DNA from: a virus | Strand: one strand, 5' to 3' | Virus record (IMG/VR): IMGVR_UViG_3300007509_000425 | Location: 1 to 37,778 of that record | Length of the DNA stretch: 37,778 bases | Part shown: one piece after another, positions 1-37,778 of the stretch | Layout of the letters: each line of letters starts with the position of its first letter | How positions within the stretch are numbered: position 1 is the stretch's first letter | Made by a program: the position numbers and the translations under genes | Notes under the pieces: generated by a model | Databases searched by the model: none | Told to the model about the DNA's origin: nothing | The model's input: only the letters and a program-made list of their open reading frames with translations

Positions 1-1
1 A

Positions 2-160
2 CTACCAGTAAAACTGGTTTTGTCGATTTTGGGAATTTATGGTTTAGTTCAAATCTTCTGGAAGAAGGAAGATAAGGTGCAAGTAGAAGAACATCACCAT
101 CACCATCATCACAATAATAGTTCAAAAAGGAAGAAAAAGGTAGTGAGGAAGGATAAATAG
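2..160 (+). CDS. C-terminal fragment of a small membrane-anchored protein with a His7 run
   Basis: The reading frame is open from the window edge to a TAG at 158-160, giving 52 residues; the start lies outside the window. A hydrophobic stretch (LVLSILGIYGLVQIF) looks like one membrane segment. It is followed by an acidic and polar linker, seven consecutive histidines (82-102 or so at the DNA level in the CAT/CAC run at about 92-112), then a polar spacer and a very basic end (KRKKK, then RKDK). The gene ends 4 bases before the gp25 start, so it belongs to the same late operon. I do not recognise the family. The His run uses mixed CAT/CAC codons and lies inside native-looking phage sequence, so it does not look like a cloning tag. 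A metal-binding or anchoring role would be a guess. Confidence 0.6.
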   Translation, partial: LPVKLVLSILGIYGLVQIFWKKEDKVQVEEHHHHHHHNNSSKRKKKVVRKDK

Positions 161-164
161 TCCT

Positions 165-620
165 ATGCCACAATCAATATTTACTGGACACACAGATGCT
201 GAAGCTGTAAACAATAGCGACAAAGGCACAACATTCTACAGAGATTTAAATTTATATTTTAATAAAAATCCAGTTACTGGAGATATCTCTGCGGTGACCG
301 ATGTACAAGACATAAAAAGAGCAGTTCGTAATCTAGTTCTTTTAAATACTTGGGATAAACCTTTTCATCCAGAACTAGGTCCTAATGTTAGGGGAGCTTT
401 GTTTGAAAATTACAATATACCTACCATAACAGATGTGGCAGCTAATATAACAAGAACAGTAAACAAATATGAGCCCAGAGTTAGAATCATACAGGTATTA
501 ATTCCGGAACCAGAACAGCAAATGGACACAAATACATTACGAATTTATATATCATTTTTTTTAAAAAGTGCACCAAATATAGCTGAAGAATTAGAGCTTA
601 TACTAAAGAGAGCAAGATAA
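165..620 (+). CDS. gp25: Baseplate wedge subunit gp25 (T4 gp25/GPW family)
   Basis: This 151-residue protein matches the gp25/GPW lysozyme-like family of contractile tails, in which it is part of the inner baseplate wedge and helps to join the wedge to the sheath-tube start. Support: the core around residues 25-80 (DLNLYF, then N-P-V-T-G-D, then the KRAVRNLVL helix and a P-x-LG-N-V-R-G-LFEN motif) and the family's EPR-type motif (YEPRV, about residue 102). T4 gp25 is a little shorter (132 residues). A purine-rich GAGGAAGGA at 145-153 lies 11 bases before the ATG and acts as the likely ribosome site. The next gene starts directly after the stop codon, which suggests coupled translation. Position before gp6 also fits, since these two genes usually travel together in T4-like marine phages. 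Confidence 0.93.
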   Translation: MPQSIFTGHTDAEAVNNSDKGTTFYRDLNLYFNKNPVTGDISAVTDVQDIKRAVRNLVLLNTWDKPFHPELGPNVRGALFENYNIPTITDVAANITRTVNKYEPRVRIIQVLIPEPEQQMDTNTLRIYISFFLKSAPNIAEELELILKRAR

Positions 621-2489
621 ATGGCAGGGAAAACAACAGAAGGCAGAATGAATATTACTGGATTGGATTTTGAAGATATCAAAGACAATCTAAAAATTTA
701 CCTTAAAGGTCAATCACATTTTACTGATTATGATTTTGAAGGTTCTGGCATGAATATTTTACTAGATGTTCTTGCTTACAATACACACTATCAAGCATTT
801 TATGCTAATATGTTAGCTAATGAAATGTTTTTGGATACTGCTGTTAAAAGAAACTCTGTAGTGTCACATGCTAAAGCTCTTGGTTATACACCCAGATCAG
901 TACGAGCGCCAGCTGCCTATTTAAAAGTACAAGTACATGATGCTAACACACCATCAATAACAATGCCCGAAGGGTATGTATTTACTACAACAATTGATGG
1001 TAAAGATTATCAGTTTGTAAATACCGAAGATAGAACAATAACACCAACTTCTTCAGGACTAGAAACACAAGCTTATGTTTTTGGAGATGATGGTGTTGGG
1101 ATTCCTGTTTATGAAGGATCTTGGACAGAAACAAAATTCACCGTAGACTTAACAGATGTTGACCAACGATTTATAATTCCTAATAATAATGTTGATATAT
1201 CTACAGTATTGGTTTCGGTACAAACAAGCTCAGTGGATACATTTAAAGAAACCTTTATTAAAGCTAATGATCTTATAGATGTTGATGCTTCAACAAGGGC
1301 CTTTTTTATTCAAGAAACTGTAGATAATAAATGGGAAATTTATTTTGGAGATGATGCTGTAGGAAAAGCTTTAACTGATGGAAATATAATATCTGTTAAA
1401 TATGTTGTTACCAATTTAGAAGCTGCCAATGGAGCTTCTACATTTAATGCAGGCGGTGGTATTTCAGGTTTTAGTAATATAGAAGTTACCACAATTACTT
1501 CCGCTGCAGGTGGCGCTACAGCTGAAACTTTAGATTCAATTAGGTATAATGCACCGTTACATTTTGCTTCTCAGAATAGAGGAGTAACAGCTACTGATTA
1601 TAAAGCTTTATTGCCGCAATTATATGGAGATATAGAATCTATTGCTGTATGGGGTGGAGAATTTTCAAATCCGCCTGTGTATGGAAAAGTTTATATTAGT
1701 ATTAAGCCGCACACTGGTTCCAATTTAACTAATGTAGTAAAGGAAAGTTTAACAAATCAATTAAAAAAATATACTGTTGCTAGTATTACGCCTGTGTTTA
1801 TTAATCCGGATATTACAAAGATTATTCCAAATATTTCTTTTAAATTCAATGAGTTTAATACAACAAAAACAGCATTGGATATAGAAACATTAATAGCTGC
1901 TAAAGTAGCTGAATATAGTGATAATTATTTGGAACAATTTGAAGGTGTTTTTAGACATTCTAAATTTACAAATATAATTGATACGGTTGATGATTCTATT
2001 TTATCAAATATTACCACAATACAGATTAGTCAAGCATTGACACCTACATTAGCTACAATCACAAAATATACAATGGATTTTAACAATCCATTCCATCATC
2101 CACATGCAGGCCATAAAAGTATTCTTACATCTACTGGATTCGTTTTAGAAGGCGGTTCAGATGTTTTATTTTTAGATGATGATGGTAAAGGAAACATTAG
2201 AACATATAAATTGGTTGGATCTGCTGAGTCTTATGTAGACCTTGAAGCCGGCACAATTGATTATGATACTGGCCAAATAATATTAACATCATTTAATATT
2301 ATATCTGCTGAGAACACAGACGGAACAATTACAATTACGGTTACTCCAGCTTCAAATGATGTAGTTGCGGTTAGAAATCAACTTTTATTAATAGATACAA
2401 CTAACATGAAAGTAACAGGAGAATCAGACACCATAGCATCTGGTAGTGCTAATGCCGGTACAGGATACTCTACAACAGCTACATATTAA
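621..2489 (+). CDS. gp6: Baseplate wedge subunit gp6 (baseplate J-like)
   Basis: The 622-residue product fits T4 gp6 (660 residues), the subunit that forms the continuous ring holding the baseplate wedges together. The N-terminus carries the typical features: L-x-F-E-D-I-K-D-N-L (residues 15-25), DYDFEGSGMN (about 37-46), then LLDVLAYNTHYQAFYANMLANE-type helix and an A-x-LGYTPRS motif near residue 90. The middle has a baseplate-J-like segment with G-A-T-A-E-T-L-D-S-I-R (about 293-303) followed by RGVTATDY (about 315), a motif common to gpJ/gp6 proteins. The C-terminal 150 residues are beta-rich and less conserved. The ATG follows the gp25 stop with no gap. The next gene starts 3 bases after the stop. 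Confidence 0.92.
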   Translation: MAGKTTEGRMNITGLDFEDIKDNLKIYLKGQSHFTDYDFEGSGMNILLDVLAYNTHYQAFYANMLANEMFLDTAVKRNSVVSHAKALGYTPRSVRAPAAYLKVQVHDANTPSITMPEGYVFTTTIDGKDYQFVNTEDRTITPTSSGLETQAYVFGDDGVGIPVYEGSWTETKFTVDLTDVDQRFIIPNNNVDISTVLVSVQTSSVDTFKETFIKANDLIDVDASTRAFFIQETVDNKWEIYFGDDAVGKALTDGNIISVKYVVTNLEAANGASTFNAGGGISGFSNIEVTTITSAAGGATAETLDSIRYNAPLHFASQNRGVTATDYKALLPQLYGDIESIAVWGGEFSNPPVYGKVYISIKPHTGSNLTNVVKESLTNQLKKYTVASITPVFINPDITKIIPNISFKFNEFNTTKTALDIETLIAAKVAEYSDNYLEQFEGVFRHSKFTNIIDTVDDSILSNITTIQISQALTPTLATITKYTMDFNNPFHHPHAGHKSILTSTGFVLEGGSDVLFLDDDGKGNIRTYKLVGSAESYVDLEAGTIDYDTGQIILTSFNIISAENTDGTITITVTPASNDVVAVRNQLLLIDTTNMKVTGESDTIASGSANAGTGYSTTATY

Positions 2490-2492
2490 TAA

Positions 2493-5400
2493 ATGTCAGA
2501 GTTAAAAAAGAAATTATCAACGCTGGTAGCTGAAAATTTACCAGAGTTTATTAAGTCCGATCATAATGTTTTTGCGGAATTTGTAAAAATATATTATGAG
2601 TTTTTAGAATCAGCTGAGCTTAAATTAAATAAATTAGGCTCTAAAGATTCTATTATAACCGAAGATTATGATAGGATGATTTTAGAAGATGAAACAGTCG
2701 GCAAAACATTATATAGAGATCCTTCTGCTAAAGAAGTTTTATTAGAAGATTATGATTGGGCGGCTGGTGGTCCAACACTAGTTAGGGCTGGAAACCATTT
2801 CGTAAATGGTGAAACTATTATAGGGCAAACTTCTAAAGCTACAGCAACAATTCGTGTTGTAGATATTGATGACAACTCTAGATTGTTTATTTCAAGCCAA
2901 AATAAATTTTTACTAAATGAGCAAATTGTTGGCCAAACTTCCAATGCAGCTGGATACATATTCGATTATACATCAAACCCAGTAGAATCTATTTCTGATC
3001 TTATGAAATATGCTGATGTTGATGATACTATAGATTCTTTCTTTGACGAATTTAAATCAGCTTTCTTAAAAACTATTCCAAAGACTTTAGCTCCTGGAGT
3101 AAATAAGAAAAACATTTTAAAAAATATCACCGACCTTTATAAAACCAAAGGAACTAGAAAAGGACATGAAATATTTTTTAGATTGCTATTGGATGAAAAT
3201 GTAGAAATATTTTATCCAACAGAAAACGTATTTAGAATTTCTGGAGGAAAATGGACAAATGATCCTATATTAAGAGTGCAACAAGTTAATGATGCTATAT
3301 TATTAGAGAATAATATAGAGGTTGGCGGTTCACAGAACAATGATATATTCCTTATATTAGAATCAGGCAACCAAATTTTAAATGAGCAATCTTTTACTCA
3401 GCAATATAATTTAAATAATCTTGTTGGAGAAACAATAACTCAAGAGCGAGTTAATGACCTTTCTATCCGATCTGGTGGTCATTTTTCTCCAGAAGTTAAT
3501 GCTACAAAAACACCGCCAGATACTAATAATTATCCTGTTATAGAAAAGTCTACAGCTGTCGTTGAAACTGTTACTCAATTACAAATTGGAACATCTATTG
3601 TTTATGATTTGGTTTTATCTAGTGTTGTGGGCACCTTTATAGCAGGACAAAAAATATATGGACAAGATAACACTAAATCAGAGCGGACTCTTTGGGCTAA
3701 AATAGCATCACAGGTGGGTGATATGGATACTTCTGCTTCGGGGCAATATTTTACTGAAGAAGATCCTTTAAATATAACATCACTCTACGGGGATGGGCTA
3801 TTAGCGGAAATTTCTGAGCTTAACACCGGTTCGGTAGATAATGTTATCATTTCTACAGCAGGCCAAGGATATGAAATTGGAGACAAATTATTAGTCGATA
3901 ATACCGGAACTTTTGGAGCTTCTTTAAAAGCAGAAATTAGTGTGGTTAATGGAGGTTTTGCTCCAGAAACTGGTTCATTAGAAAATGAATTTAGGTTTAT
4001 CATAGAAGATGGCGGAACTGATGGTGCTGGAGCTAATGCTGGAGATGAAATTTTAATAGAAAATGGATTATATTTAACCCAAGAAATAAATTATGGTATG
4101 GGAGCTGAAGACCATTTTATATTAGAAGATGATTTAGTACAATATGATACAATATCTGGGGATAAATTAGTTCAAGAAAGAGATACTGGTATCAGAGATA
4201 TTACTGATATTAGGATAAAACAGTTTGGAAACAACTATAAATCCTTACCTTCACTATATCTACCAGCTGGCTCATCAACTTTAAATGAAGGTGGAATTTT
4301 AGAGTCTGATGCTACAAGTATAACACTAACGTCTGTAGCTGAATTTCATATAGCTACACCAACAAGTCCAGGAACAATTTATATAGGCGAAGAAAAAATA
4401 GAATATTATGGAATATCTTCAAATACTCTAACTGGGTGTGTTAGGGGAGCCGGAGGCACTACAGCATATCAACATAATGATGGATCGGCTGTTGTTACTT
4501 ATGATGTTGTTGCTGGTCAAGCTAGAAATGGTGGCGTTGTTATAGCTTATGGAGATGGCAATATAGGAAAAATAGCAGCAACATCTATTTCTGAGCCCGG
4601 AGTGCATTATTCAGCTCCGACAATAACAACAGTAGAAAATCTTTTAATTATTAATTTAACTGGAGACCCACCAGTTGTAGGTCAAACAGTTACAAGCTCT
4701 TCTGGCGGAACAGCCCTCATTAAAAGTTATAATCAAAAAACACAATTAATGAAGATATCTTCAATTGATGGAGATTTTTCTGTTGACGATACACTAACAC
4801 AATCCGCTTCTAGTTTTACTGGCAAAATTTTCAGTAATGATAAGGCTGTGTTTAGTTCAATTGTTTCCGGAGCTGCAACATTTGGAGCATATATTAATCA
4901 AGATGGATGGATATCAGAAGATTCTAAAAAGATACAAGACAGTTATTATTATCAAGATTTTTCTTATGTAGTAAAAACAGCCACATCTATTGGTTTATGG
5001 CGAGACTCTTTATTGAGTTCAGTACACCCTGCTGGGTTTGCTTTATTTGGAGAAATTAATCCAATCCAAACGGTGGATGTGAGGATTAAAACCATTTCAA
5101 CATCTTCAGCTGGAACTGCAAGAGAGCTTCTTACTCCACCACTATTCTCAACCTTCAAGACTATCTTTACAACTAAGCATGGCCGACGATTAGGAACAGA
5201 AGCAGAAACATTAAGCACAGCACCAGAAAGCGGTGTTAGTAGAAACACTGATTTAAGTAATGATAAAGATGTTACTTTAACCCTAAGAGTATCTATTATT
5301 AGAGAACCTAGTTATCCTTTAAATACAGTTGGTTATGATGGATATGGACAGCCTAATTTAGGAAATTTTGATAAATTTAAATTCGCAAACAGCTATTTGT

Positions 5401-5810
5401 TATCTGCCAGAAATGAAACTACTTCAGGCACAAATGCCGGCTTTTATGAATCACGGCAAAAAACAACTTTAAATGAAGGTGCGATTTTGTCCGCTGGAGA
5501 TACAACAATAACACTAACAGATGCTACAGAATTCCCCACTGTCGGGACCATATTAATAGACAGTGAAGAAATTACATATACTGGCAAATCCGGAAACGAT
5601 TTAACTGGATGTGCTAGAGGTGCTAATAGTACCACAGCAACAACACACACAGACGGCTCTGATGTATATAATTATGTGTTTGTAATAACACAGAAGCATG
5701 GATACCGAATTCAAGATTGGTCTAACGTAAAATTGGGAGATATTATAGATTATCCAGGAAGACGTTGGTATATACCGGCACCGTCAGAAATTACAATAGA
5801 AAATGTATAA
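2493..5810 (+). CDS. gp7: Large baseplate wedge protein, gp7-like by position
   Basis: This 1105-residue protein lies exactly where T4 gp7 (1032 residues) would be, between gp6 and gp8, and is of similar size, so I call it gp7-like mainly by synteny. The N-terminal 250 residues look conserved: L-P-E-F-I-K-S-D-H (about 17-25), FVKIYYEFLE, and a helical part with YKTKGTRKGHEIFFRLL (about 219-235). The rest is a string of beta modules. Two copies of one module (starting TLNEG, ending in L-T-G-C-x-R-G and H-x-D-G-S) lie at residues 596-670 and 992-1061, and two G-Q-T-S motifs at about 110 and 149 mark another module. The same modules recur in the 7247-14245 product. The late promoter box for gp8 overlaps its stop codon. 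Confidence 0.68.
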   Translation: MSELKKKLSTLVAENLPEFIKSDHNVFAEFVKIYYEFLESAELKLNKLGSKDSIITEDYDRMILEDETVGKTLYRDPSAKEVLLEDYDWAAGGPTLVRAGNHFVNGETIIGQTSKATATIRVVDIDDNSRLFISSQNKFLLNEQIVGQTSNAAGYIFDYTSNPVESISDLMKYADVDDTIDSFFDEFKSAFLKTIPKTLAPGVNKKNILKNITDLYKTKGTRKGHEIFFRLLLDENVEIFYPTENVFRISGGKWTNDPILRVQQVNDAILLENNIEVGGSQNNDIFLILESGNQILNEQSFTQQYNLNNLVGETITQERVNDLSIRSGGHFSPEVNATKTPPDTNNYPVIEKSTAVVETVTQLQIGTSIVYDLVLSSVVGTFIAGQKIYGQDNTKSERTLWAKIASQVGDMDTSASGQYFTEEDPLNITSLYGDGLLAEISELNTGSVDNVIISTAGQGYEIGDKLLVDNTGTFGASLKAEISVVNGGFAPETGSLENEFRFIIEDGGTDGAGANAGDEILIENGLYLTQEINYGMGAEDHFILEDDLVQYDTISGDKLVQERDTGIRDITDIRIKQFGNNYKSLPSLYLPAGSSTLNEGGILESDATSITLTSVAEFHIATPTSPGTIYIGEEKIEYYGISSNTLTGCVRGAGGTTAYQHNDGSAVVTYDVVAGQARNGGVVIAYGDGNIGKIAATSISEPGVHYSAPTITTVENLLIINLTGDPPVVGQTVTSSSGGTALIKSYNQKTQLMKISSIDGDFSVDDTLTQSASSFTGKIFSNDKAVFSSIVSGAATFGAYINQDGWISEDSKKIQDSYYYQDFSYVVKTATSIGLWRDSLLSSVHPAGFALFGEINPIQTVDVRIKTISTSSAGTARELLTPPLFSTFKTIFTTKHGRRLGTEAETLSTAPESGVSRNTDLSNDKDVTLTLRVSIIREPSYPLNTVGYDGYGQPNLGNFDKFKFANSYLLSARNETTSGTNAGFYESRQKTTLNEGAILSAGDTTITLTDATEFPTVGTILIDSEEITYTGKSGNDLTGCARGANSTTATTHTDGSDVYNYVFVITQKHGYRIQDWSNVKLGDIIDYPGRRWYIPAPSEITIENV
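4278..4502 (+). repeat. TLNEG/LTGC-RG beta module, copy 1
   Basis: Codes residues 596-670 of the gp7-like protein. Shared pattern with the copies at 5466-5676 and 13061-13276: TLNEG, an ITLT strand, a short loop, an I-x-I-G/D-x-E-x-I-x-Y strand pair, then LTGC-x-RG and H-x-D-G-S. This copy has a longer loop (HIATPTSPGT) than the others. Repetition is at protein level; the DNA copies have diverged. Confidence 0.8.
5466..5676 (+). repeat. TLNEG/LTGC-RG beta module, copy 2
   Basis: Codes residues 992-1061 of the gp7-like protein. It reads TTLNEG, TTITLT, E-F-P-T-V-G, DSEEITYTG, SGNDLTGCARG and THTDGSD, closer to the copy at 13061-13276 in another protein than to copy 1 in the same protein. That suggests exchange or duplication of modules between baseplate genes. 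Confidence 0.8.
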
Positions 5811-5813
5811 ATA
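5806..5813 (+). promoter_or_regulatory. T4-type late promoter (TATAAATA) for gp8 and downstream genes
   Basis: A perfect TATAAATA octamer overlaps the stop codon of the gp7-like gene. T4 late promoters consist of this box only, recognised by the gp55 sigma factor with gp33 and the sliding clamp. Transcription would begin about 6 bases after the box, giving a leader of about 24 bases with a GGAG ribosome site at 5827-5830 before the ATG at 5843. It is the only clear late box in the first 14 kb. Confidence 0.7.
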
Positions 5814-5842
5814 GTAAAATAAACTCGGAGATTTGATTTAAA

Positions 5843-7234
5843 ATGTCAGCAATAATTACCAATAAATTTAGGATTCATAATGCAGAGCAGTTTTATGAGT
5901 CTTTTGATGAATCGGCTAATACACATTATTATCTATATGTGGGTCGGCCTTTACCATTTTCATCAACAACAGGCGGAGGAACAGATACAGTTCCACCAGC
6001 TCCAATAGATAACGTAGAGGAAGAATTCCGTAATTATCGGGATATGCTTGCTGCTAAAAAAATAACTTCATCTGACATTCAATTTGTAATTCCGAGACGA
6101 GATTGGACGTCAGGAACCGTATATGACCAATATATGCATGATTATAGTCCTTCTAACACCACAACTAGTGGTGCTACAAATTTAGGAGACTCTACTTTTG
6201 TTGTTATGACCGACGAGTTTAAAGTTTATAAATGTATGTGGAATAATGGTGGTGCTGCAGCAACAACTAAACCAACACACACATCTAATGTTGAAGTAAA
6301 AACTGGCGATGATTATTATTGGAAGTATATGTATACTTTAACCTCGACACAAGTTCAAAAGTTTTTAACTGTAGATTTTATGCCGGTATATGATACTTTA
6401 GGAACTGTTTCTGGCGGCACACAAACATCAGTATCGTCTAGTGCAGCTGATGGTGAAATACGGCGTATTCTCATAACGTCTGGCGGCTCCGGATTCACGG
6501 ACGGGGATTATCATAATGTAAAAATTGAAGGTGATGGTTCCGGAGGCGAGTGTTCTGTTACAATTTCTGCTGGAGTTATTACGGAGGTTACTGTAACGGC
6601 TCAAGGTAGTAATTATAGATATGCTGATATAGATTTATCATCAGAGCCTGCTATGGGAACTGGAGTAACTGATCCGGTATTTAATGCGGTCATTGGCCCC
6701 GCTGGCGGCCACGGATATGATTCCATTAAAGAACTTTATGCATATTATGTTATGACAAACACATCACTTGTGGGATCAGAAGGTGCTGGAGATTTTGTAG
6801 TCGATCAGGATTTTAGAAGGGTCGGTTTAGTCCGAAATCCTAATGATTATGGCTCATCTACGGCAGCAACAGATTCAACATTAAATGCTTTAAAAACATT
6901 GACATTCAGCGGTACTCCTGGATCGTTTTTAGTGGACGAAGTTATTACCGGAGGAACATCCGGAGCTAAAGCTGAGGTTGTTAAGTTTGACGCTACAAGT
7001 AAAAAATTACATTATATACAAACAGATTATAATGTTTCTGACGATAAGAAAATTAAACCATTTACAGTTGGTGAAACAATTACTAGTGCAAGTTTAGCTA
7101 CAGGTGTTGTGGATACATTAAGTAATCCAGAAATAGATTATTTTTCTGGAGATATGTTATATTGCGAACAAAGAGCTCCTATTGTTCGAGCTACAGACCA
7201 AACAGAAAATATAAAATTAGTAATTGAGTTCTAG
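5843..7234 (+). CDS. gp8: Baseplate wedge subunit gp8
   Basis: The 463-residue product is a gp8-like baseplate wedge protein; T4 gp8 has 334 residues and forms a dimer within each wedge. Recognisable elements in the N-terminal half are a Y-L-Y-V-G-R-P-L-P-F segment (residues 30-39), VEEEFRNYRDMLAAKKI (about 57-73), an F-V-V-M-T-D-E-F-K-V-Y-K-C-x-W-N-N motif (about 118-134), KP-T with a long loop, and YYWKYMYTL (about 154-162). The C-terminal half is extended compared with T4 and holds G-x-G-F/N-Y-type beta motifs near residues 215 and 255 and a GGTSGAKAEVV segment. A late promoter box lies 30 bases upstream and the next gene starts 12 bases after the stop. Confidence 0.88.
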   Translation: MSAIITNKFRIHNAEQFYESFDESANTHYYLYVGRPLPFSSTTGGGTDTVPPAPIDNVEEEFRNYRDMLAAKKITSSDIQFVIPRRDWTSGTVYDQYMHDYSPSNTTTSGATNLGDSTFVVMTDEFKVYKCMWNNGGAAATTKPTHTSNVEVKTGDDYYWKYMYTLTSTQVQKFLTVDFMPVYDTLGTVSGGTQTSVSSSAADGEIRRILITSGGSGFTDGDYHNVKIEGDGSGGECSVTISAGVITEVTVTAQGSNYRYADIDLSSEPAMGTGVTDPVFNAVIGPAGGHGYDSIKELYAYYVMTNTSLVGSEGAGDFVVDQDFRRVGLVRNPNDYGSSTAATDSTLNALKTLTFSGTPGSFLVDEVITGGTSGAKAEVVKFDATSKKLHYIQTDYNVSDDKKIKPFTVGETITSASLATGVVDTLSNPEIDYFSGDMLYCEQRAPIVRATDQTENIKLVIEF

Positions 7235-7246
7235 GAAAAATATAAA

Positions 7247-10200
7247 ATGGCACAAAAAACAGATTTAAACGTAAGCCCTTATTTTGATGATTACAATGAA
7301 GCTGATCAATTCCATAAGGTACTTTTTAAGCCTGCTAAAGCAGTTCAAGCTAGAGAATTAACACAACTTCAATCCATTTTACAAAATCAAATTGAGCGAT
7401 TTGGTAGACACATCTTCCAAGAAGGTTCAATTGTAATTCCTGGAAATGTTGGGTTTGATAAAAATTATTTTGCAATTAAGCTTCAACCTAAAGTAGGACG
7501 CTCAAACATAGCTGACAATTCAAGTACCGACCCAAATCTAGTGTGGGAAGTATCAACTTATCTATCCACATATAAAGATACCATAATCACAGGAGCTGAT
7601 TCGGGTGTTACAGCTAGAGTTATTAATTATGCAGTTGCAGATGGAACAGATCCAGATACTCTTTTTGTAAAATACATATCATCAGGAACAGATAACGCTG
7701 CAAAGGTATTTACAGACGGCGAGCAAATCAAATCAGATGGCACTATCTTTGCTGCTAATGGAGCATCTTACGGTGCTAATGCTTATTCAGCTATATTAGA
7801 AAGCTCTAGTGCTACACATACCGGGTGTGCTGTAACGGTCACAGCGGGTGTTTTCTTTGTTCGTGGTATGTTTGTACAAACCGATGACCAAGCATTAATA
7901 ATAGAAAAGTATACTAATGTGCCTACTTGTAGGGTTGGATTTGATGTTCAAGAGTCTGTAGTAACATCACTTACTAATAATGCACTGTTAGATAATGCAC
8001 AAGGTGCATCAAATTTTGCTGCAGATGGGGCTGATCGCCTTAAAGTAGAATTAGTATTAGCGAAATATAGCTTGGCAGATGCAACAGATACCAATTTCAC
8101 AGAATTGATGAGATTGGATGCTGGTAGAATTATTCACCATGTTCGATATCCAGAATATAGTGTAGTTGAGGATATGATAGCTAGGAGAACTTCAGAAGAA
8201 TCTGGAGATTATGTAGTAAAGCCTTTTGTATTTGATATTAAAGAGCATTTAAATGACGGCATTAATAATGGAATGTATGGACTTGAAGATGTTCCTGCAG
8301 GTGATGTTAATAAATTTGTAGCCATAGTTAGTCCAGGAAAAGCTTATGTAGCCGGCCGAGAGGTTGAAATTCTTTCTCCAAGAACTGTAGAGTTTGATAA
8401 AGCTCGTGACTCTGAAACTATGGTTGACGGCAATGTTATTGCTAATATGGGACAATATGCTAATATAACAAATGTTTATGGAACTCCAGACATTCATCCT
8501 GATACCTCAGCTGCCACAAATATTAAAACCTTCAAAACACTTCAATTGTTTAATAGACAAACAGCTGTTAGAGGCCAAAGTAATGGTGAGCATGTTGGTT
8601 ATGCTAGAGCTAAGACGATGGAATATTCTACTGGCACTCCAGGCTCTTCTGCTACTAATAACACTTCATTGTTCAAACTATATCTATTTGACATTAACAT
8701 GTTCACTGATGTTACTATGTCAGGTAACTGTTCATTAACAACCGGAACCTTAATTACTGGACAAACTTCTGGTGCAATTGGTATGGTGGTTTCAGGTACA
8801 AGCAACAATACACGATTTACATTAGAAAATGTTGTGGGTCGCTTTAGTACAGGCGAATCTATTGCAAGCAGCCACTCAGGAGATACTATAACGGGCCAAA
8901 CGTCAATAATTTTAAATAGGAGTTTTGGTCAAGATGTTAAACAAATCTTTCAGACATTTACAAGTGCAGCAGGACAAGATTTTACAGCTGATGTTTCTTT
9001 AGATGTAGCTTTTACATTATCGGGCAATTATGCTTTTGGTTCAGTAGATGAGATTGGATTAGAAGATGGTTTAGGAGTTTTGCGACAAGAAGGTTTAACT
9101 TTAGCAGCATCTGATTTAGGTGATAATATCCTTGGGGAAGAAATTAGTAATTCGGTAGTAGGCACTAATTCCTTCTATGATGAAGAACTTGTAGTAGGAG
9201 ATATTCTTGGTATGCCATCAGCTGCTGGTGGAGCAATTGAAACTCGGAGAGTATCATCCATAGGTACTGGATTAGATTCTAATGTAGCAACAGTTGATTC
9301 TGCTTATACTTTAAATATAACTGGAGCAGAAGCTATACGCTATAGAGGAGAAATTAAAGATCCTGCTCGTTCGACTTCAATATGGAATATTCCACATAGA
9401 AATGTTAAAACATTATATCCAATTGATACTCAAGTAAAGGTTAGACGGCAGTTTTGGGCGGAAACAACAACTGGCGGTGAGATTACTATAAATGTAGGTA
9501 CAAATGAAACATTTTTACCGTTTGCTGAAAAAGATTATACTTTATCTATAATGCTATTAGGCACATCAACAACTGGTATTGCTCAAGGTGATATAGTTTC
9601 AGCAGATTCAGGATTTACTCTTACAGCTTCAAATAAAACCTTAACCATGACTAACAGTGATTGGGGAACAAATACTAAAATAAAAATTTCAGCTACTATA
9701 CAGTTAGCTGATGTTAATGAAGCAGCTAAAACTTTAACGAAAATGCACACCAAAATAATATCAGAAAATGGTGCTTCAAGTTCTGTTTATGGTCTCCGGG
9801 TAGAGGATCGGCAGATCAGTTTAGGTGTAGCTGATGGTTATAGATGTTGGAGTATTTTTGAATCTGTTAATATTGCAACTGCGCCTGTCATACCCTCTTT
9901 AACAATATCAAGTTATACTGGCACCTTTTCAGACGGAGAGCAAATATTAGGTTCAGTTTCTAAAGCTACTGCATTAGTAGTTAATGATGATTCTTCCGGC
10001 ACTTTACAATTTGTATATCAAACTGGAACATTTACTTCTTTGGATAGTATTACAGGGCAAACCACAAAAGAAACAGCTAATGTTGTAACGGTTAATGCTC
10101 ATTCGGAAGATATTAGTGAAAAATATTCCTTTGATAACGGTCATAAAGATGGATATTATGATTTCGCTAGAATTACAAGAAAAGGAAACGAATCACCTCC

Positions 10201-13200
10201 TACTGGACAACTAGCTATTGTCTTTGATTATTTCACACATGCCTCTGGTGAATATTTTTCTGTAGATTCTTATGCTAACCAAGTTGAATATGATTTATTG
10301 CCGTCTTATAAGGGAGAATCAGTTGCTGATCAGATGGATTTTCGGCCAATGATAGGATCGCCTACTTCAGCTACGATATCTCCGTTCTCGCATAATAATA
10401 GAGATTTTGAAAGTTCTGGATCTTCTCTTACACATTTACCACAACCAAATTCGATTATAGAATTAGATTATCAATATTATTTAGGACGTGCTGATAAATT
10501 ATATATAAACGATAAAGGACAGCTTATTGTATCAAAAGGTGTTTCAGCACAACAGCCGGTTTTTTCAAATAAAATAATTCCAAACTCCATGATGTTGTGC
10601 GGTATTCAAATTTGGCCATATACTCGTAGCACTAAAGATGTGCGATTGACTATTCCATCAAATAGACGTTGGACAATGAAAGATATTACCGGTCTTTCAA
10701 AACGTTTAAGGTCAATTGAGCGTACAGTAACTTTATCTTTATTAGAAAAAGAAGCAGAGAATTTTAGAGTTTTGGATGCTAATGGGTTTGATAGATTTAA
10801 AACAGGATTTATTGTAGATAGTTTTAAAGATCATGGTGTGGGTAATGTCCTCCATGAAGATTACGGTGGATCTGTAGATAAGTTTAAGGGTGAATTTAGA
10901 CCTGAGCATGATGTTCAAGCTGTAGAATTAATAGAAGAAAACTCAACAGATACAGATCGGTTAGATGACCATTATGTAAGAAAGACAGATATGGTTATGT
11001 TGCCTTACAATGATACTAAATTAGCTAACCATGGTAATCCATATGCTTCTAGATTGGAAAATCTTAATCCGTTTAATGTGATTTTCTGGGAAGGAACAAT
11101 GACACTGAATCCAGAATCAGACTTGTGGATTGATACTGATAGGGAACCTGCTTTCACTGTAAACGTTGAAGGAGATTATGCCCAATGGTTATCCTGGATG
11201 GGAAACAAAACTACTCGAATAGATTGGAATTCTTGGCAAACAGATTCGATTGATTTAGATTTGGAAATAGAAACAGATGTAACGACTGATTCCGAGGAAA
11301 AGATTGTTGGAATCAGGAATGATGATCGAATTATCGTAGACCGATCTGGGCGTCCCGGCCGGATGAGATTTGAGGAAATTGAAACCACATTGACAACTAC
11401 AGTAGAAAATACTGTCTCAGGTACAGTTTCTTTAGAGCAATCTAGAACAGGTACGCAATTTGATTTAGAAGAATTCCGACAAAATAGAAGCACTGGTGAT
11501 GAAACTACAATGGAAATTATTCCATGGATGCGTCAGCGTGATGTGGAAATAACTGTTACTGGTATGAAACCTAACACACAAGTTTATGCATTTTTTAATA
11601 ATAGAGATGTAGGTAATCATGTAAGGCCGTCTGGTATTTCTGTAGCTAATAGTCCTTTAGTATCTGCTATAGATAAAATAGCTACAACAGTTACGGTAAG
11701 TAATACGCAAGGTTTTCCTAATGCTCCGGGAGCATTAACAATAAGCCGAGCGGTAGATCCAGTTTCGCCAGATAGAACTTTTGATCCAGGTGATTTAGCT
11801 CCGGGCTCAAATGACCAATATAGGTGGACCGATATTAATGGCACTATGTTAGTCACTTCTGAAAAAATGATATATACGGCTAAAACAGGAACAACATTTA
11901 CGATTAGTGAGCGGGGAGCTGACGGTACCACCGTACGAGATCATGCCCAATACACAGATAGTAATGGTGTATTACAGTGGCCTACAGTTACAAGTGGGGT
12001 TAGAGGGATGCCATTGGTAACAGATTCATTGGGGCAATTACAGTGTACGTTTACTATTCCTAATGAAACTGGTTTGAGATTCCCGATTGGAGATGGAATT
12101 TTTAGATTAACTGATAGTGACACTAATAGTAAAATAGTTGGGACTATTGATACTGCAGCAGAAGGAATTTATCATGCATTTGGTCAACAGCAAATTAAGC
12201 AAGAAAGGATAAATTCCTTACGACAGGGAAGAGTTATTAGAGATGATACTTTGTTTGAAAAAAGAGATTCTACTGACAATCCCAATTTAAGTTCGTCTGA
12301 TAGAGATACAGATACAGATACAGATACCGCAACAGTAACCGGTGAAAGATTCCATGGATGGTTTGATCCTCTTGCTCAAACAATTATGATTCAAGAACCA
12401 CAATTTCCACATGGTGTTTTTGCTACTAAGGTGGATGTATTCTTTGGAGAAAAGGATACAACGGCAGCCCCAGCGCCAGTTCGTTGTGAATTGCGTACAG
12501 TAGTAAATGGATATCCAACGGATACAGCTATGCCTGGAAGCCAAATTACTCTTGAAGCTTCAGAAGTAAATGTTTCCAGTGATGCTTCTTTACCCACAAC
12601 ATTTACCTTTGAATGGCCTCAGCAGCTAGATGCTAATCAAGAATATTGTATAGTATTAATTAGCGCTTCTTTGGATTATAAAGTCTGGATTTCAAGACTA
12701 GGGGAAATTGATGTTGGAGGAACTTCAGCTATTAGTGAACAGCCATATTTGGGGTCATTATTTAAATCGCAGAATGCTTCTACATGGACAGCTTCTCAGT
12801 ATGAAGATTTAAAATTCCAACTTTATAGAGCTTCATTTGATATAAGTAAAACCGGCAATTTATATCTGGTTAATCAGCCTTTAGGAAGAAGTGAAGGGTT
12901 TGTACCACAATCTGATGGATCTACAAGATACTTAAAGAAAAACCCGATTGTATTTGATACTGCTGTACCTAATAAAGCTAAAGTTAAAATGTTTGGTCAC
13001 GGCATGTATGATACTATAAACAACGTTATCATTAAGGATGTACATTCAGAAATATCAGATACTACATTAAATGAAGGTGCCACATTGACAGCGGCAGATA
13101 CAACCATTACATTAACATCTTCTACTAATTTCCCAACAACAGGTTGGATTAAAATTGATGATGAGATTATATCTTATAGTGGTGTGTCAGGCAATGACTT

Positions 13201-14245
13201 AACTGGTTGTGTTCGCGGACAAGATGGCACTACAGCAGCTACACATGGTGATAATAGTATTGTTCAATGTTATGTTCTCAATGGAGTACCACTAACTGAA
13301 ATTAATAAAACACATACAGCTATTACCGGAATGGAAATTGATAGTTTTGATATTCCGATTTCATCACCGCCTACAAGAACAATGTCGGCTGGTGGTAGTA
13401 ATGCACTAATAACAAAGAATGTACCTTATGATACATTATATGCAAAGATTAGAATTTTAGATAATCCAGCTACCAGCGTAGATACATATGCACAAGTAAC
13501 TTCTGGTAAAACTTTGGGATCTCCAGATTCAGGCGCATTTTCCCAGACTTCTTATCTTAGAATTAATAATGCTGATAAGTTTCAGTTTCCTTTATATGAA
13601 AATTATAATTTTACTAAGCCTCATATTATAGCTTCACCTATTAATGAAGCTAATGAATTGGCGGGCAAGAAATCATTGAGGTTTTCAGCAGAATTAAATT
13701 CAAGTAGAAATGAAATGTCACCGGTTATAGATGTTGGTAAAGGTCAATCTGGTGTTATAGCTATTGCTAATAGAATTAATAAAATAGCTGATAGTTCTGA
13801 TGTTGGTGCTTTAACGGCCAATATTTTTAAAGATTCTACTGCTCCAGAAGGTGATAGTAATACAGCAATATATATGACTAAAGAAATTAGTTTGAGACAA
13901 GCAAGCACAGCAATTAAAGTTATGTTTGATGCATCAGTGCAATCCGAAGCTGGGTTAAAAGTCTATTATAAAATTAGACGGTCAAATTCTGAGGAAGACT
14001 TTGAAGATATTGGTTGGGTGCCTTTTAATGATACAGGTAATCCCGATGTGACTGTGCCGATATCAAGTTCTATGAATGATTTTAGAGAATATGAATTTAC
14101 AGCAGGTAACAATGATGATATAGCTACAACAACATTACCATTGGAAGATTTTTCATCCTTTGCTGTGAAGATTGTATTGCAAACATTGAATACAGCTAAG
14201 CCTCCATTAATACGACAATTTAGAGCATTAGCTTTGGCAGTATAA
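7247..14245 (+). CDS. Giant virion structural protein with DUF4815-like N-terminus
   Basis: With 2332 residues this is the largest gene here, in the position T4 uses for gp9/gp10. The first 70 residues (NVSPYFDDYNEADQFHKVLF, then QARELTQLQ and FGRHIFQEGS) look like the DUF4815 domain of marine T4-like phage structural proteins, recalled from memory. Two G-Q-T-S beta modules lie near residues 495-553 and 893-948. Around 1070-1190 the protein is more compact (Q-M-D-F-R-P-M; NRRWTMKDI; LEKEAENF). A divergent TLNEG-type module is at about 1469-1569 and a clear one at 1939-2010. An acidic DTDTDTDT run at about 1687-1694 precedes a GWFDPLAQT beta-sandwich-like part. It probably forms peripheral baseplate or fibre-attachment parts; this is an inference from place and size. 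Confidence 0.72.
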   Translation: MAQKTDLNVSPYFDDYNEADQFHKVLFKPAKAVQARELTQLQSILQNQIERFGRHIFQEGSIVIPGNVGFDKNYFAIKLQPKVGRSNIADNSSTDPNLVWEVSTYLSTYKDTIITGADSGVTARVINYAVADGTDPDTLFVKYISSGTDNAAKVFTDGEQIKSDGTIFAANGASYGANAYSAILESSSATHTGCAVTVTAGVFFVRGMFVQTDDQALIIEKYTNVPTCRVGFDVQESVVTSLTNNALLDNAQGASNFAADGADRLKVELVLAKYSLADATDTNFTELMRLDAGRIIHHVRYPEYSVVEDMIARRTSEESGDYVVKPFVFDIKEHLNDGINNGMYGLEDVPAGDVNKFVAIVSPGKAYVAGREVEILSPRTVEFDKARDSETMVDGNVIANMGQYANITNVYGTPDIHPDTSAATNIKTFKTLQLFNRQTAVRGQSNGEHVGYARAKTMEYSTGTPGSSATNNTSLFKLYLFDINMFTDVTMSGNCSLTTGTLITGQTSGAIGMVVSGTSNNTRFTLENVVGRFSTGESIASSHSGDTITGQTSIILNRSFGQDVKQIFQTFTSAAGQDFTADVSLDVAFTLSGNYAFGSVDEIGLEDGLGVLRQEGLTLAASDLGDNILGEEISNSVVGTNSFYDEELVVGDILGMPSAAGGAIETRRVSSIGTGLDSNVATVDSAYTLNITGAEAIRYRGEIKDPARSTSIWNIPHRNVKTLYPIDTQVKVRRQFWAETTTGGEITINVGTNETFLPFAEKDYTLSIMLLGTSTTGIAQGDIVSADSGFTLTASNKTLTMTNSDWGTNTKIKISATIQLADVNEAAKTLTKMHTKIISENGASSSVYGLRVEDRQISLGVADGYRCWSIFESVNIATAPVIPSLTISSYTGTFSDGEQILGSVSKATALVVNDDSSGTLQFVYQTGTFTSLDSITGQTTKETANVVTVNAHSEDISEKYSFDNGHKDGYYDFARITRKGNESPPTGQLAIVFDYFTHASGEYFSVDSYANQVEYDLLPSYKGESVADQMDFRPMIGSPTSATISPFSHNNRDFESSGSSLTHLPQPNSIIELDYQYYLGRADKLYINDKGQLIVSKGVSAQQPVFSNKIIPNSMMLCGIQIWPYTRSTKDVRLTIPSNRRWTMKDITGLSKRLRSIERTVTLSLLEKEAENFRVLDANGFDRFKTGFIVDSFKDHGVGNVLHEDYGGSVDKFKGEFRPEHDVQAVELIEENSTDTDRLDDHYVRKTDMVMLPYNDTKLANHGNPYASRLENLNPFNVIFWEGTMTLNPESDLWIDTDREPAFTVNVEGDYAQWLSWMGNKTTRIDWNSWQTDSIDLDLEIETDVTTDSEEKIVGIRNDDRIIVDRSGRPGRMRFEEIETTLTTTVENTVSGTVSLEQSRTGTQFDLEEFRQNRSTGDETTMEIIPWMRQRDVEITVTGMKPNTQVYAFFNNRDVGNHVRPSGISVANSPLVSAIDKIATTVTVSNTQGFPNAPGALTISRAVDPVSPDRTFDPGDLAPGSNDQYRWTDINGTMLVTSEKMIYTAKTGTTFTISERGADGTTVRDHAQYTDSNGVLQWPTVTSGVRGMPLVTDSLGQLQCTFTIPNETGLRFPIGDGIFRLTDSDTNSKIVGTIDTAAEGIYHAFGQQQIKQERINSLRQGRVIRDDTLFEKRDSTDNPNLSSSDRDTDTDTDTATVTGERFHGWFDPLAQTIMIQEPQFPHGVFATKVDVFFGEKDTTAAPAPVRCELRTVVNGYPTDTAMPGSQITLEASEVNVSSDASLPTTFTFEWPQQLDANQEYCIVLISASLDYKVWISRLGEIDVGGTSAISEQPYLGSLFKSQNASTWTASQYEDLKFQLYRASFDISKTGNLYLVNQPLGRSEGFVPQSDGSTRYLKKNPIVFDTAVPNKAKVKMFGHGMYDTINNVIIKDVHSEISDTTLNEGATLTAADTTITLTSSTNFPTTGWIKIDDEIISYSGVSGNDLTGCVRGQDGTTAATHGDNSIVQCYVLNGVPLTEINKTHTAITGMEIDSFDIPISSPPTRTMSAGGSNALITKNVPYDTLYAKIRILDNPATSVDTYAQVTSGKTLGSPDSGAFSQTSYLRINNADKFQFPLYENYNFTKPHIIASPINEANELAGKKSLRFSAELNSSRNEMSPVIDVGKGQSGVIAIANRINKIADSSDVGALTANIFKDSTAPEGDSNTAIYMTKEISLRQASTAIKVMFDASVQSEAGLKVYYKIRRSNSEEDFEDIGWVPFNDTGNPDVTVPISSSMNDFREYEFTAGNNDDIATTTLPLEDFSSFAVKIVLQTLNTAKPPLIRQFRALALAV
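12305..12328 (+). repeat. Hexanucleotide tandem repeat (GATACA x4, last unit GATACC)
   Basis: Four units in frame encode (Asp-Thr)4 inside the giant structural protein, at a likely linker between domains. The last unit ends in C instead of A. Copy number may vary between relatives because such arrays slip easily. Confidence 0.9.
13061..13276 (+). repeat. TLNEG/LTGC-RG beta module, copy 3
   Basis: Codes residues 1939-2010 of the giant structural protein. It reads TTLNEGATL, TTITLT, F-P-T-T-G, I-D-D-E-I-I-S-Y-S-G, SGNDLTGCVRG and THGDNS, matching the module at 5466-5676 in the gp7-like protein almost position by position. Confidence 0.8.
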
Positions 14246-14246
14246 T

Positions 14247-14483
14247 ATGGACCAAAAAATAAAAGGTTATCCTGATTTAATTAAAGATAAATTTTCAGGC
14301 GCTGTTTTATCTAATAATTTAGAAGCGTATAATGCTGTTAAGAGAAGGCATCAAAATTTTAAAGAACAGAAAGAAAAAATAGAAGAACAGGATAGAGAGA
14401 TAAATAGTATAAAAACAGAACTAACGGAAATTAAAAATTTATTAGTAACTCTTGTAGATAGAGGTGCCGATGATGGCAGATAG
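14247..14483 (+). CDS. Small coiled-coil protein
   Basis: A 78-residue product starting one base after the stop of the giant structural gene. The N-terminal 30 residues are mixed; residues 30-72 form a charged helix with heptad-like hydrophobic spacing (FKEQKEKIEEQ, then INSIKTELTEIKNLLVTLVD), so a coiled coil is likely. I do not recognise a named family. Position directly after baseplate genes and before fibre-type genes suggests a small virion or assembly component. Its last 11 bases overlap the start of the next gene when that gene is started at 14473. Confidence 0.65.
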   Translation: MDQKIKGYPDLIKDKFSGAVLSNNLEAYNAVKRRHQNFKEQKEKIEEQDREINSIKTELTEIKNLLVTLVDRGADDGR

Positions 14484-14682
14484 GAATATTACAAAAACTA
14501 ATACGGTACAAGAGTTTGCTCATACTTATAACGCTACAGCTCAAGACATAGGTGATATTGGAGATTTAAATAAATATCTTTATAATACTACACCTACGGA
14601 CATAGTAGAAGCAGTTAGAACTAAAATGGGCAGAAAAGAAAATCTAAAATGGATTTTCATAATGACTAATGATGTGGAATAA
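14473..14682 (+). CDS. Small protein with GDIGDLN motif, paralogue of the next gene
   Basis: A 69-residue protein. I chose the ATG at 14473 (MADRN) rather than the GTG at 14464 or ATG at 14470 because the following paralogue begins with the same MADRN. The two align over most of their length: YNATAQDIGDIGDLN here and YNLTAEDVGDIGDLN there, then TPTDIVE and TPTDLVE, then K-M-G-R-K-E and K-I-E-R-K-G. The last dozen residues differ. Function unknown; the place in a virion gene cluster suggests a structural accessory protein. It overlaps the preceding gene by 11 bases. Confidence 0.7.
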   Translation: MADRNITKTNTVQEFAHTYNATAQDIGDIGDLNKYLYNTTPTDIVEAVRTKMGRKENLKWIFIMTNDVE

Positions 14683-14688
14683 AGAATA

Positions 14689-14883
14689 ATGGCAGATAGA
14701 AACGTACCAGATTCAGCTACTTTAGCACAATGGAAAGATAGTTATAATTTAACAGCCGAGGATGTTGGTGATATTGGAGATTTAAATGCTCCTTTTTCAG
14801 GAACGCCTACTGATTTAGTAGAAGGAATAAATTCAAAAATAGAAAGAAAAGGATCTATCGCTTTGGCGGTGGCTTTAGGATAG
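14689..14883 (+). CDS. Small protein with GDIGDLN motif, tandem paralogue
   Basis: A 64-residue protein starting 6 bases after the stop of its paralogue. Shared features: MADRN start, Y-N-L-T-A-E-D-V-G-D-I-G-D-L-N (about residues 19-33), TPTDLVE and a basic K-x-x-R-K end, followed by a hydrophobic tail (IALAVALG). The pair is most simply a tandem duplication. No family recognised. Confidence 0.7.
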   Translation: MADRNVPDSATLAQWKDSYNLTAEDVGDIGDLNAPFSGTPTDLVEGINSKIERKGSIALAVALG

Positions 14884-14892
14884 GATAAAGAT

Positions 14893-15231
14893 ATGGCAAA
14901 TGATTTTAAAAATGAAATAGCTAAGGATATAGCTATAGACTCTGGAGTTTTTACAACACTATATACAACTCCTGCAGCAATGGCAACTGTTCTTTTAGAA
15001 TTAGATATAGCAAACACTCATGCTACAGATGATATTACAGTTAGTGCAACTTTAACCTCTGGCGCAACTGAGGTATATTTGGTTAAAAAAGCTCCTGTTC
15101 CGGTTGGCGGCACTTTAAAAGCAGTATCAGGACAAAAAATAGTATTAGAAACTGGTGATGTGCTTAAAGTGGCAGCTAGTGTAGCATCTTCAGCTGATGT
15201 AATTTGCTCTCTATTAGAGGACGTTAACTAA
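14893..15231 (+). CDS. 112-residue virion-associated protein, paralogue of 30846-31184
   Basis: A beta-rich 112-residue protein of unknown function. It resembles the product of 30846-31184, which has exactly the same length: both begin M-A-x-x-F-K-N, both carry a Y-T-C/TTP-A-type strand near residue 25, a D-I-x-V-x-x-x-x-x-x-G stretch near 50, and an L-E-x-x-D-x-x-x-V strand near the end. Both also hand over to the next gene through a TAATG stop/start overlap. Such small proteins are common among fibre and neck genes of marine T4-like phages, so I place it as a minor virion protein with modest confidence. Confidence 0.68.
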   Translation: MANDFKNEIAKDIAIDSGVFTTLYTTPAAMATVLLELDIANTHATDDITVSATLTSGATEVYLVKKAPVPVGGTLKAVSGQKIVLETGDVLKVAASVASSADVICSLLEDVN

Positions 15232-15476
15232 TGCCAGCTGGATATGTAGGTAATGGACCAGCTCACAGAGACCCAACCTCAGTTCTAGAGGACGGTACCG
15301 TTACGGTTGAGAAATTATCTGGGCCAATTGCTGCTGGAGCAATGAGTACAGCTGAAAGGGATGCTTTAACTCCAAGTAATGGTTGGATAATTTACAATAG
15401 TACAACACACACATTTCAAGGGTATGCTAATGGTACATGGGTTGATCTCCATGGTTCATATGTTAGTATTGAATAA
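15231..15476 (+). CDS. Short tail-fibre-like protein
   Basis: An 81-residue product whose C-terminal half carries a motif often seen in phage fibre and appendage proteins: S-T-A-E-R-D-A-L-T-P-S-N-G-W-I-I-Y-N (about residues 38-55) followed by T-F-Q-G-Y-A-N-G-T-W-V-D-L. The start ATG shares its A with the stop codon of the preceding gene (TAATG). It may be a short appendage subunit or a fibre domain encoded as its own gene. The identity of the motif is from memory of many fibre sequences, not from a search. Confidence 0.68.
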   Translation: MPAGYVGNGPAHRDPTSVLEDGTVTVEKLSGPIAAGAMSTAERDALTPSNGWIIYNSTTHTFQGYANGTWVDLHGSYVSIE

Positions 15477-15479
15477 ATT

Positions 15480-16166
15480 ATGTCAACAGAAAGTTATATA
15501 GGAAAATCACCGACATACGGTATTTTTCAAAGACAGGAGTTTACAGCGACTGGAACAGGTTCACAAACAGTAGCTTTAGATTATGCAGCTGGTGATCCTC
15601 AACAACTTTTAATTTTTATTATTGTTACACCTGGCTCCGGAGGTGTGGTATTAGATCCTGTTAGTGACTATACATTAGATTCTCTTGGAACAACTTTAAC
15701 AATTACAGCTACAGGTTCAGGTGATGCTTGGATTATTTGGTTGGGGCATAAAATAACAGGCCCCAGATTTTCTACAAGCCACATTACAAGTTTGCCATTA
15801 TTATCAGCTCCAGTAGCAGCTGATGAATTTGTAATTTATGATAATTCTGAAACAAAATTAAAACGAATATCCTTTGCAAATATAGAAGCTGCATTTGATC
15901 CCACATTAGCAGGTGATGTTGCCGGAACACTTTTAGCTACTGTTATTCAACCCGATTCTGTAACATATGACAAGATGCAAGACACCGTAACAGACAATCG
16001 GGTACTAGGTGCAGTATCAGCAGGAACAGTAACAGAGACACAAGTAGTCACCGATATGATTGCAAATGATGCTGTAGGGTCTAATCAATTGGGATCTGTT
16101 GTGAGATTAGATATAAAAAATTCTGTAGGTACTACAGTTAAAACTATATTTGGAGCGGGGGTATAA
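15480..16166 (+). CDS. Tail-fibre-like protein, first of a tandem pair
   Basis: A 228-residue protein. The N-terminal half (residues 5-90) matches a beta domain frequent in phage fibres: a G-K-S-P-T-Y-G-I-F-Q-R-Q start, a hydrophobic strand near 42-50 (LLIFIIVTPG), a D-Y-T-L-D-S turn and a closing W-I-I-W-L-G strand. The C-terminal half carries D-S-V-T-Y-D-K-M-Q-D (about 160-169) and V-L-G-A-V-S-A-G-T-V (about 176-185). The next gene encodes a paralogue with the same order of elements, joined by a TAATG overlap. Likely a short tail fibre or fibre-tip subunit. Confidence 0.72.
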   Translation: MSTESYIGKSPTYGIFQRQEFTATGTGSQTVALDYAAGDPQQLLIFIIVTPGSGGVVLDPVSDYTLDSLGTTLTITATGSGDAWIIWLGHKITGPRFSTSHITSLPLLSAPVAADEFVIYDNSETKLKRISFANIEAAFDPTLAGDVAGTLLATVIQPDSVTYDKMQDTVTDNRVLGAVSAGTVTETQVVTDMIANDAVGSNQLGSVVRLDIKNSVGTTVKTIFGAGV

Positions 16167-16831
16167 TGGCCGGTGATGCTTATCTTGGTAATAGCCCCCA
16201 ATATGGTTTAATACACAGACAACCATTTTTTTCTACTGGTAGCACTAATACCATATCTTTAAATTATCCTATAAGACACTTTTATGATATTTTAATTATT
16301 GTTAATAGACATTTTGTTCCTATTGGTGATTATTCTTATAATAGTGCTGATAATAGTATCACATTAACTACCTCACTTGCTGGCAATGCATATATTATAT
16401 ACTTAAATACTTTAACATCCTGGCCGCAATTTAGTGAGGCAATGATTACGGAGCATCCAGAATTGTCAACAACAGCATCTTCAGCTGATACAATGGTATG
16501 CACTGATACAGGCGGTACGAATGAAGTTAAAAAAGTGACTCATAGTGGTTTTATTGGTGCACTTGATCCTACTTTGTATGGTGACGTAGAAAACAAAGCA
16601 GGATCGAATAATATTAAAATTGATGCAGTAACATATGATATGATGCAAGACATACCATCAAATACGGTATTAGGCGCTTTTACAGCTGGAACGATAACAG
16701 CAACACAGGTTTATCAAGGCATGTTTGTGGATGATGCAGTTGATAAAACAAAATTAAATAATGCTAATGCTTTGGTTATATCTGATTCTTCCGGAACTCA
16801 GTTATTTACATTGTATGGTTCAAGCGTATAG
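16166..16831 (+). CDS. Tail-fibre-like protein, second of a tandem pair
   Basis: A 221-residue paralogue of the preceding product. Shared elements in order: Y-x-G-x-S-P-x-Y-G-x-x-x-R-Q start, a strand with ILIIVN, a second strand ending Y-I-I-Y-L, F-S-E/T-A/S-x-I-T, L-S-T/A, DPTL-G-DV, the V-T-Y-D-M-M-Q-D motif, V-L-G-A-F-T-A-G-T-I and a final L-x-x-x-Y-G-S-S-V. The two have clearly diverged, so the duplication is old or has been under selection for different binding. The gene starts on the last base of the previous stop codon. Confidence 0.72.
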   Translation: MAGDAYLGNSPQYGLIHRQPFFSTGSTNTISLNYPIRHFYDILIIVNRHFVPIGDYSYNSADNSITLTTSLAGNAYIIYLNTLTSWPQFSEAMITEHPELSTTASSADTMVCTDTGGTNEVKKVTHSGFIGALDPTLYGDVENKAGSNNIKIDAVTYDMMQDIPSNTVLGAFTAGTITATQVYQGMFVDDAVDKTKLNNANALVISDSSGTQLFTLYGSSV

Positions 16832-16845
16832 AGGAATTTTTTATA

Positions 16846-17925
16846 ATGGCTATCAGAACGCCGCTGTTTCGTGATCTTACAGATTTGGGTGGAATCGAAG
16901 GCGCAAACAATGTTAAAGAATTTAATTCAACACAAATAGATTGGTTAATTTACCAAGTTTTAATGGCATGGGCTGGAAACCCATCTGTTAGTTTGACCGT
17001 AGTTGGTTCAGGAGGTACCTTCCTACCAGGCGGGATGGAAGACACCCGAGTGCAAGCCGGAGCCGGGAATACACATAGTAGTTCTTTTATTCCAGCGGGC
17101 AGCTGTGATCCAGTTTCGGATGTGACTGTAACTTATGAAACTATGAATTTAAATACAGCTACCCTTGGTGGTGTTGCTGATACTGATAATTTAAGATTTC
17201 CTGTTTATTTCCATGATGGTTTAAATAAAATTCTATTAGAGGATACTGGTGATTATGTATTATTGGAAGATGGTGGTGTAGTAAGATTAGAAGAAGATTC
17301 TCATCCATCTTTACAAGCTATGTCACAGCAAGATATGTTAGATACCTTTATATATCCAGCAATTGATAAACTAACAGCTGCTACAACAACAGACGAGCAA
17401 CAAGGTACACATTTTGTTAGCACTACAAGTTCAAGTATAGCAGGAAGTACAATTGTATCAGCGTCTCCAATATTCCGAAATACAATAGCGGATGCAGCTG
17501 CATATACCGCTTCTGGTATCCCAGAAACTCAAGATCAGCCTGATGCATCTAGTGTAGATTATTATTTGTGGACTATAGATCAGACAGGAACACCTCCAGC
17601 AAGCGCAGAAATTCCAGTATATGCTGTAGATTTAGCTCCTGGGTTTGTAGATATACAGGATTATGATAGTGTAGATTGGGAAACTATATTGTCTGAGCTA
17701 GTTAGATGGTGTGCTGTTAATGATACGAATGGGTATAAAATAACATATGAAATTAATCCTGCCTCAGGAGGAGTGGCAAGAGGCTCAACGATGATTAATA
17801 CCAAATTAGATTCATCTAGTTATAATACGTTACAGGTTGGGCCTGATGATTATCGAGCTCAAATATTTCCAGCAGGAACAGAAACTGCAATAGGCGATTA
17901 TACATTGAAAATTATTAAATTTTAA
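16846..17925 (+). CDS. Virion-associated protein of unknown type
   Basis: A 359-residue protein that I do not recognise as a named family. The start ATG at 16846 is preceded by GAGG with suitable spacing. The N-terminal part (residues 1-80) contains S-T-Q-I-D-W-L-I-Y-Q-V and a glycine-rich stretch. Around residues 128-150 there is an I-L-L-E-D-T-G-D-Y-V-L-L-E-D-G-G run, a short repeated L-L-E-D motif that I have seen often in marine phage virion proteins. The C-terminal part contains W-E-T-I-L-S-E-L-V-R-W-C and ends in beta-like sequence. It closes the first fibre cluster before the coiled-coil gene. Confidence 0.6.
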   Translation: MAIRTPLFRDLTDLGGIEGANNVKEFNSTQIDWLIYQVLMAWAGNPSVSLTVVGSGGTFLPGGMEDTRVQAGAGNTHSSSFIPAGSCDPVSDVTVTYETMNLNTATLGGVADTDNLRFPVYFHDGLNKILLEDTGDYVLLEDGGVVRLEEDSHPSLQAMSQQDMLDTFIYPAIDKLTAATTTDEQQGTHFVSTTSSSIAGSTIVSASPIFRNTIADAAAYTASGIPETQDQPDASSVDYYLWTIDQTGTPPASAEIPVYAVDLAPGFVDIQDYDSVDWETILSELVRWCAVNDTNGYKITYEINPASGGVARGSTMINTKLDSSSYNTLQVGPDDYRAQIFPAGTETAIGDYTLKIIKF

Positions 17926-17951
17926 ATATATATTATTAGGAGAAAATTATT

Positions 17952-19166
17952 ATGGCCATATTTACTGGCAAAATTGAAGATGCTTATTATATTAAGCCCG
18001 ATAAAAGCTTAATAGAAATTATATATTCTCAAGATTCAGATGTACACCAATCTCATGCTCTTTTCGTTGATTTTGACCATCCAGATTTTAAAGATTTGCT
18101 TGATGAAATTAGTCTAGACCAAATCGAAAAGAATACCAAACAACGACATAAAAAACAATCTAAAGTATATGGTAATGCTCTTAATTCAGCTGTGTCTGAA
18201 TACCTGGAAGTAGAATTAAAAAATCGAAAAGAGAAAATAGAAGAAGAGCTTAAATCTTTTAGAGAATCTTGGTTTAAAGAAAGAGAAGAAGAATATGAAA
18301 AGAAATATGGCGGATCTCTTGAAGAACAACACGTCCTATTGGAAAAACAACGTAAAGAATTGGAAAAACAACGTAAAGAATTAGAGAAGCTGTGGAAAAA
18401 AGCTGATACGTCTTGGGAAGAAGCTAAAAAAACTGAAGTTAAATTAAAACGTGCTTGGGATGAAGTGAAGGTAAGTGAAGATAACTCCAAAAAACTTTTT
18501 GAGCAAGCTGAAGCTTCTTGGAAAAATTCTCAAGATGTTGAAGAAAAACTAAAGGCATCTTGGGATGAAGCTGAAGCATCCAGGCAGGCCGCTACAGCGA
18601 TCAAAAAAGATATAGAAAGTGAGCATGAAAAAACTTTAGCTGATTTAGAAAAGGTGGCTTTAAATTTTGAAGCATATTTAACAGAACAAGCTCAAAAATT
18701 TAAAGAGTCTTTCAATGTTGATAAAGAATTATCTAAAGAGGATATAGATAAGCAATACCGGCAAATGATAGATCATTATGAAGAATTACAAACACAAACA
18801 AAAAATTTAAAAGAGAATATTGGTTTTAATTATCCTAATTACATAAATGACCTTTTATATAGAACCACTCACAAATTAATAGAAGGTCAAGAACAGAAAG
18901 ATATTGCTGGAGAAATTGTTAAAAATATAATTGAAAGTAATACTGTTGCTGCTTTAGCTTCACATAAAAAAATTGATTCTAATCTTTTAGAAGTTGTTAT
19001 GGATAATGAATCTGAAGCTGCTAAAGAAGAATTGTTTAAATTAAAATTAGCTATTTTTGAAATGGAAGAAGTGAAGAAGAATAAAAATAAAGAACAAAAA
19101 TCCAAAATCAGAAAAGCTCCAACCAAACTTAAAGTGCTTGCCGAATTTGATAAATTGAATGTATAA
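17952..19166 (+). CDS. Long coiled-coil protein with Trp-heptad 35-residue repeats
   Basis: The 404-residue product has three parts. Residues 1-65 form a compact domain (MAIFTGKIEDAYYI, then F-V-D-F-D-H-P-D-F-K-D-L-L). Residues 75-270 are almost continuous charged helix. It includes three leucine heptads (LEKQRKE twice exactly, residues 130-143) and two 35-residue repeats (147-181 and 182-216) in which aromatic residues sit on one heptad register: W148, W155, W169, F183, W190, W204. Residues 290-404 are a helical end with a basic tail. A strong ribosome site AGGAGA lies at 17938-17943. The gene overlaps the first glycosyltransferase by 8 bases, which ties it to the cassette. Function unknown; a fibre, tether or scaffold role would fit the shape. 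Confidence 0.75.
   Translation: MAIFTGKIEDAYYIKPDKSLIEIIYSQDSDVHQSHALFVDFDHPDFKDLLDEISLDQIEKNTKQRHKKQSKVYGNALNSAVSEYLEVELKNRKEKIEEELKSFRESWFKEREEEYEKKYGGSLEEQHVLLEKQRKELEKQRKELEKLWKKADTSWEEAKKTEVKLKRAWDEVKVSEDNSKKLFEQAEASWKNSQDVEEKLKASWDEAEASRQAATAIKKDIESEHEKTLADLEKVALNFEAYLTEQAQKFKESFNVDKELSKEDIDKQYRQMIDHYEELQTQTKNLKENIGFNYPNYINDLLYRTTHKLIEGQEQKDIAGEIVKNIIESNTVAALASHKKIDSNLLEVVMDNESEAAKEELFKLKLAIFEMEEVKKNKNKEQKSKIRKAPTKLKVLAEFDKLNV
18339..18380 (+). repeat. Perfect 21-base tandem duplication
   Basis: Two identical 21-base units at 18339-18359 and 18360-18380 encode LEKQRKE twice. The unit is exactly three times seven codon bases, that is one coiled-coil heptad, so copy-number change would lengthen the coil without breaking its register. 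Perfect identity suggests a recent duplication. Confidence 0.95.
18390..18599 (+). repeat. Two 35-residue coiled-coil repeats (protein level)
   Basis: Units of 105 bases at 18390-18494 and 18495-18599. Both follow L-W/F-x-x-A-x-x-S-W, then x-x-x-V-x-x-K-L-K-x-x-W-D-E. Thirty-five residues equal five heptads. The DNA copies have diverged. Confidence 0.8.
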
Positions 19167-19749
19167 TGTTTATTGTGTTAAGTGGGGTGATAAGTACAAC
19201 CGAGATTTTGTAACACGTTTAAAAGATAACGTAGAATCTAATACTACATTAGATATAAAATTTTGGTGTTATACCGACCAACCAGAAGAAGATTATGACA
19301 TACCTGTTAGGTATCCTTACTTGAGAGGTGTATGGCATAAACTAGCCCTTTTTGAATTTACTGGCCCGTCTATTTTTTTTGATTTAGATGTTGAGATAAA
19401 AAAGAATATAGATTTCTTGTTTACAGATTTTCAAGAATTAACACTGATAGATGCATCTAGATGGAAAGCTAAACGTGATGATTTGGATAAAAGCATTTTT
19501 CGTTTTAGATTAAATAATGATTCTAGAGTTAATAGTTCTTTTATGAGATGGAATGATTCTAGGTCTATCTTTAAATATTTCTTATCCAACCGTGATACTC
19601 ATTTGCGTCTGTATGAAGGTATAGATAGATTTATCTATAATGAAAATATATCATATAAACTTTTAAAAGATACTTATGTTGCTAGTTGGCAACAAGAAGA
19701 ATGGGTAGATGAAGCTTCTATCTTTTTATGGAACCAACGTTATGATTGA
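19159..19749 (+). CDS. Putative glycosyltransferase (DxD type)
   Basis: A 196-residue protein with the layout of small GT-A-like glycosyltransferases found in phages: an opening beta strand (YNVYCVKWG, residues 2-10), a helix, a second strand with F-W-C-Y-T-D-Q-P, a W-H-K-L-A-L-F motif (59-65) and a D-L-D metal-binding triad at 75-77 at the end of a hydrophobic strand (IFFDLDV). The C-terminal part has N-N-D-S-R-V-N-S-S-F-M-R-W, resembling the acceptor-side loop in this group. It would transfer a sugar from a nucleotide sugar; donor and acceptor are unknown. It overlaps the coiled-coil gene by 8 bases and the next gene by 8 bases. Confidence 0.75.
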   Translation: MYNVYCVKWGDKYNRDFVTRLKDNVESNTTLDIKFWCYTDQPEEDYDIPVRYPYLRGVWHKLALFEFTGPSIFFDLDVEIKKNIDFLFTDFQELTLIDASRWKAKRDDLDKSIFRFRLNNDSRVNSSFMRWNDSRSIFKYFLSNRDTHLRLYEGIDRFIYNENISYKLLKDTYVASWQQEEWVDEASIFLWNQRYD

Positions 19750-20401
19750 TTTTGAAAATGCAGCAATGTTACAAACATTAATAAGAAAATATCCGGGCCG
19801 AACATTAGATTTTCTTAATAGTTGTAATGAAACACAATGGTCGAGTAAGATGTGGTTAGCAGAAGAACTTAACTTGTATCTTTATAAACATGGTAAACGT
19901 GAAGGTTCCTATAACATTGCTTTGTTAGGTGGATGGTATGGTTTATTAGCCCATATTCTTATAGAGGACTTAGGAGTTGAAATAAAACAAATAGATTCTT
20001 TCGACATAGATTATATGGCAAAAAAGGTCGGTCGGACCTTTAATAATAAAGATATTTTAAAATTTTTTGAAGAGGATGTGGCCAACTGGATGATAGGAAA
20101 GCCGGCAAGTTCTGATGGAGTATCAAGTTCATCTTATGATATAATTATAAATACATCAACAGAACATATGGAACAAGAAACAGTAAATTATACAATAGAT
20201 ATAGCTGAGTCTGGAACTATATTTGTTTTTCAAAGTAATAATTTCTTTGGTTTGCAAGAACATATAAATTGTTCGGAATCAGAAGAAGAATTTAATAATA
20301 GATACCATTGGCACTTTGATGAATATGTTTCTTGGACAAAACCATGGCCTACTTCTATAGGAGACCATGAAAGATATATGTCATTTGGAATTAAGAAATG
20401 A
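19742..20401 (+). CDS. Putative class I SAM-dependent methyltransferase
   Basis: I start this gene at the ATG at 19742 (MIDFENAAM), which overlaps the previous stop by 8 bases, rather than at the longer frame from 19709, which would overlap by 41 bases. The 219-residue product has a Rossmann-like motif I (I-A-L-L-G-G-W-Y-G-L-L-A, about 59-70), an acidic strand end (IDSFDIDY, about 84-91) that should bind the SAM ribose, and a YDIIINTSTEHM segment (about 129-140) in the place of motif IV. The substrate is not evident. Its place between two glycosyltransferases suggests a sugar or glycan substrate, but this is inference. Confidence 0.68.
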   Translation: MIDFENAAMLQTLIRKYPGRTLDFLNSCNETQWSSKMWLAEELNLYLYKHGKREGSYNIALLGGWYGLLAHILIEDLGVEIKQIDSFDIDYMAKKVGRTFNNKDILKFFEEDVANWMIGKPASSDGVSSSSYDIIINTSTEHMEQETVNYTIDIAESGTIFVFQSNNFFGLQEHINCSESEEEFNNRYHWHFDEYVSWTKPWPTSIGDHERYMSFGIKK

Positions 20402-21222
20402 AACGGGTTGTGTTTTCAGTTTATATTGATTTGCCTGAATATGATGATGAATTATATGCTGCTGGCAATTTTGATAAAATTAAAGAGTGCCATGATATTA
20501 TATGGCGTAATCAGGAAGACTATGCATGGAAGTGTGATGCTAACTATGTTATAATTAACCATGATGCTCCGTGGTTTAACGAACTTTATCAAAAATTAAA
20601 AAATATAGATCCAGAAGTAACTCATTACCAAACAATTAATAATTTTAAAATACTATGTTTAGATAAACTTAAATATGATTACGACGAAATACTATATCTA
20701 GATTCTGATGTTGTAATAAATACGGATGAAAATATTTTTGAGGAGTTTGATTTATCTAACGGTATATGTTTAGCGCCACAAAAATTCCATTATCTTAAAG
20801 AATTTGAGGAAAAGAAATTACATTTTCTTCCCAACAGTAGACACCCCATAACAAAATATGTGATTACAAAGGAACTATTAGGTGTTGATGGGTTCAGGCC
20901 CGAAATATGGAATACTGGGATAATAGCTATCAATAGAGATCATGTAGATAAGTTAGATTATTTTGGAGAATACTTTGTGCCCATGTGTAAAGATTTGGTA
21001 TGGAAAAGAACTTTAGGCAAATATGGAAAGAATGATATTAGAGAAAGTTTCAGTATAAACAATGAATCTATAATGTCATACTTAACCTATAGTAAAAATA
21101 TAAATGTTCACATTATGGATGATAGTTGGCATCATATATATGACCAACAGAGAATAGGTGACCTTAATTCGGAGGCTCGTATGATTCATGTTATCAACAA
21201 AAGGTTTGAAGATGTATTATGA
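20398..21222 (+). CDS. Putative glycosyltransferase, GT8-like, paralogue of 21850-22716
   Basis: A 274-residue protein that opens with a strand (VVFSVYIDLP), has N-N-F-K-I-L-C-L-D-K before the catalytic region, and a Y-L-D-S-D-V-V-I metal-binding motif with D-S-D at 102-104. Later come W-N-T-G-I-I-A-I (about 170-178), N-N-E-S-I (about 221-225) and a closing W-H-H and V-I-N-K-R-F. These resemble GT8-type nucleotide-sugar transferases. The same landmarks occur in the gene at 21850, so the two are paralogues with the sulfotransferase gene between them. ATGA-type overlap with the gene before (20398-20401) and after (21219-21222) suggests coupled translation. Confidence 0.78.
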   Translation: MKRVVFSVYIDLPEYDDELYAAGNFDKIKECHDIIWRNQEDYAWKCDANYVIINHDAPWFNELYQKLKNIDPEVTHYQTINNFKILCLDKLKYDYDEILYLDSDVVINTDENIFEEFDLSNGICLAPQKFHYLKEFEEKKLHFLPNSRHPITKYVITKELLGVDGFRPEIWNTGIIAINRDHVDKLDYFGEYFVPMCKDLVWKRTLGKYGKNDIRESFSINNESIMSYLTYSKNINVHIMDDSWHHIYDQQRIGDLNSEARMIHVINKRFEDVL

Positions 21223-21872
21223 CTTACCAAATACTTTCACAATCCAGAACGGGATCTCATTATCTTTATACCTATACTTATAAAGATGTATATATTGGAG
21301 AATATTTTTTGCCAAATAAACGAGTAACTAAACTAGGTGTTACCGATAAAGAAATGTGGACTTGGCTTAGAAATGAAAAGAGTATAGGAAATCATCATTC
21401 TATTATAGTTAATATGAAGGACCGATTTGTAGCAGATGATCCTGATTTTATTGAAAAATTAATAGAATTTTTTAGAGGGTACCACATACTAACTATTAAA
21501 AGAAACCTTTGGGATATGTTTATAAGTTCTTGTTATGCGAATCAAACAAATACATTTCTCAACTACACGGGTAAAGAAATTATTATTCCTGATGATTTTA
21601 AAATAATAGTTAATGATGTTTCGGTGATAGATTTTATTGATAATTATAAAAGGTTGACAGGCTTTATAAACACCATTTTGGAAGAACAAGTACATACTAT
21701 TTTACAATATGAAGATTTAAATGAAACTTATTTGAATAAATTTTTTAGTGTCGATACACCTCATAGTAATTTTGAACCGATGAATATAGATTATGAAAAG
21801 TATATAGAAGATGTTGGTTATTGGAAAAAATATTTTGAAAATAAATTAAATGAAAAAGAAATTAATATATAG
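21219..21872 (+). CDS. Putative sulfotransferase (PAPS-dependent, P-loop type)
   Basis: The 217-residue product shows the three landmarks of PAPS-dependent sulfotransferases in the right order. Residues 7-16 (SQSRTGSHYL) follow a short strand and fit the 5'-phosphosulfate-binding loop. R95 and S103 (in R-N-L-W-D-M-F-I-S-S) have the eight-residue spacing of the 3'-phosphate-binding motif R-N-P-x-D-x-x-x-S. Y164-E165-D166-L167 matches the downstream Y-E-D-L element. It would move a sulfo group from PAPS to a hydroxyl or amine, here perhaps a sugar. It is short for the family, which usually has 250-300 residues. It sits between two paralogous glycosyltransferases with 4- and 23-base overlaps. 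Confidence 0.73.
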   Translation: MTYQILSQSRTGSHYLYTYTYKDVYIGEYFLPNKRVTKLGVTDKEMWTWLRNEKSIGNHHSIIVNMKDRFVADDPDFIEKLIEFFRGYHILTIKRNLWDMFISSCYANQTNTFLNYTGKEIIIPDDFKIIVNDVSVIDFIDNYKRLTGFINTILEEQVHTILQYEDLNETYLNKFFSVDTPHSNFEPMNIDYEKYIEDVGYWKKYFENKLNEKEINI

Positions 21873-22716
21873 TCTTTATATAGATATTCCTCCTAATGAG
21901 ATTGATGAACAGAAACCTTATGCATGGGATACTATTAATAAAAGTGAAAGAACTAGATTACAATTAAAGAAGTATGCTGAAAAATTAGAAGCTGCTCAGA
22001 TAGAATATGCTAAAGCTATCGGAGCAGATTATATTCTGTTTCGTGATGATAAAGAGTATAGAGAGTTTTATGATTGGTTACATAAACTTCAACCAACAAT
22101 GTCACACTATGACATTCTTAATTTTTATAAGATTTGGTTGTTTGTAGAAACAGCAAAGAAGTATGAGAAGGTGTTGTATTTGGATTTTGATGTAATACCA
22201 AATACCACTAAAGATTTTTTTGATGTATGGAACGTGGAAGATTCTGTTTGTCTAGCAGATTCAAAGGAGGATGCTCGTTTCAATTTGATGATTGGTAGAA
22301 TGGAAACACATGATAATAGAAATCCTATTTCCAAATATTGGAATGCTCATGCTATGTTAACCTATAGAGAATACGAAACTTTGGATGTTAAAGCATGGAA
22401 TACAGCAATCATGGGTGGTACAACAAATTCAATAGCAAACTTACATTATTTTGATGACTTTGAAAATTTAATGGAGTACATGAAAGAACTCCAAGATGAT
22501 GAATACAGTATGTATCCTATAGATATAAGACAGAACTTTGGTTTCGATAATGAAACTGTTTTTGGATATAGAGTTGTTGAAAATAATGTACCTATTACTC
22601 TTTTAGATTATTATTGGCACGCTAGAGTTTTAGATGTAGATGAAGAATTAGATCCCGATGTTAAATTATACCACATGATTAATAAACGTTTTGATATGTA
22701 TTGGCCTGATGAATAG
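21850..22716 (+). CDS. Putative glycosyltransferase, GT8-like, paralogue of 20398-21222
   Basis: A 288-residue protein with the same order of landmarks as the gene at 20398: opening strand Y-S-L-Y-I-D-I-P, S-H-Y-D-I-L-N-F-Y-K-I-W before the catalytic region, Y-L-D-F-D-V-I-P-N-T with D-F-D at 112-114, A-W-N-T-A-I (about 180), D-N-E-T-V near 232, a Y-Y-W-H motif and a closing H-M-I-N-K-R-F. The two probably arose by duplication and may use different donors or acceptors. The start lies 23 bases inside the sulfotransferase gene. Confidence 0.78.
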   Translation: MKKKLIYSLYIDIPPNEIDEQKPYAWDTINKSERTRLQLKKYAEKLEAAQIEYAKAIGADYILFRDDKEYREFYDWLHKLQPTMSHYDILNFYKIWLFVETAKKYEKVLYLDFDVIPNTTKDFFDVWNVEDSVCLADSKEDARFNLMIGRMETHDNRNPISKYWNAHAMLTYREYETLDVKAWNTAIMGGTTNSIANLHYFDDFENLMEYMKELQDDEYSMYPIDIRQNFGFDNETVFGYRVVENNVPITLLDYYWHARVLDVDEELDPDVKLYHMINKRFDMYWPDE

Positions 22717-23341
22717 ATTTATATATTTTTTTAATAACCATGAAGGTATGAAATCTTGGAAGTGTGCTGAAAAATTACAAATTTATCACGACCATTTTAA
22801 AAAATTTTATGATACAAATGTTCGTGTAATGGAATTAGGTATACACCATGGCGGTTCTTTAGAAATGTGGAAATCATGTTTTGGTCCTAAAAGCAAAATT
22901 TACGGAATAGATAAAGAAGAAGAATGTCGAGCTTTGAATGGAGATTGTCAAATAGATATACTTATAGGTGATATTACAGATAGTTCTTTTAGAGATTCGA
23001 TAATAGGTAAAGTTGATATTTTTATAGACGACGGCGGACATAAAGTATCACAACAAATAGAAACGATGAAATGGATTTTACCTCTTTTAAGTCCAAAAGG
23101 TGTTTATCTTTGTGAAGATATAAAAGAGAAAGATATTATTTTAAAAGCCGCAAAAGAGTTTAATGAAATCTACTCACTATCAATATATAGATGTGATGTT
23201 ATAGTTATAGAGAAGGGAAGAAATATAGAAAAGAATGTTGGTTATAAAATACCAAAATTGGGAGGCTGCTTTACTGGCAAAAAGTATTTGCCTGGGTTGG
23301 AAACTTTTGAAGAATATGCGGACAAAAATAATAATAGTTAG
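22709..23341 (+). CDS. SAM-dependent O-methyltransferase, MycE/TylF-like
   Basis: Started at the ATG at 22709 (MNRFIYFF), which overlaps the previous stop by 8 bases; the frame continues upstream to 22691, but that start would overlap more. The 210-residue product has I-Y-H-D-H-F, then a SAM motif I (V-M-E-L-G-I-H-H-G-G-S-L-E-M-W, about 46-60), I-Y-G-I-D-K with the ribose-binding acid, and D-I-F-I-D-D-G-G-H-K (about 112-121), which holds the metal-binding acids of this family. Known relatives of this fold group methylate sugar hydroxyls (mycinamicin and tylosin sugars), so sugar O-methylation is the best guess. It overlaps the next gene by 26 bases. Confidence 0.75.
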   Translation: MNRFIYFFNNHEGMKSWKCAEKLQIYHDHFKKFYDTNVRVMELGIHHGGSLEMWKSCFGPKSKIYGIDKEEECRALNGDCQIDILIGDITDSSFRDSIIGKVDIFIDDGGHKVSQQIETMKWILPLLSPKGVYLCEDIKEKDIILKAAKEFNEIYSLSIYRCDVIVIEKGRNIEKNVGYKIPKLGGCFTGKKYLPGLETFEEYADKNNNS

Positions 23342-23999
23342 AATAGGTAATAAGTATGGTCCAGAATATGAAACCTATCTTGAAAGTAAATTAACAGATT
23401 ATGAAATTGTTTGGATAAAAGAGCCTATACAAAAGGACATATGGTATCAATGGAATAAAATGGCGGCCATGAATCTAGATATTGATGAACCTGTTTGTGT
23501 TATGGACATTGATATGCTTTTGGTGAATAATTATAAAGAAGTCTTTGACTATCCAATAGAACACGGTCAGTTTCTTGCTATGCCTAGTTGGTGGGGTGGA
23601 GCTCTTAAAGGCGACTATAAGATTAATGGTGGGTTCTTTAAATACTATCCTAAAGATTGTAAATATATCTACAAAGCTTTTATGATGGATCCTAGACACT
23701 GGCAATCTTGGTATATTAAAAACGGAACAACAATAGGGCCAGTAAACGGCGAACAATATTTTGTAGAAGATTTTGTAAATAAAAGATTAGAACTTATTAC
23801 CTTTCCAGATTCTTGGGTTACTAGATGGTGTGATGAAGGTGTTGAATGGCAAACGAATATTACTAAAAAATATAATAAACAAACGGGCAATGATTATGTT
23901 TATTTGGGAGGAGAATTTCATCCAGATATAAAGATGGTACACTTCACCCGATCCGAAAACAAACCTCATAATTGGAAAGATTATAGATATTTCATTTAA
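23316..23999 (+). CDS. Putative glycosyltransferase (DxD type), fourth in the cassette
   Basis: Started at the ATG at 23316 (MRTKIIIVRIGNKYG), where a clear opening strand begins; the longer frame from 23235 would run through the end of the methyltransferase gene and looks non-coding there. The 227-residue product has W-Y-Q-W-N-K-M (about 43-49) and V-C-V-M-D-I-D-M-L-L with D-I-D at 64-66, the usual metal site. Later motifs: S-W-W-G-G-A, I-N-G-G-F-F-K-Y (about 97-104), W-V-T-R-W, and a closing M-V-H-F-T-R-S with H-N-W, typical for this group. It converges with the minus-strand radical SAM gene, overlapping it by 8 bases. Confidence 0.75.
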   Translation: MRTKIIIVRIGNKYGPEYETYLESKLTDYEIVWIKEPIQKDIWYQWNKMAAMNLDIDEPVCVMDIDMLLVNNYKEVFDYPIEHGQFLAMPSWWGGALKGDYKINGGFFKYYPKDCKYIYKAFMMDPRHWQSWYIKNGTTIGPVNGEQYFVEDFVNKRLELITFPDSWVTRWCDEGVEWQTNITKKYNKQTGNDYVYLGGEFHPDIKMVHFTRSENKPHNWKDYRYFI

Positions 24000-24972
24000 C
24001 TATTTTATTTGTTACTAAATGTTGTTGGTTATCAGGCACCCTATCTCTACAATATCTTTTGCAACTAGCGGGAGCATTTTCTGGATCAGATATTAATACT
24101 TTAAAAAAATTTATCCATTCATCAGAAAATATAATTTCTTCTATAGTATCTACATTTTCTATTTTTAAATGATCTTGAAATAACTCCTTTATATCCTGAA
24201 TTTCTTGAATACTGAGAATTGCTGGATCTTTCCAACAACATGGAAGAAGATATCCAGTTGCTGACTGACCCAGCCCCTTTCTATCCAAACTTCCTGATTT
24301 TTTCTCTAGTTTTTCGATGCACTTTGGATCTATTTTTTTTATTTCTTTTCTTTCTCCAAAAGAATCTTTTTGTTTTGGTTTTAAATGTATAGTTTCTTTA
24401 TTCCATCTTGAGGATCGCAACTCCATAAACCAAACACCAATGTCGGTAGCCATTTGTCTGGCTTCATCTACATGATTTTCATTATAATTAAAAATTATAT
24501 ATTGCCATGTAGTTTTTAATCCCATTTCAGCACATAACTTCATTCTTTCAAATTCTTTTATACCATCTTGATTAACTCTATACTTATGGCTTTCTTCTGG
24601 AAGACCATCTATACCAAACCACCATTTTGCCTTTGGATTTGCTTCATAACATTTTTTATGCCAAGATAAAGGTTTGTGAGAAACAGCAGTGTGAACTTGG
24701 ACCCGAATTCCTTTTTCATAAGTAAGTTTTAAAAATTCAGGTAAATTTGGGTGTAATATTGGATCTGATATTTGACCACAGAAAGAGATGCCTACGAAAA
24801 AGTCTATAATTTTTTTAAAACATTCTATAGACATATAATCACCCGGCACTTTTATTTTGTGTTTATCATGTTGTTTTCTAGCACAACCACCACACTTCAA
24901 AGTACATTTGGCACATATATCTAAATTTATTGTATTTCTAGATAGTGCAGCATACAATTTTTCATTATTCAT
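23992..24972 (-). CDS. Radical SAM enzyme, downstream gene of a minus-strand pair
   Basis: I start it at the ATG at 24972 (MNNEKLYAALS), which forms an ATGA overlap with the stop of the upstream minus-strand gene; a start 7 codons earlier is possible. The 326-residue product has the CxxxCxxC iron-sulfur motif of radical SAM enzymes as C-T-L-K-C-G-G-C (about residues 25-32), G-D-Y-M-S-I-E-C-F following, and an L-H-P-N-L-P-E-F-L helix start. Towards the C-terminus, a P-C-C-W pair and a C-K-R-Y-C pair could bind an auxiliary cluster, as in SPASM/Twitch enzymes. Reaction and substrate are unknown. Its end overlaps the end of the convergent glycosyltransferase by 8 bases. Confidence 0.8.
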   Translation of the reverse strand: MNNEKLYAALSRNTINLDICAKCTLKCGGCARKQHDKHKIKVPGDYMSIECFKKIIDFFVGISFCGQISDPILHPNLPEFLKLTYEKGIRVQVHTAVSHKPLSWHKKCYEANPKAKWWFGIDGLPEESHKYRVNQDGIKEFERMKLCAEMGLKTTWQYIIFNYNENHVDEARQMATDIGVWFMELRSSRWNKETIHLKPKQKDSFGERKEIKKIDPKCIEKLEKKSGSLDRKGLGQSATGYLLPCCWKDPAILSIQEIQDIKELFQDHLKIENVDTIEEIIFSDEWINFFKVLISDPENAPASCKRYCRDRVPDNQQHLVTNKIVK

Positions 24973-26138
24973 AAAGCGTCCAAATCTGGCCATAATTTTG
25001 AGATATCTGTTTTTCTAATTTTATTAAGCTCCGATATATATTGTTTCATTTTTTCTAGGCCAGATTCATGAGGTTCATTTTCAAGTTCTTTTGCTAATAT
25101 AATTTCATTATCTTTAAAACGTTCTATTAATTCTTTTTTATTATTTGAATTTCTTGGCGCTAAGAAAGAAGGGGTATATGCAATTGAACAAAATTTTAAT
25201 TTTAAATCAAAATGATCTTTATAATATTTTATTATTTCGTCATAATCATTTATATTTAATATAGAAGCTGTGCAATGTAAAAAGTTTATCCACTCTCTAT
25301 AAAGTTTTAAATTAGATTCAAATTTTTTAACATCCATTGGGTATCTTATCCAAGCTAATTTGTCACCATAATGGTCACAAGACACGGCAAGATTAACCTT
25401 TTTAAATTTTAATATTACATCAGAAGTAAATTTTGTATAGTCCATAGAAGTTAAATTCGTATCAAAACCAACTTCAATTTTACTAGCATCTTCATCGGAA
25501 ATTTTATCTAAAAAATCCCACATTCTAGGCAATAAAAATGGTTCACCTCCAGTAAATTTTATTGAAGAAACTCTGTCTATATTATCAAGAACGTCTTTTA
25601 TAGTTTTATCGTATTGTTCTTTTTTTATGGGTATGTCGTCATAGCCAAAATACTTATTTTTTAATAATGATAATTCTTTTCTTCTTGTTGAAGAATTTTG
25701 TGGGTGACACATATAACAAGATAGATTACAATGAGTACCAAATATTCTTAATTTTAATTCTATATCTCTAGGTTCAGTTTGTATTTTATTAAACTCTCTA
25801 AAGGATATTCCTACATTACTAATTATATTTTCGTTAGTTTTTGGACCAATAATGCAACTAGTCGCTCGATGCTTTGGGACCCAACGGAGATGCTCAGGAA
25901 GCATTTTTCCACTTTCCATGGAAGTACACAATCCGCATTGGGGAATATCTTCACCATTTAACATTTTCTTTCTTACTTCATCCATTTCTGGTGAAAGATA
26001 ATATTTAAAGGGAGTTGTTACTGTAGAATTAAATATAGGTTTATCTTCAAATGGAAAAGCATGACAACAAAGCCTATATCTACCTCTGCTGTCACAATAG
26101 ATATGGTCGAAAGCCCTTTTACAATAACTTTTATTCAT
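24969..26138 (-). CDS. Radical SAM enzyme with Twitch/SPASM-like cysteines, upstream gene of the pair
   Basis: A 389-residue protein. The N-terminal 75 residues hold several cysteines (Y-C-K-R-A-F, L-C-C-H, then Q-C-G-L-C) that look like an auxiliary cluster region placed before the core, a layout I recall from phage radical SAM proteins. The core begins near residue 128 (I-E-L-K-L-R-I-F-G-T-H) with C-N-L-S-C-Y-M-C, the CxxxCxxC motif, and has the F-T-G-G-E-P motif (about 191-196) that contacts SAM. It has no visible homology to classical housekeeping radical SAM enzymes. A minus-strand late promoter box ends 9 bases before the ATG, so the mRNA would be almost leaderless. It is co-transcribed with the gene downstream. 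Confidence 0.83.
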   Translation of the reverse strand: MNKSYCKRAFDHIYCDSRGRYRLCCHAFPFEDKPIFNSTVTTPFKYYLSPEMDEVRKKMLNGEDIPQCGLCTSMESGKMLPEHLRWVPKHRATSCIIGPKTNENIISNVGISFREFNKIQTEPRDIELKLRIFGTHCNLSCYMCHPQNSSTRRKELSLLKNKYFGYDDIPIKKEQYDKTIKDVLDNIDRVSSIKFTGGEPFLLPRMWDFLDKISDEDASKIEVGFDTNLTSMDYTKFTSDVILKFKKVNLAVSCDHYGDKLAWIRYPMDVKKFESNLKLYREWINFLHCTASILNINDYDEIIKYYKDHFDLKLKFCSIAYTPSFLAPRNSNNKKELIERFKDNEIILAKELENEPHESGLEKMKQYISELNKIRKTDISKLWPDLDAL

Positions 26139-26140
26139 AA

Positions 26141-26148
26141 TATAAATA
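26141..26148 (+). promoter_or_regulatory. T4-type late promoter box facing right
   Basis: Perfect TATAAATA upstream of the GNAT gene. It overlaps by two bases the mirror box at 26147-26154 on the other strand, forming one 14-base palindrome. Transcription would start near 26154-26155, leaving only 2-3 bases before a GTG start at 26157. Confidence 0.6.
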
Positions 26149-26154
26149 TTTATA
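26147..26154 (-). promoter_or_regulatory. T4-type late promoter box facing left
   Basis: Perfect TATAAATA on the minus strand, serving the radical SAM pair. Predicted start near 26141, so about 3 bases of leader before the ATG at 26138. The two face-to-face boxes cannot both be bound at once if they share the overlap. Confidence 0.6.
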
Positions 26155-26156
26155 TA

Positions 26157-26606
26157 GTGAATTATAAAATAAGGACAATAGAATTTGAAGATATATTACC
26201 ATTATGGGAATTATTACATCCTGGTAGAGAACATAAAAAATATGTCAAAATGGTTTACAAAAATAAAAGTGCAAAGTGGACTTTATCTGAAAATGAATTA
26301 AATATAACTTTTTTTGGTGCTTATGTAAACGATAAACTTTGTGGTACTCTCAGTGTATATTTAACTCCCAACAATCTATATCGTGTCCGATCATTTTATG
26401 TTTTGTCAGAATATAGACGTAAAGGTTTTGGCAAATTGTTATTGGAACAAACAATACAAACAGCAAAAGATTTGGGTGGTAATGGTGTGTGGGGTTACCC
26501 TAATAATATAGCACTACCTTTATATATTCGAGCTGGATTTACTAAAGAGTCTGAATTTGAACAGGCCGATTGGGGAGTAAATTGTTATGTCTTTCGTGAA
26601 TTATAG
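26157..26606 (+). CDS. GNAT-family acetyltransferase
   Basis: The frame is open back to 26061, but that part lies inside the minus-strand radical SAM gene. The GTG at 26157 (then NYKIRTIEFEDILPLW) fits the usual GNAT N-terminus and lies just after the late promoter box. The 149-residue product has the acetyl-CoA-binding motif A: V-R-S-F-Y-V-L-S-E-Y-R-R-K-G-F-G-K-L-L-L near residues 78-97, with the R-R-K-G-F-G pyrophosphate loop, and then A-L-P-L-Y-I-R-A-G-F, the typical C-terminal Y/AGF element. It would acetylate an amine; the acceptor may be an amino sugar or protein lysine. It overlaps the next gene by 20 bases. Start choice is the weak point. Confidence 0.75.
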   Translation: MNYKIRTIEFEDILPLWELLHPGREHKKYVKMVYKNKSAKWTLSENELNITFFGAYVNDKLCGTLSVYLTPNNLYRVRSFYVLSEYRRKGFGKLLLEQTIQTAKDLGGNGVWGYPNNIALPLYIRAGFTKESEFEQADWGVNCYVFREL

Positions 26607-27576
26607 AAATACATTTGTATGGGGTTATAATGATATTCCATTTTCATTTCGTAAAAAGGATAGTGATAAATTTTTTGTAAGGTATGGAAGATTAACTAGA
26701 GAACCATTACCTTGGCGTGAAGAATGTATAGCAACAGCAAAACTTATATATGATGAAGCTAATGGAGAAATACCCACTATCTATTTTAGTGGAGGTATGG
26801 ACTCACAAATAGTAGCAGAATCATTTAGATTATCGGGTGTGCCTTTTAAAATAGTTATTATTAGGTTGACTGATTCTTGGAATTGGCATGATATGAAATT
26901 TGCTGTAGAGTGGTGTGAAGAATATAATATAGAACCACTTATTCTAGATTTAGATTATAGAAAATTTTTAGAAAATGAAGCATGGGATATTGGATCATTA
27001 ATACAATCTTGGACTCCTCAATTTTGTATTCTTCCATGGGCTATGGAACTAGTTGATGGTTTTCCTGTGATTGGATATGGAGAAGCTGATTTACATAGAA
27101 ATAAAAAAATAGCAACCAAATCTTGGAATATAGATACAGAAATATTAAGATGTCAAGAACGATATTTGAGACATAAAAATAGAAATGGTGCTGGGTCGTT
27201 TTTTAAATATACACCGGAGTTAAAGATTAGTCAATTTTTAGATTGGGAAACAATTAAATTTGCTAATAATATAGAACATACTGGTGTTGCTATGCAGTAT
27301 AATAAAAATGAAATGTGTATACCACATTTTCCTAATTTAAAACCACGTCCTAAAATTGTAAGTTGGTGCCGTAAGGGAAGACCGTATACAGACTATACTG
27401 GATTTGAATATATTCCAAAACCAGAGATGCAGCTGGAACATGAATTGCGAACCGAATTCCAATCTCATTGGGGAAATGTTCAAGAACTTTGGACAGATTA
27501 TGATGAACAAGTGAAAACTTTAACAATAGGGTATGAACACTTATATGAAAATTTCCAGAATAAACGAATTGATTGA
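26587..27576 (+). CDS. PP-loop ATP pyrophosphatase family protein
   Basis: The 329-residue protein carries S-G-G-M-D-S at residues 68-73 after a hydrophobic strand (PTIYF), the PP-loop motif of N-type ATP pyrophosphatases such as asparagine synthetase, NAD synthetase and QueC-like enzymes. These adenylate a carbonyl or carboxylate and then add nitrogen or sulfur. Nothing before the loop looks like a glutaminase domain: residues 1-60 lack a Cys2 start. After the PP-loop there are I-L-D-L-D-Y-R-K-F, W-T-P-Q-F-C-I-L-P-W and Y-G-E-A-D segments that I cannot assign to a known subfamily. With sugar genes around it, an amidation or thiolation step on a glycan or peptide is possible. It overlaps genes on both sides. 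Confidence 0.7.
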   Translation: MSFVNYRNTFVWGYNDIPFSFRKKDSDKFFVRYGRLTREPLPWREECIATAKLIYDEANGEIPTIYFSGGMDSQIVAESFRLSGVPFKIVIIRLTDSWNWHDMKFAVEWCEEYNIEPLILDLDYRKFLENEAWDIGSLIQSWTPQFCILPWAMELVDGFPVIGYGEADLHRNKKIATKSWNIDTEILRCQERYLRHKNRNGAGSFFKYTPELKISQFLDWETIKFANNIEHTGVAMQYNKNEMCIPHFPNLKPRPKIVSWCRKGRPYTDYTGFEYIPKPEMQLEHELRTEFQSHWGNVQELWTDYDEQVKTLTIGYEHLYENFQNKRID

Positions 27577-28195
27577 TTGGTTGGATAAAAATCCAATTGG
27601 TTTATCTTGGATGTCACCACAAACAGAAGTAAGACCATCATTAATTCCTAATGCCGGCAATGGTAGATTTGCTACAGAAGATATAGATGCTGGAGAAACA
27701 GTTGTATTAGCAGGTGGTATAGTACTTACAGTTGAAGAATATAACGCTGTGAAATCAAGATGGAACTTTGCAACTGGTGGACAGATTGACCCTAAGCATA
27801 TGCTATTACAAATGGGTACGGATAAATATGCCGCTACTATCAATCATACTTGTAAACCTAATTGCTATGTTAGTGGACAAATGTGTATTAAAACACTAAC
27901 AGATATTAAAAAGGATGAGGAACTATCTGTAGACTATGGTACTATACATGACGATGATGTTCTGCAATTTGAAAATTGTCAATGTGGATTTGTTGAATGT
28001 AGAACATACGTTACTGGTAAAGATTGGCTCTCATCAGATTTTCAGAAAGCTAACCGATTTACTTTACATTTATTTGAAAAAATAAAAGGCACTAACGACC
28101 AAGCTAAACTAGAACAACTTAAAAGATTACAGAAAATAGATTTAAATAAATCAGAGTTATTAAAAAAAGAATATGAGGCCCTAATCAATGATTGA
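27533..28195 (+). CDS. SET-domain protein (putative lysine methyltransferase) with post-SET cysteines
   Basis: The 220-residue product shows the SET signature. R-P-S-L-I-P-N-A-G-N-G-R-F-A-T (about 34-48) matches the opening G-x-G-x-F-A strand pair and is followed by D-I-x-A-G-E-T-V-V. I-N-H-T-C-K-P-N (103-110) is the N-H-x-C-x-P-N SAM and pseudoknot motif; E-L-S-V-D-Y-G (130-136) holds the catalytic tyrosine region. C149-x-C151-G-x-x-x-C156-R is a post-SET zinc motif that with C107 would bind zinc. The last 50 residues are helical and charged. Eukaryotic-type SET proteins methylate lysines; phage or bacterial ones may have other targets. A second start four codons later (27545) is possible. 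It overlaps its neighbours by 44 and 8 bases. Confidence 0.82.
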   Translation: MNTYMKISRINELIDWLDKNPIGLSWMSPQTEVRPSLIPNAGNGRFATEDIDAGETVVLAGGIVLTVEEYNAVKSRWNFATGGQIDPKHMLLQMGTDKYAATINHTCKPNCYVSGQMCIKTLTDIKKDEELSVDYGTIHDDDVLQFENCQCGFVECRTYVTGKDWLSSDFQKANRFTLHLFEKIKGTNDQAKLEQLKRLQKIDLNKSELLKKEYEALIND

Positions 28196-30197
28196 TATAT
28201 TATATAGTAATCCATGTTCATATACTTCTTTTGAATATCTACCATATATACATGGAATTCTTAAAGGGTCTGTCGATGATGTTCCTGGTTTGGGTGATGA
28301 AGTTAATTGGTATAAACCGATATACTATAGGAAGAACCATATTAAATTATCTAGATATGATTTAAAAAATCTAAACATTTTTGCTTGTTCTGTTTATACC
28401 TGGAACAGGGAAACTAATTATAATCTAGCAGCCGAAATAAAAAAAGAAAACCCGAATTGTCTTGTCGTTGTAGGAGGACCAGAACCTTATTACAGAGACA
28501 TGGAGTTTTTCTATAAAAATCCACAAATAGATATTGTTGTTAAACATGAAGGTGAGTTTTCCTTTCCTAGAATAGTTGAAGAAGTTGTATTAGGTACTAT
28601 GGATTTTGAGGATATTCCTGGATTGGTTTTAAAGAATGGTGGCGATACTGGTATGCCAATATTAAAAAAAGAGTTTACTAAATCATATTTCCATGATTAT
28701 GCTGAAGAATTTATGGAACTTGCACATGATAGTAAAAAATTTTGTCACAGCTCAAACAATACGGCTCTCATGCTAGAAAGTGATAGGGGTTGTCCATTTG
28801 GTTGTACATTCTGCGATTGGGGTAGTTCTACTCTACAAAAAATTAGAAAGATTCCTTTAGAAATAGTATATAAAGATATAGAGTTTGCTGGAGAAGCTGG
28901 CATTGGATTCATAGATGTTATTAATGCTAACTTTGGAATTTTTCCCAGAGATATAAACATAACATCTAAAATGGCACAAGTTAAAGAAAGGAGTGGTTAT
29001 CCACCAAGAATTTTTTTACAACATACTAAAACTAAATTAGACCATACAAAAGAAATATTAAAAATTGCTAGAGACGCTGAGATGTTAACCACTTGTGTAC
29101 TGCCTTTACAATCAACATCCGATATTGTATTAAAAGCCATTGACAGAAAAAATATTCCTCATCAAGAATTAATTAAGTTAGCAAAAGAAACTGGTAATCA
29201 CAATATACCTATTGAATCTTGTTTTATAATGGGATTGCCAGGAGATAATTATGATAGATGGCAACAAAACTTTTTTGATGTAATGAATGAAGGTATACTA
29301 GAAAACTTTATAGTATTTCATTTCCAAATTTTACCAAATTCACCAGCCAATGAACCAGCTTATAAAAAGAAATGGCAGATAGAAACAATAGAACGACACC
29401 CACAACAACGACGCCGAAAGAAAGATAATCCAAAAGAGGTAACCTCGTCAGGCGAATTTGTTATATCTACTTCTACATATAGTAGATTAGATTATATAGA
29501 TATATATAATTTTTCAGCTATGATAAGAAGTTTTCATGGATTTGGATTTACACGATACATTTCAATTTATTTAAAGCTCACACACAATATATTATATGAA
29601 GATTTTTATAGAGATTTTCATAATAACTTTTTTATGAATCCAAAATATCCCACAGTATATTCTATATATTCAAAAATAAATGAACATATCAATAACTTTA
29701 TATTTGATTTAGAAAATGATTGGTTTTGGGAATATGAAGTTAAAGAAGTACCAACATTAAAACCTATGTACGATGTTGAAGAATATATTACAATTTTATT
29801 ATTACTCAACTTTGCAGAATATAGAAAAGAATTAAAACAATATATGCGAAATACTTATGACATAAAAAACTTATATAGTATAATGAAATTTAATCTAGAT
29901 TTAATAGTAACTCCTGATTATGATTATACTAAAGGGTTTGTATTTACCATGGAACATGATTGGCCAGAGTATTTTAAAATAGCAAAATCTAATTGGTGGA
30001 GCGAACCAATGGATGAACCTAAGAGAATAAAGATTTATAAAGACATATTGCAAACGACAGGTAATCATGCATCTGTGTTATCTAAATTTAAATGGTTAAA
30101 TTATAGTGGAGACAAGAGAACCGAAACATATATTAGAGATGTAATAGCAACAACATTTAAAAGAGGAGATCCATTGTTATTTGATGTGTTTGAATAG
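28188..30197 (+). CDS. B12-binding-domain radical SAM enzyme
   Basis: A 669-residue protein. Residues 60-135 look like a cobalamin-binding Rossmann domain of the type that leads many radical SAM enzymes (A-C-S-V-Y-T-W-N, L-V-V-V-G-G-P-E-P, H-E-G-E), but the DxHxxG motif for base-off binding is not visible. The radical SAM core starts near residue 200 with D-R-G-C-P-F-G-C-T-F-C-D-W, giving CxxxCxxC. L-P-L-Q-S-T-S-D near 305 and F-I-M-G-L-P-G-D near 345 match conserved core strands. The last 250 residues are an aromatic-rich helical extension I cannot assign. Substrate unknown; B12 radical SAM enzymes often methylate unactivated carbon or phosphinate. It ends opposite the minus-strand ORF at 30177. 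Confidence 0.82.
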   Translation: MIDILYSNPCSYTSFEYLPYIHGILKGSVDDVPGLGDEVNWYKPIYYRKNHIKLSRYDLKNLNIFACSVYTWNRETNYNLAAEIKKENPNCLVVVGGPEPYYRDMEFFYKNPQIDIVVKHEGEFSFPRIVEEVVLGTMDFEDIPGLVLKNGGDTGMPILKKEFTKSYFHDYAEEFMELAHDSKKFCHSSNNTALMLESDRGCPFGCTFCDWGSSTLQKIRKIPLEIVYKDIEFAGEAGIGFIDVINANFGIFPRDINITSKMAQVKERSGYPPRIFLQHTKTKLDHTKEILKIARDAEMLTTCVLPLQSTSDIVLKAIDRKNIPHQELIKLAKETGNHNIPIESCFIMGLPGDNYDRWQQNFFDVMNEGILENFIVFHFQILPNSPANEPAYKKKWQIETIERHPQQRRRKKDNPKEVTSSGEFVISTSTYSRLDYIDIYNFSAMIRSFHGFGFTRYISIYLKLTHNILYEDFYRDFHNNFFMNPKYPTVYSIYSKINEHINNFIFDLENDWFWEYEVKEVPTLKPMYDVEEYITILLLLNFAEYRKELKQYMRNTYDIKNLYSIMKFNLDLIVTPDYDYTKGFVFTMEHDWPEYFKIAKSNWWSEPMDEPKRIKIYKDILQTTGNHASVLSKFKWLNYSGDKRTETYIRDVIATTFKRGDPLLFDVFE

Positions 30198-30329
30198 TAT
30201 TGTTAATTTTGGTCCTTTCTTGCGAGATTGTCTATCTGGTGGCCATCCATTATGATGTTCGGCCGAACTGGCCGACATCATTATTATAAGTTTCTTTTTT
30301 ACACGCTTAGGTTGTTTTAATTTCTGCAT
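30177..30329 (-). CDS. 50-residue very basic protein, convergent with the B12 radical SAM gene
   Basis: Reading the minus strand gives an ATG at 30329 and a stop at 30177-30179, too short for simple ORF cut-offs. GAGGA on the minus strand (30338-30342) lies exactly 8 bases before this ATG, and a perfect TATAAATA late box (30365-30372, minus strand) lies 36 bases before it, the same layout as the gp8 promoter and leader. An in-frame ATG at 30344 would add five residues but has no ribosome site. The product is rich in Lys and Arg (14 of 50) with only two acidic residues: MQKLKQPKRVKKKL, a short hydrophobic patch, then A-E-H-H-N-G-W-P-P-D-R-Q-S-R-K-K-G. No family recognised; nucleic-acid binding or interaction with an acidic partner would fit. 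Confidence 0.6.
   Translation of the reverse strand: MQKLKQPKRVKKKLIIMMSASSAEHHNGWPPDRQSRKKGPKLTILFKHIK
30252..30281. repeat. GC-rich inverted repeat (12 bp stem, one bulge, 5-base loop)
   Basis: Left arm 30252-30264 and right arm 30270-30281 pair as ATGATG, a bulged T and CGGCC on one side, with a 5-base loop. It lies 55 bases after the stop of the B12 radical SAM gene. No T-run follows at once; a TTTCTTTTTT tract lies at 30291-30300. It may stop or stabilise the plus-strand mRNA, but it also codes residues of the minus-strand ORF. Confidence 0.55.
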
Positions 30330-30337
30330 GGAATAGT

Positions 30338-30342
30338 TCCTC
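30338..30342 (-). promoter_or_regulatory. Ribosome binding site GAGGA for the 50-residue ORF
   Basis: GAGGA on the minus strand with 8 bases to the ATG at 30329. This spacing favours 30329 over the in-frame ATG at 30344, which lies upstream of or on the site itself. Confidence 0.6.
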
Positions 30343-30364
30343 ATCCATTATATTATAATAAAAA

Positions 30365-30372
30365 TATTTATA
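30365..30372 (-). promoter_or_regulatory. T4-type late promoter box facing left
   Basis: Perfect TATAAATA on the minus strand. Predicted transcript start near 30358, with a leader of about 28 bases containing GAGGA, leading to the 50-residue ORF. It shares two bases with the box facing right at 30371. Confidence 0.62.
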
Positions 30373-30378
30373 TAAATA
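30371..30378 (+). promoter_or_regulatory. T4-type late promoter box facing right (distal)
   Basis: Perfect TATAAATA, back to back with the box at 30365-30372. It would give a leader of about 77 bases to the gene at 30462. It may be a second promoter for the fibre cluster or only a by-product of the AT-rich palindrome. Confidence 0.5.
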
Positions 30379-30424
30379 TTTGGACATTTTGCACAAAAGT
30401 TCAAGGTTTAGCAATAAAGAAAAG

Positions 30425-30432
30425 TATAAATA
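30425..30432 (+). promoter_or_regulatory. T4-type late promoter box (proximal) for the second fibre cluster
   Basis: Perfect TATAAATA followed by A. Predicted start near 30438 and a leader of about 24 bases with a weak AAGGG ribosome site before the ATG at 30462. Spacing to the start codon equals that of the gp8 promoter. Confidence 0.7.
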
Positions 30433-30461
30433 ATAGTATAATTTATAAAAAGGGACTATAA

Positions 30462-30842
30462 ATGGCAACAGTTATAAAAGTAAAGCGTAACGAAACCGCA
30501 AGTACCCCACCAGGAACCAGTGATTTAGAGGTGGGTGAAATTGCAATCAACACCGCTGATCAGAAACTTTTTATTAAAGATAGTTCTAATGCAATTAAAG
30601 AAATTGGTGGTGCAGTCGGTGTTACTTTGCACGATGTAACAACAACAAACAATTCAACATCTAATGATATTCACTTAGACGGTTCTAATATTGTCTTTGA
30701 AGGATCAACACCCGATGCAGCTGAAACGACTCTTACTGCTGCTGATCCGGATGTTGATAGAACTATCACCTTACCAAATTCAAATGGTACTTTAGCAACA
30801 GATGGAGACATACTAGCCTTCTCGGTAGTATTTGGTGGATAA
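30462..30842 (+). CDS. Short tail-fibre-like protein
   Basis: A 126-residue protein. The N-terminal 45 residues (V-I-K-V-K-R-N-E-T-A, then L-E-V-G-E-I-A-I-N-T-A-D-Q-K-L-F-I-K-D) match the opening element of many phage fibre proteins, similar to the N-terminal intertwined part of the Mtd/receptor-binding type. Residues 80-126 (R-T-I-T-L-P-N-S-N-G-T-L-A-T) are another frequent fibre motif. So it looks like a fibre stripped to its two ends. It is the first gene after the late promoter at 30425 and starts the second fibre cluster. Confidence 0.72.
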   Translation: MATVIKVKRNETASTPPGTSDLEVGEIAINTADQKLFIKDSSNAIKEIGGAVGVTLHDVTTTNNSTSNDIHLDGSNIVFEGSTPDAAETTLTAADPDVDRTITLPNSNGTLATDGDILAFSVVFGG

Positions 30843-30845
30843 TAT

Positions 30846-31184
30846 ATGGCAAGTAATTTTAAAAATGCAGGGATGATATGTTCAACGACAGATGATAGCT
30901 CAGCAGATGTTTATACCTGTCCTGCTTCACCAGCATCTTCAAGGGCAGTATTACATGCAGTATATCTATCAAACACTTCACTGACTAGTGTAGCTAATTG
31001 TGATATTAAAGTTACGGTAGATGGTGGAACAACATTTAGACATATAGGAAAATCATTAGAAGTTGCAGCTCAAAATACCTTAATATTAGATAAGCCTATT
31101 AATTTAGAAGCTTCAGACATAATTAGGGTGGTGTCAGATGTTACGCATCTGGAAGTTTTCCTTAGTATTTTGGAGGTCACCTAA
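30846..31184 (+). CDS. 112-residue virion-associated protein, paralogue of 14893-15231
   Basis: Same length as the product of 14893-15231 and the same overall pattern (M-A-S-N-F-K-N start; D-V-Y-T-C-P-A-S near 21-28; D-I-K-V-T-V-D-G-G; L-E-A-S-D-I-I-R-V-V near the end). Sequence identity is low in the middle. Like its paralogue it ends in a TAATG overlap with the next gene. The two copies stand on either side of the sugar and radical SAM cassette. Probably a minor structural protein; function not known. Confidence 0.68.
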   Translation: MASNFKNAGMICSTTDDSSADVYTCPASPASSRAVLHAVYLSNTSLTSVANCDIKVTVDGGTTFRHIGKSLEVAAQNTLILDKPINLEASDIIRVVSDVTHLEVFLSILEVT

Positions 31185-31612
31185 TGCCAATGCTTATAAG
31201 CACAGCTGCTAAAGCGGAGAGTAGAGAAGCAGCTATAACAGACGAATATGCTCTTCATGTTTTGGATGTAGATGATGATGGAATACTATATTATAAGAAA
31301 GTCTATATGTCTGGAGAAGAATCAATAAGTATAAATAGCGGTGAAGGTTTCGCTTATAACGGCATAGAAGATTTAGAAGAAAATTTAGATGGCTCTGATG
31401 TAAATGTTAATGCTTCTCTAAAGGGTTATACAGAGTCTGGCCGGGAACAATACGAATCTGACCGAGGCGATAGAGCTTTCGATCAGATGAGAATGGATAA
31501 AAATAAATTAACATATTATATGAATAGTGATGGAGAATTAGTAGCCAGATATAATCAAAATTATACTTACGCCGCAACAGAAAACGGTGCAACAGAAAAC
31601 TGGATAGGATAA
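31184..31612 (+). CDS. Acidic virion-associated protein of unknown type
   Basis: A 142-residue acidic protein. Residues 24-45 (Y-A-L-H-V-L-D-V-D-D-D-G-I-L-Y-Y) may form a beta hairpin with an Asp-rich turn; G-E-G-F-A-Y-N-G-I-E follows near 54-63. The C-terminal third (Y-E-S-D-R-G-D-R-A-F-D-Q-M-R-M-D-K-N-K-L-T) is helical, then a Y-Y-M-N-S-D-G-E-L strand pair. I do not recognise a family. Linked to the previous gene by TAATG and followed after 4 bases by the long fibre gene; it could be a fibre accessory or assembly protein. Confidence 0.6.
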   Translation: MPMLISTAAKAESREAAITDEYALHVLDVDDDGILYYKKVYMSGEESISINSGEGFAYNGIEDLEENLDGSDVNVNASLKGYTESGREQYESDRGDRAFDQMRMDKNKLTYYMNSDGELVARYNQNYTYAATENGATENWIG

Positions 31613-31616
31613 AACA

Positions 31617-34600
31617 ATGGCAGATTTTGTATTAGGAAGAATTAGATTCCAATTTAAAGGCGAATGGACAACAGCCACAGCATACATTAAAGATGATTGT
31701 GTGGAGTATGGTGGTAATGTTTATGTCGTAAAGGAAAACCACACCTCAAATGCAGATTTTTATGTTGACCTTGCTGCTTCTAAACTAGCAAAGTTTACAA
31801 GTGGACAGGCTTGGAAAGGTGCATGGACCGCAACTACTTATTATAAAGTAGACGAAGTAATTTCTTGGGGTGGTAAGAATTATATTTGTAACACCGGACA
31901 CACATCACAAGCTAGTTTATATGATGATACAGCAAAGTGGACAGAGTATAACTCTGGGTTTGCTTGGAAGGGTGCTTACACAAACGCAACAGATTACAAA
32001 CTTAATGATGTAGTCAAGTATGGTGCATCAACATATATTTGTAACACACAACACACCGCAGGTGCTACATTAGACGAAACTAAATTTGATCTATTTGCTT
32101 CTGGTTTAGAATTTGAGGATTCTTGGGCAGCAGGCACACAGTACCAGTTAGGTGATGTTGTAACTTATGGCGGATACACTTATGCCGCTGTTAGACAAAA
32201 TGTAGGGGTTTCTCCTTATAATAATACTTCTGATTGGGAAATATTATCTACTGGATTTAAATTAAAGAGTACATATAATAATTCTACTGCTTATAGTCCA
32301 GGTGATGTTGTAATCTTTGGCGGACATTCATATTCTGCTAAAGTAGATACAACAGGAAACACCCCAGATTCAGCAACACATTGGGAAAAAATTGTAGAAG
32401 GCTTTACATGGAGAGATAGTTGGACAGACACTACGGTTTATAATCCAGGTGACACAGTTAGTCATCTAGCAAATTCTTATCGTTGTAAGCTTACTCACAC
32501 TGCTTCAAATGGTGTTAATGATCCGGTTACAGACAGTATCGGAACTTACTGGGATGTACTTGCAGAGGGTGATTCGCAGGCAGTATTAACCCAACGGGGT
32601 GATGTGCTATCACGAAATGCTACTGCAAATTATAGAATTCCTATTGGTACATCCGGACAAGTTCTTAAAGTTGATTCTGCCGGTCAAGAGCCAGAATGGG
32701 GTTATTCTGGTGTTGTTCCTGGTGTGTTTTATGTTGGTAAGAACGGTGCGGATGATGCTACTTCAGGACGAGGAACAACACCTGATAAGCCTTATTTAAC
32801 AATTAAATATGCTTGTGAAGCATTAGATTCAGCTGCAAAATCTAATCCTGATGCTTCGCTTCGATTAACTAATAATAAAGAATTCCTGAAAGATGAGGTC
32901 GTTGCTTGGATTGCTCAACAGGTATTTCTTAATACTAGCAACCCTGGTTCACCTTGGTATAATTATACATACGACAGTGGTAAGTGCGAAAGGGACGTTG
33001 GTTATTTAATTGATTCTTTAGACCATGATATGGTCTATGGGGGTAATTCTTGGATCAGACAGTTTGCTATGATGTTTTGGGCAAATGACACTTATCCTGG
33101 TGGCCCTTCTGGTGATACCGCATTAATTGACGGTACACGGGAACCAGAAAAGCTTGTTCACGAAAAATTGCGTGATATTATTAATAACAATATATTCACT
33201 GGTACAGCTTATAGTTCACTACAATCTCCAGTAATAACTACACAGGACACTTCCGGGAACAATGGAGAAGCTGGCACTGATGCAATTATTACTGCTAGTA
33301 TTTTAATAGATACTAATGCTTTAGATAGCGGTCTTTCGACTTTGCCTGCACTAGTTACACCAACAACCGATTCTAGAACTTTATTTGTTAGGACCGGTAT
33401 CTATGAAGAGCAGTTACCGATTAAAGTCCCAGAAGGTGTTGCCGTTATGGGTGATGAAATGAGAAGTGTTACAGTCAAACCTACTTCCGGTAATTCAGAT
33501 GACGGTTCAACACCTAACAACCGCTCTGATATGTTCCAGATGAACGAAAAGACTACTATTCGTGGCATGACCATGACGGGTCTTATCGGTCAGTTGGCAT
33601 CTGCTTCATCTGATGGTCTACAACGACCGACAGAAACAGCAGGCGCTACAAGGTCTGGTGTTGCTGTTGCTCTTGATCCGAACGGACTTGTTTATCTACA
33701 GTCACCATTTGTTCAGAACGCAGTACACATTAGTTATTCTGGTGCTGTAGGCATTAAGATTGATGGTGGATTACACCCGATGGGTTATGATTCTATTCTT
33801 GCTAATGACTTCACACAGATATGTGATGATGGTGTTGGCGTATGGACAAAGAACGCTGGCCGATCAGAAATTGTATCTGTGTTTACATACTATTGTCATA
33901 TGGGTTACCTTGCAGATTCGGGTGGTACAATTCGAGCTGCAAACTGTAACAACTCATACGGAGAATACGGAGCTGTATCTTCTGGTGTAGACCCACTTGA
34001 AGTACCTGCAACAGGTACTGTTAATAACTTAAGCCAACAGGCTATAGTGGGACGAGTACTTGCAGGACATAATACTGCAGGCACAGGTGCTATACAGAGA
34101 ATCGAATTTGAATACGCTGGTAATAATTATAACCATGGCGTTGCCGCTACACTAGGTACTTTTGGTGCGGCTCACGGTTCACGAACTCAAGGTTCTTATG
34201 TTGCTTGTACTCAAGACGCTACAACAGGTTCTGGTACTGGCTTAATAGTTAATATAGATATTGGTAGTTCTGGTCAAGTAACAGGTCATCTCCTAATTAG
34301 TGGTGGTGATGCTCATGCCGCAACTGATACAATTAGTATCAACGACTCTCAGTTGGGAGGCGGCGGTGCACCTGCACTAACATTTAATGTTGCTACTATA
34401 GAAACTGCTACAATCGCATTTTCTGGTGCAGGCGCTAGTGGGGCTGCTACACTTGCTATCAATGATGGTGGTGTTAGACACGTTGATGTTACAACAACTG
34501 GTGAGAACCATGTAACAACTACATCGTCTGCTCAGACTGGTACTGCAACAACTATTACTCTTGCTTTGTCAGATACAAACGTAACGGGTTTCTATAATGG

Positions 34601-36401
34601 AATGAGAATTACTATTACCGATGGTACTGGCACAGGTCAGACAGGTATTATTAGTGCCCATAACGGATCAACTAAAGTTTGTACAATAGTTAATGAAGCT
34701 GCAGGTTCTGGTTGGGATTATTTTGGAGGCAGATCATCTGCTGAGACAACACTAGATGCCACAACGACTTATGAAATTGAACCACGAATTCATTTCACAG
34801 GCGGTGGTACACCATCTAGAACGGCTTTGGCTAGAGTGTCGGTTAAGTCGGCGAAGATTCAGAAAATCTTTATTCTTGATGCTGGAGCAGGATATAGTTC
34901 TGCACCAACAGCAATAATTACTGACCCCAATGCAACAACATTAGGAACTGCAACTCCTATAATAGGTAATGGAGTAATTGGCCAATCAACTATTACTGTG
35001 GGTGGTACAGGATATAAGACTGCAACAACAACAGGAACCATAAGTGGTGATGGTTATTCAAACATCAACCCAGTGGGTAACAGTTTTGTTGCTGATGGTC
35101 TATCAAAGGAACCTAAAGAAGGAGCTAGTTTTCAGTTTGCACATGACGGCAATACAAGTTACTTGGTTGTTAGTGCTACTAATTATGTGGGCCAGACAAA
35201 GTTTACTCCGTCTGCGGCAACATATAATCCCGGAACAGGTGTATTAGTATTAACAGTTGGGGCACACTCCTTGACAGTTGGTCAAACAATAGAGATTGCA
35301 AATCAAAGTTTAACATTTACTTGTGCTGAAGATAGTCATGGTAGTAACCATTTATACCCACGGCCAGCTGATCCTGCAGGTAATGGTGCATCATTGTCCA
35401 TCACAGCAGTAACAGCAGATACACTTACCGTGAATGTTGGTGTATCATCTAACACAACAGCACATACATTTGTTGCTTCAACGGCCAATGCAGTTACAGG
35501 TGGTCTTGGACAGGCAACAATTACTTGTTCGCCGCTTATAACAAAGGCATTAACTCCGCCTGACAATACAGCTATTACGTTTAGGGATAAGTACTCTAAC
35601 ATCAGAATGACTGGACATGACTTCTTGGATATTGGTACTGGTAGTTTTGCAGACACCAACTATCCGACTGAAGAACCATTACAGGCATCCGATGCTGACG
35701 ATGAGGTTATTGAGAAAGATCGTGGTAGAGTATTCTACACATCGACTGACCAAGATGGTAACTACAGAGTTGGTGACCTATTCAAAGTACATCAGGCCAC
35801 TGGTAAGGCTACACTTAATGCTGAGAGTTTTGACCTTTCAGGTCTACAAGAACTGTCACTAGGATCTGTTGCACTTGGAAGTTTTGGGGCTACAGTTTCA
35901 GAATTCTCGACAGATGGAACGTTGTCAGGAAATTCAGATAATGCTCTTGTAACAGAGAAAGCAATTAGAACGTATGTTGAAACCCAGTTAGGTGGTGGTA
36001 GTAACAACCTGACAGTCAACGAAATTCTTGTTGGTCAGTTAAAACTACATAGTAACATTATTATTACTACAGCAACTAATGGAGATTTAAAATTACAAAC
36101 AGATGGTACAGGTAAGATTTTACTTGAAGCACAGACACAAACAGCAATTGCGCCAACTGTCAATAATGATGTTACAAATAAAGTTTATGTTGACGAAGAA
36201 GCTACTTCAACAACAACAGCTTTATATGCAGATCCTTTGACTGGTGCTTTGATAGAAATTAGGTCCACTAACTTTAATGTGCCATCGCAATCAACATCAT
36301 TGCCAAATACCGATATGGTTGATACGCAATGGTTCCATGGAAGTACGACAACAGATGTTGCTGTTTCTTCAAAGGGACATTTACAACTTACAGTTACATA
36401 A
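31617..36401 (+). CDS. Long tail fibre protein with six N-terminal repeats and a beta-helix-like region
   Basis: A 1594-residue fibre. Residues 13-318 form six repeats of about 50 residues, each with W/Y-x-x-x-T-x-Y, a G-D/D-D/N-D-x-V strand and Y-G-G-x-x-Y-x-x-x-x-x-H-T, like small carbohydrate-binding modules (CBM5/12-type look). After Q-R-G-D-V-L-S-R (326-333), residues 370-700 look like a parallel beta-helix (VFYVGKNGADD, K-P-Y-L-T-I-K-Y-A, then P-E-G-V-A-V-M-G-D and T-T-I-R-G-M-T-M-T-G), as in pectate-lyase-fold fibres. The C-terminal part has F-Y-T-S-T-D-Q-D-G-N-Y-R-V-G-D, a motif of marine T4-like phage fibres. It probably recognises a host surface glycan. Its G+C looks somewhat higher than that of the cassette. 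Confidence 0.82.
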   Translation: MADFVLGRIRFQFKGEWTTATAYIKDDCVEYGGNVYVVKENHTSNADFYVDLAASKLAKFTSGQAWKGAWTATTYYKVDEVISWGGKNYICNTGHTSQASLYDDTAKWTEYNSGFAWKGAYTNATDYKLNDVVKYGASTYICNTQHTAGATLDETKFDLFASGLEFEDSWAAGTQYQLGDVVTYGGYTYAAVRQNVGVSPYNNTSDWEILSTGFKLKSTYNNSTAYSPGDVVIFGGHSYSAKVDTTGNTPDSATHWEKIVEGFTWRDSWTDTTVYNPGDTVSHLANSYRCKLTHTASNGVNDPVTDSIGTYWDVLAEGDSQAVLTQRGDVLSRNATANYRIPIGTSGQVLKVDSAGQEPEWGYSGVVPGVFYVGKNGADDATSGRGTTPDKPYLTIKYACEALDSAAKSNPDASLRLTNNKEFLKDEVVAWIAQQVFLNTSNPGSPWYNYTYDSGKCERDVGYLIDSLDHDMVYGGNSWIRQFAMMFWANDTYPGGPSGDTALIDGTREPEKLVHEKLRDIINNNIFTGTAYSSLQSPVITTQDTSGNNGEAGTDAIITASILIDTNALDSGLSTLPALVTPTTDSRTLFVRTGIYEEQLPIKVPEGVAVMGDEMRSVTVKPTSGNSDDGSTPNNRSDMFQMNEKTTIRGMTMTGLIGQLASASSDGLQRPTETAGATRSGVAVALDPNGLVYLQSPFVQNAVHISYSGAVGIKIDGGLHPMGYDSILANDFTQICDDGVGVWTKNAGRSEIVSVFTYYCHMGYLADSGGTIRAANCNNSYGEYGAVSSGVDPLEVPATGTVNNLSQQAIVGRVLAGHNTAGTGAIQRIEFEYAGNNYNHGVAATLGTFGAAHGSRTQGSYVACTQDATTGSGTGLIVNIDIGSSGQVTGHLLISGGDAHAATDTISINDSQLGGGGAPALTFNVATIETATIAFSGAGASGAATLAINDGGVRHVDVTTTGENHVTTTSSAQTGTATTITLALSDTNVTGFYNGMRITITDGTGTGQTGIISAHNGSTKVCTIVNEAAGSGWDYFGGRSSAETTLDATTTYEIEPRIHFTGGGTPSRTALARVSVKSAKIQKIFILDAGAGYSSAPTAIITDPNATTLGTATPIIGNGVIGQSTITVGGTGYKTATTTGTISGDGYSNINPVGNSFVADGLSKEPKEGASFQFAHDGNTSYLVVSATNYVGQTKFTPSAATYNPGTGVLVLTVGAHSLTVGQTIEIANQSLTFTCAEDSHGSNHLYPRPADPAGNGASLSITAVTADTLTVNVGVSSNTTAHTFVASTANAVTGGLGQATITCSPLITKALTPPDNTAITFRDKYSNIRMTGHDFLDIGTGSFADTNYPTEEPLQASDADDEVIEKDRGRVFYTSTDQDGNYRVGDLFKVHQATGKATLNAESFDLSGLQELSLGSVALGSFGATVSEFSTDGTLSGNSDNALVTEKAIRTYVETQLGGGSNNLTVNEILVGQLKLHSNIIITTATNGDLKLQTDGTGKILLEAQTQTAIAPTVNNDVTNKVYVDEEATSTTTALYADPLTGALIEIRSTNFNVPSQSTSLPNTDMVDTQWFHGSTTTDVAVSSKGHLQLTVT
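31653..32570 (+). repeat. Six tandem repeats of about 50 residues in the fibre N-terminus
   Basis: Units begin near residues 13, 65, 116, 165, 215 and 264 of the fibre. Units 1-3 end in H-T-S/A and are closest to each other (A-W-K-G-A-W/Y opens units 2 and 3); units 4-6 are more divergent and open with E-D-S-W, K-S-T-Y and R-D-S-W. Repetition is visible at protein level only. Confidence 0.85.
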
Positions 36402-36429
36402 TATAAAGGATTAGTATAGAGGAACAAAA

Positions 36430-37778
36430 ATGGCAGTTACAACAACACAAATAGGGAATCTGCATTTCAATTATAAAGGAGCCTTTGATAATGGTGCGAC
36501 TTATCTGGAAGATGATGTAGTAGAACATCGTAATACAGATTTTGTAGCATTAACAACTGTTCCAGCGGCTCAGGCACCTGCAATTCCAAAGTCAGTAACT
36601 TATACCGTTACTGTTGCAGCAGGAACTCTGTATCCTTCAGGATCAGGAAATACATTCCATTTTGCTGGAGAAGGGGTAGGCAATCCAAGTGCTGCAACTA
36701 CGAATCCAGCTCTTACTGTGAACCGAGGTGAAACACATCATTTTAATTTAGATGATTCTTCTAATGATGGACACCCTTTAGAGTTTGCTACAACAGCATC
36801 GTCACAAACATCAAATCTATATACGAAGAATGTTCGTTATTATTTAGATGGTGCGTGGGTAACTCAAACAGAATGGTCAACATTGGCAAAATTCAATGCA
36901 GCTACAACACGCAGAATAGAAATCAAATTTGCACCTGATGCACCTGTTGGTGGATCACCAGCAGATTTATGGTATTTCTGTGATGCACATGGTGCTGGTA
37001 TGGGTAATGAAATTGCAGTAACAAACGCAACACAGTATTGGACACCAATTAGGGAAAGTTTTAATTATCGAGGCACACATGATAATACAAACGGCACAGT
37101 ATATTATAAGAATGATGTTGTTAAAGTTACGGTAGATTATGATAATACGTTAGGCGGCGCATCCTTTTCTGGTACCGGAATGCTTATGGCTGACCAATCT
37201 CGGTCAACTGAAGCAATGTACATTTGTACTATAGAAAATACAGCTGATGGTACACAAGCTACTAAGCCTTGGGATAATAATTCAAATTGGAAATTAATTA
37301 ATTCTAGACACGACTTTGATGATTCAGTTATAGCTTCAAATAAAGCACAAGGTCAGATTGCTACGTTTACTGGTGATTATTTGGAGACCTTAGAAATCTC
37401 CAATCACGATAGAATTATTGGGTCAGAGTTACTTTCACGAAGTAAAGATGGACAATTTCCAGGCACATATTCAGTCAATATGGTCAATTGGATCAACGGC
37501 CGCGGCGGCGTAATGCATATAGGTTCAAATAGTGGAGGCGGAAGTGGTACAAATCAAACATTTTATACAGCAACAAATGTGGTTTTTCCGTTTTTAGATT
37601 GGTATCGTTCCACCGACCACGGCGGAACAGGCGTTCACAAAACTCCTGATGGACAAGTTCCTAAATGTATTCAACTATTACAGGGGTATGACACTGGTAT
37701 GGCATTATTTAACAATGGTGAAGTATATCACTGGGGTTATGGTGGACACGGCCAAAGTGGTGATGCATCAACTTCTAC
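36430..37778 (+). CDS. Tail fibre protein with cupredoxin-like domain and RCC1-like repeat (3' end missing)
   Basis: Open from the ATG at 36430 to the window edge (449 codons); GAGG lies just upstream. Residues 12-40 resemble one unit of the repeat in the previous fibre (F-N-Y-K-G-A-F-D-N-G, Y-L-E-D-D-V-V). Residues 53-199 look like a cupredoxin: beta strands, L-T-V-N-R-G-E-T-H-H-F, H115 in G-H-P-L, and C184-x-x-H187-x-x-x-M191 in Y-F-C-D-A-H-G-A-G-M, a full set of type 1 copper ligands. A second W/Y repeat is at about 211-300. The visible end (A-L-F-N-N-G-E-V-Y-H-W-G-Y-G, G-Q-S-G, about 424-446) is one RCC1-type propeller blade. Likely a host-recognition or adhesion fibre. Confidence 0.78.
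   Translation, partial: MAVTTTQIGNLHFNYKGAFDNGATYLEDDVVEHRNTDFVALTTVPAAQAPAIPKSVTYTVTVAAGTLYPSGSGNTFHFAGEGVGNPSAATTNPALTVNRGETHHFNLDDSSNDGHPLEFATTASSQTSNLYTKNVRYYLDGAWVTQTEWSTLAKFNAATTRRIEIKFAPDAPVGGSPADLWYFCDAHGAGMGNEIAVTNATQYWTPIRESFNYRGTHDNTNGTVYYKNDVVKVTVDYDNTLGGASFSGTGMLMADQSRSTEAMYICTIENTADGTQATKPWDNNSNWKLINSRHDFDDSVIASNKAQGQIATFTGDYLETLEISNHDRIIGSELLSRSKDGQFPGTYSVNMVNWINGRGGVMHIGSNSGGGSGTNQTFYTATNVVFPFLDWYRSTDHGGTGVHKTPDGQVPKCIQLLQGYDTGMALFNNGEVYHWGYGGHGQSGDASTS

Follow-up and report, generated by a model that had tools for sequence, protein, structure and literature searches.

Genes at the locus

The window, that is, the whole stretch of viral DNA analyzed here, is 37,778 nucleotides long and corresponds to positions 1 to 37,778 of the IMG/VR record IMGVR_UViG_3300007509_000425. 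Its relevant features are:

7247-14245, plus strand: VrlC-like baseplate protein, bounding the host recognition cluster on the left
16846-17925, plus: fibre-like protein (f5), candidate acceptor linked to the enzyme core
17952-19166, plus: coiled-coil protein (cc), encoded after f5 and before the enzymes, a candidate for acceptor or chaperone
19159-19749, plus: putative GT-A glycosyltransferase with a DLD motif (GT1), from the motif only
19709-20401, plus: class I SAM methyltransferase fold (MT1), from an AlphaFold model and Foldseek
20398-21222, plus: GT8-like glycosyltransferase (GT2), PF01501
21219-21872, plus: putative sulfotransferase (ST), from a motif only
21850-22716, plus: GT8-like glycosyltransferase (GT3), PF01501
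22691-23341, plus: Methyltransf_24 methyltransferase with a TTG start (MT2), PF13578
23319-23999, plus: putative GT-A glycosyltransferase with a DID motif (GT4), from the motif and a weak likeness to UGGT
23992-24993, minus: radical SAM protein (rSAM1), CX3CX2C at residue 30
24969-26138, minus: N-twitch radical SAM protein (rSAM2), CX3CX2C at residue 137
26141-26154: TATAAATATTTATA, overlapping opposed T4-type late -10 elements between rSAM2-rSAM1 (minus) and GNAT-PP-loop-SET-B12rSAM (plus)
26157-26606, plus: GNAT acetyltransferase with a GTG start, PF00583
26587-27576, plus: PP-loop ATP pyrophosphatase or asparagine-synthase-like protein, from profile matches
27533-28195, plus: SET-domain methyltransferase, PF00856
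28188-30197, plus: B12-dependent radical SAM protein (B12rSAM), a relative of TokK and CysS, from PF04055 and TokK homology
30180-30344, minus: possible open reading frame of 55 amino acids, weak
30365-30378: second opposed late-promoter pair, TATTTATATAAATA
30425: TATAAATA, before the next fibre genes
30462-37778, plus: downstream fibre module, beyond the exchanged block

The thirteen-gene cassette that an earlier note had placed among fibre genes at 19159-30197 was recovered: all thirteen open reading frames were confirmed and are closely packed, eleven running on the plus strand and two, at 23992-24993 and 24969-26138, on the minus strand. They go beyond chance, since eleven of the thirteen are kept in order in a related phage, G003, with dS higher than dN in all eleven. 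Comparison with G003 also led to the revision of two starts, that of GT4 to 23319 (from 23235) and that of GNAT to a GTG at 26157 (from 26061). The coiled coil of cc was judged by eye, and profile searches for a family match of this protein returned none. No transmembrane-like segment was detected in the cassette proteins or in cc (no hydropathy segment above 1.6, n=14).

Most of the enzyme names proposed in that note find support in profiles or structures, namely those of GT2, GT3, MT1, MT2, the three radical SAM proteins, and the GNAT, PP-loop and SET proteins. PF01501 is matched by GT3 with an E value of 1.4e-6 and by GT2, under the Pfam cut-off, with 4.5e-4, while MT2 scores 26.7 bits for PF13578 against a cut-off of 26.3. 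The three radical SAM proteins are all recognized through PF04055, rSAM1 under the cut-off (20.7 against 29.5 bits); rSAM1 additionally matches phrog_21308 (E 8e-17) and belongs to a family common in IMG/VR, with 133 related stretches. The N-twitch protein rSAM2 passes NCBIfam NF033640 (219.8 against 170 bits) over positions 1-396 of 398. The GNAT (E 1.1e-13) and SET (E 2.1e-13) proteins match their Pfam families, and the latter also KMT2A and BurB. A six-row profile backs the PP-loop fold, with matches to NAD synthetase, TtuA, and QueC (E 5e-5 to 2e-4), and relatives of this protein were found in the loci L252 and L106. Structure prediction, as suggested in the note, recovered for MT1 a model (pLDDT 75.6) with a Foldseek match to NodS (3ofj, TM 0.71 by target length), so that MT1 is predicted to have a class I SAM methyltransferase fold, but gave a poor model of the PP-loop protein (pLDDT 45.8).

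The remaining names fare less well. The DxD motifs of GT1 (across seven aligned rows) and GT4 (in aligned relatives) are invariant, but searches of Pfam, PHROGs, NCBIfam, and the PDB linked GT1 to no known family and to no structure, and GT4 resembles UGGT weakly (E 0.07). For the putative sulfotransferase neither the Pfam, PHROGs, and NCBIfam profiles nor the sequences of the PDB gave a match; the label rests on an SRTGSHYL motif. ST is 84% identical to its G003 counterpart.

Position within the host recognition cluster

Protein comparisons identify the window as a fragment of a T4-like phage whose relatives are phages of Pelagibacter and OM43, its gp6 being about equally close to those of the SAR11 phage Mosig (48.1% identity) and the OM43 phage Melnitz (47.5%). 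SAR11 phages are described in part of one report as ubiquitous and highly abundant (PMC10504331). According to excerpts from Zaragoza-Solas et al. 2020, the host recognition cluster (HRC) of pelagimyophages is flanked by VrlC and the neck genes, holds fibre genes, GT8 glycosyltransferases, and radical SAM cassettes that vary among relatives, and diverges gradually through cassette addition; the roles of its enzymes have so far been inferred only (PMC7029224).

Judging from position and content, the enzyme interval belongs to such a cluster. The VrlC-like protein, whose best segments are 35-39% identical to VrlC of HTVC008M, Mosig, Melnitz, and G003, ends at 14245 and the neck genes begin at 15878 of a 39,691-base extension taken from G001, which separates both borders by about 39 kb. 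The region between them is variable relative to its flanks and contains glycosyltransferases and fibre genes, the latter recognized by where they lie, by their sequence, and by their matches to Mosig and Melnitz.

The same interval of Mosig (EXVC030M, MT647606) carries homologues of MT1, GT2/GT3, GT4, rSAM1, and the fibre genes, in a cluster of about 20 enzymes that include aminotransferases, a carbamoyltransferase, and oxygenases (18 of the genes 72-96 have enzyme-type names, and two more match GT2/3 and GT4). In the 48.5-kb Mosig stretch f5 is present, cc was not found, and GT1, ST, MT2, rSAM2, GNAT, PP-loop, SET, and B12rSAM were unmatched. The breadth of chemistry, regarded in the earlier note as exceptional, is thus not unusual by itself, since the HRC is known for glycosyltransferases and radical SAM cassettes and Mosig has its enzymes in the same place. 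The Mosig homologues of MT1, GT2/3, GT4, and rSAM1 sit with a DegT aminotransferase and the carbamoyltransferase, families that act on sugars, which favors the sugar chemistry claimed in that note.

Placement, fibre genes, GT8 glycosyltransferases, and radical SAM cassettes are shared with the HRC as outlined in the excerpts cited (PMC7029224), from which the present locus differs in its sharp-edged exchanged block, conserved core order, f5/cc linkage, late-type palindrome, and TokK-like B12 enzyme. On the comparisons below, what is new with respect to the known HRC is the block exchange, the recurring core tied to f5/cc, the divergent late-type palindrome, and the TokK-related enzyme.

Exchange of the block

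A block of raised identity with G003 spans about 19.0-30.25 kb, nearly the same interval as the discrete unit delimited in the earlier note, and its left edge lies inside the 3' end of cc. Among the 45 bins of 250 bases at 19,000-30,249, 36 are 80-100% identical, three are 70-74% identical, and six are gaps, compared with identities of 48-80% in 33 bins outside the block. The dS values are 0.25-0.93 from GT1 to GNAT (GNAT itself has 0.29, with 84% protein identity) and 0.09-0.11 for PP-loop, SET, and B12rSAM. Flanking and backbone genes, where computable, have 1.0-2.7, with saturated synonymous sites, and three downstream fibre genes (g1-g3) 1.4-2.7. MT2 and rSAM2 are missing from this place in G003, leaving clean alignment gaps. 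As read from this divergence, the cassette is one recently swapped with a diverged relative, in at least two layers, and MT2 and rSAM2 are cases of clean gain or loss.

Slow evolution was rejected as the explanation for PP-loop, SET, and B12rSAM, given their low dS. Nor is the whole G003 genome distant: neck-to-capsid proteins are 74-92% identical, and those on the baseplate side 37-54%.

A recurring core linked to f5 and cc

Viral contigs carrying rSAM1 reveal, at the level of gene order, that GT1-MT1-GT2/3-GT4 with rSAM1 is a recurring core. At least two of the four core classes occur in 29 of 75 such loci, and their order on one strand is kept in 27 of these 29, the exceptions (L219 and L220) being near-copies. 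Orientation is rearranged in relatives, and cc, f5, or VrlC lies on the opposite strand in 21 of the 22 core loci where visible. This core also occurs without the right half of the cassette, and ST, SET, and MT2 were found in none of the 75 loci. The thirteen genes therefore do not form one fixed pathway as had been proposed, MT2 and rSAM2 being also absent from G003; instead of a block or scattered genes, relatives have a co-inherited core and independently exchanged tailoring genes. Since PP-loop, SET, B12rSAM, ST, and MT2 are nearly confined to the present lineage, their membership in the same pathway is only putative.

Among 42 VrlC loci, the core and f5/cc occur together in 11 (ten of which had been selected via rSAM1), neither occurs in 30, and f5/cc is accompanied by a partial core in one. 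Collapsing them into 36 clusters gives 7/0/1/28 (both in 7, f5/cc with a partial core in 1, neither in 28; Fisher p 1e-6). The VrlC scan alone found the core in 1 of 32 loci and f5 and cc in 2 of 32. This linkage may reflect physical hitch-hiking.

The cassette DNA had no match in 50,697 phage records. Five of its proteins were searched in the same records: PP-loop and SET returned none, B12rSAM two partial matches (24-26%), rSAM2 one partial match, and rSAM1 Mosig and three Campylobacter phage records. In a sample of 79 genomes of the family to which a Pelagibacteraceae MAG belongs, MT1 was detected in two and rSAM1 in four, with weak matches save for one MT1 on an apparent phage contig. Given this rarity, the idea that the core came recently from a host is not supported.

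Late-promoter-like elements

In 80 sequences that total 1.31 Mb and include near-copies, the palindrome ATAAATATTTAT occurs four times, always in divergent junctions (0.02 expected), and these four come from about two lineages. Mosig has the same divergent palindrome. Enrichment of TATAAATA in the window was rejected (8 seen, 8.1 expected), so that the placement of the palindrome alone counts. With such a T4-type late-promoter palindrome at its internal point of divergence, the cassette is probably a late-expressed module, in agreement with the timing proposed before.

The TokK-related enzyme

The closest solved relative of B12rSAM is TokK (E 2.7e-66, residues 14-597 of 669). The phage protein shares with TokK, CysS, and KedN5 a near full-length homology over the B12-binding and radical SAM domains (PF04055, and PF02310 just under the cut-off with 30.9 against 32.1 bits), the CX3CX2C motif, here at residue 202, and a tryptophan, Trp72, aligned to Trp76 of TokK, the residue below the cobalamin. 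B12rSAM is thus related to these enzymes and predicted to be a B12-dependent radical C-methyltransferase of the TokK kind. As it scores 153 bits against the 700 of NCBIfam NF033712, it was not assigned to the KedN5 subfamily proper. TokK acts in a carbapenem pathway, whereas no antibiotic cluster was seen around the phage gene. A literature search of titles and abstract beginnings, with partial coverage, gave no match for TokK-like B12 radical SAM enzymes in phages. If this methylase works in the phage, part of phage chemistry would depend on vitamin B12. A Nostoc relative of B12rSAM lies near an apparent leader-peptide gene, as judged by eye.

Possible functions

The cassette probably serves to decorate phage fibres or the host surface late in infection. 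The reading preferred here, to which we give about an even chance, is that of a horizontally exchanged HRC cassette acting late as a soluble, exchangeable module that tailors a glycan carried by virion fibres, with f5 or cc as putative acceptor. Late in infection, the core glycosyltransferases would draw on host nucleotide sugars in the cytoplasm to assemble a short glycan on f5/cc, the fibre and coiled-coil proteins inherited together with them. Tailoring of this glycan, or of the site where it is attached, would come from MT1, MT2, the radical SAM enzymes and B12-dependent radical methylase, GNAT, PP-loop, and SET. Swaps of tailoring genes could in this way alter the surface chemistry of the virion, and hence receptor binding or recognition, leaving the core route unchanged. 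More speculative, and rather doubtful, is the idea that the phage itself produces a decorated glycan or glycopeptide for its fibres, by way of a conserved glycosyl core tied to the fibre and coiled-coil proteins and of traded tailoring modules, with a virion component C-methylated by B12-dependent radical chemistry. The block edges, the f5/cc-tied core, and the late-type palindrome make the role of enzymes near fibres testable, in terms of the target protein in the virion and the timing and chemistry of its modification.

The enzymes might instead remodel the lipopolysaccharide or O-chain of the host and block superinfection, a reading that follows the interpretation of such GT8 genes as modifying the host O-chain in the excerpts from Zaragoza-Solas et al. 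2020 (PMC7029224) and that we consider possible at best. It would fit a host-family genome in which several B12-radical-SAM genes sit in an apparent surface-glycan island, among genes that were judged by eye to be of the sugar-nucleotide and nonulosonate types, but the core enzymes are rare among the sampled genomes of that family and the late-type control lies next to structural genes. The cassette also encodes no membrane protein, so that flippase, polymerase, and ligase are all lacking. In this it differs from phage Gtr serotype conversion, which likewise involves phage glycosyltransferase genes that may alter surface sugars and to which the cassette was not assigned: Gtr clusters use membrane proteins (flippase and membrane glucosyltransferases).

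An unlikely explanation is that there is no joint pathway and a recombination hot spot collects unrelated cargo genes, as the individual gain or loss of MT2 and rSAM2, the two identity layers, and the rearranged orientations could suggest; conserved core order, block edges coinciding with the enzyme genes, f5/cc linkage, and dS above dN speak against it. Very improbable is a RiPP-like or TokK-like product of the three radical SAM proteins, PP-loop, SET, GNAT, and the methylases, with the 55-residue frame at 30180-30344 perhaps encoding the precursor. The kinship with TokK and the Nostoc neighborhood point that way, as does a frame open in both the window and G003 (75% identity, dN/dS 0.40-0.49). 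This constraint is weak, however, the frame overlaps a terminator-like hairpin at 30253-30280, a viral scan found it in four loci, all of phages already known, and the glycosyltransferase core occurs elsewhere without the right half.

The preferred tailoring module on fibres has a parallel, in the way it would work, in the chloroviruses, eukaryotic viruses that, according to parts of one report, encode their own glycosyltransferases, one with a methyltransferase-like domain, and have a glycosylated major capsid protein (PMC4691112). Among seven proteins searched with PADLOC, B12rSAM matched the candidate PDC-M51A in its B12/radical-SAM region (E 2.9e-16, 57 bits), rSAM1 and rSAM2 weakly matched prokaryotic viperin models, and MT2 matched the mads_2 model.

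Gene content and setting of the cassette

The cassette (19159-30197) is a real, exchangeable enzyme set and a variant of a phage island type that is already known. All 13 ORFs claimed for it are present, with starts corrected to 23319 for GT4 and 26157 for GNAT, and the enzyme labels held in part. Profile searches support the GT8-like glycosyltransferases GT2 and GT3, the methyltransferase MT2, three radical SAM proteins (rSAM1, rSAM2 and the B12-dependent B12rSAM), GNAT and SET, some with scores below the curated cut-offs, and the PP-loop label is backed by a profile from a small alignment. A class I methyltransferase identity for MT1 is supported by its predicted model and by Foldseek. The glycosyltransferase labels of GT1 and GT4 are based on DxD motifs conserved among relatives; GT4 has in addition a weak structural match, and the structure-related search gave no structural support for GT1. 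The label of the putative sulfotransferase (ST) was read from a motif, and profile and PDB-sequence searches added no support to it.

The window is an IMG/VR virus record of 37,778 bases. Its gp6-like baseplate protein shares 48% identity with that of the cultured Pelagibacter phage Mosig, whose record gives Candidatus Pelagibacter ubique HTCC1062 as host, 47.5% with OM43 phage Melnitz, and 45% with HTVC008M. An overlapping record, G001, shows 5 mismatches in 16,270 bases and carries the sequence on for 39,691 bases past the window, an extension encoding further fibers followed by neck, terminase, sheath, portal, and capsid genes. The cassette sits within an interval of about 39 kb bounded by VrlC and the neck genes. 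It corresponds to the pelagimyophage "host recognition cluster", reported as a hypervariable island in which fiber genes occur along with GT8 glycosyltransferases and cassettes of radical SAM genes (Zaragoza-Solas et al. 2020, PMC7029224). Of Mosig genes 72-96, in the same interval, 18 bear enzyme-type names and two others match GT2/3 and GT4. Given this island and this count, the setting is known and the number of enzymes unexceptional, so that the exceptional breadth claimed by the earlier note is not borne out. Modular exchange, the conserved core, and late divergent control are backed by sharper evidence here than in the available part of the published account.

Past the window end, at 8414-9610 of the extension, an ORF among the fiber genes reads by eye like 5-aminolevulinate synthase; no match to it was found in G003, a diverged relative. 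Phage copies of that enzyme are already published (PMC11480375).

Exchange of the cassette

Cassette DNA is present in four further IMG/VR records. Three belong to the same phage, two of them starting within the cassette, and the fourth, G003 (IMGVR_UViG_3300010883_007299, 96,473 bases), is a different phage, which shares 11 of the 13 genes and their order with the window. When the two were compared in 250-base bins from 19,000 to 30,249 (n=45), 36 bins showed 80-100% identity, 3 showed 70-74%, and 6 were gaps, against 48-80% in 33 bins outside this range. The dS values are 1.0-2.7 for flanking and backbone genes (portal not computable), 0.25-0.93 from GT1 through GNAT, and 0.09-0.11 for PPloop, SET, and B12rSAM. 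From the bins and dS of this single phage pair, we read the cassette as having been transferred in at least two layers. G003 lacks MT2 and rSAM2, with alignment gaps starting and stopping at gene edges. On the earlier note's question of whether the genes come and go together, this pair shows exchange of a block whose members are separable.

A conserved core and its neighbors

A search of IMG/VR with a three-row rSAM1 alignment gave 133 related stretches, the best 80 of which yielded 79 loci, or 75 after removal of those of the window phage and G003. In these best-match loci, many of them short, tblastn found MT1 in 27, GT1 in 22, GT4 in 21, GT2 and GT3 in 20 (the same genes), rSAM2 in 16, B12rSAM in 3, GNAT in 2 (8 by phmmer), and PPloop in 1; ST, SET, and MT2 had no match in these loci. 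When each ORF was assigned to one family, at least two of the four core classes (GT1, MT1, GT2/3, and GT4) were found in 29 of the 75 loci, and 27 of these 29 keep that order on one strand. Where cc (coiled-coil), f5 (fiber-like), or VrlC is visible, it lies on the strand opposite to the core in 21 of 22 loci. In Mosig, the rSAM1 homologue is split across two annotated genes, 84 and 85, in different frames (L011:20426-21392).

The core is also linked to f5 and cc, the genes left of the cassette. VrlC followed by 8 kb or more of sequence is present in 42 loci: 11 of them have the core and f5/cc jointly, 30 have neither, and in the remaining one f5 and cc are accompanied by GT2/3 alone. Once near-copies are merged, the 36 clusters comprise 7 with both, none with the core but without f5/cc, 1 with f5/cc and GT2/3, and 28 with neither (Fisher p 1e-6). 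These figures depend on how the loci were chosen: 10 of the 11 linked loci stem from the rSAM1 scan, and the VrlC scan alone gave a core locus in 1 of 32.

Late-promoter-like control

The element TATAAATA is no more frequent in the window than expected by chance. The palindrome ATAAATATTTAT, which we take from T4 biology to be two overlapping late elements of the T4 type, was found four times in a set of 80 sequences that totals 1.31 Mb and contains near-copies, always at a divergent junction (placement expectation 0.02):

Window: between rSAM2 and GNAT, divergent
G003: between rSAM1 and GNAT, divergent
Mosig: between genes 81 and 82, divergent
L227, another collected locus: divergent junction

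The relatedness of the window to G003, and the similar appearance of the sites in Mosig and L227, reduce these to about two independent cases. In a comparison by count, ten control palindromes built from the same letters occurred 0-4 times each. With T4-like spacing between late element and start, transcripts are predicted to have almost no leader. We infer that the right half of the cassette and the rSAM pair would be expressed late, and the left half may be transcribed by read-through from the fiber genes. A second pair of opposed TATAAATA elements, in another arrangement, lies at 30365-30378, ahead of the next fiber module.

Possible function of the cassette

The favored reading is that the cassette enzymes would act in the cytoplasm and decorate virion proteins, on an acceptor and in an order of steps that we infer. 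It draws on the solubility of the enzymes, the late-type control, the site among fibers, and the f5/cc linkage, and the DegT aminotransferase and carbamoyltransferase of Mosig favor a glycan. Modification of the host surface, the published reading, is less likely. No transmembrane-like stretch was found in the cassette proteins, and the 71 ORFs of window and extension include a single 97-aa ORF with three such stretches and five ORFs with one; with so few, no flippase or polymerase was seen among them.

A peptide or small-molecule product is less likely still. A possible 55-aa ORF (30180-30344, minus strand) adjoins the B12rSAM gene, has 75% identity in G003, and overlaps a terminator-like hairpin.

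B12rSAM and occurrence in bacteria

Residues 14-597 of B12rSAM align to TokK (E 2.7e-66), and the protein also aligns to CysS. It retains CX3CX2C and a Trp at the position of TokK Trp76, and scores far below the cut-off of the KedN5 subfamily. A quick tree of 82 rows, drawn from 198 collected proteins, places those of the window and G003 with three further viral and five bacterial proteins (support 83), outside a 53-row clade made up solely of viral proteins; with several long branches, this position is tentative. Relatives of B12rSAM are common in viral contigs (at least 594 stretches), and an rSAM2-like gene is found in 27 of 76 IMG/VR loci of such relatives (L033-L108). The viral contig L033 (4394-5422 and 13011-13988) carries two PP-loop-type genes near a GNAT and a TokK-like gene, resembling the right half of the cassette.

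In the genomes sampled from the family to which a Pelagibacteraceae MAG belongs, the core enzymes are rare. MT1 was found in 2 of 79, with a single strong match that is probably phage, since the same piece bears NodU-like, nitroreductase-like, and GT3 genes; rSAM1 was found in 4 of 79, every match weak. B12-binding domains matched in 33 of 78 genomes (21 above cut-off), which makes cobalamin use plausible in this Pelagibacteraceae-type family. Genome G008 of that family type (L351-L353) carries several B12-binding radical SAM genes among nonulosonate/O-antigen-like genes, an apparent surface-glycan island by labels assigned by eye. Two bacterially binned contigs, L115 (NZHE01000029, titled Rickettsiales MAG) and L363, are phage-like in appearance, and L115 is identical in match and coordinates to the IMG/VR locus L034.
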